A stretch of DNA of 64,000 bases from positions 3,462,392 to 3,526,391 of the forward strand of contig NZ_KI911783.1 in NCBI RefSeq assembly GCF_000515415.1, given 5' to 3'. The DNA comes from Bradyrhizobium sp. WSM1417. Its GTDB lineage: Bacteria > Pseudomonadota > Alphaproteobacteria > Rhizobiales > Xanthobacteraceae. The number at the start of each line of letters is the position of its first letter. Position 1 is the stretch's first letter. The translations under genes were made by a program, and so were the position numbers. The notes beneath the pieces were generated by a model that saw nothing but the letters and a program-made list of their open reading frames with translations, ran no database searches and had not been told where the DNA came from. This document shows, one piece after another, positions 1-64,000 of the stretch.

Positions 1-708
1 GCCGGACTTCAGGTTGGCAAGGCGCACCGTGGCATCGACGATCGGCAGGAACACCACGCGGTCGATATGGATGTTGTCCTTGTTCCAATAGTCGGCGAAT
101 CTCTCGAACACCATGCGGTCCTGCTGCACGCGCTCGACGAACTTGTAGGGACCGGCGCAGACCGGATGCAGGCCGAACTTGTCGCCGGCTTCCTTGGCGG
201 CCTTCGGCGACACCATCATGCCGGAGCGGTCGGTCAGCTGCGCGATCAACGGGGAGTAAGGCGTCTTGAGCACCAGCTTGATGGTCAGGGGATCGACGAC
301 CTCGACATGGTCGACGCTGGCGAGCTCGGACTTGCGGAACGAGGTCGGCAGCGTCATGTGACGCTCGATCGAGAATTTTGCTGCTTCCGCATCGAGCGGT
401 TCGCCGTCGTGGAATTTCACGTTGGGCCGGAGCTTGATCGTCATCTCCTTGCCGTCGGGCGAGGTCTCATGGGACAACGCGAGCTGCGGCACGATGTTGA
501 GCTTCTCGTCGATGTCGAACAGCTTGTCGCAGAAGGCGGAGAACACGATGCGGCCGACATAGGTGCGGCCGATGCTGGGATCAAGGATGTCAGGATCCTC
601 GGCGATGCCGATGCGAAGCGTGGTCTGGGCTTGGGCCTGGGTTTGGGCCGCGCTCACGAGCGACGTCAGCAATGCCGACGCCAGGAGTGCCAAACGCATA
701 GGTCTCAT
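1..708 (-). CDS. Peptide ABC transporter periplasmic binding protein, C-terminus beyond window
   Basis: This is the N-terminal part (236 codons) of a family 5 solute-binding protein, the periplasmic receptor of a dipeptide/oligopeptide importer. It opens with a signal peptide (two Met codons, then a Leu/Ala-rich stretch of about 20 residues), followed by LRIGIAEDPDILDPS and further family-typical text such as VKFHDGEPLDAEAAKFSIERH. The reading frame stays open to the window edge, so the protein continues to the left. I start it at 708; an in-frame ATG at 699 is an alternative. It lies 23 bases after the upstream ATPase gene on the same strand. It therefore looks like the receptor of a second peptide importer whose permeases would lie outside the window. 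The exact substrate cannot be told. Confidence 0.9.
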   Translation of the reverse strand, partial: MRPMRLALLASALLTSLVSAAQTQAQAQTTLRIGIAEDPDILDPSIGRTYVGRIVFSAFCDKLFDIDEKLNIVPQLALSHETSPDGKEMTIKLRPNVKFHDGEPLDAEAAKFSIERHMTLPTSFRKSELASVDHVEVVDPLTIKLVLKTPYSPLIAQLTDRSGMMVSPKAAKEAGDKFGLHPVCAGPYKFVERVQQDRMVFERFADYWNKDNIHIDRVVFLPIVDATVRLANLKSG

Positions 709-731
709 CGCTCTCAACCTCTGTTTTGCGG

Positions 732-1831
<1,100 letters not shown>

Positions 1832-1832
<1 letters not shown>

Positions 1833-2821
1833 CACGACACCAGACGTTCGAGCGGCGCGCGGAGGCAGCGCGAGAGGTGGCCGGGGCTGACTTCGACCAG
1901 CGGCGGCGGCGTCTTGGTGCAGGCGTCCAGCACGAAGGGGCAGCGCGCGGCGAAGCGGCATCCTGCGGGCGGCTGCATCATGTTCGGAACCATGCCCTCG
2001 ATCGTGGCGAGCTGTTCGGCGCGATGGTCGAGCCGCGGGATCGAGCCGAGCAGGCCGACGGTGTAGGGATGTTGCGGCGCCGAGAACAGCTCGTCCACCG
2101 CCGCGCGCTCGACGATCTCGCCGGCATACATTACCGCGACCTCGTCGCAGACTTCGGCGACCACGCCGAGATCATGGGTGATCAGGATGATGGCGGCGCC
2201 GCTCGCCGCCTTCAACTCGCGCATCAGCTCCAGGATCTGCGCCTGCAGGGTGACATCGAGGGCAGTGGTCGGCTCGTCCGCGATCAGCAGCCGCGGGTCG
2301 CAGGCGAGCGCCATCGCGATCATGACGCGCTGGCGCATGCCGCCGGAGAGCTTGTGCGGATATTCGTCGATCCGCCGCTCGGGCGACGGGATGTGGACGC
2401 GACGCAGCAGATCGATCGCCCGCTCGCGCGCACTCCTGCGCGAGCCGCCGCGGTGGCGCAAAATCGTCTCGACGATCTGGTCGCCGATGGTGAAGCTCGG
2501 ATTGAGCGAGGTCATCGGCTCCTGAAAGATCATCGCGAGCCGGTTGCCGCGAAGGTCGCGCAGGGTCTGGTCCGACGTCTTAAGCAGGTCGAAACCGTCG
2601 AAGCGGATCGCGCCGGAGATCTCCGCGCTCTGCTTCGGCAGCAGGCCCATGATCGCCAGCGACGTCACGCTCTTGCCGCAGCCGGATTCGCCGACGAGGC
2701 CGAGCGTCGCGCCATTGGCAACGCTGAGATCGACGCCGTCGACCGCATGGGTGACGCGGCCGTCGTCGCCGTGAAAACGAATACGCAGATCGCTGATCTC
2801 GATGAGGGGGCTCGGGTTCAT
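1832..2821 (-). CDS. Peptide ABC transporter ATP-binding protein, DppD/OppD type
   Basis: A 329-residue ABC ATPase. Walker A GESGCGKSV is at about residues 44-52, the signature reads LSGGMRQRVMIAMA, Walker B LLIADEPTTALD and the switch ITHDLGVV. GGMRQR together with IADEPTTALD is typical of the D-type subunit, whereas the neighbouring gene has the F-type GGQRQR/CDEPVSALD. The C-terminal CRFAARCPFVLDAC segment belongs to the oligopeptide-transporter extension. The start overlaps the stop of the DUF1028 gene by 4 bases (ATGA), and the stop overlaps the next ATPase by one base. Both overlaps imply translational coupling in one operon. Confidence 0.93.
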
Positions 2822-3528
2822 GAGCGTTTTGCGCGCGCTGCGGCAATGCTAGCGTCGATGACGCTGCGATCGGTGTTGCCGGCCGGGTTCTGCCGCGTCG
2901 GCATGGAAGCGCGGAAGTGGACCCAGAGCTCATGGCTGACGCGCTCGAGCCGCTCGAGCTCGCCGAGCGGATCGGGATGATCGTCGGCGCGGATGTCCAG
3001 CGTCGGCCATTCCTCCTCGCCGTGGATCAGGAGCGCGGCGGACTGCTTGCCGCGCTTGTCGCCGCCGGCGGCTTCGCCCGCGCGCATCGCGGCGAGCAGG
3101 CGGCGCGGGAACGGCAGGCTGTCATTGGCGATATAGGTCTTTGCGGTCTCGTCGAGCACATCGGCGCCCGCGAGCATGTTGCCGGCGATCGAGAAGCCGC
3201 TGCCTGCGATGTGTCCGCACCAATCGATGCAGTCGCGCCCAGTATGCGCGGCAATCGCGCCACTGGCGTCCATGATGTGGATCTGGCGGCTCTCGCGGCC
3301 ATCGTCGGTCGCGAGCAGGGCGGCCAGCGCGTCGTGCGCGTTGAGACCCTGACGCAGCAGCTTGACGCCGTCGATGCCGTAATAAGGATTGACGAAGGCC
3401 TGCGTCGCGATGGCGCCAAGGCCCGCAGCGATGTAGGGCACTCGCGCGCCAACGGCGAAGAAGCGCGTGGCTACGGCGATGCCGAACTGGCCGGTAGCAG
3501 AATCGCGCGCGATGATCGACCAGGTCAT
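2818..3528 (-). CDS. DUF1028 family protein (Ntn-hydrolase-like)
   Basis: This 236-residue protein begins MTWSIIARDSATGQFGIAVA, the hallmark of DUF1028, a family related by fold to Ntn hydrolases but of unproven activity. A conserved block around PYYGIDGVKLLRQGL is followed by ARCIDW-like text (GRDCIDWCGHIAG) and GNMLAG. There is no signal peptide. It sits 9 bases after the gamma-glutamyltransferase gene, which is also an Ntn-type enzyme, and overlaps the next ATPase gene by 4 bases. From this position I infer a role in cytoplasmic processing of imported peptides or gamma-glutamyl compounds, but nothing in the sequence proves it. Confidence 0.88.
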   Translation of the reverse strand: MTWSIIARDSATGQFGIAVATRFFAVGARVPYIAAGLGAIATQAFVNPYYGIDGVKLLRQGLNAHDALAALLATDDGRESRQIHIMDASGAIAAHTGRDCIDWCGHIAGSGFSIAGNMLAGADVLDETAKTYIANDSLPFPRRLLAAMRAGEAAGGDKRGKQSAALLIHGEEEWPTLDIRADDHPDPLGELERLERVSHELWVHFRASMPTRQNPAGNTDRSVIDASIAAARAKRS

Positions 3529-3537
3529 GTGCTGCCT

Positions 3538-5343
3538 TTAGCGCCCTGCGGCGTAACCCTGCATGCCGCGCGGATTGGCGGCGGCGCGGCGACGCGGACC
3601 GACGCGCGAGGCCGCGGTGAGGCGGCCTTCCGACCAATCCGGTCCGACCTCGACGATATGTCCGCGTTCGCGAAGATTTTCGATCGTCGCCTTCGGCACG
3701 CGGTTCTCGACTACGAGCACGCCGGGGCGCGCGGTGCGGGGCCAGAACGAGATCGGGAAATGCTCGGAGTGCCAGGCCGGTGCGTCGATCGCCTCCTGGA
3801 GATTGAGGTTGCAATGGACGTGTCGCAGGAAGAACTGCGTGATCCACTGATCCTGCTGGTCGCCGCCGGGCGAGCCCCAGGCGAGATAAGGCTCGCCGTC
3901 CCGCAATGCCATGGTGGGGGACAGCGTGGTGCGCGGCCGCTTGCCGGGCGCGAGCGAACTCGGTTGGTTCTCCTCCAGATCGAACATCTGCGCGCGGCTG
4001 CCGAGGCAGAAGCCGAGCTCGGGAATGATCGGAGAGGATTGCAGCCAGCCGCCGGATGGCGTCGAGGACACCATGTTGCCGGCCTTGTCGATGATGTCGA
4101 AATGCACGGTGTCGCCGCGCACCTCGCCGAAGCGGCCCACCGTCGGTTCACCGGCGCCGAGCGCGCCGACAGCCTCGCGCTGGCCCTCGGCGCGGCGCAG
4201 CTTGACCACGCCGCCAAAGCCCTCGATCGCACCGGGCCGGAGATCGAGCGAGGCCTTGTCGGTGACGAGCTTGCGGCGCTCGTTGTTGTAGGCATCCGAC
4301 AGCAGCGTTCCGATCGGGATCTCGCTGAACTCGGGATCGCCGTAGAATTTTTCGCGGTCGGCGAAGGCGAGCTTGGCGCATTCGATCTGGAGATGGATGA
4401 ATTCCGGCCCCGTGGGGTCGAGCCCATCGAGCGCAAAGCCCTTCAGCAGCGCGAGCTGCTGCAGCGTCACCGGACCCTGGCTCCAGACCCCGGCCTTGCA
4501 GACGGTGTAGCGGCCATAATCGTAGGTGAGTGGGGCCTCGACCGTCGGCTGCCAGCGCGCCATGTCATCGGCCGACAGTACGCCGCGATGCGGCGAGCCG
4601 CTGACGTCCATCACGTCCTGCGTTCGGCAGAATTTGTCGATGGCTTCCGCGACGAAGCCCTGCGACCACGCCTTGCGTGCGCGCTCGATCTCGGCGTCGC
4701 GACCGCCGCCGCCGCTTTCGGCTTCGCTCAGGATTCGTGCGTAGGTCGCCGCAAGCGTCTTGTTGGTAAAGAGCGTGCCGGGTGTTGGCACTTCGCCGTT
4801 CGGGAGATAGACGGCGGCTGATGTGGGCCAGTGCTTGCGGAATAATTGCTCGACAGTCTGGATCGTGGCGCAGGCGCGCTCGACCAGCGGATAGCCGTCG
4901 CGCGCATAGGAGATCGCGGGCTCCAGCACGTCGCGCACGCGCATCGTGCCGTAGTCACGCAGCAGCATCATCCAGGATTCGAAGGTGCCGGGGACGCAGG
5001 CCGCGAGCAGGCCGGTGCCAGGCACCATGTCGAGGCCTTCGCTCTTGTAGTGCGCGATGGTGGCGCGGGCTGGTGCCGGTCCCTGGCCGCAGATCACCTC
5101 GGTGCGGCCGCGCTTCACGTCGTGCACGATGATCGGAACGTCGCCGCCGGGGCCGTTCAGATGCGGCTCGACCACCTGGAGCGTGAAAGCGGTGGCGACG
5201 CCAGCGTCAAAGGCGTTGCCGCCCTTTTCCAGGATGGCCATGCCGATAGCGGTCGCGATCCAGTGCGTGGTCGCGACGACGCCGAAGGTGCCTTCGATCT
5301 CGGGGCGTGTCGTGAATGGATCGGGATTGACGATGGTGGCCAT
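3538..5343 (-). CDS. Gamma-glutamyltransferase family protein
   Basis: A 601-residue member of the gamma-glutamyltransferase/peptidase family, which hydrolyses or transfers gamma-glutamyl groups after autocatalytic cleavage. The large-subunit part holds GGNAFDAGVATAFTLQVVEPHLNGPGG. The catalytic Thr that becomes the N-terminus of the small subunit is probably Thr412 in RGDTVHFDIIDKAGN, and SSTPSGGWLQ and GSPGGDQQDQW mark the small-subunit active site. No signal peptide is visible. Unlike the periplasmic E. coli enzyme, this one would act inside the cell, which suits processing of material delivered by the surrounding ABC transporters. About 80 bases separate it from the ATPase gene upstream. 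The substrate could be glutathione, another gamma-glutamyl peptide or a cephalosporin-like amide. Confidence 0.9.
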   Translation of the reverse strand: MATIVNPDPFTTRPEIEGTFGVVATTHWIATAIGMAILEKGGNAFDAGVATAFTLQVVEPHLNGPGGDVPIIVHDVKRGRTEVICGQGPAPARATIAHYKSEGLDMVPGTGLLAACVPGTFESWMMLLRDYGTMRVRDVLEPAISYARDGYPLVERACATIQTVEQLFRKHWPTSAAVYLPNGEVPTPGTLFTNKTLAATYARILSEAESGGGGRDAEIERARKAWSQGFVAEAIDKFCRTQDVMDVSGSPHRGVLSADDMARWQPTVEAPLTYDYGRYTVCKAGVWSQGPVTLQQLALLKGFALDGLDPTGPEFIHLQIECAKLAFADREKFYGDPEFSEIPIGTLLSDAYNNERRKLVTDKASLDLRPGAIEGFGGVVKLRRAEGQREAVGALGAGEPTVGRFGEVRGDTVHFDIIDKAGNMVSSTPSGGWLQSSPIIPELGFCLGSRAQMFDLEENQPSSLAPGKRPRTTLSPTMALRDGEPYLAWGSPGGDQQDQWITQFFLRHVHCNLNLQEAIDAPAWHSEHFPISFWPRTARPGVLVVENRVPKATIENLRERGHIVEVGPDWSEGRLTAASRVGPRRRAAANPRGMQGYAAGR

Positions 5344-5424
5344 GGACTACCTCATTTGCGGCGCGCGCAATTGATCACAGGGCCAGGCCGCCGCCAAATG
5401 CGCAGGCTGCATGGCACGCGCGCG

Positions 5425-6414
5425 TCACGCCGGTACCGGCTCGGCGTTGACCGCATGGCAGGCGACGCCGTCGATCAATTCAGGTGCTTCCTTGCGGCAG
5501 AGATCGAACGCCAGCGGGCAGCGCGGATTGAAGGCGCACCCAGGCGGCGGATTGATCGGGTTCGGGATCTCGCCTTTCACGGGGATACGCTGGCGGCCGC
5601 TCATGGCAAGATCGGGCACGGCGCCGAGCAGCATCTTGGTGTAGGGCATGCGAGGACGAGCAAACAGCTCACGTCCTTCCGCGATCTCGACGATGCGGCC
5701 GAGATACATCACGCCGACGCGGCTCGCCATGTGGCGGACCACGGCGAGGTTGTGGCTGATGAACATGTAGGTCAGGCCGAACTTGTCCTGGAGGTCGCGC
5801 ATCAGGTTCAGGATTTGCGCCTGCACGGAGACGTCGAGCGCGGAGGTCGGCTCGTCGCAAACAATGAACTCTGCGTCGGAGGCGAGCGCGCGAGCGATCG
5901 CGATGCGCTGACGCTGGCCGCCCGAGAATTCGTGCGGAAATTTCAACCTGTCGTCTGGATGCAGGCCGACAAGGCTGAGAAGTTCGCCGACGCGCGCCTG
6001 GATGTCGCGCTCGCCCTCGATCAGGTCGAAAGCGCGGATCGGCTCGGAGATGATGGCGTCGACCCGGAAGCGTGGGTTCAGGCTCGCATAGGGATCCTGG
6101 AAGATCATCTGGATGCGGCGGCGCAGCTTTCGGCGTGCCGGTGCCTGCCGTGGGTCGGTCATCGAGACGCCGTCGATCAGGACGTCGCCGGAGCTCGGCG
6201 GCAGCAGGCCGACGACCATCCGCGCGACCGTGGTCTTGCCCGAGCCGGATTCTCCGACCAGCGCAAAAGTCTCGCCCTTCCTGATGTCGAAGGTGACGCC
6301 GTCGACAGCTTTGAGATATTCGAGATGGCCGCCCTCGAGCACGCGGTTGAGCCAGGGTTTCGAAACGTCGAAGACGCGCCGCAGATTTGTGGCCTGGACG
6401 AAGGAAGTGCTCAT
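5425..6414 (-). CDS. Peptide ABC transporter ATP-binding protein, DppF/OppF type
   Basis: A 329-residue ATPase with Walker A GESGSGKTT, signature FSGGQRQRIAIARA, Walker B FIVCDEPTSALD and switch ISHNLAVV. The C-terminus has the usual extension with CAFNPRCPLAFDLC. The N-terminus is slightly long (VFDVSKPWLNRVLEGG before the core), as is common in F-type subunits. Its ATG overlaps the end of the D-type ATPase gene by 4 bases. With 6411-7397 it forms the first ATPase pair of this operon, matched to the two permease genes upstream. Confidence 0.93.
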   Translation of the reverse strand: MSTSFVQATNLRRVFDVSKPWLNRVLEGGHLEYLKAVDGVTFDIRKGETFALVGESGSGKTTVARMVVGLLPPSSGDVLIDGVSMTDPRQAPARRKLRRRIQMIFQDPYASLNPRFRVDAIISEPIRAFDLIEGERDIQARVGELLSLVGLHPDDRLKFPHEFSGGQRQRIAIARALASDAEFIVCDEPTSALDVSVQAQILNLMRDLQDKFGLTYMFISHNLAVVRHMASRVGVMYLGRIVEIAEGRELFARPRMPYTKMLLGAVPDLAMSGRQRIPVKGEIPNPINPPPGCAFNPRCPLAFDLCRKEAPELIDGVACHAVNAEPVPA

Positions 6415-7397
6415 GCCGCGCTCTCCGCCGGCACGCTGTCATAGAGGTGGCAGGCGACGGATTGCGTGCCGCGCGGCAGCGGCTCTGGCCTCTCTACGCG
6501 GCATCGGTCGAATGCGAATGCGCAGCGCGGATTGAACGAACAGCCGCGCGGGATCGCCGACAGGCGCGGCATGGAGCCGGGGATCTGCACAAGGCGCTTG
6601 TCGTCGCCGGCAAGGGTCGGGATCGCGCCCATTAGGCCCTTGGCATAAGGGTGCAGCGGGTTCCTGACGACGTCCTGCACCGGACCGATCTCGGCGACGC
6701 GGCCGGCATACATCACCGCGACGCGGTCGGATGCCTCCGCGATGACGCCCATGTCGTGGGTCACCAGCATCACGGCGGTGCCGTGGTCGCGTCCGAGCCG
6801 CTTGATCAGCGAGATGATCTGGGCCTGCACGGAGACGTCGAGCGCGGTGGTCGGCTCGTCCGCGATGATCAGCTCCGGCTCGGCACAAATCGCGAGCGCA
6901 ATGACCACGCGCTGGCGCATGCCACCGGAGAATTCGTGGGGATAGCCGTCGATGCGCTTTTCGGGTGCGGGGATTCCGACTTCGGCGAGCAGGTCGATGG
7001 CGCGGCGGCGCGCGGCGGTCTCGGACAGGTTCAGATGAGTTCTGATCGTCTCGATCAGCTGATCGCCGACGCGGTAGAGCGGATTGAGCGATGTCAGGGG
7101 ATCCTGGAAGATCATGCCGATCCGTTTTCCCCGGATACGGCGCAGCTCCTCCGCCGGAAAATTGTCGATGCGCAGGCCCGCAAGACGAATCTCGCCGCCG
7201 GCGATGCGGCCGGGCGGATCGATCAGGCCGATCACGGCCAAGCCCGTGACGGACTTGCCGGCGCCGGATTCGCCGACCACGCCGAGTACCTCGCCCTTGG
7301 CGATGTCGAAGGAGACGCCATCGATGGCGCGTAGGGTGCCGCGGCGGGAGGCGAACTCGACCTGAAGATTGCGTACGGAGAGGATGGAGTCGGTCAT
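6411..7397 (-). CDS. Peptide ABC transporter ATP-binding protein, DppD/OppD type
   Basis: A 328-residue ATPase with Walker A GESGAGKSV, signature FSGGMRQRVVIALA, Walker B LIIADEPTTALD and switch VTHDMGVI. The Cys-bearing C-terminal extension (CSFNPRCAFAFDRC) is present. I use the ATG at 7397 (MTDSILSVRNLQVEF). An in-frame TTG at 7433 would add 12 residues with no family resemblance. The short gap to the permease gene contains a repeated TTTGCTCATCG-like stretch and no convincing ribosome binding site for either start, so the exact start is uncertain. Confidence 0.92.
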   Translation of the reverse strand: MTDSILSVRNLQVEFASRRGTLRAIDGVSFDIAKGEVLGVVGESGAGKSVTGLAVIGLIDPPGRIAGGEIRLAGLRIDNFPAEELRRIRGKRIGMIFQDPLTSLNPLYRVGDQLIETIRTHLNLSETAARRRAIDLLAEVGIPAPEKRIDGYPHEFSGGMRQRVVIALAICAEPELIIADEPTTALDVSVQAQIISLIKRLGRDHGTAVMLVTHDMGVIAEASDRVAVMYAGRVAEIGPVQDVVRNPLHPYAKGLMGAIPTLAGDDKRLVQIPGSMPRLSAIPRGCSFNPRCAFAFDRCRVERPEPLPRGTQSVACHLYDSVPAESAA

Positions 7398-7455
7398 GAG
7401 CGAGACGCTCGCATCCGAATTTTGCTTATGCAAGATTTGCTCATCGAAAGTTTGC

Positions 7456-8427
7456 TCATCGGAGCTTCGGGTTGAGCGCGTCGCGCAGCCAGTCGCCGAG
7501 CAGGTTGATCGACAGGATCAAGGCAGCGAGCGCGATACCGGGAAAGGCCACAATCCACCATTCGCCCGCGAACAGGTAGTTGTTGCCGATGCGAATCAAT
7601 GTGCCGAGCGAGGGCATTGTGTCGGGCAGGCCGACGCCAAGGAAGGACAGCGTCGCCTCGGTGATGATCGCGAGCGCGAGGTTGATCGTGGCGATGACCA
7701 GGATCGGACCCATTGTGTTTGGCAGCACGTGGCGGAACATGATCTTTGGTGCGGGAAGGCCGATCAGTTGCGCGGCGGCCACGTAGTCCTTGTTCTTCTC
7801 GACCATCACGGAGCCGCGTACCGTCCGGGCATACCCAACCCAGAAACTCAGGCCGATCGAGATCACCAGCACGATCAGCATGCTGGTTGCATCCAGCCGG
7901 TTGCCGAGGATCGATTTCGCGATGCCGTTGACCAGCAGCGCGATCAGAATAGCGGGGAAAGTGAGTTGCACGTCTGCAATCCGCATGATCACGCCGTCCA
8001 CCGCGCCGCCGAAATAGCCGGCGACCAGGCCAAGCGCGATGCCGAGCGCGCCCGCGAAGATCACCCCCGCCACGCCGACAGCGAGCGAGATGCGCAGCCC
8101 GTAGAGAATGGCGGAGAACACGTCGCGGCCCTGCTCGTCGGTGCCGAGCAGGAACGGGCTCTGCCCCTCAGCAGTCCACAGCGGTGAGATCCTGGAATTC
8201 ATCAATTGGAGCTGTGCTGGATCGAAAGGGTCCTGCACCGCGAGCGCGGAGGCAAAGATCGCAAGCAGGAAGAACAGCACCGTAATGGTTGCCGCCACCA
8301 TGGTCAGCTTGGATCGGCGAAACGAATAGAAGACGTCGCTGTCGAGTGCGCGGCTGAACCAGCCGCGGGCGGCATGCGTCGGCAGCGTGCTCGGCTTGTC
8401 GGGATTGGAGGCGACCACTTCGGACAT
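7456..8427 (-). CDS. Peptide ABC transporter permease, DppC/OppC type
   Basis: A 323-residue inner-membrane permease. Its long N-terminal tail (about 40 residues) and first membrane helix (TMVAATITVLFFLLAIFASA) precede the periplasmic loop with FLLGTDEQGRDVFSAILYG, the classical C-type motif. Five more helices follow. The EAA loop that contacts the ATPases reads YVAAAQLIGLPAPKIMFRHVLPN. It ends just upstream of the D-type ATPase gene and starts 10 bases after the B-type permease gene. Confidence 0.94.
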   Translation of the reverse strand: MSEVVASNPDKPSTLPTHAARGWFSRALDSDVFYSFRRSKLTMVAATITVLFFLLAIFASALAVQDPFDPAQLQLMNSRISPLWTAEGQSPFLLGTDEQGRDVFSAILYGLRISLAVGVAGVIFAGALGIALGLVAGYFGGAVDGVIMRIADVQLTFPAILIALLVNGIAKSILGNRLDATSMLIVLVISIGLSFWVGYARTVRGSVMVEKNKDYVAAAQLIGLPAPKIMFRHVLPNTMGPILVIATINLALAIITEATLSFLGVGLPDTMPSLGTLIRIGNNYLFAGEWWIVAFPGIALAALILSINLLGDWLRDALNPKLR

Positions 8428-8437
8428 GCAGGCTGCC

Positions 8438-9418
8438 TTATGTGGCGCGGCCGACGGTCGCGCGCAGGCGCGGATCGACGACGGTGTAGAGGATGTCGAC
8501 CACCAGATTGATGGTGACGAAAATCAGTGAGACCATCAGCAGGTAGGCGGCCATAATCGGGATATCGACGTTTTGCACGGCCTGCACGAACAGAAGTCCC
8601 ATGCCGGGCCATTGGAACACGGTTTCGGTGATGATCGAAAATGCAATAACCGAGCCAAACTGCAGTCCGGCCACCGTGATCACGGGAATCAGCGTGTTCT
8701 TCAGTGCGTGGCCGAAATGAATGGCACGGGTTGTCAGCCCACGGGCGCGGGCAAAGCGGATATAATCGGTCCGAAGCACTTCCAGCATCTCCGCGCGCAC
8801 CAGCCGCATGATCAGGGTCATCTGGAACAGGCCGAGCGTGATCGAGGGCATGATCAGCGCCTTCAGGCCCGACAATGTGAGCAGGCCCGTGGTCCACCAG
8901 CCGAGCTTGACGACCTCGCCGCGGCCGAACGAGGGCAACCAGCCCAACGTCACCGCGAACAGGTAGATCAGAAGGATGCCGATCAGGAAAGTCGGCAGCG
9001 AGATGCCGATCAGCGAAACCGCCTGGAATAATTTGGCGAGCAGGGTGTCGCGCCTGAGCGCCGAATAGACGCCCATCAGGATGCCGGACACCATTGCAAA
9101 TACGGTCGCGCAGATCGCAAGTTCCAGCGTTGCGGGCATACGTTCCATCAACAGCGTCGAGACCGGCTGGCGGAATTGATAGGAGACGCCGAACTTGAAT
9201 TGCGCGGCATCGGCGAAATAGCGCACGAACTGCACCGGCACGGGATCATCGAGGCCCAGCGACTTGCGCACGGCGGCGCGTTCGGCCGCCGGCGTATCGA
9301 GCGAGACGATCTGGTTGATGGGGTCGCCGGCGAAGCGGAACATCGAGAACGCGATGATGCCGACGGCGAACAAGACGCCGATAGCCTGAACGGCCCGGCG
9401 AAGAGTGAAAGCGAGCAT
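8438..9418 (-). CDS. Peptide ABC transporter permease, DppB/OppB type
   Basis: A permease of about 326 residues with six predicted membrane segments. It begins with the B-type first helix (VQAIGVLFAVGIIAFSMFRFAGDP), which runs into the RKSLGLDDPVPVQFVRYF region and the EAA loop DYIRFARARGLTTRAIHFGHALKN. The ATG at 9418 gives the usual MLAFTLRRAVQ start. A GTG at 9427 with AAGGA just upstream would add three residues and cannot be excluded. The gene lies about 50 bases beyond a strong terminator-like hairpin that follows the binding-protein gene. Confidence 0.93.
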   Translation of the reverse strand: MLAFTLRRAVQAIGVLFAVGIIAFSMFRFAGDPINQIVSLDTPAAERAAVRKSLGLDDPVPVQFVRYFADAAQFKFGVSYQFRQPVSTLLMERMPATLELAICATVFAMVSGILMGVYSALRRDTLLAKLFQAVSLIGISLPTFLIGILLIYLFAVTLGWLPSFGRGEVVKLGWWTTGLLTLSGLKALIMPSITLGLFQMTLIMRLVRAEMLEVLRTDYIRFARARGLTTRAIHFGHALKNTLIPVITVAGLQFGSVIAFSIITETVFQWPGMGLLFVQAVQNVDIPIMAAYLLMVSLIFVTINLVVDILYTVVDPRLRATVGRAT

Positions 9419-9467
9419 GCCTTCCACTTTCCTTGAGTGAGCGTCTGGCCGACGTCTTTGTCAGCCG

Positions 9468-9508
9468 AAAAAAGAAAGGTCCCGGTAGCCTGACGCTGCC
9501 GGGACCTT
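9468..9508 (-). terminator. Rho-independent terminator/attenuator between binding protein and permease genes
   Basis: On the minus strand a 14-bp stem with one G-T or mismatch pair (arms 9495-9508 and 9476-9489, core GGTCCCGG/CCGGGACC) and a 5-base loop is followed by a U tract (UUU C UUUUUU, 9468-9477). It lies directly after the binding-protein gene and before the first permease gene. Because the downstream genes show no separate promoter that I can recognise, it most likely reduces rather than stops transcription, giving more receptor than membrane components. Confidence 0.88.
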
Positions 9509-9522
9509 GTGTTCAACTGACG

Positions 9523-11118
9523 CTATTCCTTCTTGGTCGCCCAGTGGAACATGACCAGATTGTCGGCGCGCTGCGGCAGGTTGACCTTTTTCGATACGCC
9601 CCAGGCCAGCGCCTGCTGGTGCAGCGGAATATAAGCCCAGTCCTTGATGCTGATCTCATACGCCTGCTTGATCAGCTGATTGCGCTTGGCCGTGTCGGTT
9701 TCGACCAGCACCTTGTCGGTGATGGCGTCGAATTCCTTGTTGCAATAGCCGCCGAGATTGGCTTCGCCCCGCGAGGATTTCGCGTCGTCACGGCACCCCA
9801 TGATGTCGTAGAGCACGTTATGGGAGTCCATCGTGCTCGGCGTCCAGCCCAGCATGTAGAACGAGGTCTGATAGCCGCCCTGCTTCAACACCTTGGCGAA
9901 GTATTGCGCCTTGGGCTGCGCCAGCAGATTGATCTTGACGCCGATGCGGGCAAGCATGCCCACGACGGCCTGGCAGATCGCGGCGTCGTTGACGTACCGA
10001 TCGTTCGGGCAATCCATGGTGACCTCGAAGCCTTCGGGGTACCCGGCCTCCACCAGGAGCTTCTTGGCACCATCTGGATCGAACTTCGGCCGGGTGAACT
10101 CCTTGGACAGCACGAACAATTCCGGAGCGATCATCAGCGCCGAGGGCGTCGACAGCCCGCGCATCACCCGCGTCTTGATCAGCTCGATGTCGATCGCTTT
10201 GTAGAAGGCTTCGCGGACCTTGGCGTCCTTGAACGGGTTCTTGCCCTTGATGTTGGAGTAGAGCAGCTCGTCACGCGTCTGATCGAATCCGATGAAGATG
10301 GTGCGCAACTCAGGGGCCTTCAGCACCTGGGCATTCGGGCTCGCATCGACGCGGGAGATGTCCTGGATCGGCACCGGCTCGATCACGTCCACTTCACCCG
10401 AGAGCAGCGCGGCGACGCGGGTGGCATCGGACGAGATCGGGGTGAAGATGATCTCCTTCAGGTTACCTTCCATCTTGCCCCAGTAGTCGGGGTTGGCCTT
10501 GAACACGGTCTTCACACCGGGCTGATGGCTCTCGATGATGAAGGGACCGGTGCCGTTCTCGTGAAGCGAGGCATAGCTCGGAGACGTCGCGGATACCGGC
10601 GTCGGCTCGACCGCTTTGTTCTCCTCAGCCCATTTCTTGTCCATGATGTACCAGACATCCCACGACGAATGCAGGATGGGATTGGGCGAGGGAAGGACGA
10701 AATCGACGGTGTAGTCGTCGACCTTGACGACCTTGACGTTGGGCGCCAGGCGGGTCTGCATGTTCGAGTTCTTGTTGCGGACACGGTCGGCGGAGAACAG
10801 CACGTCGTCGGCGGTGAAGGGGTCGCCGTTGTGGAATTTGACGCCCTTGCGCAAATGGAAGCGCCAGCGGGTCGGCTCCGGTGTCTCCCAGCTCTCAGCC
10901 AGCGCCGGGATGATCTTCAGGTCCTTGTCGCGCGCGGTGAGGCCCTGATAGACGTGACCGAGATGAGCGTGGGTGGTGGACTCGTTCAGCGAGTAAGGAT
11001 CAAGCGACTTCAGGTCGCCTTGGTTGGCATAGCGCAGCGTCTGGCTCGACGCCGGCGAGACCGCCAACGCAAGCATACTGGCGAGCGTCGCCGCAAACAG
11101 ACTTCGTCCGACTGACAT
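9523..11118 (-). CDS. Peptide ABC transporter periplasmic binding protein
   Basis: A 531-residue family 5 solute-binding protein. A signal peptide covers about residues 1-26 (basic start, then LFAATLASMLALAVSPASSQ), and the mature protein starts TLRYANQGDLKSLDPYSLNE. Family blocks include WRFHLRKGVKFHNGDPFTADD and, near the end, WAYIPLHQQALAWGVSK. The ATG at 11118 is supported by GGAGAGG six bases upstream; a GTG at 11131-11133 is less likely. It is the first gene of the long minus-strand operon, and a sigma-54 promoter match lies about 100 bases upstream. Peptides are the likely ligands, but glutathione or opines are possible given the nearby gamma-glutamyltransferase. Confidence 0.93.
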   Translation of the reverse strand: MSVGRSLFAATLASMLALAVSPASSQTLRYANQGDLKSLDPYSLNESTTHAHLGHVYQGLTARDKDLKIIPALAESWETPEPTRWRFHLRKGVKFHNGDPFTADDVLFSADRVRNKNSNMQTRLAPNVKVVKVDDYTVDFVLPSPNPILHSSWDVWYIMDKKWAEENKAVEPTPVSATSPSYASLHENGTGPFIIESHQPGVKTVFKANPDYWGKMEGNLKEIIFTPISSDATRVAALLSGEVDVIEPVPIQDISRVDASPNAQVLKAPELRTIFIGFDQTRDELLYSNIKGKNPFKDAKVREAFYKAIDIELIKTRVMRGLSTPSALMIAPELFVLSKEFTRPKFDPDGAKKLLVEAGYPEGFEVTMDCPNDRYVNDAAICQAVVGMLARIGVKINLLAQPKAQYFAKVLKQGGYQTSFYMLGWTPSTMDSHNVLYDIMGCRDDAKSSRGEANLGGYCNKEFDAITDKVLVETDTAKRNQLIKQAYEISIKDWAYIPLHQQALAWGVSKKVNLPQRADNLVMFHWATKKE

Positions 11119-11423
11119 TCTTGACCTCTCCACTCGCCCGCACCGTCATTTTTGATTGTTCGGCGGGGCTGATCGAACCATGTTGCCCAGAGTTCTCGAC
11201 CCGTGCAAGCGCCATTCCAGCAAGGAACGCGCCAAGTTGCGCCGCTGTGCAGCAATGCTGACCGGCATTGACGGGCCGATGGGCGAGGGCGCCGGCGTTT
11301 TTGATTGACCATATCCGCCGATCGCGGAAGCCGGAGCGCCGCGACCGGCCTCAGGTCGCTTGCGTTGCACACCGTCTCGCGGCGATACTGCGGCCGGGCG
11401 CTCGAATCTCATCTGGAGGGGAC
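11119..11423. other. Divergent intergenic region
   Basis: This 305-base stretch separates the minus-strand peptide operon from the plus-strand lipid cluster. The one element I can support is the sigma-54 promoter match described separately. The right end carries the GGAGG ribosome binding site for the gene at 11424. I see no small gene or RNA and no clear sigma-70 promoter. Confidence 0.6.
11219..11235 (-). promoter_or_regulatory. Candidate sigma-54 (RpoN) promoter of the peptide operon
   Basis: The minus strand reads TTGGCGCGTTCCTTGCT. Against the consensus YTGGCACG-N4-TTGCW it has one mismatch (G for A). The invariant GG and GC dinucleotides have the required 10-base separation. Transcription would begin near 11210, giving a leader of roughly 90 bases before the binding-protein start at 11118. 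RpoN control would suit nitrogen-responsive peptide uptake. This is a motif match only, and chance matches occur in GC-rich DNA. Confidence 0.55.
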
Positions 11424-11681
11424 ATGAAGGTTAATATTGAAATCGACTGCACCCCCCTCGAAGCCCGTCAGTTCATCGGATTGCCCGATCTGGCACCGAT
11501 GCAGACGGCGGTGATGGACAAGCTGCAGCAGCAGGTCTTGAGCAACATCGACAAGGTCTCGCCGGAGTCGCTGATCCAGAGCTGGTTCACCTTCGATCCC
11601 AAGCTTGCCGAGCGGTTTCAGGACATGTTCGTCACCATGGCCGGCCTCGGCGGCACGCGCAGCGGCGACAAGAAGAAATAA
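11424..11681 (+). CDS. Small conserved protein, DUF6489-like
   Basis: An 85-residue cytoplasmic protein starting MKVNIEIDCTPLEARQFIGL, with GGAGGGG just upstream of the ATG. The pattern of an N-terminal MKVNIEIDCTP strand, then GLPDLAPMQ and a C-terminal FQDMFVTMAG helix resembles DUF6489, a family of unknown function; this name is from memory. An in-frame longer reading to 11268 lacks a ribosome binding site and is rejected. Its stop overlaps the ATG of the hydrolase gene (TAATG), so the two are translationally coupled. Confidence 0.8.
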   Translation: MKVNIEIDCTPLEARQFIGLPDLAPMQTAVMDKLQQQVLSNIDKVSPESLIQSWFTFDPKLAERFQDMFVTMAGLGGTRSGDKKK

Positions 11682-12481
11682 TGCCGCCCGGTCCGGACGG
11701 GCCGCAGACCCCAGGCCGGCTTCGTCCGCCCGGCCTTGCTTTGCTGCTCGCCGAAGCCCGTGGGTTGCTCGAACTCAACGCCAGCCTGCTGCTGTCGCCG
11801 GTCCTGATGCGGGCGCCCAAAGGCGATGGCCATCCGGTGCTGGCACTGCCTGGCTTCCTCGCCAGCGACCTCTCGATGGCGCCGATGCGGCGCTATCTCA
11901 GCGAGCTCGGCTATGAGGCACATGCCTGGCGGATGGGCCGCAATTTCGGCGGGTTCGGACGGATGCGGGATTCATTGCGCGCCCGTCTCGCCGAAATCCA
12001 TGCTGCGAGCGGACGCAAGGTCAGCCTGGTCGGCTGGAGCCTCGGCGGTGTCTATGCACGCGATCTCGCGCTGCAGGCGCCCGACTTGGTCCGCAATGTC
12101 ATCACGCTCGGCAGCCCTTTTGCCAATGACATAAGAGCGACCAATGCGACGCGGCTCTACGAGATGATGTCCGGCGAGCGTGTCGAGGATTTCGCCGAGC
12201 TGCGTGAGGCGATCGCCGGCGATCTTCCGGTGCCGACGACGTCGATCTATTCGCGCGCCGACGGCATCGTGAACTGGCGGACCTGCCTGCTGCGTCCCTC
12301 CGACCGCGCCGAGAACATCGAGGTGCACCTGGCAAGCCATATCGGGCTTGGGGTGAATCCCGCAGCGCTGTGGGCCGTGGCGGACCGCCTTGCGCAACCG
12401 GAGGGGGAGTTCTGGCCATTTGACAGGGCAGGGCCGTTTGCCATTGCATATGCCCCGCCGGAACAGGCAGTATCGGCCTGA
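11681..12481 (+). CDS. Alpha/beta hydrolase (lipase-like)
   Basis: A 266-residue alpha/beta hydrolase. The nucleophile elbow is GWSLGG (Ser nucleophile) inside KVSLVGWSLGGVYARDLA, and SPFANDI, SRADGIVNW (candidate Asp) and HIGLG (candidate His) complete a plausible triad. No signal peptide is seen. It is clearly paralogous to the protein at 25191-25961: both have GDGHPVL-LPG, GWSLGG-YAR, ITLGSPFA and a C-terminal PAAxxAVADRLAQxEGxxxPFDR. Its start is coupled to the small gene before it, and the WS/DGAT gene follows after 45 bases. The substrate is unknown; an acyl ester is a reasonable guess from context. Confidence 0.87.
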   Translation: MPPGPDGPQTPGRLRPPGLALLLAEARGLLELNASLLLSPVLMRAPKGDGHPVLALPGFLASDLSMAPMRRYLSELGYEAHAWRMGRNFGGFGRMRDSLRARLAEIHAASGRKVSLVGWSLGGVYARDLALQAPDLVRNVITLGSPFANDIRATNATRLYEMMSGERVEDFAELREAIAGDLPVPTTSIYSRADGIVNWRTCLLRPSDRAENIEVHLASHIGLGVNPAALWAVADRLAQPEGEFWPFDRAGPFAIAYAPPEQAVSA

Positions 12482-12526
12482 CGAGAAGCGCCGCCAAGGC
12501 GCCCGTCAAATACTCGGGAGGGAACT

Positions 12527-14077
12527 ATGGCTGACGGTAAGAAACTGTCGTCGCTGGACGCGGCGTTTCTCTATCTGGAAACGCCGGAAATGCCGATGCA
12601 TGTCGGGAGCATGGCGATCTTTCGCCTGCCGGACGACTACAAGGGCGACTTCTTCGAAGATTTCAAGGCAATGATCGTCTCGCGCCTGCACATCGCGCCG
12701 ATCCTCAAGGCGCGGCTGGAGAAGGCGCCGCTCGACATCGATCATCCCTCCTGGGTCGAGGACGATCAGTTCGACATCGACCGTCACATCTTCCGCGCCA
12801 GCCTGCCGCAGCCGCGCGACCGCGCCACGCTCGAACGCATCGTGGGCTGGATGCACGCCAAGCTCTTGAACCGCGCCCGCCCGCTCTGGGAGTTCTACGT
12901 GTTCGAGGGCATGAAGAACAACGAGGTCGGGCTTTATTCGAAGATGCATCATGCCGCCATCGACGGCGGCGCCGGTGCGGCGCTGACCAACATGATCTAC
13001 GATATCTCGCCGATCCCGCGGAAGGTCGATGCGCCGACCGCGGGAGCGAAGCCCGGGCAGGAGCCGCGCGACATCGCAGCGAACCTGGTCGATTCCTACC
13101 AGCAGCTCTTTACCCAGCCGCTCGATGCATCGGCCGCCGCGAAGAACCTGCAGCTGCCGCGCACCGGCAAGAGCGACATTGGCTCGATCCTGTTCGACAA
13201 TGCGATGTACCAGATCGAGAGCGCGGTGCGCTTTGCCGGCAACATCCCGACCATGGTCAAGAGCGTCTCGGACGTGCTCGGCAAGATATCCGATCCAAAA
13301 TCGCGCGAGAGCCTTGCCAGCATGGTGTCGCCGCCGACCATGCTCAACAAATCGATCTCGTCCGAGCGCAGCTTCGCCGGCGTCTCGATTTCGCTGTCGC
13401 GATCCAAGGCGCTGGCCAAGCAGGCCGGCGGCAAGCTCAACGACGTCGTGCTGGCGCTCGCCTCCGGCGTGGTCCGGCGCTACCTCCAGCAACACGGAAC
13501 GCTGCCGGCGAAGTCCCTGACCGCTGCCGTGCCGATCTCGCTGCGTGAGGAAGGCAATACCGAAGCCAACAACCAGGTGTTCGGCATGATCTGCTCGATC
13601 GCGACCAACATCGACGATCCCAAGGCACGCCTGGAAGCCATTATCGCGCAATCGACCAAGTCCAAGGAGATGTCGCATCCGCTGCGGGCGCTGATGCCGC
13701 AGATCTCCAATATCTCGATGCTGGGCGCGCCGATCGTCGTGCAGATCATGGCGCTGCTCTACAGCCGCTCCGATTTGTCGAATGTGCTGCCGCCGGCTGC
13801 GAACATCACGGTGTCCAACGTGCCGGGGCCGCGGCAGACGCTGTACGCCGCGGGCGCGGAGCTGCTGCACATCTTCCCGGTGTCGATCTCGACGCACGGA
13901 CAGGCGCTCAACATCACCGTGCAGAGCTATCGCGACCAGCTCGATTTCGGCTTCATTGTCGGCGCCAACATCATTCCGCACGTGCAGGTGATGTGCGACA
14001 TGCTGCCGGAAGAATTCGCCGCGCTGGAGGCGGCCTATGCTTTGCCCGCTGCGGACATCAAGGGCGCCGCTGAGTAG
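12527..14077 (+). CDS. Wax ester synthase/diacylglycerol acyltransferase (WS/DGAT)
   Basis: A 516-residue member of the bifunctional WS/DGAT family, which uses acyl-CoA to esterify fatty alcohols or diacylglycerol. The catalytic motif HHxxxDG is present as HHAAIDG at residues 141-147. Other family blocks are LSSLDAAFLYLETPEMPMHVGS at the N-terminus, RPLWEFYVFEG before the active site and NVPGPRQTLYAAGAELLHIFPVS in the C-terminal domain. Length and order are normal for the family. A GGGAGG ribosome binding site precedes the ATG. The epoxide hydrolase-like gene follows after 10 bases, so both are probably on one transcript. WS/DGAT enzymes are not standard in rhizobia with PHB as the main reserve, so the product here deserves testing. 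Confidence 0.93.
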   Translation: MADGKKLSSLDAAFLYLETPEMPMHVGSMAIFRLPDDYKGDFFEDFKAMIVSRLHIAPILKARLEKAPLDIDHPSWVEDDQFDIDRHIFRASLPQPRDRATLERIVGWMHAKLLNRARPLWEFYVFEGMKNNEVGLYSKMHHAAIDGGAGAALTNMIYDISPIPRKVDAPTAGAKPGQEPRDIAANLVDSYQQLFTQPLDASAAAKNLQLPRTGKSDIGSILFDNAMYQIESAVRFAGNIPTMVKSVSDVLGKISDPKSRESLASMVSPPTMLNKSISSERSFAGVSISLSRSKALAKQAGGKLNDVVLALASGVVRRYLQQHGTLPAKSLTAAVPISLREEGNTEANNQVFGMICSIATNIDDPKARLEAIIAQSTKSKEMSHPLRALMPQISNISMLGAPIVVQIMALLYSRSDLSNVLPPAANITVSNVPGPRQTLYAAGAELLHIFPVSISTHGQALNITVQSYRDQLDFGFIVGANIIPHVQVMCDMLPEEFAALEAAYALPAADIKGAAE

Positions 14078-14087
14078 GAATGTTCCG

Positions 14088-15083
14088 ATGATTGAAATGC
14101 CGCCGCTCAAGTTCGTGCAGACGAACGGAATCCGCATGGGCTACTACGAGGCGGGCCCGGTCACAGACAAGCCGCCGATCGTGCTGTGCCATGGCTGGCC
14201 CGAACTCGCATTTTCCTGGCGCCACCAGATCAAGGCGCTGAGCGAGGCCGGCATCCGGGTGATTGCGCCGGACCAGCGCGGCTACGGCGCGACCGACCGG
14301 CCCGAGCCGGTCGAGGACTACGACATGGAGCATTTGACCGGCGATCTGGTCGGGCTGCTCGATCATCTCGGGATCGACAAGGCGATCTTCGTCGGCCACG
14401 ACTGGGGCGGATTCGTCGTCTGGCAGATGCCGCTGCGACATCCTTCGCGCGTTGCCGGTGTGGTCGGCGTCAACACGCCGCATTGGGACCGCGCACCGAT
14501 CGATCCGATCGCCCTGTTCCGCCAGCGCTTCGGCGATCAGATGTACATCGTCCAGTTTCAGGATCCCGCGCGTGAGCCGGACAGGATCTTCGGCAGCCGC
14601 GTCGAGCAGACGTTCGACGCCTTCATGCGCAAGCCGCTGGCGCGGCCGGCGGAGAAACCGGAGGGGCCGCCGATCGCGGGTGTCGGCGCCTCGTCGAAGA
14701 CCAATCTGGCATTCCCGCAGATGATCGCAGCCTACGATGCAAAGCACGATCCGCGTACGCCGATCCTGTCGGCCGACGAGAAGAAGGTGTTCGTCGATGC
14801 GTTCACGAAAACCGGCTTCACCGGTGGCATCAACTGGTATCGCAACTTCACTCGCAATTGGGAGCGCGCGAAAGGCCTGGACCATCACGTGCACGTGCCG
14901 TCATTGATGATCATGGCCGAGAACGATGCTGTGCTGCCGCCGTCGGCGGCCGACGGCATGGAGACGCTGATATCTGATCTGGAGAAACATCTTGTGAAGG
15001 ACAGCGGCCATTGGACGCAGCAGGAGAAGCCAGAGGAGGTCAGCGCCAAGCTGATCGAATGGCGTAGAAGGCGGTTTGGCTAG
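14088..15083 (+). CDS. Epoxide hydrolase-like alpha/beta hydrolase
   Basis: A 331-residue alpha/beta hydrolase with features of soluble epoxide hydrolases. The oxyanion motif is HGWPE, the nucleophile Asp lies in VGHDWGGFV, and the final His is in DSGHWTQQEKPEEV with an acid near MAENDAVLPP. Cap-domain Tyr residues that would activate the epoxide may include those in GGINWYRNFTRNWE. I chose the ATG at 14088 because AGGAA lies 8 bases upstream; an in-frame start at 14037 would overlap the WS/DGAT gene. It precedes the P450 fusion gene, an arrangement that suits hydrolysis of an epoxide made by the P450, but haloalkane dehalogenase-like activity cannot be ruled out. Confidence 0.88.
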   Translation: MIEMPPLKFVQTNGIRMGYYEAGPVTDKPPIVLCHGWPELAFSWRHQIKALSEAGIRVIAPDQRGYGATDRPEPVEDYDMEHLTGDLVGLLDHLGIDKAIFVGHDWGGFVVWQMPLRHPSRVAGVVGVNTPHWDRAPIDPIALFRQRFGDQMYIVQFQDPAREPDRIFGSRVEQTFDAFMRKPLARPAEKPEGPPIAGVGASSKTNLAFPQMIAAYDAKHDPRTPILSADEKKVFVDAFTKTGFTGGINWYRNFTRNWERAKGLDHHVHVPSLMIMAENDAVLPPSAADGMETLISDLEKHLVKDSGHWTQQEKPEEVSAKLIEWRRRRFG

Positions 15084-15128
15084 CTCGCAACGACGGCGTT
15101 GAATACCGAGGCAGGGGAAGCACTTTTA

Positions 15129-18100
15129 ATGTCATCGAAGAACCGTCTGGACCCGATCCCGCAGCCGCCGACCAAGCCGGTGGTCGGCAACATGCTGTCG
15201 CTGGATTCGGCTGCGCCGGTGCAGCATCTGACCCGGCTTGCCAAGGAGCTGGGGCCGATCTTCTGGCTCGACATGATGGGCTCCCCGATCGTGGTCGTCT
15301 CCGGCCACGATCTTGTCGACGAGCTCTCGGACGAGAAGCGCTTCGACAAGACGGTGCGCGGTGCGCTGCGGCGGGTGCGCGCGGTCGGTGGCGACGGCCT
15401 GTTCACGGCCGACACCAGGGAGCCGAACTGGAGCAAGGCGCACAACATCCTGCTCCAGCCCTTCGGCAACCGCGCCATGCAGTCCTATCACCCGAGCATG
15501 GTCGACATTGCCGAGCAGCTCGTCGGTAAATGGGAACGGCTCAACGCCGATGACGAGATCGACGTCGTCCACGACATGACGGCACTGACGCTGGATACGA
15601 TCGGGCTATGCGGCTTCGACTACCGCTTCAATTCGTTCTACCGGCGCGACTACCATCCTTTCGTCGAGTCGCTGGTGCGCTCGCTCGAAACCATCATGAT
15701 GACGCGCGGGCTGCCGTTCGAGCAGCTCTGGATGCAGAAGCGGCGCAAGACGATGGCTGAAGACGTCGACTTCATGAACAGGATGGTCGACGAGATCATT
15801 GCGGAGCGCCGCAAGGGAGGCGATGCGACCGACGACAAGAAGGATATGCTTGCGGCGATGATGACGGGCGTCGATCGCTCGACCGGCGAACAGCTCGACG
15901 ACGTCAACATCCGCTATCAGATCAACACGTTCCTGATCGCAGGCCACGAGACCACCAGCGGCCTGTTGTCCTGCACGCTGTATGCGCTGCTCAAGCACCC
16001 CGAGATTCTCAAGAAGGCCTATGACGAGGTCGACCGCGTCTTCGGTCCCAATGTCGACGTGCGGCCAACCTATCAGCAGGTGACGCAGCTCACCTACATC
16101 ACGCAGATCCTGAAGGAGGCGCTGCGGCTATGGCCGCCGGCGCCGGCCTATGGCATCTCGCCGCTGAACGACGAGACCATCGGCGGCGGCAAGTACAAGC
16201 TCAGGAAGGGTACGTTCACCACCATCCTGGTGACCGCGCTGCATCGTGACCCTACCGTCTGGGGTCCGAACCCGGACGCGTTCGATCCGGAGAATTTCAA
16301 CCGGGAGGCGGAAGCCAAGCGGCCGATCAATGCCTGGAAGCCGTTCGGCAACGGCCAGCGCGCCTGCATCGGCCGCGGCTTCGCCATGCACGAGGCTGCG
16401 CTCGCGCTCGGCATGATCCTCCAGCGCTTCAAGCTGATCGACCACCAGCGCTACCAGATGCATCTGAAGGAAACGCTGACGATGAAGCCGGAAGGCTTCA
16501 AGATCAAGGTCCGTCCGCGCGCCGATCGCGAGCGCGGTGCCTATGGCGGACCTGTCGCGGTGTCGTCGGCGCCGAAGGCCCCGCGTCAGCCCACCGCACG
16601 TCCCGGCCACAACACGCCGATGCTGGTCCTTTACGGCTCCAATCTCGGCACCGCCGAGGAGCTGGCGACTCGGATGGCCGACCTTGCCGAGATCAACGGC
16701 TTTGCCGTGCATCTGGGGCCGCTCGACGGTTACGTCGGCAAGCTGCCGCGGGAGGGCGGCGTGCTGATCATCTGTGCTTCCTATAACGGCGCGCCGCCGG
16801 ACAATGCGACGCAATTTGTCAAATGGCTCGGCGACGAGCTGCCAAAGGATGCGTTTGCCGATGTGCGCTACGCCGTGTTCGGCTGCGGTAACAGCGACTG
16901 GGCCGCGACCTATCAATCGGTGCCGCGCTTCATCGATGAGCAATTGTCGGCGCATGGCGGGCGCGCGGTCTATCCGCGCGGCGAAGGCGATGCGCGCAGC
17001 GATCTCGACGGCCAGTTTCAGAAATGGTTCCCGGCGGCCGCCCAGGTCGCGACCAAGGAATTCGGCATCGACTGGAATTTCACCCGTACCGCGGAGGACG
17101 ATCCGCTCTACGCGATCGAGCCGGTGGCGGTGACCGCCGTCAACACCATCGTCGCCCAGGGCGGCGCAGTGGCCATGAAGGTGCTGGTCAACGACGAGCT
17201 TCAGAACAAGAGCGGGGCCAATCCGTCGGAGCGCTCGACGCGCCACATCGAGGTGCAGCTGCCCTCCAACATCACGTACCGCGTCGGCGATCATCTGAGC
17301 GTGGTCCCGCGCAACGATCCGACGCTGGTGGACTCGGTTGCCCGTCGCTTCGGCTTCCTGCCGGCTGACCAGATCAGGCTTCAGGTCGCTGAAGGCCGCC
17401 GCGCGCAATTGCCGGTCGGCGATGCCGTGTCGGTCGGCCGTCTGCTCAGCGAGTTCGTCGAGCTCCAGCAGGTCGCGACGCGGAACCAGATTAAGATCAT
17501 GGCCGAGCACACCCGCTGCCCGGTGACCAAGCCGAAGCTGCTGGGCTTTGTCGGGGAGGAGGCTGAGCCGCTGGAGCGCTATCGCGGCGAGATTCTCGCC
17601 AGGCGAAAATCGGTGTTCGATCTGCTGCTCGAATATCCGGCCTGTGAATTGCCGTTCCACGTCTATCTGGAAATGCTCTCGCTGCTGGCGCCGCGTTATT
17701 ATTCGATCTCGTCTTCGCCGTCGCTGGACCCGGTTCGTTGCAGCGTCACGGTCGGCGTGGTTGAAGGACCGGCCGCCTCGGGCCGCGGCACCTACAAGGG
17801 TATCTGCTCGAACTATCTCGCCAATCGGCGCGCGGGCGACGTGATCCATGCAACCGTGCGTGAGACCAAGGCCGGCTTCCGGCTCCCGGACGATCCGTCC
17901 GTGCCGATCGTCATGATCGGCCCGGGCACGGGACTGGCACCCTTCCGCGGCTTCCTCCAGGAGCGCGCCGCGCGAAAGTCCAAGGGCACCGCGCTCGGTC
18001 CGGCCATGCTGTTTTTCGGCTGCCGTCATCCCGATCAGGATTTTCTCTACGCGGAAGAGCTGAAGGCGCTGGTGGCGAGCGGCATCACCGAGCTGTTCAC

Positions 18101-18362
18101 GGCGTTCTCGCGCGCGGAGGGCCCCAAGACCTATGTTCAGCACGTCCTCGCCGCGCAGAAGGACAAGGTCTGGCCGCTGATCGAGCAGGGCGCGATCGTT
18201 TATGTCTGTGGCGACGGCAGCAAGATGGAGCCCGACGTGAAGGCGGCGCTGGTCGCGATCCATCGCGAGAAGAGCGGCAGCGATGCCGCCACGGCTGCGC
18301 GCTGGATCGAGGAGATGGGCGCCAGGAATCGGTATGTGCTGGACGTCTGGGCGGGTGGATAA
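15129..18362 (+). CDS. Self-sufficient cytochrome P450/NADPH-P450 reductase fusion, CYP102 type
   Basis: A 1077-residue soluble fusion in the order P450, FMN flavodoxin, FAD/NADPH reductase, as in Bacillus P450 BM3 (CYP102A1, about 1050 residues). The P450 part has the I-helix AGHETTSG, the ExxR motif KEALR and the heme loop FGNGQRACIG with the Cys ligand at about residue 413. The FMN domain begins near residue 498 with MLVLYGSNLGTAEELA. The reductase has the FAD motif RYYSISSSP (about residue 855) and the nucleotide motif GPGTGLAPFRGF (about residue 930), and ends with a C-terminal aromatic stretch (VLDVWAGG). Known CYP102 enzymes hydroxylate or epoxidise fatty acids. The ATG at 15129 gives a BM3-like start. 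The preceding epoxide hydrolase and WS/DGAT genes support a fatty-acid substrate. Confidence 0.95.
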   Translation: MSSKNRLDPIPQPPTKPVVGNMLSLDSAAPVQHLTRLAKELGPIFWLDMMGSPIVVVSGHDLVDELSDEKRFDKTVRGALRRVRAVGGDGLFTADTREPNWSKAHNILLQPFGNRAMQSYHPSMVDIAEQLVGKWERLNADDEIDVVHDMTALTLDTIGLCGFDYRFNSFYRRDYHPFVESLVRSLETIMMTRGLPFEQLWMQKRRKTMAEDVDFMNRMVDEIIAERRKGGDATDDKKDMLAAMMTGVDRSTGEQLDDVNIRYQINTFLIAGHETTSGLLSCTLYALLKHPEILKKAYDEVDRVFGPNVDVRPTYQQVTQLTYITQILKEALRLWPPAPAYGISPLNDETIGGGKYKLRKGTFTTILVTALHRDPTVWGPNPDAFDPENFNREAEAKRPINAWKPFGNGQRACIGRGFAMHEAALALGMILQRFKLIDHQRYQMHLKETLTMKPEGFKIKVRPRADRERGAYGGPVAVSSAPKAPRQPTARPGHNTPMLVLYGSNLGTAEELATRMADLAEINGFAVHLGPLDGYVGKLPREGGVLIICASYNGAPPDNATQFVKWLGDELPKDAFADVRYAVFGCGNSDWAATYQSVPRFIDEQLSAHGGRAVYPRGEGDARSDLDGQFQKWFPAAAQVATKEFGIDWNFTRTAEDDPLYAIEPVAVTAVNTIVAQGGAVAMKVLVNDELQNKSGANPSERSTRHIEVQLPSNITYRVGDHLSVVPRNDPTLVDSVARRFGFLPADQIRLQVAEGRRAQLPVGDAVSVGRLLSEFVELQQVATRNQIKIMAEHTRCPVTKPKLLGFVGEEAEPLERYRGEILARRKSVFDLLLEYPACELPFHVYLEMLSLLAPRYYSISSSPSLDPVRCSVTVGVVEGPAASGRGTYKGICSNYLANRRAGDVIHATVRETKAGFRLPDDPSVPIVMIGPGTGLAPFRGFLQERAARKSKGTALGPAMLFFGCRHPDQDFLYAEELKALVASGITELFTAFSRAEGPKTYVQHVLAAQKDKVWPLIEQGAIVYVCGDGSKMEPDVKAALVAIHREKSGSDAATAARWIEEMGARNRYVLDVWAGG

Positions 18363-18392
18363 TCCGGCGGCCGATCGTGCTAAAGCTCTCGC

Positions 18393-19067
18393 ATGATTCC
18401 CTGGGAAAAGATCGATACCGCCAAAATCCCCGGCTCCGATGAAGAGCTTCGCCTGATGCGGCGAGGCAAGGAGTTCTCCATCAAGCTCGGCACCAACGAG
18501 CTGATGAACAACCGCTTGTCAGGCTCGGAAGCCGCGCTCGCCACGCTCGCGGCGAAGCAGATCGAGATGGTCGCAAAGCCTGTCGTCCTCATCGGCGGTC
18601 TGGGCATGGGTTTCACGCTGCGTGCGGCGCTGACCGTGCTGGGAGGCAAGGCGAAGATCGTGGTTTGCGAACTCGTGCCGGCGGTCGTCGCCTGGGCGCG
18701 GGGCCCGATGGCGCAGGTGTTCGGTGACAGTCTCGATGACGTCAGGGTGAGCATCCGGGAAACCGACGTTGGCGAAATCATCCGGGCGCGGCGGTCGGCC
18801 TTCGACGCCATTCTCCTCGACGTCGACAACGGGCCGGAAGGGCTGACCCGGAAGGGCAACGATGCGCTCTACAATGCGGGTGGGTTGAAGGCGGCGAAGA
18901 CGGCGCTGCGGCCGGGAGGCGTGCTCGCGGTCTGGTCCTCGGGACCCAATCCGGCCTTCACCAAGCGGCTCGGGAATGCTGGCTTCGACGTCAACGAAGT
19001 CAACATTCGCGCCACCGGAAGAGGCGGTGGCGCGCGCCACGTGATCTGGATGGCCAGGAAGGGCTAG
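18393..19067 (+). CDS. Spermidine-synthase-like methyltransferase-fold protein
   Basis: A 224-residue Rossmann-fold protein of the spermidine synthase/SAM-methyltransferase type. Motif I reads LIGGLGMGFTLRAAL, an acidic residue follows in KIVVCELVPAVV, and DAILLDVDNGPEG is the spermidine-synthase-like segment. The usual N-terminal beta domain of true spermidine synthases is very short. It starts 30 bases after the P450 fusion without a strong ribosome binding site, so cotranscription is possible but not proven. Whether it makes polyamines or methylates something is open. Confidence 0.8.
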   Translation: MIPWEKIDTAKIPGSDEELRLMRRGKEFSIKLGTNELMNNRLSGSEAALATLAAKQIEMVAKPVVLIGGLGMGFTLRAALTVLGGKAKIVVCELVPAVVAWARGPMAQVFGDSLDDVRVSIRETDVGEIIRARRSAFDAILLDVDNGPEGLTRKGNDALYNAGGLKAAKTALRPGGVLAVWSSGPNPAFTKRLGNAGFDVNEVNIRATGRGGGARHVIWMARKG

Positions 19068-19096
19068 GCCGCCTGCCCAGCAACCGGTTCAGTCCG

Positions 19097-19561
19097 TCAG
19101 AACATCGTGTTGTTGTTCGCCGGATTTTCCGGGATCGGTTGCACGACGTCCCAGTGTTCGACCACCTTGCCGTTCTCCAGCTTGAAGATGTCGATGATCG
19201 CGTTGCCCCTGCTGCCGGGCTCGCGAACCGCGTGAACGTGCAGGATGACGTAGTCGCCATCCACGAAGCTGCGCTTGATCTCGCTGTGCGAGTTTGGGAA
19301 TTTCTCGCGCAGGAAGCCGATGAACTTTCGGAAGCCGTCCGGACCATCGGCCGCGTTTGGATTGTGCTGGACGTAACGGTCGCCGACATGGGCGAGGGCT
19401 GCATCGGCATCCTTTTGGTTGAGCCCCTTCTCGTAGAACGCAAGCACAGTTTTGCGATTGGCTTCTTCTTGCGCGCTACCCGCCATCGCGGCGCCGCTGG
19501 CGAGGGACAGCGTGAGGACTGAAGCGGCGACGATTGCGGCTGACCGGACGATGGGATGCAT
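19097..19561 (-). CDS. Exported SnoaL-like (NTF2-fold) protein
   Basis: A 154-residue protein with a clear signal peptide (about residues 1-27, ending AAMAGSA) and a single SnoaL-like NTF2 fold. The start KTVLAFYEKGLNQKDADAAL, the HVGDRYVQHNPNAADGPDGF block and the end VEHWDVVQPIPE are typical of a family often annotated as nuclear transport factor 2-like or polyketide cyclase-like. The family holds many predicted enzymes of unknown substrate. On the minus strand a 6-bp perfect stem (19572-19577 with 19582-19587, loop of 4) lies just before its ribosome binding site. Confidence 0.85.
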   Translation of the reverse strand: MHPIVRSAAIVAASVLTLSLASGAAMAGSAQEEANRKTVLAFYEKGLNQKDADAALAHVGDRYVQHNPNAADGPDGFRKFIGFLREKFPNSHSEIKRSFVDGDYVILHVHAVREPGSRGNAIIDIFKLENGKVVEHWDVVQPIPENPANNNTMF

Positions 19562-19706
19562 GTGAACTCCGAGAGGCCGCAGCCTCTTTCTTGCGGATTG
19601 AGGTTCTTGGCGATTGAGGAAAGGCTGTATAGCTTCCGTGCCGGCTTGCGTTAAGAGAGTAATCGGCAGCTCACATGGTCACCGTGAGGAGACCTTCTGC
19701 GTCGGT

Positions 19707-20621
19707 TTACGCCGCACGCGCCGCCGCGCCATGTGCGTGCTGGGCGATGGCGCCGATGATCTCCGGCCAGAACCGCATCGGCAGCGCGTGGCCCATGCCT
19801 TCGATCATCAACAGCTTGGCGCCCGGAATTGACTCTGCCGTGTCCCTGCCGCCCTCGGGACGGACCAGGGGATCGACGGTACCGTGGATGACCAGCGTCG
19901 GCGTCTTCACGCCATGCAGTCGCTCCTTGCGGCTGCCGGAGGCAAGCACCGCGCGGAGCTGCCGGCCGACACCGGCCGGATTGAGCCCGCGCGCGAACAC
20001 GCGTTCGGCACGACCGGGATCAAGCGCCTCTTCTTCCGGAAAGGACCCGGCCCGCAACACGTTCCAGGTCTGGCCGTAACGGGCGATAAACTCCTCCTTG
20101 CTGCGCGGCGGCGGCGCCATCAGCATCGCGGCGGCCTCACGTGTCGGGGGCGGCACGCGCGGATTGCCGGTCGTCGACATGATCGAGGTCAGCGAGCGCA
20201 CGCGCTCGGGAAACGACAACGTCACTTCCTGCGCAATCATGCCGCCCATGGACGCCCCGACCAGATGCGCCGACTTGATGCCGAGTGCGTCCATCAGCCC
20301 GATCGTGTCTTTCGCCATGTCGATCAGCTTGTAGGTTGCGGCGACGGGAATCCTGAGAAACCGAAGCTTCAACAACTCAAGCGGCGTCAGACGCTTGCCG
20401 CCGGTGAGATGGCTCGACTTTCCGATGTCGCGATTGTCGAACCGAACGACGCGAAAGCCGTGCGCGGCAAGCTGCTCGCAGAACGCATCGTCCCAGTGGA
20501 TCATCTGGGCGCCTAACCCCATGATCAGCAGCAGCGGCTCGGCATTGTCGTTGCCGAAAATCTCGTAACAGATGTCGATGCCGTTGGCGTGGACGGTTTG
20601 CGGCGGATGATAGGCGTTCAC
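19707..20621 (-). CDS. Alpha/beta hydrolase
   Basis: A 304-residue alpha/beta hydrolase with nucleophile elbow GASMGG (Ser), an acid in HGTVDPLVRPEGG and the His in GMGHALPM. The N-terminal HANGIDICYEIFG and MGLGAQMIHWDDAFCEQLAA are common in esterase/haloperoxidase-like members. I start it at the GTG at 20621, which follows GAGGGA at good spacing; the open frame to 20906 runs into the divergent PHA promoter region and looks artificial. It is divergent from the phaE/phaC-like operon with about 170 bases between them, so a link with PHA turnover is possible but unproven. Confidence 0.87.
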   Translation of the reverse strand: MNAYHPPQTVHANGIDICYEIFGNDNAEPLLLIMGLGAQMIHWDDAFCEQLAAHGFRVVRFDNRDIGKSSHLTGGKRLTPLELLKLRFLRIPVAATYKLIDMAKDTIGLMDALGIKSAHLVGASMGGMIAQEVTLSFPERVRSLTSIMSTTGNPRVPPPTREAAAMLMAPPPRSKEEFIARYGQTWNVLRAGSFPEEEALDPGRAERVFARGLNPAGVGRQLRAVLASGSRKERLHGVKTPTLVIHGTVDPLVRPEGGRDTAESIPGAKLLMIEGMGHALPMRFWPEIIGAIAQHAHGAAARAA

Positions 20622-20792
20622 GGGTGCGTTCCCTCGGCTTTTGATCAATGCTGTATCGCACGGTTTCCCCTCGCAATGAAGCCGCGTTCGCGACACCGGA
20701 CCCGTTGCTTGCCGGTTGACCGGCACCGCGCAACGGTGTGGTATGGCGAAAAAGGGAAGGGCATCGAAGCTCTCGAATTCAGGAGGACGCCG

Positions 20793-21176
20793 ATGACCGG
20801 CAAGAGCAACGACCCCATTGCCATGTGGCAGAAGATGGTTGGCGAGATGGAGAAGGGGTTCAATTCCTTCGCCGATCAGGCCATGTCGTCGCCCGAGTTT
20901 TCGCAAGCCGTGAACCGGGCCGGCGGCGTTGCTGCAGGTGCTCAGAAGCAGCTCGGCGACCTCATGGAGAAATATCTGGTCTCCATGAATCTACCGAGCC
21001 GGGACCAGGTCACCGGTCTTGCGGAGCGGCTGCAGTCCATCGAAGGACAGATCGGTGAGATCAAGTCGATGCTGAGCCAGATGGCGGCAAGTTCCGGCAT
21101 TTCTCAGGGCTCCGATACTGCATTGCGCCCGCCGCGCACCAAGCGCCCACCATCTGAAGGCGGAGAGCAGACATGA
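20793..21176 (+). CDS. Very small PhaE/PhaR-like PHA synthase partner
   Basis: A 127-residue protein preceded by a strong AGGAGG. The region MNLPSRDQVTGLAERLQSIE (about residues 66-85) matches the C-terminal conserved NLPSR/NLPSK helix of PhaE (class III) and PhaR (class IV) PHA synthase subunits. N-terminal to it there are only about 65 residues (MWQKMVGEMEKGFNSFADQA and a helical stretch), whereas classical PhaE has about 350 and Bacillus PhaR about 200. The tail after residue 95 is Pro/Arg-rich and probably disordered. Its stop overlaps the phaC ATG by 4 bases, which strongly supports a subunit relation. The assignment rests on one motif and this coupling. Confidence 0.75.
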   Translation: MTGKSNDPIAMWQKMVGEMEKGFNSFADQAMSSPEFSQAVNRAGGVAAGAQKQLGDLMEKYLVSMNLPSRDQVTGLAERLQSIEGQIGEIKSMLSQMAASSGISQGSDTALRPPRTKRPPSEGGEQT

Positions 21177-22255
21177 ATGCACCCGCCGGATTAGACTTCG
21201 CAGGGATCCCGGAGCGGATCCAGTCCGAGGTGCAACGCGCCATCCAGCGCAGCATCAAGGGCGTCGAATATTTTTCGACGTCCGGTCCCACGCTCGGCTC
21301 GACGCCGAAGGACGTGCTGCATTCGCGCGGCACGATGAGCCTCTACCATTATCGGCCGATGTCCGACGAGATCTATCGAATTCCGATCTTGATCGTGATG
21401 GCGACCACCAATCGCGGTTACATTCTCGACCTCGTGCCCGGCCAGAGTTTTATCGAGTTCCTGTTGAAGCGCGGTTACGACGTCTACATGCTCGACTGGA
21501 GCGCGCCGCGGCCGGAGGAGAAGAGCCTCCGCATGGAGGACTATGTCCTCGACTTCATCCCGGATTGCATCCGCCGCGTGCAGCAGGATTCCGGCGAACA
21601 GGACGTCTCCGTCATCGGCTATTGCTTCGGCGGCGTGCTGTCGCTGCTCTACGGCTCGATCCACAAGGACGGGCCGATGAAGAATTTGATCTGCTTCACC
21701 ACGCCGATCGACTTTCGCGAGATGAAGCTGTTCTCGAACTTTTCCGACCGTCGCTATTTCGACGTCGATCGCCTCGTCGACAGCATCGGCAACGTGCCAC
21801 CGGAGATGATCCTGTCGTCGTTCGAGATGCTGCGCCCGGCCTCCCGCACCGTCAGCCAGATTCAGCTCTGGGAAAACATCTGGAACGACGAGTTCGTCAA
21901 ATCCTACCGGATGTTCGACCGCTGGGCGACCGACACGCTGCCGCTGGCCGGCGAATATTTCCGCACCATCACCAAGGACCTGATGTGGGACAACAAGCTG
22001 TTCAACGACACCATGTCGGTCGGCGGCCGTGCTGCGAAGCTCGAGGACATCAAGGTGCCGTTCCTGCATGCGGTTGCCGAGCATGACCACATCGTGCCGT
22101 ATGAGGCGGCAAAGCACCTGATCGCCAAGATTGGATCGGAGGACAAGGAGGAGGTGATGCTGAAGGGCGGTCACGTCTCGCTCGTCGCCGGCGCCAATGC
22201 GGTGAAGCGACTGTGGCCGAAACTGGATTCCTGGCTGGGGAAGAGATCGACATGA
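21173..22255 (+). CDS. phaC: Class III/IV-type poly(R)-hydroxyalkanoic acid synthase PhaC
   Basis: A 360-residue PHA synthase that polymerises hydroxyacyl-CoA into storage granules. The lipase-like box is GYCFGG with Cys151 as nucleophile, the Asp lies in AEHDHIVP and the general-base His in KGGHVSLVAG. DYVLDFIPDCIRRV and MLDWSAPRPEEKSLRMEDY are family blocks. A length of about 360 residues and the need for a partner protein fit class III or IV, not the roughly 600-residue class I enzyme usual for rhizobial PHB. The ATGA overlap with the small PhaE-like gene and the 4-base overlap with the acetyltransferase gene give a tight three-gene unit. Confidence 0.93.
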   Translation: MNAPAGLDFAGIPERIQSEVQRAIQRSIKGVEYFSTSGPTLGSTPKDVLHSRGTMSLYHYRPMSDEIYRIPILIVMATTNRGYILDLVPGQSFIEFLLKRGYDVYMLDWSAPRPEEKSLRMEDYVLDFIPDCIRRVQQDSGEQDVSVIGYCFGGVLSLLYGSIHKDGPMKNLICFTTPIDFREMKLFSNFSDRRYFDVDRLVDSIGNVPPEMILSSFEMLRPASRTVSQIQLWENIWNDEFVKSYRMFDRWATDTLPLAGEYFRTITKDLMWDNKLFNDTMSVGGRAAKLEDIKVPFLHAVAEHDHIVPYEAAKHLIAKIGSEDKEEVMLKGGHVSLVAGANAVKRLWPKLDSWLGKRST

Positions 22256-22845
22256 GTGAGCAGCGTTCCTATCCGCGTCATGTGAAGACGGACGCCGGCG
22301 ATATCGAGATCCGCCTGATGTCGCCCGCGGACGAAGCCGCGGTGCTCGCGTTCGGCAAAGGCCTGCCGACCCACGACCTGTTGTTCCTGCCGCGCAACAT
22401 CAGTGAGCCGAAGGTGCTCTCCGCCTGGGTCAAGGAGATCGAGCGCGGCGCGATCACGAGCCTGCTCGCGGTCAGGGGCGGCACGGTGGTCGGCTGCGGC
22501 ACGCTGGTGCGCGATCCGCACTCCTGGTCGCCCCATGTCGGCGAGATCCGGATGGTGGTTTCGCTCGACGTGCGCGGGAAGGGGGTGGGGCGAACACTGT
22601 CGCAGGAGACCTTCGCCCTCGCGCTCGGCGCCGGCCTCGAAAAGCTCTCGGTCCAGATGACAGTCGACCAGCAGGCGGCGATCACGCTGTTCGAGAGCCT
22701 CGGCTTCAAGGCCGAGGCACTGCTGCGCGATCATGTCCGGGACGTCGACGGCAAGACTCACGACATCGTCGTGCTCGGGCACAATATCGCGCAGGTCCAG
22801 GCCCAGATGGAGGCCTATGGGCTGCCTGGCGCCGTCCAGCATTGA
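22252..22845 (+). CDS. GNAT family N-acetyltransferase
   Basis: A 197-residue GNAT protein. The acetyl-CoA binding motif A is RMVVSLDVRGKGVGRTLSQ, followed by ALGAGLEKLSVQMTVDQQAAI and LFESLGFKAEALLRDHV, the usual order. The ATG at 22252 overlaps the phaC stop, and GAAGAGA lies upstream. An acetyltransferase in a PHA synthase operon is unusual. It might modify a granule protein or handle CoA thioesters, but its substrate cannot be read from sequence. Confidence 0.86.
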   Translation: MSEQRSYPRHVKTDAGDIEIRLMSPADEAAVLAFGKGLPTHDLLFLPRNISEPKVLSAWVKEIERGAITSLLAVRGGTVVGCGTLVRDPHSWSPHVGEIRMVVSLDVRGKGVGRTLSQETFALALGAGLEKLSVQMTVDQQAAITLFESLGFKAEALLRDHVRDVDGKTHDIVVLGHNIAQVQAQMEAYGLPGAVQH

Positions 22846-22930
22846 GAACCGTTGGACGGGTGTTCGGGAACCCGGATGGTCAGGGAGGCGCCAGATTGCT
22901 CCCCGTTAAGGCTATTCACGGCTTCGTGAT

Positions 22931-22980
22931 ATCGCACTGCAATATGAATATTGCATCGCACAATTAACTATGCCATATAA
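22931..22980 (+). promoter_or_regulatory. Phasin promoter with inverted repeat and PhaR-like site
   Basis: A perfect inverted repeat TGCAATAT-GA-ATATTGCA lies at 22938-22955. It overlaps TGCATCGCACAA at 22952-22963, which fits the TGC-N3-GCA type of element bound by PhaR and, as I recall it, the Bradyrhizobium PhaR consensus TGCRNYGCASMA in full. ATCGCAC occurs twice 24 bases apart. TTGCAT (22951) with ATATAA or TATAAG (from 22975/22976) at 18-19 bases could be the promoter, with the operator covering its -35 box. PhaR repression of a phasin gene is known; the binding here is a prediction. Confidence 0.6.
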
Positions 22981-23048
22981 GCCGTGCCCCGGGCCAAAAC
23001 CGGACGGGGTGAGCCCATAGCTCAACCAATGAGGATGGAGAGACCCCA

Positions 23049-23504
23049 ATGACCACCGAAACCAACACCGCTTTCGAAGGCTTCAAGGACGCGTTCAAGA
23101 ACATCCAGAACCTGGAAGTTCCCGAGGCTGCCCGCGAGTTCGTCAAGAAGTCCGCCAATACCGCCAAGGACCGTGCTGCCGAAGTGTTCGCTGGCTCCGA
23201 GCGCGTGACCGCCGCCGTCGAGAACGCGGTGACCGAGTCCGTCACCGAAGTCGGCAAGATCAGCCGCAACATCCAGCAGGCGATCTACGAGGACGCCGAG
23301 GCGTTCTTCGCGGGCATCGACAAGCTCGCGTCCGCCAAGTCGTTCAGCGAAGCTGTCGAGATCCAGTCCGGCCTGCTCCGCGCCCGCGGCGAAGCGTTCG
23401 TCTCGCGCGCCAAGGCGACCACCGACTATTTCGGCAAGCTCGCCGCCAACGGTGCGAAGTCCGCTCAGGACAATTTTGCCAAGGTCTACAACAAGACCGC
23501 CTGA
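23049..23504 (+). CDS. phaP: Phasin (PHA granule surface protein)
   Basis: A 151-residue phasin-family protein that coats PHA granules. It is almost entirely amphipathic helix, rich in Ala, Lys and Glu, without Cys, Trp or Pro-rich breaks after the start. FEGFKDAFKNIQNLEVPEAAREFV and the repeated KAxAxxxD/AAENAVTESVTEVGKI pattern are typical. GGAGAG lies upstream of the ATG. A strong terminator follows 29 bases after the stop, so it is a single-gene unit, which is usual for a highly expressed phasin. It lies about 200 bases after the phaC operon. Confidence 0.92.
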   Translation: MTTETNTAFEGFKDAFKNIQNLEVPEAAREFVKKSANTAKDRAAEVFAGSERVTAAVENAVTESVTEVGKISRNIQQAIYEDAEAFFAGIDKLASAKSFSEAVEIQSGLLRARGEAFVSRAKATTDYFGKLAANGAKSAQDNFAKVYNKTA

Positions 23505-23532
23505 TACGGCGCCTGAGTAAAAACTGAATTTG

Positions 23533-23560
23533 AGGCCCGCTTCGGCGGGCCTTTTGTTTT
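23533..23560 (+). terminator. Rho-independent terminator of the phasin gene
   Basis: An 8-bp perfect stem (AGGCCCGC and GCGGGCCT) closes a UUCG tetraloop and runs into TTTTGTTTT. This is a textbook intrinsic terminator located just downstream of the phasin stop codon. Confidence 0.95.
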
Positions 23561-23570
23561 CCGCCGCAGC

Positions 23571-23686
23571 CGTCATTGCGAGCCAACGGGTCCGCGCAAA
23601 GCGCGGCCCGATGACAGGCTCCGCGAAGCAATCCAGTCTGCCTCCTTGCAAAGACTCTGGATTGCTTCGCTTCGCTCGCAATGACG
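23571..23686. repeat. Palindromic repeat, family A (CGTCATTGCGAG ends)
   Basis: The element starts CGTCATTGCGAGC and ends GCTCGCAATGACG, so the ends are inverted copies. Inside are GAAGCAATCCAG and its inverse CTGGATTGCTTCG. Related copies are at 49686-49772 and 58489-58574. This copy carries a longer interior. It lies between the phasin terminator and the DUF445 gene, ending about 17 bases before that gene. Confidence 0.9.
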
Positions 23687-23703
23687 GATAGGGTGATGCT
23701 GTG

Positions 23704-24990
23704 ATGACTCCATCAGGCACCTTCTCTTTCGACTCCCCCGGCGACGCGGAACGCGCGGCCGAATTGCGTCGCGTCAAAGCGCTGGCGACGCTGGTGCTGG
23801 GCTCGACGCTTGTCCTGTTCGTCGTCGCGAAATGGCTGCTGCCCGTGCATCCCGTGTTCGGATTCATCGCGGCCTTCGCCGAAGCCGCGACCATCGGCGG
23901 GCTCGCCGACTGGTATGCGGTGGTCGCGCTGTTCAAGCGTCCACTCGGCCTGCCGATCCCGCACACCGCGATCATCCAGAGCAACCAGGCGCGTATCGCC
24001 GACAAGCTCGGCGAATTCATCCAGGTGCATTTCCTCGAGGCTGCTCCCGTCGAGGCCAAGCTGAAGGAGATCGATTTCGGCTCCTTCGTCGCCGACTGGC
24101 TGCGCGATCGCAAGCGCAGCGATGATCTCGCGCGCTTCGCGCTGCGCCTGCTGCCGGAGGCTGTCTCCGCGACGGAAAGCTCCGGTCTGATGACCTTCAT
24201 CATCCGCCGCATGTCCTCGCAGCTCCAGGCGATCGACCTAGCGCCGCTCGCGGCCGGCACGTTGCGCGGTTTCGTCGCGGAAGGGCGGCACCAGATCCTG
24301 TTCGACGATCTCCTGCGCGTGATGCACGAAACGCTCAACCAGACCGAGACGATGGCGATGATCCGCGAGAAGGTGCGTGCGGAGTTGCCGACCTTGCTCA
24401 GGCTCTATCGGGCCGACAAATTTCTGGTGAACAAGATCGTGGACTCCGCCACCGCGTTCTTCAATGAGGTGCGCAGCGATCCCAAACATCCGTTCCGCGA
24501 CGAGTTCGATCGCATGGTGCTGAGCTTCGTCGACCGGCTCGGCACCGACCAGGGCTATATCGACCGCATCGACGGCTTGAAGCGCGATCTGCTCGCGCGT
24601 CCCGAGCTTGCCGATCTTGCCCGCACCGTGTGGGCCAACACGCGGTCCTTCATCGAGCGTAGCGCAAGCGGCGAGACGCAGGTGCTGCAGCATCATCTCG
24701 CCGGAATGTGTGTCGCGGCGGGCGAAGCGCTTGCCGGCGATTCCGAGCTGCGCGGCGAGATCAACAAGGGCCTGGTCGCGGTGCTGCGCAGTTTCGTCGC
24801 GGACCAGAAGAGCGGCGTTTCAACCTTCATCTCCGACCAGGTCAAGTCGTGGGACATGGCGCAGCTGATTTCGCTGATCGAAATCAACATTGGCCGCGAC
24901 CTGCAATACATCCGCTTCAACGGCTCGCTGATCGGCGGGCTGGCGGGCCTTGCGCTTTACTCCGTAGAATTCCTGCTTCGATGGTTGTGA
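23704..24990 (+). CDS. DUF445 family membrane protein
   Basis: A 428-residue protein with an N-terminal membrane helix (LATLVLGSTLVLFVVAKWLL), a second hydrophobic stretch leading into the family block AEAATIGGLADWYAVVALFKRPLGLPIPHTAII, a long helical cytoplasmic or periplasmic middle and a C-terminal helix (GSLIGGLAGLALYSVEFLLRW). This is the standard DUF445 layout; the function is unknown. A GTG three bases before the ATG is an alternative start. The gene is bounded by a repeat element upstream and appears monocistronic. Confidence 0.9.
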   Translation: MTPSGTFSFDSPGDAERAAELRRVKALATLVLGSTLVLFVVAKWLLPVHPVFGFIAAFAEAATIGGLADWYAVVALFKRPLGLPIPHTAIIQSNQARIADKLGEFIQVHFLEAAPVEAKLKEIDFGSFVADWLRDRKRSDDLARFALRLLPEAVSATESSGLMTFIIRRMSSQLQAIDLAPLAAGTLRGFVAEGRHQILFDDLLRVMHETLNQTETMAMIREKVRAELPTLLRLYRADKFLVNKIVDSATAFFNEVRSDPKHPFRDEFDRMVLSFVDRLGTDQGYIDRIDGLKRDLLARPELADLARTVWANTRSFIERSASGETQVLQHHLAGMCVAAGEALAGDSELRGEINKGLVAVLRSFVADQKSGVSTFISDQVKSWDMAQLISLIEINIGRDLQYIRFNGSLIGGLAGLALYSVEFLLRWL

Positions 24991-25190
24991 CTTTTGCGTC
25001 ACGGACGTCAGCATTAACGCGCGGGCCTATTGTGGCTCGGTGTGTCTCCCGCTTGAATGTCGGGAACCCGCTGCCTAGCTGATTCATGTTGCGTTGCGGA
25101 ACGATCAAGAAGCCGGCGTGTTGGAATCCCATACCCATTGCCGGCAAACAACCGGTGGCCTTTTCAGCAATTCTCCCAAGGGGACCATTG

Positions 25191-25961
25191 ATGACCGCTA
25201 CTGCCCAGACGCTGAGCCCGCCGTCCCGCACCCTGATGTTCCTGGAAGGGCGAGCGATCCACGAGTTCGGCGCATTCCTCGGCGCGCTGCCGCTGCTCAG
25301 CCTGGCGCCGCGCGGCGATGGGCATCCGGTGCTGGTTCTGCCGGGCCTCGTGGCTTCCGATGGGTCCACGCGTGCACTGCGCACCTTTCTGTCCGGTAAG
25401 GGCTATGCGGTGAGCGGCTGGCGCCAGGGCCGCAATTACGGCCTGCGCGAGGGCGTGCAGCACGCGATGGTGGATCTGGTTCAGGAGCTCAGCGACAGGC
25501 ATGGCCGCAAGATTAGCCTGGTCGGCTGGAGCCTCGGTGGTCTCTATGCGCGCCAGCTCGCCAAGATGATGCCCGACCGCGTACGCCAGGTGATCACGCT
25601 CGGCAGCCCCTTTGCCGGCGATCCCCATTCGACCAATGCCTGGCGCGTCTATGAATGGGCGAGCGGGCGGAAGTCCGATGAGGTCGATCCGCAGTTCGGC
25701 GGCGATCTCGCCGTTCCGCCGCCGGTGCCGACCACGGCGATCTTCAGCCGCACCGACGGTGTCTGCGCCTGGCAGGGCTGTATGGAGAAGAGGGGCGCGC
25801 AGACCGAGAGCATCGAGATCGAGAGCAGCCATTGCGGCATGGGCCATCACCCGGCCGCTGTCTTCGCGGTGGCTGATCGCCTTGCGCAGAAGGAAGGCAG
25901 CTGGCGGCCCTTCGACCGCAGCGGCTGGCGCAGCGTGGTCTATCCCGATCCGCATCGGTAG
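25191..25961 (+). CDS. Alpha/beta hydrolase, paralogue of 11681-12481
   Basis: A 256-residue alpha/beta hydrolase with GWSLGG nucleophile elbow (SLVGWSLGGLYARQLA), SPFAGDPHSTNAW, a candidate Asp in SRTDGVCAWQGC and a candidate His in SSHCGMGHHPAAVFAVADRLAQ. It shares order and wording of motifs with the hydrolase at 11681-12481, so the two derive from a duplication. The ATG at 25191 follows AAGGGG and gives an N-terminus that matches the paralogue; the in-frame sequence back to 25086 has no ribosome binding site. It stands alone between the DUF445 gene and paaX. Confidence 0.87.
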   Translation: MTATAQTLSPPSRTLMFLEGRAIHEFGAFLGALPLLSLAPRGDGHPVLVLPGLVASDGSTRALRTFLSGKGYAVSGWRQGRNYGLREGVQHAMVDLVQELSDRHGRKISLVGWSLGGLYARQLAKMMPDRVRQVITLGSPFAGDPHSTNAWRVYEWASGRKSDEVDPQFGGDLAVPPPVPTTAIFSRTDGVCAWQGCMEKRGAQTESIEIESSHCGMGHHPAAVFAVADRLAQKEGSWRPFDRSGWRSVVYPDPHR

Positions 25962-25973
25962 TTCTTTGCCTCT

Positions 25974-26017
25974 CCCCGCTCATGTCCGCCGAAGCTTTAG
26001 CGAAGGCGGATGCGGGG
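25974..26017. repeat. Short palindromic repeat
   Basis: CCCCGC and GCGGGG enclose TCCGCC-N14-GGCGGA, a nested hairpin of about 44 bases. It resembles a small interspersed palindrome common in Bradyrhizobium genomes, though I see only one copy of this type here. It follows the hydrolase gene and may act as a processing or termination signal. Confidence 0.6.
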
Positions 26018-26093
26018 GAAGGAAAGAAGGCATTCGCGAGACCGTCGCACCCGTCCATTGTCGCGCCCGCACCAAACGCGCTATGCCTCGCGC

Positions 26094-26960
26094 ATGGCGC
26101 ATCCGTTGTCCCGCATCATCGATCAGCTCAAGCGCGAGCCGTCGCGCACCGGCTCTATCGTCATCACCGTGTTCGGCGATGCCATCGTGCCGCGTGGCGG
26201 TTCGGTATGGCTCGGCACGCTGCTGGAATTCTTCGAGAGCCTGGACATCGACAGCGGCGTGGTGCGTACCGCGATGTCGCGGCTTGCCGCCGATGGCTGG
26301 CTGACGCGGGAAAAGGTCGGCCGCAATAGCTTCTACCGCTTGGCCGACAAGGGTCGCCGGATCTTCGAGGCCGCGACACGCCATATCTACGATCCGCCGC
26401 CGTCCGACTGGACCGGGCGGTTCGAGCTGCTTCTGATCGGCAATGGCGAGGATCGCGATGCCTCGCGCGAGGCGCTCCGCAATGCCGGCTTCGGCAGTCC
26501 GCTGCCGGGCGTGTGGGTCGCGCCGTCAGGCGTGCCAGTGCCGGGCGAGGCCGCGGGCGCCATCCGTCTGGAAGTCTCGGCCGAGGATGACAGCGGCCGC
26601 CGGCTGCTCAGCGCGAGCTGGCCGCTGGACCGCACCGCGGACGCCTATCTCAAGTTCATGAAGACGTTCGAGCCGCTGCGCGCCGCGATCGCGCGCGGCA
26701 CGGACTTGTCCGAGACCGACGCCTTCACCGCGCGCATCCTCCTGATCCACCATTACCGCCGCGTCGTGCTGCGCGATCCGCTGCTGCCCGAAAGTCTGCT
26801 TCCGGCCGACTGGCCGGGCAGGGCCGCCCGCGCGCTGTGCGGCGACATCTATCGCGCGCTGCTTGCTCCATCGGAACAATGGCTTGATGGACACGGAACC
26901 AATGAGAAGGGGCCGTTGCCGCCGGCGCGAAAACTCTTGGAACGGAGATTCGAGGCTTGA
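26094..26960 (+). CDS. paaX: Phenylacetate degradation transcriptional repressor PaaX
   Basis: A 288-residue PaaX-family regulator. In E. coli PaaX represses the paa genes until phenylacetyl-CoA binds. The N-terminal winged helix-turn-helix spans about residues 20-75 (GSIVITVFGDAIVPRGGSVWLGTLLEFFESL and RTAMSRLAADGWLTREKVGRNSFYRL), followed by the PaaX-like middle domain and the conserved DPLLPESLLPADWPG block near the end. The ATG at 26094 gives the family start MAHPLSRIIDQL. It lies 75 bases upstream of paaA on the same strand and probably also controls itself. Confidence 0.93.
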   Translation: MAHPLSRIIDQLKREPSRTGSIVITVFGDAIVPRGGSVWLGTLLEFFESLDIDSGVVRTAMSRLAADGWLTREKVGRNSFYRLADKGRRIFEAATRHIYDPPPSDWTGRFELLLIGNGEDRDASREALRNAGFGSPLPGVWVAPSGVPVPGEAAGAIRLEVSAEDDSGRRLLSASWPLDRTADAYLKFMKTFEPLRAAIARGTDLSETDAFTARILLIHHYRRVVLRDPLLPESLLPADWPGRAARALCGDIYRALLAPSEQWLDGHGTNEKGPLPPARKLLERRFEA

Positions 26961-26968
26961 TCGTTATG

Positions 26969-26997
26969 TTACAGAAATATCTTGCATGAGATAATTC
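26969..26997 (+). promoter_or_regulatory. Candidate paaA promoter and PaaX operator
   Basis: TTACAG and TAATTC stand 17 bases apart (26969-26974 and 26992-26997). Between them an inverted repeat, TATCT-N6-AGATA (26978-26993), lies where a repressor would block RNA polymerase. The region is much more AT-rich than its surroundings. The location between paaX and paaA makes PaaX the likely ligand, but the sequence is not an obvious match to the E. coli PaaX site. Confidence 0.45.
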
Positions 26998-27035
26998 TTG
27001 TTATATATTGCCTCCCAATAAAACGGGAGGAGCGC

Positions 27036-28028
27036 ATGTATACCCAGGCGCTGAACACGGCCGAGACAGATGATCGCGGTCTTGAGGACACGGCCAAGGC
27101 TGCGCAGTTTCAGGCCCGCATCGATGCCGAGGAGCGCATCGAACCGAACGACTGGATGCCGGCGGCCTATCGCAAGACGCTGACCCGCCAGATCTCCCAG
27201 CACGCACATTCCGAAATCGTCGGCATGCTGCCCGAAGGCAACTGGATCACGCGTGCGCCGTCCCTGCGCCGCAAGGCGGCGCTGCTCGCCAAGGTGCAGG
27301 ACGAGTGCGGCCATGGGCTTTATCTCTATGCCGCGGCCGAGACGCTCGGCACGTCGCGCGAAGAGCTGGTCGATGCCATGCTCGCGGGCAAGGCGAAATA
27401 TTCCTCGATATTCAACTACCCGACGTTGACCTGGGCCGATATCGGCACCATCGGCTGGCTGGTCGACGGCGCCGCGATCATGAACCAGATCCCGCTGTGC
27501 CGCTGCTCCTACGGTCCCTATGCACGCGCGATGATCCGCGTCTGCAAGGAGGAGTCGTTCCACCAGCGCCAGGGCTATGAGATCATGCTGACGCTGTGCC
27601 GTGGCTCCGACGAGCAGAAGGCGATGGCGCAGGATGCCTTGAACAGGTGGTGGTGGCCGGTGTTGATGATGTTCGGCCCGCCCGATGCCACCAGCCAGCA
27701 CAGCGACACCTCGACGAAATGGAAGATCAAGCGCTTCTCCAATGACGAGCTGCGCCAGAAGTTCGTCGACGCGACCGTGCCGCAGGCGCAATATCTCGGC
27801 CTCGCCATTCCCGATCCCGGCATGATTCAGGACGCGGACGGGCACTGGCGCTACAGCGAGATCGACTGGACCGAATTCAAGCAGGTGCTCGCCGGCAACG
27901 GACCGTGCAACCGTGACCGGATGACTGCGCGCCGCAAGGCGCATGACGAAGGCGCCTGGGTGCGCGAGGCGGCAGCTAGCTATGCCGCAAAGCGCGCGCA
28001 GCGTCGAACTGCACAAGCGGCCGAGTAG
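27036..28028 (+). CDS. paaA: Phenylacetyl-CoA epoxidase subunit PaaA
   Basis: A 330-residue catalytic alpha subunit of the multicomponent phenylacetyl-CoA 1,2-epoxidase. Di-iron ligands sit in two ferritin-like helix pairs: an E/H pair in [17 protein letters not shown] and another in [17 protein letters not shown]. The substrate-pocket sequence and length agree with E. coli PaaA. GGGAGG precedes the ATG. It heads paaABCDE, and paaB follows after 6 bases. Confidence 0.97.
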
Positions 28029-28034
28029 GAGATC

Positions 28035-28325
28035 ATGATGGCCACGCCGAACACGCCGCTGTGGGAAGTCTTCATTCGCAGCCGCAACGGGCTCGCGCAC
28101 AAGCATGTGGGATCGCTGCATGCGAGCGACGCCACCATGGCCTTGCAGGCCGCACGCGATATCTACACCCGTCGCGGCGAGGGCCTTTCGATCTGGGTCG
28201 TGCCGTCGACGGCGATCACCGCAAGCGATCCCGCGGAGAAGGGCATGATGTTCGAGCCGGCGGAATCGAAGATCTACCGGCACCCGACGTTTTATGAAGT
28301 GCCTGAGGAAGTGGGGCACATGTGA
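28035..28325 (+). CDS. paaB: Phenylacetyl-CoA epoxidase subunit PaaB
   Basis: A 96-residue small subunit with the family start PLWEVFIRSRNGLAHKHVGSLHA and the conserved SIWVVPSTAITASDP and YRHPTFYEVP blocks. PaaB bridges subunits of the epoxidase complex and has no catalytic residues of its own. The stop overlaps the paaC start by one base (TGATG). Confidence 0.96.
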   Translation: MMATPNTPLWEVFIRSRNGLAHKHVGSLHASDATMALQAARDIYTRRGEGLSIWVVPSTAITASDPAEKGMMFEPAESKIYRHPTFYEVPEEVGHM

Positions 28326-29101
28326 TGCCCGTCGCGAACATCCAGGTCTCAGAGACGCCGCTGGTGCTCTACGCATTGCGCCGCGCCGACGATGCGCTGA
28401 TCCTCGGCCACAGGCTGTCGGAATGGTGCGGGCACGCGCCGATGCTCGAAGAGGACATGGCGCTCTCCAATATCGCACTCGACCTCATCGGCCAGGCCCG
28501 CGAGCTCTACACCTACGCAGCCAAGGCCGAAGGCAAGGACAACGACGAGGACAAGCTCGCCTACCTGCGCGACGTCAGGCAGTATCGCAATTTGCTGCTC
28601 CTCGAGCAGCCGAACGGCGACTTTGCCCAGACGCTGGTGCGGCAGTTCTTCTATTCCGCCTTCGCTGATCTCTACTGGCGCGCCATGATGATCTCGCGCG
28701 ATACGACGCTCGCTGCGATTGCCGCGAAGTCGGAGAAGGAGAGTGCCTATCATTTGCGGCATTCCTCGGAGTGGATCATCCGGCTCGGCGACGGCACCGA
28801 CGAGAGCCATGCCCGCGCGCAGGCTGCGATCGATCATCTCTGGGCGTTCACCGGCGAGATGTTTGCCGTCGACGACGGCGAGCGCGCCTTGATCCATGCC
28901 GGTATCGCCGTAGATCCAGGGATCTTGCGGGGTCGCTGGCTGACGATACTCTCGGATGTGATCGCCGAAGCAACGCTCAAGCTGCCGCAGAACGACTGGA
29001 TGCAGCAGGGCGGCCGCGTGGGCCGGCACAGCGAGCATCTCGGCCATCTTCTCTCAGAGCTGCAATCGACACAGCGTACCTTTCCGGGGCAGACATGGTG
29101 A
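28325..29101 (+). CDS. paaC: Phenylacetyl-CoA epoxidase structural subunit PaaC
   Basis: A 258-residue ferritin-like partner of PaaA that stabilises it. Family blocks are LGHRLSEWCGHAPMLEEDMALSN, LLLEQPNGDFAQTLVRQFFYSAF and YHLRHSSEWIIRLGDGT. ATG at 28325 is coupled to the paaB stop; a GTG at 28322 is an alternative. It overlaps paaD by 7 bases. Confidence 0.96.
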   Translation: MPVANIQVSETPLVLYALRRADDALILGHRLSEWCGHAPMLEEDMALSNIALDLIGQARELYTYAAKAEGKDNDEDKLAYLRDVRQYRNLLLLEQPNGDFAQTLVRQFFYSAFADLYWRAMMISRDTTLAAIAAKSEKESAYHLRHSSEWIIRLGDGTDESHARAQAAIDHLWAFTGEMFAVDDGERALIHAGIAVDPGILRGRWLTILSDVIAEATLKLPQNDWMQQGGRVGRHSEHLGHLLSELQSTQRTFPGQTW

Positions 29102-29598
29102 CGGTGCTGGAGCCCCATAGCGAACTGCGCCAACGAGCCTGGGATGCCGCGGCGAGCGTGGTCGATCCCGAAATTCCGGTTTTGACCATCGCCGATCTCG
29201 GCGTGCTCCGTGACATCGTCGTCGACGGCGATCACGTCGAGGTCGCGATCACTCCGACCTATTCGGGCTGCCCGGCCATGAACATGATCGCGCTGGAAAT
29301 CGAGGTCGCGCTGGAGCGCGCAGGTTTCCGCAGTCCAAAGGTCCGCACCGTGCTGTCGCCGGCCTGGACCACGGACTGGATGAGCGAAGAGGGCCGCCGG
29401 AAGCTTCACGCCTACGGCATCGCGCCGCCGCAGGATTCGAATTCACGCCGCGCGCTGTTCGGTGAGCAAGCTGTTACGTGCCCGCAATGCGGCTCGGCGA
29501 ATACCGAGCTGCTGTCCGAATTCGGCTCCACCTCCTGCAAGGCGCTCTGGCGCTGCAGGGCCTGCCGCGAACCCTTCGATTATTTCAAGTGTCATTGA
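29095..29598 (+). CDS. paaD: Phenylacetyl-CoA epoxidase maturation protein PaaD
   Basis: A 167-residue protein with an N-terminal MIP18/DUF59 domain (VVDPEIPVLTIADLGVLRDI and TPTYSGCPAMNMI with its conserved Cys) and a C-terminal zinc-ribbon-like part (CPQCGSANTELLSEFGSTSC, then CRAC). PaaD is thought to help assemble the iron-sulfur cluster or di-iron site of the epoxidase. The ATG at 29095, inside the end of paaC, gives the normal N-terminus; the same frame is open far upstream but without family similarity. Confidence 0.95.
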   Translation: MVTVLEPHSELRQRAWDAAASVVDPEIPVLTIADLGVLRDIVVDGDHVEVAITPTYSGCPAMNMIALEIEVALERAGFRSPKVRTVLSPAWTTDWMSEEGRRKLHAYGIAPPQDSNSRRALFGEQAVTCPQCGSANTELLSEFGSTSCKALWRCRACREPFDYFKCH

Positions 29599-29600
29599 CC

Positions 29601-30683
29601 ATGTCAGCAGCCGCACCACGCTTTCATCGCCTGGCCGTCAACGACCTCCGCCGCGAGGCGTCGGACGCCGTATCGCTGACATTCGCGATCCCGGCGGAGC
29701 TTGCGACCGACTACGCCTTCACGCCCGGCCAATACCTCACACTCCGCACCACGCTGGATGGCGAGGAAGTGCGCCGCTCCTATTCGATCTGCTCCGGGCC
29801 CGATGACGGCGAGATACGCATCGCCGTAAAGAAGATCGATGGTGGCGCGTTTTCGAGCTGGGCAGCGGACGATTTGAAGTGTGGCGACGCGCTGGATGTG
29901 ATGACGCCCACGGGACGTTTCGGCGTGATCCCGCCGGCCGGCGCCGGCCGCATCCATGTCGGCTTTGCCGCTGGCTCCGGCATCACGCCGATCCTGTCGA
30001 TCGTCAAGGGCACGCTTGCGCGCCAACCGGACAGCCAGTTCTTCCTGTTCTACGGCAATCGCACCACTGACAACATCATGTTCCTCGAGGCGCTCGAAGA
30101 GCTCAAGGATCGCTTCATCGACCGCCTCTCGATCTTCCACGTCATCTCCGGCGAGGAACAGGACATTCCGATCTTGCACGGCCGGCTCGACGGCGACAAG
30201 GTGAGGGTGCTGCTGCGCTCGCTGGTACCGGCGGAAAGCGTCGATCACGTCTTCATCTGCGGTCCGTCCGGCATGAGCGAAGACATCGAGGCGACCTGCC
30301 GAGGGCTCGGCATCGCGGACGAGCGTATCCATGTCGAGCGCTTCGTCTCCGAATTCGGCGGCAAGCCGCGACCGAAGAAGATCGTTGCGCCGGACGCGCC
30401 GCCGAAAGCGATCGCGTCGCTGATCATCGACGGCAAGCGCCGCGACGTGCCGGTGGCCGAGGACGAGGCGATCCTCGATGCCGCGCTACGCGCCGGTGTC
30501 GATCTGCCCTTCGCCTGCAAGGGCGGCATGTGCTCGACCTGCCGTGCAAAACTGGTTGAGGGCGAGGCGCCGATGGACATCAACTACTCGCTGGAACCCT
30601 GGGAGCTGAAGGCCGGCTTTGTCCTGACTTGTCAGGCCAAGCCATCGTCGAAGCGGGTTGTAGTCGATTACGACCACGTTTGA
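29601..30683 (+). CDS. paaE: Phenylacetyl-CoA epoxidase reductase PaaE
   Basis: A 360-residue reductase that passes electrons from NADPH to the epoxidase. The FAD domain has RRSYSICSG, the nucleotide domain has AGSGITPILSI and CGPSGM, and the C-terminal plant-type ferredoxin domain holds the 2Fe-2S ligands in CKGGMCSTC with a further Cys in LTCQAKP. The start is two bases after the paaD stop. A 55-base gap follows before paaI. Confidence 0.96.
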   Translation: MSAAAPRFHRLAVNDLRREASDAVSLTFAIPAELATDYAFTPGQYLTLRTTLDGEEVRRSYSICSGPDDGEIRIAVKKIDGGAFSSWAADDLKCGDALDVMTPTGRFGVIPPAGAGRIHVGFAAGSGITPILSIVKGTLARQPDSQFFLFYGNRTTDNIMFLEALEELKDRFIDRLSIFHVISGEEQDIPILHGRLDGDKVRVLLRSLVPAESVDHVFICGPSGMSEDIEATCRGLGIADERIHVERFVSEFGGKPRPKKIVAPDAPPKAIASLIIDGKRRDVPVAEDEAILDAALRAGVDLPFACKGGMCSTCRAKLVEGEAPMDINYSLEPWELKAGFVLTCQAKPSSKRVVVDYDHV

Positions 30684-30738
30684 CAGTTTTAGCCAGGCAG
30701 CAGAACATCGTGTCCAAACAATTGGACGGGAGAAGCGC

Positions 30739-31188
30739 GTGAACGTCAAAGCCGCCTTGTCGCCCGAGGATGTTGCCCGCGCCTGCGCCGATGCGATGTG
30801 GGCGGAGGACGATGCCTCCAAAGGGCTCGGCATGGACATCGTCGAGATCGGCCCGGGCTATGCGACGCTCGCTATGACTGTACGGCCGGACATGGTCAAC
30901 GGCCAGCGCATCGCCCATGGCGGCTTCATCTTCACGCTCGCCGATTCCGCGTTCGCTTTCGCGTGCAACTCGCACAACGACCGCGTCGTGGCGGCGCAGG
31001 GACAGATCACCTTCATCAAGCCGGGCAAGCTCGGCGATCGCCTCGTCGCAAAGGCCCGCGAGGTCACGCGCGGCGGTCGCTCCGGCATCTATGACGTGCG
31101 CGTCACCGCCGGCGATACAGTCATCGCCGAATTCCGCGGGCATTCGCGGGTCATTCCCGGCAATTGGCTGCCGGCGCAGGATCAATAA
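30739..31188 (+). CDS. paaI: Hydroxyphenylacetyl-CoA thioesterase PaaI
   Basis: A 149-residue hotdog-fold thioesterase. The active-site block is NGQRIAHGGFIFTLADSAFAFACNSHN with the conserved N, HGG and D. PaaI releases CoA from dead-end intermediates of the phenylacetate pathway. The start is GTG with GGGAGAAG upstream. It lies between paaE and paaK on the same strand. Confidence 0.94.
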   Translation: MNVKAALSPEDVARACADAMWAEDDASKGLGMDIVEIGPGYATLAMTVRPDMVNGQRIAHGGFIFTLADSAFAFACNSHNDRVVAAQGQITFIKPGKLGDRLVAKAREVTRGGRSGIYDVRVTAGDTVIAEFRGHSRVIPGNWLPAQDQ

Positions 31189-31215
31189 AGAAAAACAATG
31201 ATACGGGAAACGAGG

Positions 31216-32547
31216 ATGGCTCTGTCGAGGCTCAAGGAAGGTGGTAGCACCTATCGCGCCGAAATGGATGCGCATGAGCGCGCATCGCGCGACGAGATCA
31301 TGGCACTCCAGACGGAGCGACTGGCCTGGTCGCTGAAGCACGCCTACGACAACGTGGCGCATTATCGCAAGGTATTCGACGCGGCCGGCGTGCATCCGTC
31401 AGACTTTCGAGAGCTCTCGGATCTTGCGAAATTCCCGTTCACGGTGAAGACGGACCTGCGCGACAATTATCCCTTCAACATGTTTGCCGTGCCCCGTGAA
31501 AAGCTGGTGCGCGTGCATGCGTCCTCCGGCACGACGGGCAAGCCGATCGTGGTGGGCTATACGCAACGCGACATCGACACATGGTCGGACGTGATGGCGC
31601 GCTCGATCCGCGCCGCCGGCGGCCGCACCGGCATGATCATCCACAATGCCTATGGCTACGGTCTCTTCACCGGCGGGTTAGGGGTGCACTATGGCGCCGA
31701 AAAACTCGGCTGCACCGTGGTGCCGATCTCCGGGGGCATGACCGAGCGGCAGGTGCAGCTCATCAACGATTTCCGGCCCGACATCATCACGGTGACGCCG
31801 AGCTACATGCTGGCGATCCTCGACGAGTTCAAGCGTCAGAAGCTCGATCCGCGTCAATGCTCGCTCAAGGTCGGCATCTTCGGCGCGGAGCCGTGGACCA
31901 ATGCGATGCGCGGCGAGATCGAAGACGCCTTCGACATGGACGCGACCGACATCTATGGTTTGTCCGAGGTGATCGGCCCCGGTGTCGCCCAGGAATGCAT
32001 CGAGACCAAGGACGGCCTGCATATCTGGGAGGATCATTTTTATCCCGAAGTCATCGACCCCGACACCGGTGCGGTGCTGCCCGACGGGAAGAAGGGCGAA
32101 CTGGTGTTTACCTCGCTCACCAAGGAAGCCTTTCCGGTGATCCGCTATCGCACCCGCGACCTGACGCGGCTGTTGCCGGGCACGGCGCGGCCGGGCATGC
32201 GGCGGATGGAGAAGGTCACGGGCCGTTCCGACGACATGATCATCCTGCGCGGCGTCAATCTGTTCCCGACCCAGATCGAGGAGGTTCTGCTCGCGACCGA
32301 CTGGTGCGGCGGGCATTTCATTCTGGAACTGACCCGCGAAGGCCGCATGGACGAACTGACCATCATTGCCGAGGCGCGGCCCGAGAGCTGGGATGGCCGG
32401 GGCCTCCTCGACCATGCCGATCGGATCTCAACGCACATCAAGAACACCATCGGGATCAGCTCCAGGGTGAGCGTGGTTGCGCCGGCGACGCTGGAACGCT
32501 CGCTTGGCAAGGCCAAGCGCCTCTACGACAAGCGGCCCAAGGATTGA
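31216..32547 (+). CDS. paaK: Phenylacetate-CoA ligase PaaK
   Basis: A 443-residue adenylate-forming ligase that converts phenylacetate to phenylacetyl-CoA. The phosphate-binding loop is HASSGTTGKPIVVGYT, and AYGYGLFTGGLGVHYGAE, FGAEPWTNAMR, YGLSEVIGPGVAQEC and YRTRDLTRLLPGTARP follow in the family order. GGGAA lies six bases before the ATG at 31216; an in-frame ATG at 31198 is an alternative. It is the last gene of the cluster and is followed by an intrinsic terminator. Confidence 0.96.
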   Translation: MALSRLKEGGSTYRAEMDAHERASRDEIMALQTERLAWSLKHAYDNVAHYRKVFDAAGVHPSDFRELSDLAKFPFTVKTDLRDNYPFNMFAVPREKLVRVHASSGTTGKPIVVGYTQRDIDTWSDVMARSIRAAGGRTGMIIHNAYGYGLFTGGLGVHYGAEKLGCTVVPISGGMTERQVQLINDFRPDIITVTPSYMLAILDEFKRQKLDPRQCSLKVGIFGAEPWTNAMRGEIEDAFDMDATDIYGLSEVIGPGVAQECIETKDGLHIWEDHFYPEVIDPDTGAVLPDGKKGELVFTSLTKEAFPVIRYRTRDLTRLLPGTARPGMRRMEKVTGRSDDMIILRGVNLFPTQIEEVLLATDWCGGHFILELTREGRMDELTIIAEARPESWDGRGLLDHADRISTHIKNTIGISSRVSVVAPATLERSLGKAKRLYDKRPKD

Positions 32548-32586
32548 GTTGACGGATTGACTCGACCGTCCTCAAAGGCGACAAGG

Positions 32587-32609
32587 CCCGCGAGAAATCG
32601 CGGGTTTTT
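32587..32609 (+). terminator. Rho-independent terminator after the paa cluster
   Basis: CCCGCGA-GAAA-TCGCGGG forms a perfect 7-bp stem with a tetraloop, followed by TTTTT. It ends two bases before the ATG of the next gene, an unusually tight placement. Confidence 0.93.
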
Positions 32610-32611
32610 CC

Positions 32612-33616
32612 ATGTCAACAGCCGATCCCAATGCCGTCGACGCGCGCTGCGTGCGCCTCAATGCCAAGGCCGAGAACGCGGCTGTGGTCGCGCCGGCGGT
32701 CGAGCGCCAGACGCTTGCTCGCGGTCCGAATGATCTGCTGATCGAGGTCAAGGCCGCTGCAGTCAATCCGTCCGACGTCAAGGCCGCGACCGGTCTGATG
32801 CCGTATGCCATCTTCCCGCGCACGCCGGGCCGCGATTACGCCGGTGTGGTGATCGACGGGCCCGCCGGTACGATCGGCCGCGAGGTGTTCGGCTCCTCCG
32901 GCGATCTCGGCATCCGTCGCGACGGCACTCACGCCAGCCATCTCGTCGTTGAATCCGACGCGGTGGTCGATAAGCCCAAGACCGTGTCCTGGGAGGAGGC
33001 CGCCGGCATCGGGGTGCCCTTTGTCACCGCGATGGAGGGTTTTCGCCGCGCCGGCATTCCAAAGCCCGGGGAAACGGTGCTGGTGTTCGGCGTCAATGGC
33101 AAGGTCGGCCAAGCGGCGGTACAGATCGCGACCTGGCAGGGCGCGCGCGTCATCGGCGTGGTGCGCAAGGCGGAAGCTTATGAGGGCCATGCCAACGCAT
33201 CCATCGAGGTGATCGACGCTTCCGCGACCGACGTCGCCACACGCGTGCGCGAGTTGACCGGGAGTAAAGGTGCCGACATCGTTTTCAACACGGTCGGCGA
33301 TCCCTATTTCCAGGCGGCGCACAAGTCGCTCGCGCTTCGCGGCCGCCAGATCCTGATCGCCGCGATCGATCGCATCGTGCAGTTCAACATCCTGGAATTC
33401 TATCGCGGGCAACACACCTATGTCGGCATCGACACGCTCGGCCTCTCGTCGATCGCGACAGGCGCAGTGCTGCGTGACCTCGGCCCGGGCTTCGCGAGCG
33501 GGCACCTGAAGCCGTTCCCGATCAAGGCGAACGCGGTCTATCCGCTCGAACGCGCGAAGGAGGCCTATGTCGCCGTTGCAGGCTCGTCGCGTGATCGCGT
33601 GATCCTGAAGCCTTGA
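32612..33616 (+). CDS. Zinc-independent MDR oxidoreductase (quinone oxidoreductase-like)
   Basis: A 334-residue medium-chain dehydrogenase/reductase. The catalytic-domain part has IEVKAAAVNPSDVKAATG and TPGRDYAGVVIDG, and the NADP-binding part has VLVFGVNGKVGQAAVQIA, a quinone-oxidoreductase-type motif with no zinc ligands. The ATG at 32612 lies immediately after a terminator T-tract and has no ribosome binding site, yet the N-terminus aligns in style with the family, so the start seems real. The stop overlaps the next gene by one base (TGATG). The substrate is unknown. Confidence 0.88.
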   Translation: MSTADPNAVDARCVRLNAKAENAAVVAPAVERQTLARGPNDLLIEVKAAAVNPSDVKAATGLMPYAIFPRTPGRDYAGVVIDGPAGTIGREVFGSSGDLGIRRDGTHASHLVVESDAVVDKPKTVSWEEAAGIGVPFVTAMEGFRRAGIPKPGETVLVFGVNGKVGQAAVQIATWQGARVIGVVRKAEAYEGHANASIEVIDASATDVATRVRELTGSKGADIVFNTVGDPYFQAAHKSLALRGRQILIAAIDRIVQFNILEFYRGQHTYVGIDTLGLSSIATGAVLRDLGPGFASGHLKPFPIKANAVYPLERAKEAYVAVAGSSRDRVILKP

Positions 33617-34677
33617 TGATGGAATCGTCCACCCAACTCGTCATCCTCGCGGGCCTCGTCATTGGCCTGGTTTACGGCGCTGTCGGCCTGCTCAGCGGCT
33701 TCTGCCTGATGAGCAGCATGCGCGGCTGGCTGGCGAAGGGGGATGGGCGGTTGGTACGAACCTATGCATTGGCGATCGCGGTTGCGACCGCAGCGAGCCA
33801 ATTTCTCGCCGGGAACGGCATGGTCGATCTCGGCAAGTCGATCTACCTGCAACAGTCCTTTTCGGCGCCGGTGCTGTTTCTCGGCGGACTTCTGTTCGGC
33901 TACGGCATGGTGCTGTCGAACGGCTGCGGCTCGCGCGCGCTGGTGCTGCTCGGTCGCGGCAACCTCCGCTCCTTCGTCGTGGTGGTCGTGCTCGCCATCG
34001 CCGCGCAGATGACGCTCAAGGGCCTGATCGCGCCGGCGCGCATCGCGCTGGTCCAGGCATCGCAAACCACGGTCAGCGTGAATTCGCTGCCGTCATTGTT
34101 GGCCATGTTCGGTCCGGCTGAAGCGCTTTCGCGCGCGATGGCTGCTGCTGTCATCGTCGTTGCGCTGATCCTGTTTGCTTTCGCGCACCCAGCGTTCCGG
34201 CGTTCCCCCGGCCAGATCGCGGCCGGTGTCATCGTCGGTCTCCTCGTCGCCGGCGGCTGGTTCGTCACTGGCTATCTCGGCGCGGATGACTTCAACCCGG
34301 TGCCGGTGACCTCGCTCACCTTCGTCGCGCCGATCGCGGACGGCCTGCAATATGCCATGCTCTCGACCGGTCTGACGCCGAATTTCGGCGTTGCGACGGT
34401 TGCCGGCGTCTTCGCTGGCAGTCTGGCCACCGCGCTTGCGACGGGCCGTTTCCATCTTGAAGGCTATTCCTCGCCACGCCACATGCTGCGATCGGCGGGT
34501 GGCGCCGCGCTGATGGGCATCGGCGGCGTGATGGCGTTCGGTTGTTCGATCGGGCAAGGGCTTACAGGCGTGTCGACGCTCGCGCTGGGCTCCTTCGTCG
34601 CCGTCGCCGGCATCCTGCTCGGCACGACGGCGGGCTTGCGCGGGATGCTGCGCGTTCAGCCGCTCGCAGTGGCCTGA
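33616..34677 (+). CDS. YeeE/YedE family membrane protein (sulfur-compound transporter)
   Basis: A 353-residue polytopic protein with about nine hydrophobic segments. Two conserved Cys-bearing loops, LSNGCGSRALV and FGCSIGQGLTGVS, are the hallmark of the YeeE/YedE family, for which thiosulfate uptake has been shown in YeeE. The order of repeats (SGFCLMSS, then the two loops) is regular. It is coupled to the oxidoreductase before it. Its 3' end overlaps the convergent EamA gene by 22 bases. Confidence 0.9.
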   Translation: MMESSTQLVILAGLVIGLVYGAVGLLSGFCLMSSMRGWLAKGDGRLVRTYALAIAVATAASQFLAGNGMVDLGKSIYLQQSFSAPVLFLGGLLFGYGMVLSNGCGSRALVLLGRGNLRSFVVVVVLAIAAQMTLKGLIAPARIALVQASQTTVSVNSLPSLLAMFGPAEALSRAMAAAVIVVALILFAFAHPAFRRSPGQIAAGVIVGLLVAGGWFVTGYLGADDFNPVPVTSLTFVAPIADGLQYAMLSTGLTPNFGVATVAGVFAGSLATALATGRFHLEGYSSPRHMLRSAGGAALMGIGGVMAFGCSIGQGLTGVSTLALGSFVAVAGILLGTTAGLRGMLRVQPLAVA

Positions 34678-35570
34678 CTGCGCAGCAACCGGTCGCCCAG
34701 GGTCGCAAAGCCGATGCCGGCGATGATCAGTCCGGCCGCAACGGCAAGACTAGTATCAATAGGCTCGCCCAGCAGGATCGCAGCGCAGGCCATCCCGACG
34801 AGCGGCGTTCCGGTGGTGCCGAGCGCCGTCGTCAGAGCCGAGATGCTCTTGTTGACCATCGACATGGCCCAATAAGCCAGCGCTGTCCCGATCAGACCGG
34901 AGTACAGGAACAGCAGGACGAGTTTCCATGACCATTCCGCGTGCGGCAGTCCCTCCACGATCATCGCAGCCGCTGACAGCACGATCGTGGCAACGAGCAC
35001 CTGCCAGATTAGGAGCTGAAGTGGCGATGCGATCCAGCGATGGGCCCGAATATAGATGATGTTCGCAGCCCATGAGATCGCGGCCAGGATCACCATGCCG
35101 GCGCCAAGCACGACGTTGGCATTCGTCCAGTCGATCGAGGTGGGATTCAGGATCACGGCAAGACCAATCAGCCCGAGCAGGGCGCCGGCCAGTTTTGGCG
35201 CAGTCAGCGTATCCTGCCCCAGCAGGGGCGCTGCGATCGCGACCCAGAGCGGGGTGGTGTAGCCGAGCACAATAGCCTTGCTCGCGGGCAGGAAGCGCAC
35301 ACCGGCCGCCACCAGGACAGAGAATATCGTCATGTGCAGCAGCGCGACACTCAGGACCACCGGAATGTCGCGCCGCTTGGGGATCACCAGATTGTTGCTG
35401 AGCCCCAGGATCACGAACAATGCTGCCAAAGCGATCCAGCTGCGGATCGCCGAGGTCCAGAGCGGCGGAAGGAATTGCACGAGCTGCTTCGTCACCGACC
35501 AGTTTACGCCCCAGGCCAGCACGACGATGAGGAATAGGCCGACGGCGGCGCGGGGCGAGAGGGAGTTCAT
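34656..35570 (-). CDS. EamA/DMT family transporter
   Basis: A 304-residue protein with ten predicted helices in two EamA repeats, the layout of drug/metabolite exporters such as RhtA or YdcZ-like permeases. The start VVLAWGVNWSVTKQLVQFLPPLWTSAIR and the second repeat SWAANIIYIRAHRW are typical. AAGGA precedes the ATG. It is divergent from the MocR-type regulator at 35653 with an operator-like repeat between them, so it is probably the target of that regulator. The substrate is unknown; an amino acid or a vitamin B6-related amine would suit a PLP-binding regulator. Confidence 0.92.
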   Translation of the reverse strand: MNSLSPRAAVGLFLIVVLAWGVNWSVTKQLVQFLPPLWTSAIRSWIALAALFVILGLSNNLVIPKRRDIPVVLSVALLHMTIFSVLVAAGVRFLPASKAIVLGYTTPLWVAIAAPLLGQDTLTAPKLAGALLGLIGLAVILNPTSIDWTNANVVLGAGMVILAAISWAANIIYIRAHRWIASPLQLLIWQVLVATIVLSAAAMIVEGLPHAEWSWKLVLLFLYSGLIGTALAYWAMSMVNKSISALTTALGTTGTPLVGMACAAILLGEPIDTSLAVAAGLIIAGIGFATLGDRLLRSQATASG

Positions 35571-35614
35571 CGCAAAATCCTTGAAGCAGTTCTATCCGGC
35601 GGATAGCATTCCGC

Positions 35615-35659
35615 CTGGCACCTAAAAAAGTGCCAGATCAGAAAGGATCAAGGTGCCAG
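35615..35659. promoter_or_regulatory. Candidate MocR operator
   Basis: CTGGCAC (35615-35621) and GTGCCAG (35630-35636) form a perfect 7-bp inverted repeat, and GTGCCAG recurs in direct orientation at 35653-35659, 23 bases after the first. MocR regulators often bind repeated half-sites in the promoter between their own gene and the target. The last copy includes the GTG start codon of the regulator. Confidence 0.6.
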
Positions 35660-37116
35660 TTTCGGAAAGCATGATCTCCGCCCTGATCGACCTGAACCGG
35701 GCCGACGACGAGGGGCTGGTGGCTCAACTGACGAGTCAGCTCCGAAGCTTGATCGCGACCGGCCGTCTCGTCAAAGGCCGCACGCTGCCGTCGAGCCGCC
35801 GGCTTGCGAGCGATCTTGGCGTCTCGCGCAACACCGTCACCTATGCGTTCGAGCAGCTCGCCGCCGAGGGATATCTCGAGGCCTCGCACGGCCGCCGTCC
35901 GATGATCACGGTCGAGGGCGGCGAGCGCATTGCAGAGGCGGGCGCCGTCGCATCTCGCATGCGCCTTGGCAAGCCGCGGCTTTCGCCTTGGGCTTCGAGC
36001 CTCACGCAGACCGACTGGCCGATGTCTTATCAGGCGCGACTGAGACCCTTGCGTCCCGGGCACGGCGATTTCCGGGAGTTTCCGAACAAGGTCTGGGCGC
36101 GCTGCCTGCGCCGCAGCGCTGTGCACGCGGCCAGGCGTGAGCTCGGACCGGTCAACCGGACGCGCCTGCGCGAGGCACTGGCGCATTATCTCGCGACCAG
36201 CAGGGGCGTGCGCGCGACGGCGGATCAGATCCTGATTCTGCCGAGCGCGCAGGCTGCGCTGACCTTGATTGCGGCCGCCGTCATCACCCCCGGCGACGAC
36301 GTCTGGGTCGAGGATCCCGGCTACCCCGGCGCCGCAGCCGCCTTCCGCGCGTCCGGTGCGCGCGTGACCGGGATCAGGTTGGACGAGCAGGGCATGCAGC
36401 GGATTCCGGGGATGGCGACCCCGACATTGATCTTCATGACGCCGTCGCACCAGCACCCGACCGGTCGCCTGATGTCGCTCTCGCGCCGCACGGAGTTTCT
36501 TGGCCTGAGCAGGCCCGGCAAGACCTGGATCGTAGAGGACGATTACGACGGCGAATTCCACTATGACAGCCGGCCGGTGCCGGCCTTGCAGGGACTCGAT
36601 GCCCATGGCCGCGTGTTCTATGTCGGCACGTTTTCCAAAGCCATGACCTCGGACATCCGCCTCGGCTATCTCGTCGTTCCGCCGGCCCTGGTCAACACCT
36701 TGGAGATCGCACAACGGCACATCGGGCTGATCGCCCCGAGCCACGTCCAGGACGCGCTGGCCGAGTTCATTGCCGATGGGCATTTCCTGGCGCATCTGCG
36801 CCGGGTGCGCCGGATCTATCATGCCCGCCGCGATCACCTCGTGGAGGGACTAGAGCGTCATTTGGGCGACGTGCTCTCTGCCGAAGTGCCCCCCGGTGGC
36901 ATTCAGCTCGTCGCTCGCCTCAAGCGTGGCCGCGCCGATCGGGCGGCGGTCAAGCGGGCTGGTCGAAGCGGGCGTCGAAACGCGCGCCCTGTCCGGCTTG
37001 GCACTGGGCAGGCCGCGCGATCGCGGCCTGCTGCTCGGCTTCGCGGCCTGGCGCGAGAGCGAGATCACCGCGGCGTTGCGGACGATGGCGTCCTGCTTCT
37101 AGCGCAAGCGCGCTAA
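35653..37116 (+). CDS. MocR/PdxR-type GntR regulator with aminotransferase domain, frameshifted near the end
   Basis: The protein has an N-terminal GntR winged helix (GRTLPSSRRLASDLGVSRNTV, about residues 40-75) and an aminotransferase-like domain with VEDDYDGEFHYDSRP and the PLP Lys in GTFSKAMTSDIRLGYLV. After about residue 435 the reading becomes Arg-rich and unlike the family. The +1 frame from 36958 on encodes the expected end (LVEAGVETRALSGLALGRP, then LLLGFAAWRESEITAALRTM) and stops at 37102. One extra G in GGG at 36956-36958 explains this. Without it the protein would be 482 residues. The reading as given still keeps all catalytic parts. The start is GTG with AAGGA upstream. Confidence 0.85.
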   Translation: MPVSESMISALIDLNRADDEGLVAQLTSQLRSLIATGRLVKGRTLPSSRRLASDLGVSRNTVTYAFEQLAAEGYLEASHGRRPMITVEGGERIAEAGAVASRMRLGKPRLSPWASSLTQTDWPMSYQARLRPLRPGHGDFREFPNKVWARCLRRSAVHAARRELGPVNRTRLREALAHYLATSRGVRATADQILILPSAQAALTLIAAAVITPGDDVWVEDPGYPGAAAAFRASGARVTGIRLDEQGMQRIPGMATPTLIFMTPSHQHPTGRLMSLSRRTEFLGLSRPGKTWIVEDDYDGEFHYDSRPVPALQGLDAHGRVFYVGTFSKAMTSDIRLGYLVVPPALVNTLEIAQRHIGLIAPSHVQDALAEFIADGHFLAHLRRVRRIYHARRDHLVEGLERHLGDVLSAEVPPGGIQLVARLKRGRADRAAVKRAGRSGRRNARPVRLGTGQAARSRPAARLRGLARERDHRGVADDGVLLLAQAR

Positions 37117-38336
37117 TCCACGGCCCTGGTCACGATCCGGATTTCCGAGGTCAGCGTCCGGTGCACCGGGCATTTGTCGGCGATCTCCATCAGTTTCTTG
37201 CGCTGCTCGGCATCGAGCGCGCCGTCCATCGCGATGTCGCGCTCGATCTGGTCGAGCATGCCGTCGCGCGTCTCGCATTCCGCGCAGTCTTTTGCATAGA
37301 TCTTGGAATGCTTCAGTGAGACGGTGACACGATCGAGCGGCAGCGACTTGCGGTCGGCATAGAGGCGCATGGTCATCGAGGTACAGGCCCCGAGGCCAGC
37401 GAGCAGGAGATCGTAGGGACCAGGGCCGGCATCCTCGCCGCCGGCGGCGACCGGCTCGTCTGCGATGAGGCGATGCGGACCGACGGAGATGACTTGGTTG
37501 AACTTGCTCTTGCGGGTCTCCTGCACCACGACCCGGCGCGGCGCCTCGGGGAGATCCAACGCCTTCGCAGGTTTTGCCGTGTCGATGTACCGGCTCGCCC
37601 AGGCCGCGATCACGTCGGCTGCGTAGAGCGCGTCGGCCGGCTGGGTCAGGAGATGATCGGCATGATCGAGCGAAACGAAGCTCTTGGGATGCCGGGCGGA
37701 GACGAAGAGCTTCGTCGCATTGTCGATGCCGACAGTATCGTCGACTGGAGAATGCATGACCAACAGCGCCTTGTGCAGGCCCGTGACGTCCTTCATCAGC
37801 TCGTGCTCGGCGATGTCGTCGAGGAATTCGCGCTTGATCCGGAACGGGCGTCCCGCAAGCGAGACTTCGACCTCACCTTGGGTGCGAATGTCGTCGAGAT
37901 GCTCTTTGAACAGGCCGGTGACGTGGGCGGGATCGGATGGTGCCGCAATGGTCACAACCGCCTTGGCTTCCGGGATTTGTCCGGCTGCCGCAAGGATCGC
38001 GGCGCCGCCGAGGCTGTGACCGATCAGGATCGACGGCGCCTTGCGGACGCTACGCAGATGATCGGCAGCGCGTACGAGATCGGCGACGTTGGAGGAAAAC
38101 GTCGAATTGGCGAAATCTCCTTCACTGGAGCCGAGCCCCGTGAAGTCGAAGCGCAGCACGGCGATGCCTTTGGCGGCGAGCGCGACCGAGATGCGCTTGG
38201 CGGCCAGCGTGTCCTTGCCGCAAGTGAAGCAATGCGCGAACAGCGCGAAGGTCGTGGGCTCGCCGTCGGGTAGCTCCAGCGCGGCCGAGAGTTGATGACC
38301 GCCTTCGCCGGTGAATTGAAAGCGCTCTGTCGGCAT
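37113..38336 (-). CDS. Alpha/beta hydrolase-OsmC fusion protein
   Basis: A 407-residue two-domain protein. Residues 1 to about 255 are an alpha/beta hydrolase with the elbow GHSLGG (Ser108), an Asp in HSPVDDTVGI and a His in SLDHADHLL. Residues from about 270 are an OsmC/Ohr domain with its two redox Cys in GLGACTSMTMRLYA and DKCPVHRTLTSEI. OsmC domains reduce organic hydroperoxides; the fusion is a known but poorly studied family, possibly acting on lipid hydroperoxides. No signal peptide. Its end overlaps the end of the frameshifted regulator reading by 4 bases. Confidence 0.92.
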   Translation of the reverse strand: MPTERFQFTGEGGHQLSAALELPDGEPTTFALFAHCFTCGKDTLAAKRISVALAAKGIAVLRFDFTGLGSSEGDFANSTFSSNVADLVRAADHLRSVRKAPSILIGHSLGGAAILAAAGQIPEAKAVVTIAAPSDPAHVTGLFKEHLDDIRTQGEVEVSLAGRPFRIKREFLDDIAEHELMKDVTGLHKALLVMHSPVDDTVGIDNATKLFVSARHPKSFVSLDHADHLLTQPADALYAADVIAAWASRYIDTAKPAKALDLPEAPRRVVVQETRKSKFNQVISVGPHRLIADEPVAAGGEDAGPGPYDLLLAGLGACTSMTMRLYADRKSLPLDRVTVSLKHSKIYAKDCAECETRDGMLDQIERDIAMDGALDAEQRKKLMEIADKCPVHRTLTSEIRIVTRAVD

Positions 38337-38361
38337 GGGCTTCCCCCGTCCTTGCTTGAAC

Positions 38362-39024
38362 CTAATCGCCCGAATAGCGCTGCTCTGCCCAGGGATCGCC
38401 GCGATTATGATAGCCGCGGACTTCCCAGAAGCCCGGCGCGTCCTCGGTCAGGAATTCGATCGACTGAACCCATTTGGCGCTCTTCCAGAAATACAGATGC
38501 GGCACCACCAGCCGCACCGGGCCGCCGTGCTCGGCCGAGAGCGGTTGGCCGGACCAGCTATGGGCGAGCAATGCGTCCTCGGCGGCAAAGTCCTCCAGCG
38601 CGAGATTGGTGGTGTAGCCGTCATGGGAATGCAGCACGACGAAGCGCGCGTCCTCGCGCGGCTGGCAGGCCGCGAGCAGCTCGCGCGTAGCGAGCCCCTC
38701 CCACTCATTGTCGTAGCGCGACCAGGTCGTGACGCAGTGAATGTCGGAGGTGAACTGCGCCTGCTTCTGGGCGGCGAACTCGGCAAAGGTCCAGAAAACC
38801 GGGTTCTCGACCGCGCCGTAGACGTCGAGCCGCCAGCGCTCGCGCGAAACCGGCGGCACGACCCCGAGATCGAGCACCGGCCAGTCTTTTGTCAGATGCT
38901 GGCCGGGCGGCAGGCGCTGGTCTTCCGGCCGCGTGATCTTGCCGGTCAAGAAGCGGCCTTCGCGCGCCCATTTTTCCTTGGTGCGCGTCAGCTTGCTGTC
39001 GGGCGGCTCGTTGTCTTCGACCAT
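38362..39024 (-). CDS. Sulfite oxidase-like molybdopterin oxidoreductase
   Basis: A 220-residue protein of the oxidoreductase molybdopterin-binding domain family. The Mo-ligand Cys lies in DIHCVTTWSRYDNEWEG (Cys97), and SAEHGGPVRLVVPHLYFWKSAKWV is the pterin-binding block. There is no Tat signal peptide, so it acts in the cytoplasm, unlike MsrP. It lacks a dimerisation domain. It is 3 bases downstream of a decayed MFS gene. The substrate is not known. Confidence 0.9.
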   Translation of the reverse strand: MVEDNEPPDSKLTRTKEKWAREGRFLTGKITRPEDQRLPPGQHLTKDWPVLDLGVVPPVSRERWRLDVYGAVENPVFWTFAEFAAQKQAQFTSDIHCVTTWSRYDNEWEGLATRELLAACQPREDARFVVLHSHDGYTTNLALEDFAAEDALLAHSWSGQPLSAEHGGPVRLVVPHLYFWKSAKWVQSIEFLTEDAPGFWEVRGYHNRGDPWAEQRYSGD

Positions 39025-39027
39025 CGG

Positions 39028-39320
39028 CTACTCGTGGCGGTGCATCGCGGAGGCGTGCTTGGTGTCGCGCATCGTGGAATAGATGATCAGCGACAGGCAG
39101 ATGATACCAGCGAGATAATAGTAGAACCACTCCTCATGCCCGATGCTCTTGAAATAGAGCGCGATCGCCAGCGCCGTGTCTCCGAACACCGAGACGTTGA
39201 TCGCATAGGGCAGGCCTAGGCCGAGGTTGCCGATCGAGCCGATGAAGATCGCGTTGATCCGCGCAGGGCGCTGGCGATATCAAAATGCTCAGAGGCCGGT
39301 TTGATTGCTTGCTCAGTCAC
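39028..39320 (-). pseudogene. Decayed MFS transporter (start joined out of frame to C-terminal part)
   Basis: Read from 39320, a GTG with GGAGAGG six bases upstream begins VTEQAIKPASEHFDIASALRG and runs into a stop after about 34 codons. In another frame, 39279-39028 encodes about 83 residues with two membrane helices: RINAIFIGSIGNLGLGLPYA, then EEWFYYYLAGIICLSLIIYS and the tail TMRDTKHASAMHRHE. This is the C-terminal end of a metabolite:H+ symporter-type MFS protein (compare ETK-type tails). An in-frame TGA (39280-39282) cuts it off from any start. An internal out-of-frame deletion of most of a roughly 430-codon gene explains both parts. Confidence 0.72.
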
Positions 39321-39353
39321 GTCCGGCCTCTCCGCATCGCTGTTTGGAGAGGT

Positions 39354-40577
39354 CTACATCGCCTTTCCAAGCAAAAATGGCAACTGGCGGGGACCTCTGA
39401 CGGTTCCCTGTGACCAGGTCACCGTGCCCGCCGGATCGAGGGCGAAGTCCGGAATTCGCTTCAGCCATTCCTCCAGCGCAACCTGCATCTCCATGCGCGC
39501 AAGGTTCGAGCCGACACAGCGGTGGATGCCGAGGCCGAAGGCGGCGTGGCGGTTCTCACGACGGTCAATCACGACCTTGTCAGCATCCGGAAACATTTTC
39601 GGGTCACGGTTGGCGGCCGGGAAGGACAGCAGCACCATGTTGCCTGCCTTGACCGGGCAGCCGGAAATCGTGGTCTCCTTGACCACTTCGCGCGCCATCG
39701 TCACCGGCGAATAGGCGCGCAGCAGCTCCTCCACCGCGGTCGGGATCAGTCCGGGCTCGGCGACCAGGCGCTGGCGGTCGGCCGGCGTCCGGGCGAGGTG
39801 CCAGAGCGAGGAGCCGATCGCGCTCCAGGTGGTGTCGATGCCGGCGATCAGGAGCAGTCGCAGCGAGCCCAGCACATGCGAATCCTCGAGCGGATTGCCG
39901 TCCTTGTCCCGGGCATTCATCAGGTAGGAAATGAGGTCGTCGGTCGGCTTGTTCTTGCGCGCCTCGATATGGCCGCTGAAATAGACGGTCATCTCCTGCA
40001 CCGCCTGGAGCAGCGTGTTTTCGTCCTTGATACCAAGTTCCAGGATCATGTGGATCCAGCGGATGAAAAGATCGCTGTCTGTCTCGGGGATGCCGAGCAT
40101 GTGTGCGATCGCGCGAACCGGAATGTGCTTGGTGTAGCGCTCTGCCGCGTCCAGTCGGTCTTCAGCGATGAAGCCGTCGATCAACTCGTTGCAGATCGCG
40201 CGCACCCGCGGTTCCAGCTTCTTCATCGCGTCCGGCGTGAACGGCGGCAGCAGCAATTGCTTGGCTGGCTTGTGCACCGGCGGATCGGACGTGATCGGCG
40301 GGGCGGAGTTTCTGCTGGTGATCTCCGGCCGAACGTCGCGGACGATGATGCGGCGCGAGGAGAAATGCTCGCTGTCGTTGGCGATCTGGCGCACCGCTTC
40401 ATAGGTTGTCGGCAGGTAGCAACCGAGGAAGCGGTCGGTATGCACGACCGGGCTTGCGGCGCGCAGCTCGTCCCAGATCGGGAAGGGATCTTCCGTCCAT
40501 TGCGGATCGGTGTGGTCGAAATCATGGACCCAGTCGGTCACGGGCGGATGGGCGGCGGGCTGGCTGACGTCGGACAT
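39354..40577 (-). CDS. Cytochrome P450 (class I, ferredoxin-dependent)
   Basis: A 407-residue soluble bacterial P450. The I-helix is LLIAGIDTTWSAIGSS, the ExxR motif EELLR, and the heme loop FGLGIHRCVGSNLAR with the Cys ligand. SDPPVHKPAKQLLLPPFTPDAMKKLEPRVR is the usual B-C region. The gene lies 63 bases downstream of a one-cluster ferredoxin gene, which probably supplies electrons. The decayed MFS gene follows. The substrate cannot be read from sequence; terpene-like acids or aromatic compounds are typical of such orphan pairs. Confidence 0.94.
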   Translation of the reverse strand: MSDVSQPAAHPPVTDWVHDFDHTDPQWTEDPFPIWDELRAASPVVHTDRFLGCYLPTTYEAVRQIANDSEHFSSRRIIVRDVRPEITSRNSAPPITSDPPVHKPAKQLLLPPFTPDAMKKLEPRVRAICNELIDGFIAEDRLDAAERYTKHIPVRAIAHMLGIPETDSDLFIRWIHMILELGIKDENTLLQAVQEMTVYFSGHIEARKNKPTDDLISYLMNARDKDGNPLEDSHVLGSLRLLLIAGIDTTWSAIGSSLWHLARTPADRQRLVAEPGLIPTAVEELLRAYSPVTMAREVVKETTISGCPVKAGNMVLLSFPAANRDPKMFPDADKVVIDRRENRHAAFGLGIHRCVGSNLARMEMQVALEEWLKRIPDFALDPAGTVTWSQGTVRGPRQLPFLLGKAM

Positions 40578-40640
40578 CTCGAAATCCCTTGAAATCCCTT
40601 GGGGCTCGTGTGCGCGGAAGGCTCGCGGGCAGCGGCTGCG

Positions 40641-40850
40641 CTACTCCTCGATCACGTCGATCGCGATTTCCGGACAATTGGATTTGGCGAGCCAGGCCTT
40701 GTCTTCGAGGCCGGATGGGACGGTGCCGTCGCCGGCTTCGTGGGCGTTGCCGTATTCGTCCAGCTCGAACAGCTCCGGCGCCAGCGCCTTGCAGCGCGCG
40801 TGCCCCTGGCATTTGTCCGGATCGACGCGAACCCTCAGTCGCTCTGTCAT
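40641..40850 (-). CDS. [3Fe-4S]-type ferredoxin, P450 partner
   Basis: A 69-residue ferredoxin. The ligands lie in DPDKCQGHARCKALAPELF (Cys, then His in place of the second Cys, then Cys) and a final Cys in KSNCPEIAID, the pattern of P450-associated single-cluster ferredoxins. GAGGAAG precedes the ATG at 40850; the frame is open to 40919 but without a ribosome binding site. It is the first gene of a unit with the P450. No ferredoxin reductase is encoded nearby. Confidence 0.93.
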   Translation of the reverse strand: MTERLRVRVDPDKCQGHARCKALAPELFELDEYGNAHEAGDGTVPSGLEDKAWLAKSNCPEIAIDVIEE

Positions 40851-40919
40851 GGCGGCTTCCTCGGTCGTATGCGCTCCGGCCCGAAGGCGGCGCGCGCTCC
40901 CATCTGAGTTCTTGTTCAA

Positions 40920-40959
40920 GTTATATGATATTACATTCGCGGCAAGCTTCCCCTGTCAA
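40920..40959 (-). promoter_or_regulatory. Promoter of the ferredoxin-P450 unit with TetR-type operator
   Basis: On the minus strand TTGACA (40954-40959) and TGTAAT (40930-40935) are 18 bases apart, a near-consensus sigma-70 promoter. A 15-base near-palindrome GTTATATGATATTAC (40920-40934, one T-T mismatch in 7-base arms) overlaps the -10 box. Binding of the divergent TetR-type regulator there would block the promoter. Confidence 0.6.
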
Positions 40960-40985
40960 GCGCAAACTTATAGGCTCTGCGCAAC

Positions 40986-41633
40986 ATGCGTTCACAATTT
41001 GCCCGCAAGCCCGAGAATACCTACCACCATGGCGATCTCCGCGACGCCTTGATCAAGGCCGCGCTGCGCGAAGCCGAGCAGGGCGGGACGGAGGCGATCA
41101 GCATCAAGGCGTTGGCAAAGCAGCTGGGCGTCTCGCAGCCGGCGCCCTACCGGCATTTTGCCGATCGCGAGGCGCTGCTTGCGGCGGTGACGGCGGAGGC
41201 GTTCCGGCAGCTCAGCGCGCTTCTGCGGGCGGCGATGGCAAAGCCGTCGAAGCGGTCGAAGCTGTCGCTGCTGGCGCAGGCGACGCTGGATTTCGGCTTA
41301 CGTCGCAACGGTGTCTATCGCTTGATGTTCGCCTCGCGCACGGTGTCGTGTGCGGCGAAAGGCAGCGAGCTGCACGAAGCAACCCGCGAGACCTTTGCGC
41401 TCGTGATCGAGGCGCTGGAAGCTCCGGCAGTTGATTACTTGCGCGAGCGGCAGGCGCTCAAGATCTGGGCGGCAGTGCACGGCGTGGTGATGCTGGCTGA
41501 GCAGGGACTGTTCACCGGCGAGGCGGCCCATGCCACGCGCGAAGACCTGGTCGAGGACTTTGTCAGCGAAACCAAGGCGGCGCTTGCGGCGGCGATCAAG
41601 GGCGCACGGCGGTCGAAAAAGCCTGGCGCTTAA
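40986..41633 (+). CDS. TetR family regulator (WHG-domain type)
   Basis: A 215-residue repressor. The helix-turn-helix is AISIKALAKQLGVSQPAPYRHFADREALLAAV (about residues 38-68), after the typical YHHGDLRDALIKAAL. The C-terminal domain (LDFGLRRNGVYRLMFAS, WAAVHGVVMLAEQGLF) is of the WHG type. The ATG lies about 15 bases after a TATAGG sequence and has no clear ribosome binding site, so a leaderless or very short-leader mRNA is possible. It is divergent from the ferredoxin-P450 unit, its likely target. Its stop codon and that of the next gene share TTAA. Confidence 0.92.
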   Translation: MRSQFARKPENTYHHGDLRDALIKAALREAEQGGTEAISIKALAKQLGVSQPAPYRHFADREALLAAVTAEAFRQLSALLRAAMAKPSKRSKLSLLAQATLDFGLRRNGVYRLMFASRTVSCAAKGSELHEATRETFALVIEALEAPAVDYLRERQALKIWAAVHGVVMLAEQGLFTGEAAHATREDLVEDFVSETKAALAAAIKGARRSKKPGA

Positions 41634-42268
41634 GCCTTTGCCGCCAACAACTTCCTCAGCTTCTCGACGGCGCTGTCAGGCGTGGTCACGACGGGGCGGC
41701 CGGTAGCTTCTGCCACGACGGGCGCCGTTGCCGCGATGCTGAACTGCGCGAGCGCGATGACGTCGCAATCGCGCAAATCGCGTGAGGCTTCCACGATCAG
41801 CCGGTCATGCGTAGCGCGGTCGCCGCGGTCCAGCGCGGCAAGCGCGCCTTCGGCTAGTTTCGGCACGACCTGGACGGAGGAAGGAAACTCCGGCGGCATC
41901 GAGGCCAGCGTCGGCGCGAAGGTCGAGAGCAGGCCGATGCGCCGGCCCATCGTCACTGCCCGTTCGATCATGGCTTCGTTCGGCTTCAGCACCGGCATCG
42001 GCGCATGCGTGCGCGCGACCGCCTCGATGCAGGGACCGAAGGCCGAACAGGTGAACAGGATCGCATCCGCGCCCGTCGTCGCGGCGTAGCGGCCGAGCGC
42101 AAGAAAGCGCTCGGTCATGGCATCATCGAGCTTGCCGTCACGCGCCAGATCCGCCGACAGGCTATCATCGAGCAGGTTCATCAGCCGCACTTCCGGCCAC
42201 GCCTTCGCGAACGCAGCTTCGATCGGGGCGACGGAATGCTTGAGGGCGTGGATCAGGGCGATACGCAT
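41630..42268 (-). CDS. Aspartate/glutamate racemase family protein
   Basis: A 212-residue protein of the Asp/Glu/hydantoin racemase superfamily. The two active-site Cys candidates are in LFTCSAFGPC (N-terminal) and the C-terminal part has ALAQFSIAATAP, where the second Cys of true racemases is replaced by Ser or Gln. This points to an arylmalonate-decarboxylase-like or other one-Cys activity rather than plain racemisation. GAGGAG lies before the ATG at 42268. The open frame beyond it runs through a palindromic repeat and is not coding. Confidence 0.83.
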   Translation of the reverse strand: MRIALIHALKHSVAPIEAAFAKAWPEVRLMNLLDDSLSADLARDGKLDDAMTERFLALGRYAATTGADAILFTCSAFGPCIEAVARTHAPMPVLKPNEAMIERAVTMGRRIGLLSTFAPTLASMPPEFPSSVQVVPKLAEGALAALDRGDRATHDRLIVEASRDLRDCDVIALAQFSIAATAPVVAEATGRPVVTTPDSAVEKLRKLLAAKA

Positions 42269-42279
42269 GGTGTCTCCTC

Positions 42280-42414
42280 TCCCTCGCCCCGCTTGCGGGG
42301 AGAGGGTTGGGGTGAGGGGGAGTCTCCACGGGGGTGGTGAGAGTTGAACTTGCGGAAGCTCCCCCTCACCCGGATTGCTGCGCAATCCGACCTCTCCCCG
42401 CAAGCGGGGAGAGG
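42280..42414. repeat. Palindromic repeat, family D (CCTCGCCCCGCTTGCGGGG type)
   Basis: The left end CCTCGCCCCGCTTGCGGGGA and the right end TCCCCGCAAGCGGGGAGAGG are themselves hairpins and inverted copies of one another. GGTGAGGGGGA and TCCCCCTCACC form an inner stem around a core with GAGTTGAACT. A second copy is at 48071-48204. It separates the racemase-like gene from the AapJ-like gene. Confidence 0.88.
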
Positions 42415-42425
42415 TGAAGCATCGT

Positions 42426-43439
42426 CTACTTGAACGGCACCGCGTACATCAAGCCGCCCTTGCTCCAGAGGCCGTTGAGGCCGCGCTCGAGCTTGAGCGG
42501 GCTCGCCTTGCCGACATTGCGCTCGTAGATCTCGCCGTAATTGCCGGTGGCCTTGATCGCCGTGACCAGCCATTTGTTGTCGAGCCCGAGCCGCGAGCCG
42601 AGATCGCCGGAGGCACCGAGCAGGCGCTGGATCGCGGGCGTCTGCGACTTCGCCATCTCGTCGACATTGCCTTGTGTGACGCCAAGCTCTTCGGCCTCGA
42701 TCAAGCCGTAGTGCAGCCAGGTGATGATGTCGCTCCAGACTTCATCGCCATTGCGGGTGAACGGGCCGAGCGGCTCCTTGCTGATGGTCTGCGGCAGCAC
42801 GACGTAGTCGGCCGCGTTCGGCGCCGCGGTCGTCACGGCGCCTGCGAGCGCGGAAGCGTCCTGGGTCATGGCATCGCAACGCCCGCCGAAGAAGGTCTGG
42901 TACATGGTGTCGATGCGGTCGAACACCAGCGGCTTCCAGTCGATGCCATTGGCGCGGCCGTAATCTCCGAGCGTGACCTCATGCGTGGTCCCCTGCGCGA
43001 CGCAGACGGTAGCGCCCTTGAGATCCTTAATCTCCTTCACGCCGAGGTCTTTCTTTACCACAAAGCCCTGACCGTCGTAGAAGTTGACCGGTCCCTGCCG
43101 CAGGCCCAGCGTGACACCGCGCAGATAGGTCTGCGTCGAGTTGCGGTAGAGCACGTCGATCTCGCCGGACTGCAGCGCGGTGAAGCGGTTCTGCGCGGTC
43201 AGCGAGACGTAACGCACCTTGTTGGCATCGCCGAGCACACCGGCGGCGAGCGCGCGGCAATAATCGACGTCGAGACCCTTGTAGTTGCCTTGCGAGTCCG
43301 GCGCAGAGAAGCCGGCAAAACCGGCGCTGACGCCGCATATCAGCGTGCCGCGGCTCTTCACCGTGTCGAGCGTTGCCGCCGACGCGACCACCGTCGATGC
43401 CGCGAGCACGCCGGCTACGATAACCACTTTCCTCATCAT
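42426..43439 (-). CDS. Amino-acid ABC transporter binding protein, AapJ-like
   Basis: A 337-residue family 3 solute-binding protein with a signal peptide (residues 1-21, ending VASAA). TLDTVKSRGTLICGVSAGFAGFSAPDSQGNYKGLDVDYCRA-type text, KDLKGATVCVAQGTTHEVTLGDYG and LGPFTRNGDEVWSDIITWLHYGLIEAEELG are characteristic of AapJ/BztA receptors for general L-amino acids. It stands on the strand opposite to aapQM-like genes, three genes away, behind the aminotransferase gene. Confidence 0.93.
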   Translation of the reverse strand: MMRKVVIVAGVLAASTVVASAATLDTVKSRGTLICGVSAGFAGFSAPDSQGNYKGLDVDYCRALAAGVLGDANKVRYVSLTAQNRFTALQSGEIDVLYRNSTQTYLRGVTLGLRQGPVNFYDGQGFVVKKDLGVKEIKDLKGATVCVAQGTTHEVTLGDYGRANGIDWKPLVFDRIDTMYQTFFGGRCDAMTQDASALAGAVTTAAPNAADYVVLPQTISKEPLGPFTRNGDEVWSDIITWLHYGLIEAEELGVTQGNVDEMAKSQTPAIQRLLGASGDLGSRLGLDNKWLVTAIKATGNYGEIYERNVGKASPLKLERGLNGLWSKGGLMYAVPFK

Positions 43440-43451
43440 GCTATTCTCCCC

Positions 43452-44801
43452 TCAGTGATTGACACGACGCAATACGTTGTCGACGGCCGTGCCGAGCTTG
43501 TCGACGATCAGCTCGATCTCCTCCGGCGAAGCGATATAGGGCGGCGCCAGCAGTACGTGGTCGCCACGGATGCCGTCCACGGTGCCGCCGCCGGGATAGC
43601 AGCCGAGACCGTTGGCGAAGGCCTCCGCCTTGATCTTCTGGTTCAGCTTCAGCGCGGGATCGAACGAGGTCCGGCTGGCGCGATCGGCGACGAGCTCGAT
43701 CGCCCAGAACAGGCCGCGGCCTCTGATGTCGCCGACATGGCGGTGATTGCCGAATCGCTCGGTGAGCCGCTGCTCGAGCTGCTTGCCGCGCTCCTTGACC
43801 CGGTCGAGCAGGCCGTCCTCGCGGATCACGTCCTGCACTGCGAGTGCAGCAGCGCAAGCGAGGGGATGCGCGAGATAAGTGTGGCCGTGCAGGAAGGCGC
43901 CCGAACCTGAGCGGATTGTGTCGATAATCCTGCCGCTCGCGAGCATCGCGCCGATCGGCTGGTAGCCGCCGCCGAGACCCTTGGCGATCGCCTGGATGTC
44001 GGGCGCGATGCCTTCCTGCTCCCATGCATGCGTGGTGCCGGTCCGGCCCATGCCGCACATGACCTCGTCGAGGATGAGCAGGGCGCCGTGTCGGTCGCAG
44101 ATCTCGCGCACCGCCTTGAAGTAGCCGTTCGGCGCCGTCACAGCACCAGCGGTGGCGCCGACGACGGGCTCTGCGAGGAACGCGGCGACCGTATTGGGAC
44201 CGAGGCGCTGAAACTCGGTTTCGAGCTCGGCCGCAAGCCGGACGACGAATTGCGTATCGGATTCGCCATCGTGCTTCTCGTGATAAGCGAAGGCCGGGGT
44301 CACATGGCTGAAGGCGTCGGAGAGCAGCGGCGCATAGGGCGCACGCCGCCAGGCATTGCCGCCCGCCGCGAGCGCGCCGAGCGTATTGCCGTGATAGCTC
44401 TGCCGCCGCGCGATGAAGTGCTGCCGCTCCGGCTCGCCGCGTTCGATGAAATATTGCCGGGCGAGCTTGATGCTGGCTTCGATTGCTTCCGATCCGCCGC
44501 TGACGAAATAGGCGTAGGCGAGGCCGCCGGGTTCATGGCCGACCAGCCTCTCGGCCAGCGCCTCGGCCGGCTCGGACGAGAAGAAGGATGTGTGGGCGTA
44601 GGCCAGCGTCGAGGCTTGCTTCGTCAGCGCCGCGATGACGCGTGGATGCTGGTGGCCGAGACAGGAGACCGCAGCTCCGCCGGAGGCGTCAATGATGCGC
44701 TGCCCGTCCTCAGCGAAGAGGTAGACGCCTTCGCCGCCGATCGCCTTGGGCGGCGTTTCACGCAGCGAGCGATGCAGCACGCGGCTGATGCGAGCGGCCA
44801 T
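43452..44801 (-). CDS. Class III (omega-type) aminotransferase
   Basis: A 449-residue PLP enzyme of class III. VSGGSEAIEASIKLARQYF binds the cofactor phosphate, LLILDEVMCGMGRTGT carries the Asp that pairs with the pyridine N, and the PLP Lys is in AIAKGLGGGYQPIGA. YHGNTLGALAAGG and GHTYLAHPLACAAALAV complete the family pattern. It lies between the RpiR gene and the AapJ-like gene on the same strand with short gaps (3 and 12 bases), so it is probably part of one regulated transcript that couples amine or amino-acid uptake with transamination. Confidence 0.93.
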   Translation of the reverse strand: MAARISRVLHRSLRETPPKAIGGEGVYLFAEDGQRIIDASGGAAVSCLGHQHPRVIAALTKQASTLAYAHTSFFSSEPAEALAERLVGHEPGGLAYAYFVSGGSEAIEASIKLARQYFIERGEPERQHFIARRQSYHGNTLGALAAGGNAWRRAPYAPLLSDAFSHVTPAFAYHEKHDGESDTQFVVRLAAELETEFQRLGPNTVAAFLAEPVVGATAGAVTAPNGYFKAVREICDRHGALLILDEVMCGMGRTGTTHAWEQEGIAPDIQAIAKGLGGGYQPIGAMLASGRIIDTIRSGSGAFLHGHTYLAHPLACAAALAVQDVIREDGLLDRVKERGKQLEQRLTERFGNHRHVGDIRGRGLFWAIELVADRASRTSFDPALKLNQKIKAEAFANGLGCYPGGGTVDGIRGDHVLLAPPYIASPEEIELIVDKLGTAVDNVLRRVNH

Positions 44802-44804
44802 GGG

Positions 44805-45677
44805 TCAACCTTTCTCTGAAACGTAAGTTGAGGCCGCGGCGAGCCGCGCCTCGGTATTCTCCAGGCGCTTCTTCGCGGGCGTGCCGCCGAGCGAAAACGT
44901 CACGGCGGCGAGCGATTGGGCGATCGCAATGGCGCCGGTGAGGCTGGGGAAAAAGCCGGGAGAGGAGGCCGCCTCGAACAGCAGCACGTGGTCGGCGCCT
45001 TCGGCCATCGGCGCCGAAGGGCTATCGGCGACCGCGATCAGGGTGGCGCCAGCACGATAGGCGGCCTGCGCCGCCCGGACGCTCGCGTGTGTGTAGGGCA
45101 TGAAGCCGATGACGATGACGGCTTCGCCGGGCCGGAACGCGCCGAGGTCGAGATCGTCGGGGCCGGACGCACCGACGAGTTGCACCTGTTCGGGACGAAA
45201 CAGCCGGAGCTCGTAGTTCAGCAGTTCCGCGACGCTGCGGCAGCTTCGGTAGCCGGTGATCCAGATCCGCTTGGCATCGTGGAGCGCGCGGGCCGCTTCC
45301 GCAATCGGCTGGGCCGGGATGCGCGGAAGGCCGGCGGCCTCGGCCTCGAGCTTTTCGGTGACGAGCGCGACATCGGCATTCGGGCCATGGCGGCGGCTCC
45401 TGGCGCGGCCGGAGAAGGGCGCTATCTGCGAGGGCCGTCGCGCCTCCGTCAGTGCCGCGCGCAATTCATCCCAGCCCGAATAGCCGATCGCTTTGGCAAG
45501 CCGCGTGAACGCGGCGGGATCGGCGCCGGCAACCGCTGCGAGATCGCGCATCGAACGCGTGGTGGCGTCGTAATCGTTTGCCGCGACGAAACGCCCGACC
45601 TCCTGCAACCGCATCGGAAGCGAGGGCAATGCAATGCGCAGTTCGCTCAGGGGCGAGGATTTGGCGGGCTCGGCCAT
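44805..45677 (-). CDS. MurR/RpiR family transcriptional regulator
   Basis: A 290-residue regulator with an N-terminal HTH_6 domain (LQEVGRFVAANDYDATTRSMRDLAAVAGADPAAFTRLAKAIGYSG, about residues 24-72) and a C-terminal SIS domain (ARALHDAKRIWITGYRSCRS and AVIVIGFMPYTHASVRAAQ). RpiR proteins usually sense sugar phosphates; several SIS members near amino-acid genes respond to other metabolites. It is the first gene of the minus-strand unit with the aminotransferase and is divergent from the AapQ-like gene, with a strong inverted repeat between them. Confidence 0.92.
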   Translation of the reverse strand: MAEPAKSSPLSELRIALPSLPMRLQEVGRFVAANDYDATTRSMRDLAAVAGADPAAFTRLAKAIGYSGWDELRAALTEARRPSQIAPFSGRARSRRHGPNADVALVTEKLEAEAAGLPRIPAQPIAEAARALHDAKRIWITGYRSCRSVAELLNYELRLFRPEQVQLVGASGPDDLDLGAFRPGEAVIVIGFMPYTHASVRAAQAAYRAGATLIAVADSPSAPMAEGADHVLLFEAASSPGFFPSLTGAIAIAQSLAAVTFSLGGTPAKKRLENTEARLAAASTYVSEKG

Positions 45678-45686
45678 GAAACATTT

Positions 45687-45713
45687 GTTGCACGAAGTAG
45701 AGCTTGGTGCAAC
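45687..45713. promoter_or_regulatory. Inverted-repeat operator between RpiR and AapQ-like genes
   Basis: GTTGCACGAAG (45687-45697) and CTTGGTGCAAC (45703-45713) form 11-bp arms with one mismatch around a 5-base spacer. It lies 10 bases upstream of the RpiR start and 51 bases before the AapQ-like start, so one bound regulator could control both directions. RpiR is the obvious candidate. Confidence 0.7.
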
Positions 45714-45763
45714 GCTTGACGTACGCCGCCGGAAATCGCCGTCTTGAGAAGGATTTTTGTGCT

Positions 45764-46951
45764 GTGACGTCAGACGCTCCGAGACCGCCGCCGCGCCGCC
45801 GCTTCTTCGGCGCTTTCGGACAACGCGAGCTGAAAGGCCTGTTCTGGCAGGCCCTGGTGGTGGGGATTGCGGTCGCCGTCATCGTCTTCCTCTGGTCCAA
45901 CACGGTCACCAATCTCTCCGCGCGCCGCATCACGACCGGTTTTGCCTTCCTCGGCCGAGAGGCCGGCATGCCCATCGCCGATAGCCTGCTCGCCTATAAT
46001 CCGAGAGACTCATATCTCTGGGCATTCGTCGTCGGCATCGCCAACACCCTGCGCGTCGCCGTGATCGGAGTCGTGCTTGCAACCATCCTGGGCACGGTGA
46101 TCGGCATCTCGCGCCTGTCGGCCAACTGGCTGCTGTCGCGGCTCGCCGCGGTGTATGTCGAAACGCTCCGCGACATCCCGCTGCTGCTCCAGCTCCTGTT
46201 CTGGTACGTGCTGATGCAAGCGCTGCCGGCCGCGCGCGCGGCATGGCGGCCGATCGAGGGCGTGTTCCTGTCCAATCGCGGATTGATCCTGCCGGCGATT
46301 CCGATCGGGACGCCGCAACTTTGTGTGCTCGGCACGGCAGTGCTCGGGCTTGTCGTGTTCTATGTCATCCAGCGGAGGCTCATCGCGCAGCAAATGCGCG
46401 ACGGCAAGCCGCGGCCGGCTTGGCCTTTTGGACTCGGGTTGCTCGTTGTGCTGCCTGCGGCGGTGTCCGTGCTGCTCGGCGTGCCCTGGACGGTCGAATG
46501 GCCTCAGTTGCGCGGCTTCAACTTCGTCGGCGGGCTCACGCTCGCGCCGGAATATTTCGCGCTGCTGATCGCGCTCGTCACCTACACCTCGGCCTTCATC
46601 GCGGAGATCGTGCGCAGCGGCATCCAGTCGGTGCCGCGCGGCCAGTGGGATGCAGCCAATGCGCTCGGACTGCGCCGCAGCTTCATGCTGCGGCAGATCA
46701 TCCTGCCACAGGCGCTACGCGTCATCGTGCCACCGATGACGAGCCAATACCTCAACCTGACCAAGAACTCTTCGCTCGCCGTGGCGATCGGATATCAGGA
46801 CGTGGTCTCGATCGCCAACACGACGCTGAATCAGACCGGACAGGCGATCGAGGCCATCGCTTTGATCATGGCGGTGTTTCTCACCATCAGCCTCGGCATC
46901 AGCTTTTTCATGAACTGGTACAATTCGCGCATCGCGCTGGTGGAGCGCTGA
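45764..46951 (+). CDS. Amino-acid ABC transporter permease, AapQ-like
   Basis: A 395-residue permease of the AapQ/BztB type, with a long periplasmic insert (VFLSNRGLILPAIPIG) between the N-terminal helices and the conserved C-terminal half. The EAA loop reads GQWDAANALGLRRSFMLRQIILPQALR, and VETLRDIPLLLQLLFWYV is the usual central block. The GTG at 45764 is the best start, 10 bases after AAGGA. The next permease gene starts two bases after its stop. Confidence 0.93.
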   Translation: MTSDAPRPPPRRRFFGAFGQRELKGLFWQALVVGIAVAVIVFLWSNTVTNLSARRITTGFAFLGREAGMPIADSLLAYNPRDSYLWAFVVGIANTLRVAVIGVVLATILGTVIGISRLSANWLLSRLAAVYVETLRDIPLLLQLLFWYVLMQALPAARAAWRPIEGVFLSNRGLILPAIPIGTPQLCVLGTAVLGLVVFYVIQRRLIAQQMRDGKPRPAWPFGLGLLVVLPAAVSVLLGVPWTVEWPQLRGFNFVGGLTLAPEYFALLIALVTYTSAFIAEIVRSGIQSVPRGQWDAANALGLRRSFMLRQIILPQALRVIVPPMTSQYLNLTKNSSLAVAIGYQDVVSIANTTLNQTGQAIEAIALIMAVFLTISLGISFFMNWYNSRIALVER

Positions 46952-46953
46952 CC

Positions 46954-48060
46954 ATGACGGCGATCGCCGATATTCCGGAAGCACCGCGCGCCGCCCGCCG
47001 CCCGCAGATTGGCAACCCGGTGCTGCGCTGGCTGCGCACCAATTTGTTCTCGTCGATCCCGAACGGCATCCTCTCGGTCGTGTTGCTGGCGGTGCTTGCA
47101 AAGGGCCTCTTCAGCTTCGCGCAATGGGGCATCGCCAATGCGGTCTGGCTCACCCCGGCGAACGATTCCAGTGCCTGCCGCGCGGTACGCGGCGTCGGTG
47201 CATGCTGGGCGATCATCCCCGAAAAATATCGCTTCATCCTGTTTGGCACCTATCCATTCGACGAGCAATGGCGGCCGGCGCTGGCGGTACTGCTGTTCAT
47301 CGCCCTGTTCTATCTCTCCACCCGCCGCGCCTTATGGCGGCGCGAACTGGCCTATCTCTGGATCGGAGCGCTCGCGCTGATCAGCATGCTGATGTGGGGC
47401 GGCATACTCGGCCTGTCGTTCGTCTCGCAGGACCGCTGGGGCGGCTTGCCCGTGACGCTGATCCTGGCGACCTTTGGTCTGGCCTTCGGCTTCCCGCTCG
47501 GCATCCTGGTCGCACTCGGCCGGCGCTCAAAGCTGCCGGCGATCCGCTCGCTCAGCGTGCTCTATGTCGAACTGATCCGCGGCGTGCCGCTGGTCAGTCT
47601 GCTGTTCATGGCCAGCGTGATGTTTCCGCTGTTCATGCCGAACGGATTCAACATCGACAAGCTCCTGCGCGCGCAGGTCGCGATCATTCTGTTCGCGGGT
47701 GCTTATCTTGCCGAAGTCATTCGCGGCGGCCTCCAGGCCGTGCCGCGCGGGCAATACGAGGCCGCCGACGCGCTCGGCCTGTCCTACTGGCGCAAGAATC
47801 GGCTGATTGTCCTGCCGCAGGCGATCCGCCACGTCATCCCGCCGCTGGTCAACACCTTCATCGCCTTCTTCAAGGACACCAGCCTCGTCTTGATCATCGG
47901 TATCTTCGACTTGCTGACGACGGCCAAGACCGCGATCATCGATCCGGCGTGGCAGCAATTCTCCGTCGAAGTCTACATCTTCGTCGCCGCGATCTATTTT
48001 GTCTTCTGCTTCGCGATGTCGCGGTATAGCCGCAGCTTGGAGGCGACGAGCGGAAGGTGA
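46954..48060 (+). CDS. Amino-acid ABC transporter permease, AapM-like
   Basis: A 368-residue permease of the AapM/BztC type. The N-terminal region has SFAQWGIANAVWLTPANDSSACR and CWAIIPEKYRFILFGTYP, a block specific to this subunit, and the EAA loop is GQYEAADALGLSYWRKNRLIVLPQAIR. The start at 46954 follows the AapQ-like stop by two bases. No ATP-binding protein gene follows: the next gene is a convergent amidase after a repeat element. Confidence 0.94.
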   Translation: MTAIADIPEAPRAARRPQIGNPVLRWLRTNLFSSIPNGILSVVLLAVLAKGLFSFAQWGIANAVWLTPANDSSACRAVRGVGACWAIIPEKYRFILFGTYPFDEQWRPALAVLLFIALFYLSTRRALWRRELAYLWIGALALISMLMWGGILGLSFVSQDRWGGLPVTLILATFGLAFGFPLGILVALGRRSKLPAIRSLSVLYVELIRGVPLVSLLFMASVMFPLFMPNGFNIDKLLRAQVAIILFAGAYLAEVIRGGLQAVPRGQYEAADALGLSYWRKNRLIVLPQAIRHVIPPLVNTFIAFFKDTSLVLIIGIFDLLTTAKTAIIDPAWQQFSVEVYIFVAAIYFVFCFAMSRYSRSLEATSGR

Positions 48061-48070
48061 GGATTCTTCA

Positions 48071-48204
48071 CCTCGCCCCGCTTGCGGGGGAGAGGTCGAT
48101 CGCGAAGCGATCGGGTGAGGGGGAATCTCCGCGAGTTGAACTGTCACCGTCTTCGCGGAAGCAGCCCCTCACCCCAGCCCTCTCCCCGCAAGAGCGGGGC
48201 GAGG
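48071..48204. repeat. Palindromic repeat, family D
   Basis: Second copy of the element at 42280-42414: CCTCGCCCCGCTTGCGGGG at the left, GAGTTGAACT core, CCCCTCACC and an inverted CTCTCCCCGCAAGAGCGGGG end. It lies between the converging ends of the AapM-like and amidase genes and may serve as a bidirectional terminator. Confidence 0.88.
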
Positions 48205-48236
48205 GAGTCTACCGAGCCCGCTGCGTCTTCCCCGTT

Positions 48237-49655
48237 CTAGTTCTTCACGCGCGGATCAATCGGCGTCGTGCCGCGCACGCCCAAAATATCCTCCAGCACC
48301 TTGGCGCCGGCGATCACATGCGCATCCGCGCGCGGAGCCCCGACGACCTGCAGGCCGACCGGAAGTCCCGATGCCGTGAAGCCGCACGGCAGCGACAGCG
48401 CGGGACAGCAGGCGAGCGTGATGGCATAGACGATGCCGAGCCACTCGACGTAATTTTCAAACGTCTTACCGGCGCATTCGGCGACATAGCGATGCTCGAT
48501 CGGGAAGGGCGGCACGATCGTGGTCGGTACCAGCAGCAGATCGTAGCTCTTGAAGAACTCGACCGCACGCGCGGTCATGCCGACGCGCTGCGCCTCGGCG
48601 CGTTCGAGCTGCTCGATCGTGAGCTTGAGGCCTTGCTCGATGTTCCAGATCACTTCGGGCTTGAGCAGGTCGCGCTTGGTGCGCAACAGATTGGCCTTGC
48701 TGATCGCAAAATCGAACGCGCGCAACGTGTGGAAGCACTCGTGCGCCTCGCGCCAGTCCGGGTGCGCCTCCTCGACGATGGCGCCGGCTTCGGCAAAGCG
48801 TTCAGCCGCCTTGCGTGTGATCGCTTTGACTTCGGGATCGACCGGCGTGATGCCGAGATCGGCCGAATAGGCGATGCGCTTCGGTTTGCTGCCTGACTGC
48901 GCCGCCGAGAGAAACGACGTCAAGGGCGCCGGCAGCGACAGCGGGTCGGCGGCATAATCGCCGCTCATGGCATCCAGCAGCAGCGCGAGATCTTCGACGT
49001 TGCGGGCCATGGGGCCAACAACACCGAGATTGCGGTCGATGGCTGCTTTCGGTGTGTGCGCGACGCGGCCGATGCTCGGCCGCATGCCGACGACGCCACA
49101 GAACGCTGCCGGGCTGCGCAGACTGCCGCCCATATCGGAGCCCTGCGCGAGCCAGGCCATGCCGGTCGCGAGCGCCACCGCCGCTCCGCCCGAGGAGCCC
49201 GCGGCGGATTTGGATGTATCCCAGGGATTGAGAGTCGCGCCGAACACCTCGTTGAACGTGTTGGCGCCTGCACCGAACTCCGGCGTGTTGGATTTGGCGT
49301 AGACGACCGCGCCGTTACCTTCGAGGTTCTCCACCATGAGGTCGGACTGCTTGGGCACATTGTCCTTGAAGATCGGCGAGCCCTGGGTGTTCAGCACGCC
49401 AGCAACATCGGTCAGGTCCTTGATTGGCACCGGCAGGCCCGCGAGCAATCCGCGCGCACCGGCCGGCTGCCGCATCAGCGCCTTTGCGTTATCCCGCGCG
49501 CGATCGAAGCACAGCGTCGGCAGCGCGTTGACCTTGCCATCGACTTGGCCGATGCGCTTCTCCAGCACATCCAAGAGCTCCAGCGGCGAGACGTCGCCGG
49601 ACCGCAGCTTGTCGACGACGGTGCACGCGGTTTCGCGGATCAGGTCTTGAGACAA
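48237..49655 (-). CDS. Amidase (amidase signature family)
   Basis: A 472-residue amidase. The catalytic triad of the signature family is visible: Lys in LPVPIKDLTDVAG, the cis-Ser in KSAAGSSGGAAVALATGM and the nucleophile Ser in GSDMGGSLRSPAAFCGVVG. It hydrolyses carboxamides to acids and ammonia; substrates vary widely and GatA-like function is unlikely without gatBC. A palindromic repeat lies just upstream. Confidence 0.92.
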   Translation of the reverse strand: MSQDLIRETACTVVDKLRSGDVSPLELLDVLEKRIGQVDGKVNALPTLCFDRARDNAKALMRQPAGARGLLAGLPVPIKDLTDVAGVLNTQGSPIFKDNVPKQSDLMVENLEGNGAVVYAKSNTPEFGAGANTFNEVFGATLNPWDTSKSAAGSSGGAAVALATGMAWLAQGSDMGGSLRSPAAFCGVVGMRPSIGRVAHTPKAAIDRNLGVVGPMARNVEDLALLLDAMSGDYAADPLSLPAPLTSFLSAAQSGSKPKRIAYSADLGITPVDPEVKAITRKAAERFAEAGAIVEEAHPDWREAHECFHTLRAFDFAISKANLLRTKRDLLKPEVIWNIEQGLKLTIEQLERAEAQRVGMTARAVEFFKSYDLLLVPTTIVPPFPIEHRYVAECAGKTFENYVEWLGIVYAITLACCPALSLPCGFTASGLPVGLQVVGAPRADAHVIAGAKVLEDILGVRGTTPIDPRVKN

Positions 49656-49685
49656 CTATTTTACTCCTGTGCTTGTTCTAGGCTC

Positions 49686-49772
49686 CGTCATTGCGAGGAG
49701 CGAAGCGACGAAGCAATCCAGACTTTTGCCGCAGATACATTTCTGGATTGCATCGCTTCGCTCGCAATGACG
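49686..49772. repeat. Palindromic repeat, family A
   Basis: The copy begins CGTCATTGCGAGGAGCGAAG and ends CTTCGCTCGCAATGACG, with GAAGCAATCCAGA and TCTGGATTGCATCG inside. It matches 58489-58574 almost base for base at both ends. It lies between the amidase start and the end of the SDR gene. Confidence 0.9.
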
Positions 49773-49786
49773 TGGACAGACTTAAC

Positions 49787-50563
49787 TTAACCCCATCCCG
49801 CGCTGATTCCGCCATCCACCGTGTAAATCACGCCCGACGTATACCCCGCGCGATCGGACGCGAGGAACGCCATAAGATCTCCGATCTCGCGGGCGTGCGC
49901 AGGCCTGCCGAGCGGCAGGCTCTTCTGGAATTCCTTGTAGCGGCTCTCGTCGCCGAACTGGTGCTTTGCCCGGGTCTTCAGCAAGGTGACGTGACGGTCG
50001 GTGCCCACAGGGCCGGGATTGATTCCGACCACGCGGATGTTGTCCGCGAGGCTCTTGCCCCCGAGCGCGCGGGTGAAGGCCATCAGCGCGGCATTGCCGG
50101 CGCTGCCGCAAATGTAGTTGGCGTCGAATTTTTCGCCGGCGGCACCGATGTCGTTGACGATCACGCCGCCGCCCTTCGCCTTCATCTGCGCATAGATCTG
50201 TCGCGTGAGGTTGATGTAGCCGAACACTTTCAATTCCCAGGCATGGCGCCAGGTCGCCTCGTCGATCTTGTCGATGGAGCCGCCGGGAATGTCGCCGGCA
50301 TTGTTGACGAGCACGTCGATGTCGGCGGCTTCCTTGGCGAGCCGCGTCAAATCCTCGCTCTTACGCAAATCGACGATGCTCGTGGCGGCATCGATCTGGT
50401 GCGCCGAGCGCAACCGCTCGGCCAGAGCCTTGAGCTGATCGCCGTTGCGGGCGGCGAGGAGGAGATGGCAGCCTTCCTCGGCAAAGGCCTCGGCGGCAGC
50501 TGCGCCGATGCCCTTGGACGCGCCCGTGATCAGGACGCGCTTGCCACGCAGATGCAGATCCAT
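49787..50563 (-). CDS. Short-chain dehydrogenase/reductase-like protein lacking the catalytic Lys
   Basis: A 258-residue SDR-fold protein. The cofactor motif TGASKGIG, NNAGDIPGGSIDKI and the C-terminal GYTSGVIYTVDGGIS are intact. At the active site, however, Tyr is followed by ICGSAGNAALMAF, so the Lys of YxxxK is replaced by Ser, and the usual catalytic Ser region reads VNDIGAAG. It may bind NAD(P) without normal reduction, or use another base. It is divergent from the dehydrogenase gene at 50721. Confidence 0.88.
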   Translation of the reverse strand: MDLHLRGKRVLITGASKGIGAAAAEAFAEEGCHLLLAARNGDQLKALAERLRSAHQIDAATSIVDLRKSEDLTRLAKEAADIDVLVNNAGDIPGGSIDKIDEATWRHAWELKVFGYINLTRQIYAQMKAKGGGVIVNDIGAAGEKFDANYICGSAGNAALMAFTRALGGKSLADNIRVVGINPGPVGTDRHVTLLKTRAKHQFGDESRYKEFQKSLPLGRPAHAREIGDLMAFLASDRAGYTSGVIYTVDGGISAGWG

Positions 50564-50627
50564 GGGAGTTACTCGCAGGAGAGGAACGGGAATAAAATCA
50601 GTAGGCGGTCGGCCGCGCCATGGTCAA

Positions 50628-50676
50628 CATTGCAGTGCAGCGTTGCACTGCCGCCGCGTTTGGTCCATTGCAGTGC
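50628..50676. promoter_or_regulatory. Operator-like repeats in the SDR/tartrate dehydrogenase divergent promoter
   Basis: GCAGTGCA (50632-50639) and TGCACTGC (50644-50651) form a perfect inverted repeat with a 4-base spacer. CATTGCAGTGC occurs at 50628-50638 and again at 50666-50676, a direct repeat 38 bases apart. The same ATTGCAGTGC decamer is found, inverted, in the phasin promoter at 22934-22943. No regulator gene is adjacent. Confidence 0.65.
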
Positions 50677-50720
50677 GGTCAAAAAGGCGGCGGCTGCCGG
50701 AGCAATCAAGGACGTTCTCG

Positions 50721-51794
50721 ATGAGCAAGAAACAATACCGGATCGCGGTCATTCCTGGGGACGGCATCGGCAAGGAAGTGATGCCGGAGGGTCTGCGCGT
50801 TCTGGAGACCGCGGCGAAGAAGCACGGGGTGTCCCTTCATTTCGATCATTTCGACTTCTCGTCCTGGGACTATTACGAGAAGCACGGCCAGATGATGCCG
50901 GACGATTGGAAGGATAAGATCGGCAAGCACGATGCGATCTATTTCGGCGCGGTCGGCTGGCCGGCCAAGATTCCGGATCACGTCTCGCTCTGGGGCTCGT
51001 TGATCAAGTTCCGCCGCGAGTTCGATCAGTATGTGAATCTGCGCCCGGTACGGCTGATGCCGGGCGTTCCGTCCCCGCTGGCAAACCGCAAGCCCGGCGA
51101 CATCGATTTCTGGGTGGTGCGCGAGAACACCGAGGGCGAATATTCCTCCGTCGGCGGCCGCATGTTCCCGGACACCGACCGTGAGTTCGTGACGCAGCAG
51201 ACCGTGATGACCCGCATCGGCGTCGATCGCATCCTGAAGTTCGCGTTCGAACTCGCGCAGTCGCGGCCGAAGAAGCACCTGACCTCGGCGACCAAGTCGA
51301 ACGGCATCTCCATCACCATGCCCTATTGGGACGAGCGCGTGGAGGCGATGGCGAAAAAGTTTCCGGGCGTGAAGTGGGACAAGTACCACATCGACATCCT
51401 GACCGCGAATTTCGTGCTGCATCCGGACTGGTTCGACGTCGTGGTCGGCTCCAATTTGTTCGGTGACATCCTGTCCGATCTCGGCCCGGCCTGCACCGGC
51501 ACCATCGGCATCGCGCCGTCGGGCAACATCAATCCCGAGGGCAATTTCCCGTCGGTGTTCGAGCCGGTGCACGGCTCGGCGCCCGACATCGCGGGGCAGG
51601 GCATCGCCAATCCGATCGGCGCAATCTGGTCCGGCGCGATGATGCTCGAACATCTCGGCGAGAAGCAAGCCGGCAAGTCGATCGTCGAAGCGATCGAGCG
51701 CACGCTGGCCGAGCGCACGCTGCGCACCAAGGATCTCGGCGGCAATGCCGACACCACGGCTTGCGGCAAGGCGGTTGCGGATATGGTGGATTAG
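50721..51794 (+). CDS. Tartrate/D-malate dehydrogenase-like enzyme
   Basis: A 357-residue member of the isocitrate/isopropylmalate dehydrogenase family, closest in pattern to tartrate dehydrogenase/decarboxylase and D-malate dehydrogenase. IAVIPGDGIGKEVMPEG, LWGSLIKFRREFDQYVNLRPV, VVRENTEGEYSSVGG, the metal-binding NLFGDILSDLGPA and EPVHGSAPDIAGQGIANP are all present and in order. It oxidatively decarboxylates a beta-hydroxyacid with NAD and a divalent metal. The ATG at 50721 is supported by AAGGA 14 bases upstream only weakly. Confidence 0.92.
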   Translation: MSKKQYRIAVIPGDGIGKEVMPEGLRVLETAAKKHGVSLHFDHFDFSSWDYYEKHGQMMPDDWKDKIGKHDAIYFGAVGWPAKIPDHVSLWGSLIKFRREFDQYVNLRPVRLMPGVPSPLANRKPGDIDFWVVRENTEGEYSSVGGRMFPDTDREFVTQQTVMTRIGVDRILKFAFELAQSRPKKHLTSATKSNGISITMPYWDERVEAMAKKFPGVKWDKYHIDILTANFVLHPDWFDVVVGSNLFGDILSDLGPACTGTIGIAPSGNINPEGNFPSVFEPVHGSAPDIAGQGIANPIGAIWSGAMMLEHLGEKQAGKSIVEAIERTLAERTLRTKDLGGNADTTACGKAVADMVD

Positions 51795-51809
51795 GCAAGC
51801 GATCAACCA

Positions 51810-51950
51810 CGGTGTCGTCCCGGCGAAGGCCGGGACCCATTACCCCAGGGAGTAGTTGCGGTACTCGCTGGTAACCGCGAGTCTTCGCCAAACCACTTCC
51901 TGTGGTTATGGGTCCCGGATCTGCGCTGCGCTTGTCCGGGACGACACCGG
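51810..51950. repeat. Palindromic repeat, family C (CGGTGTCGTCCCGG ends)
   Basis: The element starts CGGTGTCGTCCCGGCGAAGG and ends TTGTCCGGGACGACACCG, with inverted GGGACCCAT/ATGGGTCCC inside. It fills most of the space between two converging dehydrogenase genes. Confidence 0.9.
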
Positions 51951-51961
51951 TTTATAGTGGC

Positions 51962-53035
51962 TCAGCCCGCGATTTTCTCGATCGTCGCCTCATCGAGCCC
52001 GAATGTTTTTCCAGCCAGCAAAATATCCCGCCAGGTGGTCGGATCGACCGGGATGCCTTCCGCCAGCCGCTTCTTCTTCGTCTCGCGCTCGGGCTCGCCG
52101 GCGATCTTCACCTTGTCGACGCCTGGGGCCGGAGGTGAGCCGGTGTGCCAGGCGATGAAGCTCTCGACTTCGCGCGCGAGATTCTCCGCGGTGCCGAGCT
52201 TGGTCGGATCGATGATGATCGAGAGCATGCCGTTGAGGACGTTGTACTTGCCATCGGACGGGCCCTTGACCACCTGCCCGCCGGAGAGCGCGCCGCCGAG
52301 GATTTCGCACACCAGCGCGAGCCCTGACCCCTTGTGCTCGCCGAACGGCAGGATGGCGCCGTGCGGCGGGATCACGGTGTAGCGCGGGTTGGTGGTCGGC
52401 TTGCCCTCATTGTCGATGATGGTGCCGGGCTCGAGCTCGACGCCCTTGTTGTGAGCGACGCGGGTTTTGCCCTGCGCGATCCTGCTGGTGGCGAAGTCGA
52501 GCACGATGGGGTCCTTGCCCGCGCGCGGGACGCCGACGCAGAAAGGGTTGGTGCCGTGGCGCCCATCGCTGCCGCCCCACGGCGCCACGATCGGGCGCGA
52601 GATTACGTTGACGAAGTGAATCGAGACCAGTCCGTGGTCGATGCACTGCTCGGCCCAGTGGCCGATCCGGCCGATATGGTGCGAGTTGGAGAGGCCGACG
52701 AGGCACACGCCGTTGCGCTTGGCCCGCTCGGCAGCCAGCTCCATCGCTTCATGGCCGATGACCTGGCCGTAGCCGGTGAGGCCGTCGAGGGTGAGCAGCG
52801 GACCGGTGTCGAGCACGATCTTGACGTGCTGGTTCACGGCGAGGCCGCCCGTGGTGACGCTCTGGACATAGCGCGGGATCATGCCGACGCCGTGGGAGTC
52901 GTGTCCCTTGAGATTGGCCTCGACCAGATTGGTGGATACGAGCTCGGCCTCGCGGTCCGTGGAGCCGCCGGCCTTGACGATGGCACTGATGGCTTCGATG
53001 AGCGGCTGTGCCTTGATGGTGCGATAGTCGGCCAT
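51962..53035 (-). CDS. Malate/lactate/ureidoglycolate dehydrogenase family protein
   Basis: A 357-residue Ldh_2-family oxidoreductase. KGHDSHGVGMIPRYVQSV has the active-site His region, and GLSNSHHIGRIGHWAEQ, APWGGSDGRHGTNPFCVGVPR and PFGEHKGSGLALVCEILGGALSG follow in family order. The family includes L-malate, L-sulfolactate, 2,3-diketogulonate and ureidoglycolate (AllD) dehydrogenases. Upstream lie a 2-hydroxyacid dehydrogenase and an AllC-like amidohydrolase on the same strand. The ATG at 53035 is chosen because the frame upstream of it lies inside the hydroxyacid dehydrogenase gene. Confidence 0.9.
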   Translation of the reverse strand: MADYRTIKAQPLIEAISAIVKAGGSTDREAELVSTNLVEANLKGHDSHGVGMIPRYVQSVTTGGLAVNQHVKIVLDTGPLLTLDGLTGYGQVIGHEAMELAAERAKRNGVCLVGLSNSHHIGRIGHWAEQCIDHGLVSIHFVNVISRPIVAPWGGSDGRHGTNPFCVGVPRAGKDPIVLDFATSRIAQGKTRVAHNKGVELEPGTIIDNEGKPTTNPRYTVIPPHGAILPFGEHKGSGLALVCEILGGALSGGQVVKGPSDGKYNVLNGMLSIIIDPTKLGTAENLAREVESFIAWHTGSPPAPGVDKVKIAGEPERETKKKRLAEGIPVDPTTWRDILLAGKTFGLDEATIEKIAG

Positions 53036-53046
53036 TGTTGGTGCTC

Positions 53047-53958
53047 TTATCCCTTTACGATTCTGCGGCAGTGCTCCCACGCCGCATGAATGAGGTTCTC
53101 GCTCGCCTCCGGGGTCCGGAACGCCGAATGCGCCGACAACGTCACGTTCGGCAGTTTTGTCAGCGGATGATCGCCGGGCAGGGGCTCGATGTTGAAGACG
53201 TCGAGGCCGGCATGGCGGATGTGGCCCGACTTCAGCGCGTCGATCATGGCGGCCTCGTCGACGACGGCGGCGCGGGCGGTGTTGATGAGAATGACGCCTG
53301 GCTTCATCTTCGCGATCATCTCGCGGGTGATCATGCCGCGCGTTTCGTCGTTGAGCAGCAGATGCAGCGATACGACATCTGCTCTCGCCAACACCGTGTC
53401 GAGATCGGCGAATTCCACGCCCGGATAGCTCTTCGGCGAGCGGTTCCAGGCGATCACCTTCATGCCGCTGCCCGAGGCAATGCGCGCGACCTCCGCGGCA
53501 ATACCGCCGAAGCCGATCAGGCCGAGCGTCTTGCCGGTGAGCTGCATGCCGTCTTCGCGCAGCCAGTTTCCGCCGCGCATCTCCCGGTCCATCATCGCGA
53601 TGACGCGGGCCGAAGCCCACATCAGCGCGATCGCGCATTCCGCGACCGCAGTGTCGCCATAGCCCTTGATCAGGTGCACGGAGATGCCGAGCTCGGCGAG
53701 CTCCTCCGGGTTCATGTAGCTGCGCGCGCCGGTGCCGAGGAACACGACATGTTTCAGGCCTGTGCACTTTTTTGCGACATCGGTCGGCAGCGCGGTGTGG
53801 TCGACGATCGCGATCTCGGCGCCGTCGAGGATTTCAGGATATTGCTCGGGCTTGATGTCGGGATCCCTGTGGATCCGCACCTTGGGATCGCCTGATAGCT
53901 CCAGCCGCTCCATGATCACGGCCAGGGCTTCGTTGGCGTCGACGAAAACTCCGCGCAT
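53047..53958 (-). CDS. D-2-hydroxyacid dehydrogenase
   Basis: A 303-residue NAD-dependent D-isomer-specific 2-hydroxyacid dehydrogenase. The NAD motif is TLGLIGFGGIAAEVARIASG, the catalytic Arg lies in INTARAAVVDEAAMIDAL, the Glu in NIEPLPGDHPLTKLPN and the His in LSAHSAFRT. Those are the Arg-Glu-His positions of the family. GGAGAGAGAG precedes the ATG at 53958. The next gene starts 11 bases on. The substrate could be a phosphoglycerate-like, lactate-like or glyoxylate-like acid. Confidence 0.92.
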   Translation of the reverse strand: MRGVFVDANEALAVIMERLELSGDPKVRIHRDPDIKPEQYPEILDGAEIAIVDHTALPTDVAKKCTGLKHVVFLGTGARSYMNPEELAELGISVHLIKGYGDTAVAECAIALMWASARVIAMMDREMRGGNWLREDGMQLTGKTLGLIGFGGIAAEVARIASGSGMKVIAWNRSPKSYPGVEFADLDTVLARADVVSLHLLLNDETRGMITREMIAKMKPGVILINTARAAVVDEAAMIDALKSGHIRHAGLDVFNIEPLPGDHPLTKLPNVTLSAHSAFRTPEASENLIHAAWEHCRRIVKG

Positions 53959-53972
53959 GACTCTCTCTCCGA

Positions 53973-55223
53973 TCAGGATGCGACGCCGGCGATCGCCAGC
54001 ACCGTGTGCATGAGGACATTGGTGCCCGCGGCGCAATCGGGCTGCGTGGCGTCTTCCAGCTCATTGTGGCTGATGCCGTCCTTGCAGGGTACGAAAACCA
54101 TTGCGGCCGGCATGATCGTATTGAGGTTGCAGGCGTCATGGCCGGCGCCGGAGGTGATGCGGCGAGAGGAGTAGCCGAGCGTCTTCGCCGCGTTCTCGAC
54201 GGCCGCAATCAGCTTGGGATCGAAATGCGTCGGCGGCTTGCGCCAGACCAGGTCGATCTTCACCTCGACCTTGCGGCGTGCGGCGATCTCGGCAATCGCG
54301 CTGCGCAGATCGCGATCGAGCGCATCCATGATCGCGCCGTCCGCGCTGCGGCAATCCATCGTGAAGGCGATCTCGCCGGGGATGACATTGCGCGAGGGGT
54401 TTGCGATCACGGCTTCGCCGATGGTGCCGACTGCCTTCGGTCCGTGCTTGCTCGCGATGGCTTCCATCGCCAGCACGATCTCGGACAGCGTCGCCAGCGC
54501 ATCGCGCCGCAGCGGCATTGGCGTCGACCCGGCATGGCTCTCGAAGCCGGAAATCTTGCCGTCGTACCAGAGCACGCCCTGGCCGGAATCGACCACGCCG
54601 ATGGTCTTGCCTTCGGCTTCCAGGATCGGGCCCTGCTCGATGTGCAATTCGACGAAGCAGCCGAGCTTCTGGAAGCCGACCGGCTTGTCGCCGCGATAGC
54701 CGATGCCGTCGAGCGCCTGGCCGACGGTGGTGCCGTCGGCGTCCTTGCGCGACAGGATGTCGTCGGTGGTGAAGTCGCCGACATAGGCGGCGGAGGCCAT
54801 CATCGCGGGAGCGAAGCGCGAACCCTCTTCGTTGGTCCAGTTGACGACGCAGATCGGCGCCTCGGTCTCAATGCCGGCGTCGTTCAACGTGCGGATCACT
54901 TCGAGCGCACCGAGCGTTCCCAGAATGCCGTCATACTTGCCGCCCGTGGGTTGCGTGTCGAGATGAGAGCCGATGCCGACCGGCGGCTTCGACATGTCGC
55001 GTCCCTTGCGCAGGCCGAACTGCGAACCGAGCGCATCGGTGTGCACCTCCAAGCCGGCGTCCTCGCAGGCCTCGCGGAACCAGTCGCGCACCAGCTTATC
55101 CTCCGCGCTCAGCGTCAGCCGCCGCACGCCGCCCTTGGCCGTCGCGCCGAACTGCGCGGTCTCGTGGATGGAGCCCCAAAGGCGGGCGGAATCGATTTGC
55201 AAATTGGTGGCGGCTCGGCTCAT
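53973..55223 (-). CDS. Zn-dependent amidohydrolase, allantoate/N-carbamoyl-amino-acid hydrolase family
   Basis: A 416-residue M20-type amidohydrolase. Metal and substrate residues are in GSHLDTQPTGGKYDGILG (His, Asp), NWTNEEGSRFAPAMM (Glu pair), ELHIEQGPILE (His) and SGAGHDACNLN (His). The family holds allantoate amidohydrolase (AllC), beta-ureidopropionase and L-N-carbamoylase. It is followed by two dehydrogenase genes on the same strand, 14 bases apart, which suggests processing of a carbamoyl compound to a hydroxy acid. Confidence 0.92.
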   Translation of the reverse strand: MSRAATNLQIDSARLWGSIHETAQFGATAKGGVRRLTLSAEDKLVRDWFREACEDAGLEVHTDALGSQFGLRKGRDMSKPPVGIGSHLDTQPTGGKYDGILGTLGALEVIRTLNDAGIETEAPICVVNWTNEEGSRFAPAMMASAAYVGDFTTDDILSRKDADGTTVGQALDGIGYRGDKPVGFQKLGCFVELHIEQGPILEAEGKTIGVVDSGQGVLWYDGKISGFESHAGSTPMPLRRDALATLSEIVLAMEAIASKHGPKAVGTIGEAVIANPSRNVIPGEIAFTMDCRSADGAIMDALDRDLRSAIAEIAARRKVEVKIDLVWRKPPTHFDPKLIAAVENAAKTLGYSSRRITSGAGHDACNLNTIMPAAMVFVPCKDGISHNELEDATQPDCAAGTNVLMHTVLAIAGVAS

Positions 55224-55255
55224 GCGGTCAGTCTCTCAATTGTCCGGCGCCTGTT

Positions 55256-56173
55256 TCAATGACGCGCCGGCGCGGGCGCGTCAACTGTAAGGCTGCCCTG
55301 CGCAATCTGACATGCAAGCTCTGCGACCCGCTCCACCGCCACGACGTCGGGCGAGGCGAGCCAGCTGGCGGTGAATGTCAGCGGCGCGATTTTGAGATCG
55401 GTGTCGAGCAGTTGCAGCCGCCCGTCTGCAAGCTCGTTCTCGACGATCGCGTCGGGGATCACGGCGATGCCGAGGCCCTCGACCGCCATGTGAATCACGG
55501 TCGCAAGCGAGGCGGAGGCGTGCAGCCGGATCGGCGGCAGCTCCGGCCGGTCGAACACTTCGCGCACGACCTCGTAGGGCCGCGTCTTCCGCGGGAAGGT
55601 AATGATCGGAAACCGCGCGAGCTCGGCCCGCGTGACCGGTCCATGGCCGAGGCCGAGCGAGGGGCTGGCGAGAAAGCCGATCGGATAGTCGGCGAGAACG
55701 CGATTGTGCACCCCGGAGGCCGAGAGCGGACCGACGACGAAAGCAAGCTCGATCTCCTGCGCGAGCAGGCGCGCGGTCAGGTTCGGCGTGATGTCGACCT
55801 CGATCTCCAGCGACAGGTTCGGGTAGACTTGGTTCATGCTCTTCACGAGCCGCGGCAGCCAGGTGTGCACGATGGTTTCGGCGACGCCGAGCCGCATCAC
55901 GCCGCGCATCGCGGAGCGATCGCCGATCTCGGCGATCATCGCGGCGCGCAGGCCAATCAGCTTCTCCACGTAGACCATCATCTGCCGGCCGCTCGGCGTC
56001 GGCGAGGCCACGCGATGGTCGCGATTCAGGAGCTTCACCCCCATCTCGCGCTCGAGCTGGGCGATGCGCTGGGAGATCGCCGGCTGGGTCGTGTTGAGGC
56101 GTGCTGCGGCGCCGCGAAAGCTGCCCAGCTTCACAACCCAAAGGAACGTCTCGATTGATCTGAAGTCCAGCAT
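55256..56173 (-). CDS. LysR family transcriptional regulator
   Basis: A 305-residue LysR regulator. The N-terminal winged helix is FLWVVKLGSFRGAAARLNTTQPAISQRIAQLEREMGVKLLNRD (about residues 10-52), followed by a linker and a periplasmic-binding-like effector domain. It is divergent from the DUF1445 gene with a promoter containing an inverted repeat, and it precedes the amidohydrolase operon on its own strand. It probably controls both flanking units. Confidence 0.93.
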   Translation of the reverse strand: MLDFRSIETFLWVVKLGSFRGAAARLNTTQPAISQRIAQLEREMGVKLLNRDHRVASPTPSGRQMMVYVEKLIGLRAAMIAEIGDRSAMRGVMRLGVAETIVHTWLPRLVKSMNQVYPNLSLEIEVDITPNLTARLLAQEIELAFVVGPLSASGVHNRVLADYPIGFLASPSLGLGHGPVTRAELARFPIITFPRKTRPYEVVREVFDRPELPPIRLHASASLATVIHMAVEGLGIAVIPDAIVENELADGRLQLLDTDLKIAPLTFTASWLASPDVVAVERVAELACQIAQGSLTVDAPAPARH

Positions 56174-56192
56174 TGGAAGGATTTTCCCGTCC

Positions 56193-56209
56193 GATAAATA
56201 AAATTTATC
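56193..56209. promoter_or_regulatory. LysR-type inverted repeat
   Basis: GATAAAT-AAA-ATTTATC is a perfect inverted repeat with 7-bp arms; it contains a T-N11-A core, the general LysR site. It lies 20 bases upstream of the LysR start and about 85 before the DUF1445 start, in an AT-rich patch. Confidence 0.65.
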
Positions 56210-56293
56210 GATATTGATTAGAAAGGAAGATTAGACTTTATAGCACGCGTGGTGTTGGCTTGTCTTTGTCGAGTTTATAGGCAGGTCGATCCC

Positions 56294-57109
56294 ATGACTG
56301 TTTTGGTGGCAGTGCAGCAAACTGAAACGCCCGACACGCTCCCGAGCCGCAAGGCGCGGCTTGCCTACCGCGAGGGGCTGGTCGCCTCCACCGCCGGCGT
56401 CGCCCCCGGCTTCGTCCAGGGCAATCTGGCGATCCTGCCGGCGGAACATGCGGGCGCCTTTCACCGCTTCTGCCAGCTCAACCCCAAGCCGTGCCCGATC
56501 ATCGGCATGTCCGATGTCGGCAGTCCGCATATCCCGGCGCTGGGCGCCGATCTCGACATCCGCACCGACGTGCCGCGCTACCGCGTCTGGCGCGACGGCG
56601 AGGTCGTGGACGAGCCGACCGACGTGACAAAGCATTGGCGCGACGATCTCGTGACCTTCGTGCTCGGCTGCTCGTTCTCGTTCGAAGAGGCGCTGCTCGA
56701 CGAGGGCATGCCGATCCGCCACATCGAGCACAATGTGCGCGTGCCGATGTATCGCACCAACATCGCCTGCGGCGAGTCCGGTCCCTTCGCCGGTCCCATG
56801 GTGGTATCGATGCGTCCGTTCAAGCCCGCCGATGCGATCCGCGCGGTGCAGATCACTTCGCGCTATCCGGCCGTGCACGGCGCGCCCGTGCATCTCGGTC
56901 ATCCGCATCTGATCGGCATCAAGGACATCGCCAAGCCCGATTACGGCGATCCGGTGCCGGTCGCCGACGACGAGATCCCGGTGTTCTGGGCCTGCGGCGT
57001 GACGCCGCAATCGGTCATCAATGCCGCAAAGCTGCCGTTCGCGATCACGCATTCGCCGGGTCTGATGCTGGTGACGGATCTCAAGAACAGGACCATGGCC
57101 GTGATTTAG
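56294..57109 (+). CDS. DUF1445 putative hydro-lyase / D-glutamate cyclase-like protein
   Basis: A 271-residue member of DUF1445. [64 protein letters not shown] and [32 protein letters not shown] are the family core. Family members are annotated as hydro-lyases, and a mammalian relative acts as a D-glutamate cyclase, interconverting D-glutamate and 5-oxo-D-proline. The ATG at 56294 gives the common N-terminus. It is the first plus-strand gene after the LysR promoter and precedes the Liv-type operon by 89 bases. Confidence 0.88.
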
Positions 57110-57198
57110 TGGGCAGCGTTTGCTGCTTCTTCGAGCTTTACCGCATCCATCAATCGCTTCATTCGATCAGCCGAAATTCAGTAACAGGGGACTTTGCC

Positions 57199-58443
57199 AT
57201 GACGATCACTCGCCGCGACGTATTGTTGGGAGCCACCGCTACGGCCGCGCTGGTGCCGCTGGCAGCGCGCGCACAGACTTCGGAAGTCGTGATCGGCGTG
57301 ATCTATCCGTTCTCCGGCGGCAGCGCACAGCAGGGCGTCGACGCGCAAAAGGCCTACGAGACCGCGCTCGAGGTCATCAACAAGGACACCGATTTCGACC
57401 TGCCGCTAGCGAAGGGCGAGGGCCTGCCGGGTCTCGGCGGCGCAAAGGTCCGTCTCGTTTTCGCCGACCACCAGGCCGATCCGCAGAAGGGCCGCGCCGA
57501 GGCCGAGCGCCTGATCACGCAGGAAAAGGTCTGCGCCATCATCGGCACCTATCAGAGCGCGGTCGCCGTCACCGTCAGCCAGATCTGCGAGCGCTATCAG
57601 ATCCCGTTCGTCTCCGCCGACAACTCCTCGCCGAGCCTGCACCGTCGCGGCCTGAAATATTACTTCCGCGCCGCGCCGCACGACGAGATGTACTCGGCCG
57701 CGATGTTCGACTTTTTCGATGCCTTGAAGAAGAAGGGCACCAAGATCGAGACGCTGTCGCTGTTCCACGAGGACACCATCTTCGGCACCGATTCCGGCAA
57801 CGCCCAGGCCAAGATCGCCGGCGAGCGCGGCTACAAGATCGTTTCCGACATCAAGTATCGCGCCAACTCGCCCTCGCTCTCGGCCGAGGTGCAGCAGCTC
57901 AAGAGCGCGAACGCCGACGTGCTGATGCCCTCGAGCTATACCACCGATGGCATCCTGCTGGTGAAGACCATGGGCGAGCTCGGTTACAAGCCGAACGCGA
58001 TCGTGGCGCAGGACGCCGGCTTCTCCGAGAAGGCGCTCTACGACGCCGTCGGCGACAAGCTCGAAGGCGTGATCTCGCGCGGCACCTTCTCGCTCGATCT
58101 CGCGCAGAAGCGCCCGATGGTCGGCAAGATCAACGAGATGTTCAAGACGCGGTCGGGCAAGGATTTCAACGATCTGACCTCGCGTCAGTTCATGGGCCTG
58201 ATCATCCTCGCCGACGCCATCAGCCGCGCCAAGTCGACCGACGGCGAGAAGATCCGCGACGCGCTGGCCGCCACCGACATCCCGGGCGAGCAGACCATCA
58301 TGCCCTGGAAGCGCGTCAAGTTCGACGAGATGGGCCAGAACAACGACGCCGATCCGGTGCTGCTGCAATATGTCGGCGGCAAGTTCGTCACCATCTTCCC
58401 GCCGCAGGCCGCGATCGCCGAGGCGATCTGGCCGATGAAGTAA
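57199..58443 (+). CDS. Branched-chain amino-acid-type ABC transporter binding protein
   Basis: A 414-residue family 6 (LivK-like) binding protein. A Tat-like signal peptide starts TITRRDVLLGATATAALVPLAARAQ, followed by EVVIGVIYPFSGGSAQQGVDAQKAYE and the Leu/Ile/Val-type receptor fold. AGGGGA precedes the ATG. Ligands of such receptors range far beyond branched-chain amino acids. It starts the liv-type cluster, and a family A repeat separates it from the permease gene. Confidence 0.93.
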   Translation: MTITRRDVLLGATATAALVPLAARAQTSEVVIGVIYPFSGGSAQQGVDAQKAYETALEVINKDTDFDLPLAKGEGLPGLGGAKVRLVFADHQADPQKGRAEAERLITQEKVCAIIGTYQSAVAVTVSQICERYQIPFVSADNSSPSLHRRGLKYYFRAAPHDEMYSAAMFDFFDALKKKGTKIETLSLFHEDTIFGTDSGNAQAKIAGERGYKIVSDIKYRANSPSLSAEVQQLKSANADVLMPSSYTTDGILLVKTMGELGYKPNAIVAQDAGFSEKALYDAVGDKLEGVISRGTFSLDLAQKRPMVGKINEMFKTRSGKDFNDLTSRQFMGLIILADAISRAKSTDGEKIRDALAATDIPGEQTIMPWKRVKFDEMGQNNDADPVLLQYVGGKFVTIFPPQAAIAEAIWPMK

Positions 58444-58488
58444 GCGCTGCGGGAGCAGGGAAGCAAATCGAGATCGTCGCAAGAGCCT

Positions 58489-58574
58489 CGTCATTGCGAG
58501 GAGCGAAGCGACGAAGCAATCCAGACTGTCTCCGCGACGAGATTCTGGATTGCTTCGTTTCGCTCGCAATGACG
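58489..58574. repeat. Palindromic repeat, family A, inside the Liv operon
   Basis: CGTCATTGCGAGGAGCGAAG at the left and CGTTTCGCTCGCAATGACG at the right are inverted copies. GAAGCAATCCAGA and TCTGGATTGCTTCG lie inside. The element stands between the binding-protein gene and the LivH-like gene. Confidence 0.9.
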
Positions 58575-58609
58575 GAGCAAACGATGATATTTCGAGCGGG
58601 GGACCACCG

Positions 58610-59488
58610 GTGACAGCCCAAACCATTATCCAAAGTCTCGCGAGCGGCCTTCTCATGGGCCTGCTCTACGGACTGATCGCCGTCGGCCTCGCGCTGATCT
58701 TCGGCCTGATGGACGTCGTGAACTTCGCCCATGGCGAGTTCCTGATGATCGCGATGTATGTGAGCTTCTTCCTGTTCACGTTCTTCGCCATCGACCCCTT
58801 GCTGTCGGCGCCGCTGGTGGCCGCCGCGCTGTTCGTATTCGGCGCGGTCGTCTATTTGTTGATCGTACGCTTCGCGATGCGGGCCAAGGCTAATGCGGGC
58901 ATGGTGCAGATCTTCTCCACCTTCGGCCTCGCCATCGTGATGCGCGGTCTCGCGCAGTTCTTCTTCACGCCGGATTATCGCAGCGTTCCGCATTCCTGGC
59001 TCGGCGGCAAGACGATCTCGATCGCCGGCGTCTTCCTGCCGGAGCCGCAGCTCATGGGCGCGCTGGTGTCGATCCTGGCCTTTGCCGGCCTCTACTTCTT
59101 CATCCATCGCACCGATTTCGGTCGCGCGCTGGAGGCCACCCGTGAAGATCCCGGCGCGGTGGCTCTCGTCGGCATCGACAAGAATCGCGTGTTCGCGCTC
59201 GGCTGGGGGCTTGGTGCCGCGCTGGTCGGCCTCGCCGGAGCGATCATGGCAAGCTTCTTCTACATCTATCCCGACGTCGGCGCGTCCTTCGCGCTGATCG
59301 CCTACGTCACGGTCGCGCTCGGCGGCTTCGGCAGCGTCTTCGGGGCTTTCGCCGGCGGGATCATCGTCGGCCTCGTCGAGGCCACCACCGCGCTGGTGCT
59401 GCCGCCGTCGCTGAAATCGGTCGGCATCTACGCCGTCTACCTGCTGGTCGTCTTCATCCGGCCGCGCGGCCTGTTCGGATCGATGTGA
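58610..59488 (+). CDS. livH: Branched-chain amino-acid-type permease LivH
   Basis: A 292-residue permease with about eight helices. GLLYGLIAVGLALIFGLMDVVNFAHGEFLMI is the classical LivH start, and DPGAVALVGIDKNRVFALGWGLGAALVGLAG and VALGGFGSVFGAFAGGIIVG follow. The start is GTG at 58610 with GGGGGA upstream. It overlaps livM by one base (TGATG). Confidence 0.93.
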   Translation: MTAQTIIQSLASGLLMGLLYGLIAVGLALIFGLMDVVNFAHGEFLMIAMYVSFFLFTFFAIDPLLSAPLVAAALFVFGAVVYLLIVRFAMRAKANAGMVQIFSTFGLAIVMRGLAQFFFTPDYRSVPHSWLGGKTISIAGVFLPEPQLMGALVSILAFAGLYFFIHRTDFGRALEATREDPGAVALVGIDKNRVFALGWGLGAALVGLAGAIMASFFYIYPDVGASFALIAYVTVALGGFGSVFGAFAGGIIVGLVEATTALVLPPSLKSVGIYAVYLLVVFIRPRGLFGSM

Positions 59489-60471
59489 TGGACAAGGATT
59501 TTGCCGCGCGGCGCCGCCGCGACCTCATCATCGCCGCGGTGCTGACCGCCCTGGCGGCGCTCGCTCCCCTGTTCATCAAGGACGTCTACGTTCAGAACAT
59601 CCTGATCCTGACCTTGATGTATGCGGCGCTGTCGCAGAGCTGGAATATTCTCTCCGGCTATTGCGGGCAGATCTCGCTCGGACACGCGCTCTATTTCGGC
59701 ATCGGCGCCTACACCACCGAGCTGCTGTTCACCAAGTTCGGCGTGCTGCCCTGGTTCGGCATGCTCGCAGGCGGCACAGTCGCGGCCGCGATCGCGATGG
59801 GGCTCGGCTATCCCTTCTTCCGCCTGCGCGGCCATTACTTCGTGATCGCGACCATCGTCATCGCCGAGATCGGGCTGCTGCTGTTCCAGAACTGGGAATG
59901 GGCGGGGGCCGCAATGGGAATCACCATTCCGGTGCGCGGCGACAGCTGGCTGAAGTTCCAGTTCATGCGCAGCAAGCTGCCGTACTTCTATTTCGCACTG
60001 GTGCTGTGCAGCCTCGCCTGGTTCGTCACCTGGTGGTTGGAGGACTCCAAATGGGGCTTCTGGTGGCGCGCGGTGAAGGACAATCCGGAAGCGGCCGAGA
60101 GCCTCGGCGTCGTCGTGTTCAACTCCAAGATGGGCGCGGCCGCCGTCTCCGCTTTCCTCGTTGCCATTGGCGGCGCCTTCTATGCGCAGTTTCTGGCCTA
60201 TATCGATCCTGAAAGCGTCATGGGCTTCCAGTTCTCGCTGCTGATGGCGTTGCCGGCCGTGCTTGGCGGCATCGGCACCCTCTGGGGCCCCGTGTTAGGG
60301 GCGGCCATCCTGATCCCGATGACGGAGCTGACGCGCTCCTATATCGGCGGCTCCGGCCGCGGCGTCGACCTCATCGTCTACGGCACCCTGATCGTGCTGA
60401 TTTCGCTCGCCCTGCCACAGGGGCTGGTGAGCCTGTTCTCTCGTGCGAAGCGGAAGGGAGCCACGCGATGA
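59488..60471 (+). CDS. livM: Branched-chain amino-acid-type permease LivM
   Basis: A 327-residue permease with about nine helices. QSWNILSGYCGQISLGHALYFGIGAYT and ARGVKD-like text (WWRAVKDNPEAAESLGV) and GGIGTLWGPVLGAAILIP are LivM marks. The start is coupled to livH; its end overlaps livG by 4 bases. Confidence 0.94.
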   Translation: MDKDFAARRRRDLIIAAVLTALAALAPLFIKDVYVQNILILTLMYAALSQSWNILSGYCGQISLGHALYFGIGAYTTELLFTKFGVLPWFGMLAGGTVAAAIAMGLGYPFFRLRGHYFVIATIVIAEIGLLLFQNWEWAGAAMGITIPVRGDSWLKFQFMRSKLPYFYFALVLCSLAWFVTWWLEDSKWGFWWRAVKDNPEAAESLGVVVFNSKMGAAAVSAFLVAIGGAFYAQFLAYIDPESVMGFQFSLLMALPAVLGGIGTLWGPVLGAAILIPMTELTRSYIGGSGRGVDLIVYGTLIVLISLALPQGLVSLFSRAKRKGATR

Positions 60472-61199
60472 CCCCGCTGCTTGAAACCCGCGGCGTCTGG
60501 CAGCGTTTCGGCGGCCTCGTCGCCAACAGCGACGTCTCGATCTCGGTCGGCCGCGGCGAGATCGTCGGCCTGATCGGCCCGAATGGTGCCGGCAAGTCGA
60601 CGTTGTTCAATCTCATCGCCGGCGTGCTCCCGCCGACGCAAGGCTCGATCTGGTTCGACGGCGAGGATGTCACCAGCATGCCGGCCGCCGAGCGCTGCCA
60701 GCGCGGCGTCGGTCGCACCTTCCAGGTCGTCAAGAGCTTCGAGACCATGACCGTTATCGACAATGTCATCGTCGGTGCGCTGGTGCGCAACACCGTGATG
60801 CACGAGGCACGCCGCAAGGCGCATGAGGTGCTGGAGTTCACCGGCCTTGCCGCGCGCGCTAACGTGCTCGCGAGCGACCTCGTGCCGGCCGAAAAGCGCC
60901 GCCTCGAAGTCGCGCGTGCGCTTGCGACAGAACCGAAATTGCTGCTGCTCGACGAAGTCCTCACTGGTCTGACGCCGACCGAGGCGCAGACCGGTGTGGC
61001 GCTGGTGCGCAAGGTGCGTGACGCCGGCATTACCGTCCTGATGGTCGAGCATGTCATGGAGATCGTGATGCCGCTGGTCGATCGTGCCATCGTGCTCGAC
61101 CTCGGCAAGGTGCTGGTCGAGGGCAAGCCCGCTGAAATCGTCCGCGATCCCAAGGTGATCAGCGCATATCTGGGAGATCGTCATGCTGTCGGTGCGTGA
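60468..61199 (+). CDS. livG: Branched-chain amino-acid-type ATPase LivG
   Basis: A 243-residue ABC ATPase. Walker A is GPNGAGKST, Walker B LLLLDEVLTGLTPTEAQ and the switch VEHVMEIV. The signature region LVPAEKRRLEVARALA shows the degenerate form (no LSGGQ) frequent in LivG. VGRTFQVVKSFETMTV is typical too. It overlaps livM by 4 bases and livF by 17. Confidence 0.95.
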   Translation: MTPLLETRGVWQRFGGLVANSDVSISVGRGEIVGLIGPNGAGKSTLFNLIAGVLPPTQGSIWFDGEDVTSMPAAERCQRGVGRTFQVVKSFETMTVIDNVIVGALVRNTVMHEARRKAHEVLEFTGLAARANVLASDLVPAEKRRLEVARALATEPKLLLLDEVLTGLTPTEAQTGVALVRKVRDAGITVLMVEHVMEIVMPLVDRAIVLDLGKVLVEGKPAEIVRDPKVISAYLGDRHAVGA

Positions 61200-61887
61200 A
61201 GTCACGACCGCCTATCAGGGCCTGGTCGCGATCTCCGCGGTCAGCATTGAGGTCGCCAAGGGCGAGATCGTCTGCGTCGCCGGCGCCAACGGCGCGGGCA
61301 AGTCGACGCTGCTGAAATCCATCGCCGGCGCCGAGCGCCCGCGCTCGGGCGCGGTGACGTTCGACGGCAAGCGCCTCGACGGCATGGCGCAGCACCACAT
61401 CACCGCCACCGGCATCGCCTATGTGCCGGAGAACCGCCGCCTGTTTCCGCGCCTCTCTGTGCGCGACAATCTGCGCCTCGGCAGCTATCTCTACCGCGGC
61501 GAGGCCGATCGCGAGAGCCCGCTCGATCTCGTGTTCCAGCTGTTTCCGCGTCTCTCGGAACGGCTCGAACAGCGCGCCGAGACGCTATCCGGCGGCGAAC
61601 AGCAGATGCTCGCGATCGGCCGTGCGCTGATGACGCGCCCGCGGCTGTTGATGCTGGACGAGCCCTCGCAGGGCATCATGCCGAAGCTGGTCGACGAGAT
61701 CTTCCAGGCCGTGAAGCGCATCCGCGATGCCGGCATGACCGTGCTGATCGTGGAGCAACGCATGGCGGAGTGCCTGGAAATCGCAGACCGCGCCTACATC
61801 CTGCAAACCGGCCGCGTGCTGATGCAGGGCGCGGCAAGCGAGATCAAGGGCAATCCCGACGTGCGCAAGGCGTATCTGGGACTGTAG
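61183..61887 (+). CDS. livF: Branched-chain amino-acid-type ATPase LivF
   Basis: A 234-residue ABC ATPase with Walker A GANGAGKST, signature LSGGEQQMLAIGRALM, Walker B LLMLDEPSQGIMPKLV and switch VEQRMAEC. ENRRLFPRLSVRDNLRLGSY is the usual LivF block. It is the last gene of the transporter. A family B repeat follows. Confidence 0.95.
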   Translation: MLSVREVTTAYQGLVAISAVSIEVAKGEIVCVAGANGAGKSTLLKSIAGAERPRSGAVTFDGKRLDGMAQHHITATGIAYVPENRRLFPRLSVRDNLRLGSYLYRGEADRESPLDLVFQLFPRLSERLEQRAETLSGGEQQMLAIGRALMTRPRLLMLDEPSQGIMPKLVDEIFQAVKRIRDAGMTVLIVEQRMAECLEIADRAYILQTGRVLMQGAASEIKGNPDVRKAYLGL

Positions 61888-61923
61888 CCGCGGAGTGTTG
61901 GGCACGTCGCGCAACACACTCGG

Positions 61924-62026
61924 CGTCATCGCCCGCGAAGGCGGGCGATCCAGTATTCCAGAGGCCGTTGTGATTGAGCCAAGAAGCCGCGGCGTACTGG
62001 ATTGCCCGCCTTCGCGGGGAATGACA
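61924..62026. repeat. Palindromic repeat, family B
   Basis: CGTCATCGCCCGCGAAGGCGGGCGATCCAGTA-like left end (GCCCGC/GCGGGC hairpin) faces TACTGGATTGCCCGCCTTCG and GGGGAATGACA at the right. It is similar in layout to family A but has GCCCGC-rich hairpins. It lies after the livF stop and before the converging aldolase gene. Confidence 0.85.
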
Positions 62027-62070
62027 GCGGTGAGTAAGGCGGTGTTAGTTCGCCCACGGCTGCACGAGGC

Positions 62071-62745
62071 TCAATGCTCGTGCCCGTGCTCCGGCAGCGA
62101 TACCCCGAACACCCTCACCAGATCCGTCACCTGCTCCGGCGACAGATAGCGCGGGTTCATCCCGCGCAGCAGCAGATACAGCTTCGCCGTCTCCTCCAAC
62201 TCCTCCGTCGCGAACACCGCTGCTTCCAGCGTGCCCCCAGCGACGACCGGGCCGTGATTGGCGAGCAGCACGGATGAGTATTTTCCCGCCAGCCCCTTGA
62301 TCGCATCGGCGACGGCGGGATCGCCTGGGCGGTAATAGGGCACGAGCGCGGTGGCGCCGCATTTCATCAGATAATAGGCCGTCATCGGCGGCAGCGCGGC
62401 GCGCGGGTCGATCTCCGGCAGCATCGACAGCGCAACCGAATGGGTGGAGTGCAGATGCACGATCGCCCTTGCGCTCCCGCGCGTGGCGTAGAGTGCATTG
62501 TGCAGCGGAACTTCCTTGGTCGGCGCATCGCCCGAAACCAGTCGGCCCTGATCGTCCAGCCGCGACAGTTTTGCGGGATCGAGGAAGCCGAGCGAGGCAT
62601 TGGTGGGCGTCACCAGCCAGCCGCCGCCGTCCAGGCTGACGCTGATATTGCCGGAGGAGCCGGGCGTCAGCCCACGCTCGAACAGGGACCGTCCGAAGCG
62701 GCAAATGTCTTCGCGCAGCAATGTCTCGTTGCTCATGGCCGTCAT
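62071..62745 (-). CDS. otnC: Class II aldolase, 3-oxo-tetronate 4-phosphate decarboxylase-like (OtnC)
   Basis: A 224-residue class II aldolase/adducin-fold enzyme. LTPGSSGNISVSLDGGGWLVTPTN, the metal-binding IVHLHSTHSVALSML and LLANHGPVVAGGTLEAAVFATEELEE give the Zn His residues and the active-site Glu. Together with LtnD- and OtnI-like genes this points to OtnC, which decarboxylates 3-oxo-tetronate 4-phosphate. The kinase OtnK (DUF1537) is not in the window and would be expected to the right. ATG at 62745 or 62736 is possible. It is divergent from the LtnD-like gene. Confidence 0.88.
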   Translation of the reverse strand: MTAMSNETLLREDICRFGRSLFERGLTPGSSGNISVSLDGGGWLVTPTNASLGFLDPAKLSRLDDQGRLVSGDAPTKEVPLHNALYATRGSARAIVHLHSTHSVALSMLPEIDPRAALPPMTAYYLMKCGATALVPYYRPGDPAVADAIKGLAGKYSSVLLANHGPVVAGGTLEAAVFATEELEETAKLYLLLRGMNPRYLSPEQVTDLVRVFGVSLPEHGHEH

Positions 62746-62765
62746 GTCCGTTTGTCTCACGCTTT

Positions 62766-62806
62766 GGCAGCGCGGCCAAGCCGTGTTATTCGGTTGGCAA
62801 GCTGCC
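62766..62806. promoter_or_regulatory. Nested inverted repeats in the acid-sugar divergent promoter
   Basis: GGCAGC (62766-62771) pairs with GCTGCC (62801-62806), and GCCAA (62775-62779) with TTGGC (62794-62798). The region lies midway between the divergent OtnC- and LtnD-like genes and is a fair candidate for a repressor site. No regulator is seen nearby in the window. Confidence 0.45.
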
Positions 62807-62848
62807 GCAAAGGGCGGCCCTCCGGGAAACGTCGCAAGGATCAGTTGT

Positions 62849-63766
62849 ATGTCCGCCTCCACGTCACAGAATCAGCGCATCGCCGTCATCGGGCTCGGCT
62901 CGATGGGGTTTGGCATGGCGACCTCGCTGAAGCGCGCCGGTCATGTCGTCACTGGCTGCGACGTCTCCGCTGATGCGGTCGCGCGGTTCGTGACGGAGGG
63001 CGGCGCCGGCGCCAAGACGCCGGCCGAAGCTGCCAAGGGCGCCGACATCGTCGTCAGCGTCGTCGTCAATGCCGCGCAGACCGAGACGATCCTGTTCGGC
63101 AAGGATGGCGTCGCGGAAACCATGGCCAAGGACAGCGTCTTCTTGTCGTCGGCGACCATGGATCCCGACGTGGCGCGGCGTCTCGCAAAACAGTTGGAGG
63201 CGACCGGCCGGCACTATCTGGATGCGCCGATCTCCGGCGGGGCACAGCGCGCAGCGCAGGGCGAGTTGACGATTCTCGCTTCCGGCAGCCCGGCTGCGTT
63301 TGAGAAAGCACGGCCCGCGCTCGATGCCATGGCCGCAAAACTCTACGAGCTTGGCGATGCCGCCGGCCAGGGCGCCGCCTTCAAGATGATCAACCAGTTG
63401 CTCGCCGGCGTGCATATCGCCGCTGCCAGCGAGGCGATCGCGTTCGCGGCCAAGCAGGGTCTCGACATCCGCAAGGTCTATGAGGTGATCACGGCGTCCG
63501 CCGGAAACTCCTGGATGTTCGAGAACCGCATGCCGCACGTGCTCGACGGCGATTACACGCCGCGCAGTGCGGTCGAGATCTTCGTCAAGGACCTCGGCAT
63601 CATCCAGGACATGGCGCGCAGTGCCAGATTCCCGGTTCCGGTCTCCGCCGCAGCGCTTCAGATGTTCTTGATGACGTCAGCCGCCGGCATGGGCCGCGAC
63701 GACGATGCCTCGGTGGCGCGGATGTATGCGCAGGTCACCGGCGTCAAGCTGCCCGGCGACAAATAG
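62849..63766 (+). CDS. ltnD: L-threonate dehydrogenase-like 3-hydroxyacid dehydrogenase (LtnD)
   Basis: A 305-residue beta-hydroxyacid dehydrogenase. NAD motif [22 protein letters not shown], substrate motif [19 protein letters not shown] and the catalytic Lys in [24 protein letters not shown] are all present. The C-terminal [32 protein letters not shown] is the usual end. Within this family the OtnC and OtnI neighbours favour LtnD, which oxidises L-threonate to 2-oxo-tetronate; a simple 3-hydroxyisobutyrate dehydrogenase is the alternative. AAGGA lies 9 bases before the ATG, and the OtnI-like gene starts 14 bases after the stop. Confidence 0.9.
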
Positions 63767-63780
63767 ACAAGAGGATTCCC

Positions 63781-64000
63781 ATGCCCCGTTTTGCCGCCAA
63801 TCTCTCGATGATGTTCACCGAGGTGCCGTTCCTCGACCGCTTCGACGCCGCTGCGGCAGCCGGCTTCACCGCCGTCGAGTTTCTCTTTCCCTACGAGCAT
63901 CCGGCCGAGGCGGTCGGCGAGCGGCTCAAGCGCAACGGCTTGACTCAGGCGCTGTTCAACCTGCCGCCGGGCGATTGGAATGCCGGCGAGAAGGGCTTTG
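63781..64000 (+). CDS. otnI: 2-Oxo-tetronate isomerase-like protein (OtnI), C-terminus beyond window
   Basis: The first 73 codons of a hydroxypyruvate isomerase-family protein. [40 protein letters not shown] is the family start, and [15 protein letters not shown] follows just before the edge. AGAGGA precedes the ATG. Placed next to LtnD- and OtnC-like genes it should isomerise 2-oxo-tetronate to 3-oxo-tetronate for later phosphorylation. Confidence 0.9.

Follow-up and report, generated by a model that had tools for sequence, protein, structure and literature searches.

Self-sufficient cytochromes P450 of the CYP102 family, which hydroxylate acyl chains near the methyl end, are among the most engineered P450s; to our knowledge, their natural role is unsettled. 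In P450 BM3 (CYP102A1), R47 and Y51 are the carboxylate anchors, which is a trait of BM3 and not of the whole CYP102 family. The single-chain P450-FMN-FAD architecture of the CYP102A family (P450 BM3; CYP102A6 of Bradyrhizobium diazoefficiens) is common to gene E of the locus described here, which differs from BM3 in the replacement of R47 and Y51, with Arg conserved at BM3 position 72 in its clade, and in its setting among candidate storage-lipid genes. CYP102A6 of B. diazoefficiens appears in a residue table of PMC9281120.

The WS/DGAT systems for wax esters and triacylglycerol in Acinetobacter, Marinobacter and Rhodococcus belong to the same enzyme family as gene C of the locus, with the same HHxxxDG motif; in contrast to those systems, 17 of 20 genomes that carry both the P450 and WS/DGAT genes have no strong fatty-acyl-reductase-type match, and the P450 adjoins the WS/DGAT instead. 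The occurrence of WS/DGAT near PHA genes has already been reported for Ahrensia and Sulfitobacter (PMC10351704), and these regions are the same kind of island as the Bradyrhizobium locus. Sulfitobacter sediminilitoris JBTF-M27 of that study is locus L060 of our set, and Ahrensia sp. R2A130 is locus L093, for which the P450 and WS/DGAT genes lie on different stretches. The term P450 has no occurrence in the main text of PMC10351704, in the relevant sections of which neither the tie to the P450, nor its breadth, nor the Bradyrhizobium form is described. Among the PHA paralogues of Bradyrhizobium, phbC1/phaC4 (blr2885) and phaP5 (blr2887) match the PhaC and phasin genes of the locus by gene order, and the latter is preceded by a PhaR site identical in every letter to that of phaP5. 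The papers on these paralogues, in the sections concerned, treat PHB and leave the neighbouring P450, epoxide hydrolase and WS/DGAT genes unconnected; a literature search found no report linking this P450 with WS/DGAT.

Genes of the locus

The window is a stretch of 64,000 nucleotides from Bradyrhizobium sp. WSM1417. Six plus-strand ORFs (genes A to F) at about 11424-19067 encode a DUF6489 protein, an alpha/beta hydrolase, a WS/DGAT, an epoxide hydrolase, a P450-reductase fusion and a PF01564 protein, with spacing from a 1-nt overlap up to 45 nt. ORF and domain searches bore out the initial annotation on the existence and approximate positions of all six, and on the TAATG coupling, by which gene A (ends 11681) overlaps gene B (starts 11681). 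Its six-gene unit holds for the genes and not for the extent, as the conserved neighbourhood of genes A to F also takes in PhaC, GNAT, phasin, DUF445 and hydrolase paralogue B2 genes (21173-25961). The storage-lipid theme, to which the nearby PHA genes had been seen to add, is supported. The predicted features are as follows.

11360..11389, plus strand: promoter-like element (TTGCGT, 18 nt, GATACT) 5' of gene A, defined by conservation only
11424..11681, plus strand: gene A, DUF6489 small protein (PF20099, 47.5 bits; cut-off 23.6)
11681..12481, plus strand: gene B, esterase/lipase-like alpha/beta serine hydrolase containing GWSLGG (PF00561, 26.6 bits, barely above the cut-off of 25.8)
12527..14077, plus strand: gene C, WS/DGAT (PF03007, 216 bits; TIGR02946, 410.7 bits)
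14088..15083, plus strand: gene D, alpha/beta epoxide hydrolase, soluble EH/EphA type (PDB 5cw2, 1.8e-68; 1cqz, 1.6e-62)
15129..18362, plus strand: gene E, self-sufficient CYP102-type P450 with FMN/FAD reductase, 1077 aa (PF00067, PF00258, PF00667, PF00175)
18393..19067, plus strand: gene F, accessory protein weakly like spermidine synthase (PF01564, 25.0 bits)
21173..22255, plus strand: class III-like PHA synthase PhaC containing GYCFGG (of phbC1/phaC4 type; by gene order, blr2885; TIGR01836)
22213..22845, plus strand: GNAT acetyltransferase (PF00583)
22952..22963, plus strand: PhaR-type box TGCATCGCACAA, predicted site 97 bp before the phasin gene
23049..23504, plus strand: phasin, phaP5-type, blr2887 by gene order (PF09361, 47.5 bits)
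23701..24990, plus strand: DUF445 protein (PF04286, 361 bits), an island member in other orders too
25086..25961, plus strand: gene B2, alpha/beta hydrolase, the copy closest to the hydrolase beside WS/DGAT outside the home family

Gene C scores above the curated TIGR02946 cut-off of 309.95 and has the active-site motif HHAAIDG; HHxxxDG is present in 92 of 93 aligned WS/DGATs, the remaining sequence being gapped at the motif. The predicted WS/DGAT and P450 both look intact. A tblastn search of plasmids with the WS/DGAT gave 41 records, the best place of each being below 60% identity. The WS/DGAT might do no more than turn diacylglycerol into triacylglycerol, a reaction that takes no P450, which would speak against a mechanism that pairs the two.

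Gene E starts at ATG 15129, and Pfam places heme, FMN and FAD/NADPH reductase domains in order on a single chain, of which residues 9-1076 match PDB chain 8dmg_A (P450 BM3-type) with 1023.6 bits. The equivalents of F87, A264, E267, T268 and C400, and with them the heme-thiolate Cys (C400) and the I-helix acid/alcohol pair (E267, T268), are invariant in all 117 aligned P450s, the window protein among them. In place of the R47/Y51 anchor of BM3, gene E has Ser and Val; across the alignment, Arg occupies position 47 in 1/117, and position 51 is Ile or Val in 115/117 and Tyr in none. Because R47 and Y51 are replaced, though Arg at position 72 is retained (115/117), the substrate may be something other than a free fatty acid bound in the BM3 manner.

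For gene D, the best start is ATG 14088, and 1cqz is a soluble epoxide hydrolase. The catalytic set (Asp nucleophile, HGxP, Asp-His pair, two lid tyrosines) is present in 75/75 aligned sequences, the lid residue being counted, at a gap-shifted MAFFT column, as the Tyr of MYIVQF. A loss of a lid tyrosine, suggested by one alignment, was ruled out by numbering the alignment with mouse sEH, in which HMMER pairs the Tyr of MYIVQF with residue 381 and that of WYRN with residue 465, which we take to be the catalytic lid tyrosines. Intact catalytic residues are thus supported for the predicted epoxide hydrolase, as they are for the P450.

Gene B is a paralogue of B2, and hydrolases of the B/B2 type recur beside WS/DGAT in other orders. 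The PhaC scores 320 bits against TIGR01836, below the cut-off of 365.3 for class III, which is yet its best-matching class. For gene F, the weak likeness to spermidine synthases stood (PF01564 cut-off 22.9), and an assignment as SpeE did not, the best NCBIfam equivalog score being 32.3 bits against a cut-off of 472; with its patchy distribution (part of the genus loci and genome G229), these scores leave a spermidine synthase as a pathway member unsupported. Bearing on a possible single operon of genes A to F, besides the short gaps (-1 to 45 nt) and the promoter-like element before gene A, terminator-like matches on the plus strand inside these genes (12546, 14016 and 14018) all lie within coding sequence, and their number in the region is not above that in shuffled sequence.

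Conservation of the P450 and WS/DGAT genes

In the genus (98 genomes), both genes are present in 93 genomes and neither in five, with no discordant genome; these counts include fragmented or incomplete genes (P450 in G073 and G090; WS/DGAT in G039, G051 and G089). In 92 of the genomes with both genes, 1035-1244 bp separate the two, and in the remaining one the pair is split over contigs. Since this neighbourhood recurs in 92/93 genus genomes with both genes, and in more distant genomes, it is not due to chance. The initial annotation had proposed a comparison of gene order in related genomes; the linkage of the main genes (WS/DGAT, epoxide hydrolase, P450) proved to be conserved and not lost, the six genes as a single conserved set did not.

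Among 149 genomes of the family, 27 have both genes, two the P450 only, two WS/DGAT only and 118 neither. The P450 occurs without any WS/DGAT in two genomes (G202 and G235), WS/DGAT is another copy elsewhere in the genome in G187 and G238, and G150 has a WS/DGAT with no P450 match. A stricter protein search found WS/DGAT in 10/239 other genomes drawn from the class, a number that the family model would raise somewhat (29/149 in the family, against 25/149 by the stricter search). Across 24 representatives, the distances for the P450 match those for WS/DGAT (r=0.96; 0/2000 permutations as high); as the genomes are related, the association tests are not independent.

Outside the home family, loci of Mesorhizobium, Sulfitobacter, Ahrensia, Reyranella and others carry the P450 and WS/DGAT within 10 kb, together with phasin, DUF445 and B2-type hydrolase genes and often FadD or PHA synthase, which rules out a quirk of the family. 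Reyranella, Rhodobacterales and Rhizobiaceae loci show variants of the arrangement P450, (phasin), DUF445, phasin, B2, WS/DGAT, (FadD), and in several distant genomes a GNAT gene lies directly 3' of the P450. At 4 of 21 well-flanked named loci other than Bradyrhizobium, the stretch yielded no WS/DGAT. A PF03007 search found WS/DGAT in 20/20 genomes from P450-bearing named loci, 16 of them chosen since the fetched locus stretch showed none. WS/DGAT is missing from six genomes whose P450 fusions reach only 38-49% identity, so the tie belongs to this P450 clade.

At 34 named loci beyond the home family, some of them short, tblastn detected no DUF6489, epoxide hydrolase or gene F; at the 46 named Bradyrhizobium/Afipia loci, gene A is present in 39 and gene F in 36. 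With these three genes not found at the loci outside the family, co-occurrence and linkage indicate that the stable pair of the storage-lipid island is the P450 and WS/DGAT, and that the core linkage is old. The epoxide hydrolase was rejected as part of the wider core on the same count. A logic in which fatty acids are epoxidised and then opened, as initially suggested, is unlikely to be ancestral and may be a local extension, because the genes that recur outside are those for P450, WS/DGAT, B2, phasin and DUF445.

Strong matches to the fatty acyl reductase domain (PF07993) were found in 7/10 WS/DGAT genomes without this P450 and in 3/20 with it (Fisher p=0.005, uncorrected for kinship), one of the latter three matches having reductase length. 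No fatty acyl reductase was recognised among the identified island genes, of which the P450 is the evident candidate for making a new hydroxyl.

Predicted lipid pathway and alternatives

We are evenly divided over the reading that the locus represents, in its Bradyrhizobium form, an old storage-lipid island of the Alphaproteobacteria with the CYP102-type P450 and WS/DGAT as a working pair. Its basis in sequence is that both enzymes look intact, that their genes adjoin each other in several orders, and that for the most part a genome has either both or neither. FadD acyl-CoA ligase, an island member in many genera, would activate fatty acids; the P450 would hydroxylate the acyl chain, by likeness to CYP102 enzymes probably close to its methyl end; and WS/DGAT would esterify this hydroxyl with a second acyl-CoA, giving an estolide-like or wax-like neutral lipid. 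Hydroxylation by the P450 and esterification by WS/DGAT are the most likely roles suggested by this gene content. Granules coated with phasin would hold this neutral lipid, alongside PHA or intermixed with it, and B/B2-type hydrolases would mobilise it. The home family would have added the epoxide hydrolase, by which P450-made epoxides of unsaturated chains (presumably of cis-vaccenate as the likely substrate here) would become diols, to be acylated or degraded.

The genes may instead all serve granules under carbon excess with no shared product, WS/DGAT making triacylglycerol, PhaC making PHA and the P450 hydroxylating fatty acids to some other end, for example turnover or PHA monomer supply. 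We regard this as rather doubtful: PHA synthase, MaoC/PhaJ-like, FadD or phasin genes do lie beside WS/DGAT with the P450 on another stretch (L129, L130, L133 and L135), as WS/DGAT does in the PHA-gene regions that PMC10351704 notes for Ahrensia and Sulfitobacter; however, the P450 goes with WS/DGAT in presence and absence as well as in location, a tie that a loose grouping would not require. It is less probable still that the locus deals with oxylipins or cutin, unsaturated or epoxy fatty acids from plants being oxidised or detoxified by the P450 and epoxide hydrolase and WS/DGAT parking the excess. The full catalytic set of the epoxide hydrolase would fit this, as would the rise of blr2881 (epoxide hydrolase) and blr2882 (P450 by gene order) in B. 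diazoefficiens bacteroids of senescing nodules, as given in PMC6321122, but Sulfitobacter, Aestuariivita and Reyranella have the P450 and WS/DGAT pair with no epoxide hydrolase in the fetched stretch. Slow rearrangement keeping functionally unrelated genes together could account for much of the synteny among the 98 related genus genomes; this explanation is made very improbable by the linkage in other orders, with different gene order and orientation, and by co-occurrence even in genomes for which no linkage is seen in the fetched stretch.

For the pairing of P450 and WS/DGAT, a wider proposal is put forward tentatively, and we lean somewhat against it: in many Alphaproteobacteria, the CYP102-type enzyme, and not a fatty acyl reductase, would supply the alcohol for WS/DGAT, giving an in-chain (estolide-type) ester, possibly co-deposited with PHA, as the natural role of this clade. 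This role is directly testable, as the clade is mostly present or absent with WS/DGAT amid phasin and PHA genes. If true, the pairing would represent a new source of acceptor alcohol for bacterial neutral-lipid synthesis, suggest that soybean symbionts contain a storage lipid that has been overlooked, and provide enzymes for producing estolide-type lipids.

Elements upstream of gene A and the phasin gene

A match to TTGC[AG][TC]...GATA[CG]T lies 5' of gene A in 22 of 27 loci compared; the element at 11360-11389 is a candidate by this conservation, since a generic sigma-70 scan of 11150-25000 found no promoter. A PhaR site TGCGTTGCACAC at 11361, considered as a link of the PHA regulator to the P450 genes, overlaps the promoter-like hexamer 11360-11365, and the box TGCNNNGCA before gene A is present in only 9/28 upstream stretches, one of which (L004) repeats the window, so the PhaR link was rejected. 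PhaR-type sites showed no clear enrichment before the P450 (12/120, against 386/5000 random windows). The box before the phasin gene is the same 12-mer as the PhaR site listed for phaP5 of strain USDA110 in PMC6201568, and TGCNNYGCA was found 5' of 65/72 phasin-labelled genes, against the same 386/5000 random windows.

Gene map and enzyme identity

The window lies within an 8.05-Mb genome on one contig. All six consecutive plus-strand genes proposed in the initial annotation were recovered by an ORF check and profile searches:

9523-11133, opposite strand: solute-binding protein, upstream of the DUF6489 gene
Plus strand: DUF6489 protein, first gene of the six
Plus strand: alpha/beta hydrolase, 1-base overlap with the DUF6489 gene
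Plus strand: WS/DGAT (TIGR02946)
ATG at 14088, plus strand: epoxide hydrolase, starting 10 nt past WS/DGAT
ATG at 15129, plus strand: P450-reductase fusion
Plus strand: weakly spermidine-synthase-like protein (PF01564)
Minus strand, downstream of the six: SnoaL-like protein and an alpha/beta hydrolase
Downstream of that pair: PhaC, GNAT, phasin, DUF445 and a further alpha/beta hydrolase (B2, 25086-25961), paralogous to the hydrolase overlapping DUF6489
26010-29101, directly after the island: PaaX, phenylacetate paaA, paaB and paaC-like genes

The paa genes are again nearby in two family genomes (G202 and G235). Named Bradyrhizobium loci are close to the window genome, one example being L082 (85-95% identity for its six proteins).

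WS/DGAT scores 410.7 bits against the TIGR02946 cut-off of 309.95, and HHxxxDG is kept in 92 of 93 aligned sequences. The epoxide hydrolase matches the mammalian soluble enzyme as well as EphA (5cw2), with catalytic residues intact in 75/75 sequences. The reading of the sixth gene as a spermidine synthase was not borne out by its NCBIfam score. Residues 9-1076 of the fusion align to a P450 BM3 chain. Among 117 sequences scoring >800 bits against the window protein (its own included), no variation is seen at the heme Cys, E267/T268 or F87, BM3 position 47 is Arg in one and position 51 Tyr in none, and position 72 is Arg in 115; on these residues the protein looks like a sound CYP102-type enzyme, yet one that probably holds its substrate differently from BM3.

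The P450 and WS/DGAT in the genus, family and beyond

The P450 and WS/DGAT occur together in 93 of 98 Bradyrhizobium genomes, and both are missing from the same five (G030, G041, G048, G065, G097). The gap between them is 1035-1244 bp (median 1144), and 92 of the 93 pairs share a contig; in G089 a contig break separates them. The P450 is fragmented in G073 and G090, and WS/DGAT is fragmented or incomplete in G039, G051 and G089. In the family sample (149 genomes, seven of them genus members; P450 counted at >=55% identity), 27 genomes have both, two the P450 only (G202, G235), two WS/DGAT only (G126, G150) and 118 neither (Fisher, 4.5e-25, computed without kinship correction). Of the genomes with both, 20 lie outside the genus. 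In 17 of these the two genes share a contig and are no more than about 6 kb apart; in G155 they are on separate contigs, and the WS/DGAT of G187 and G238 is another copy at a different site. G126 carries a divergent P450 fusion (44-49%) in two reading frames with an adjoining WS/DGAT (locus L037, 7198-10288 and 10394-11971), reflecting either decay or an assembly error.

The proposed linkage of all six genes in related genomes held for its core: the order WS/DGAT, epoxide hydrolase, P450 is preserved in 13 of 18 non-genus family loci with the P450 at >=74% (L015-L031, L036). WS/DGAT is absent from L023, L026, L030 and L031, L026 also being without the epoxide hydrolase, and the L036 stretch stops short of WS/DGAT. 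The linkage did not extend to the outer genes, as DUF6489 and its overlapping hydrolase vary among family loci, and the PF01564 gene is found in part of the genus loci examined, plus family genome G229. L016, L024 and L036 have an extra gene, for a long-chain acyl-CoA ligase, that separates the epoxide hydrolase from the P450.

Of 219 genomes sampled across the order, two from outside the family (G306, G443) have the P450 at 60-61%, each with an oppositely oriented WS/DGAT at a distance of about 5 kb; in another, G278, there is a WS/DGAT and nothing matched the P450. Among 240 genomes sampled from the class, the P450 was seen solely in the window genome and WS/DGAT in 11, including the window's own. 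Among named genomes, WS/DGAT lies 999-8376 bp from the P450 in 62 of the best 80 of 325 P450 relatives. It is present in all 39 of the 42 Bradyrhizobium loci that have >=6 kb upstream, and in 17, four being Afipia, of the 21 (of 38) other loci flanked by >=6 kb on the upstream side and >=6.5 kb on the downstream side; none was found in the fetched stretches of the well-flanked L047, L051, L058 and L093. L047 and L051 have a GNAT acetyltransferase directly after the P450, though WS/DGAT is elsewhere.

Variants of the arrangement P450, (GNAT), (phasin), DUF445, phasin, B2, WS/DGAT occur in Mesorhizobium (L048, L049), Aestuariivita (L054), Sulfitobacter (L057, L060), Ahrensia (L066), Reyranella (e.g. 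L077, L096, L099, L103) and several MAGs. Of the 34 loci that belong to neither Bradyrhizobium nor Afipia, 11 have FadD, and some have MaoC or PhaC; Pfam or NCBIfam checks of the labels phasin, FadD, MaoC and PhaC cover L099 and L060 only. In these 34 loci, which include some short ones, tblastn found neither DUF6489 nor the epoxide hydrolase nor the PF01564 gene. The stable unit is thus the P450 with WS/DGAT within a phasin/PHA/acyl-CoA-ligase island; the epoxide hydrolase has been added to it regionally and would convert P450-made epoxides to diols. Mesorhizobium L048 also has an FMN-dependent, lactate dehydrogenase-type oxidoreductase (18650-19969) between a phasin-like gene and B2.

Co-occurrence without linkage and possible coupling

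PF03007 was searched in 35 selected genomes, 20 reached via P450-bearing named loci and 15 by genome handle. All 20 contain WS/DGAT (fragments only, above cut-off, in G700 and G702); four had been chosen for a locus with WS/DGAT and sixteen for a locus without it (16 of 18 such loci, L056 and L119 left out), several of the sixteen being shortened by contig ends. PF03007 gave no match in six genomes with distant P450 fusions (38-49%; G101, G110, G119, G286, G291, G325) or in the five genus genomes without the P450. Where WS/DGAT lies away from the P450, it is near PHA synthase, MaoC, FadD and B2 (L130, L133, L135; phasin and DUF445 as well in L130 and L135), PHA synthase (L129, L136, L137), PHA synthase and B2 (L131), FadD, phasin and B2 (L138), phasin and B2 (L141), or B2 as the sole island gene shown (L132); none of these genes was seen in the L134 stretch. 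Distances of the P450 and WS/DGAT correlate across 24 representatives (r=0.96); the value for P450 and B2 is lower (0.68). Family members L127 (G187), L128 (G136) and L140 (G232) have a second, separate WS/DGAT cluster, with an acyl-CoA ligase-like gene preceding WS/DGAT, a B2-type hydrolase and phasin-like gene upstream (L128, L140), a GNAT-like gene downstream (L127, L140) and no P450 labelled within the stretches.

The simplest coupling, judged from sequence, is that the P450 would make a hydroxyl on an acyl chain and WS/DGAT would then esterify it, giving an estolide- or wax-type storage lipid. Alternatively, WS/DGAT may form triacylglycerol while the P450 is active elsewhere in fatty acid use. 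To see where the alcohol might come from, 34 genomes were searched with PF07993, a fatty acyl reductase domain; only strong matches (E <1e-35) were counted, because the family is broad and matched in 14/14 control genomes too. Of ten class genomes with WS/DGAT and without this P450, seven have strong matches (the open frames measure 682-720 aa in five and 1134-1153 aa in two, the latter like carboxylic acid reductases). Of 20 genomes that have both genes, three do (open frames of 760, 336 and 2935 aa, the last perhaps part of a large synthase; Fisher p 0.005, the ten spanning six genera and the seven four). There were none in four further genomes without WS/DGAT (G030, G048, G202, G235). That strong PF07993 matches are rarer where the P450 accompanies WS/DGAT is suggestive for the proposed hydroxyl route.

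WS/DGAT inside PHA-gene regions is already noted for Ahrensia and Sulfitobacter in a section of PMC10351704, and a list in PMC9281120 names a B. diazoefficiens P450 CYP102A6. We found no publication linking the P450 with WS/DGAT in these bacteria, in a search mostly outside the subscription literature.

Regulation and expression

Upstream of DUF6489, 22 of 27 loci have a promoter-like pair, TTGCRY / GATACT. The PhaR box before the phasin at 23049 is identical in every letter to the USDA110 phaP5 site, as given in an excerpt of its source. Boxes of this type precede 65 of 72 phasin-labelled genes; before the P450 they number 12/120, near background (386/5000).

For B. diazoefficiens bacteroids, a table in PMC6321122 places blr2881, listed as an epoxide hydrolase, in a pattern rising in senescing nodules, and a figure legend there names blr2882 in the same pattern. 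From gene order we infer that blr2882 is the P450, as it is framed by blr2881, blr2885 (PHA synthase) and blr2887 (phasin). According to an excerpt of PMC6201568, blr2887 is up 129-fold without PhaR, and a passage in PMC10888616 reports blr2885 expression as poor or absent.

Reyranella loci (L077, L096, L099, L116, L120) and two MAGs (L088, L089) also have a PhaR-type box upstream of WS/DGAT, which reads TGCGTTGCAACA or differs from it by a single base; in L099 a divergent phasin is the next gene on the box side.
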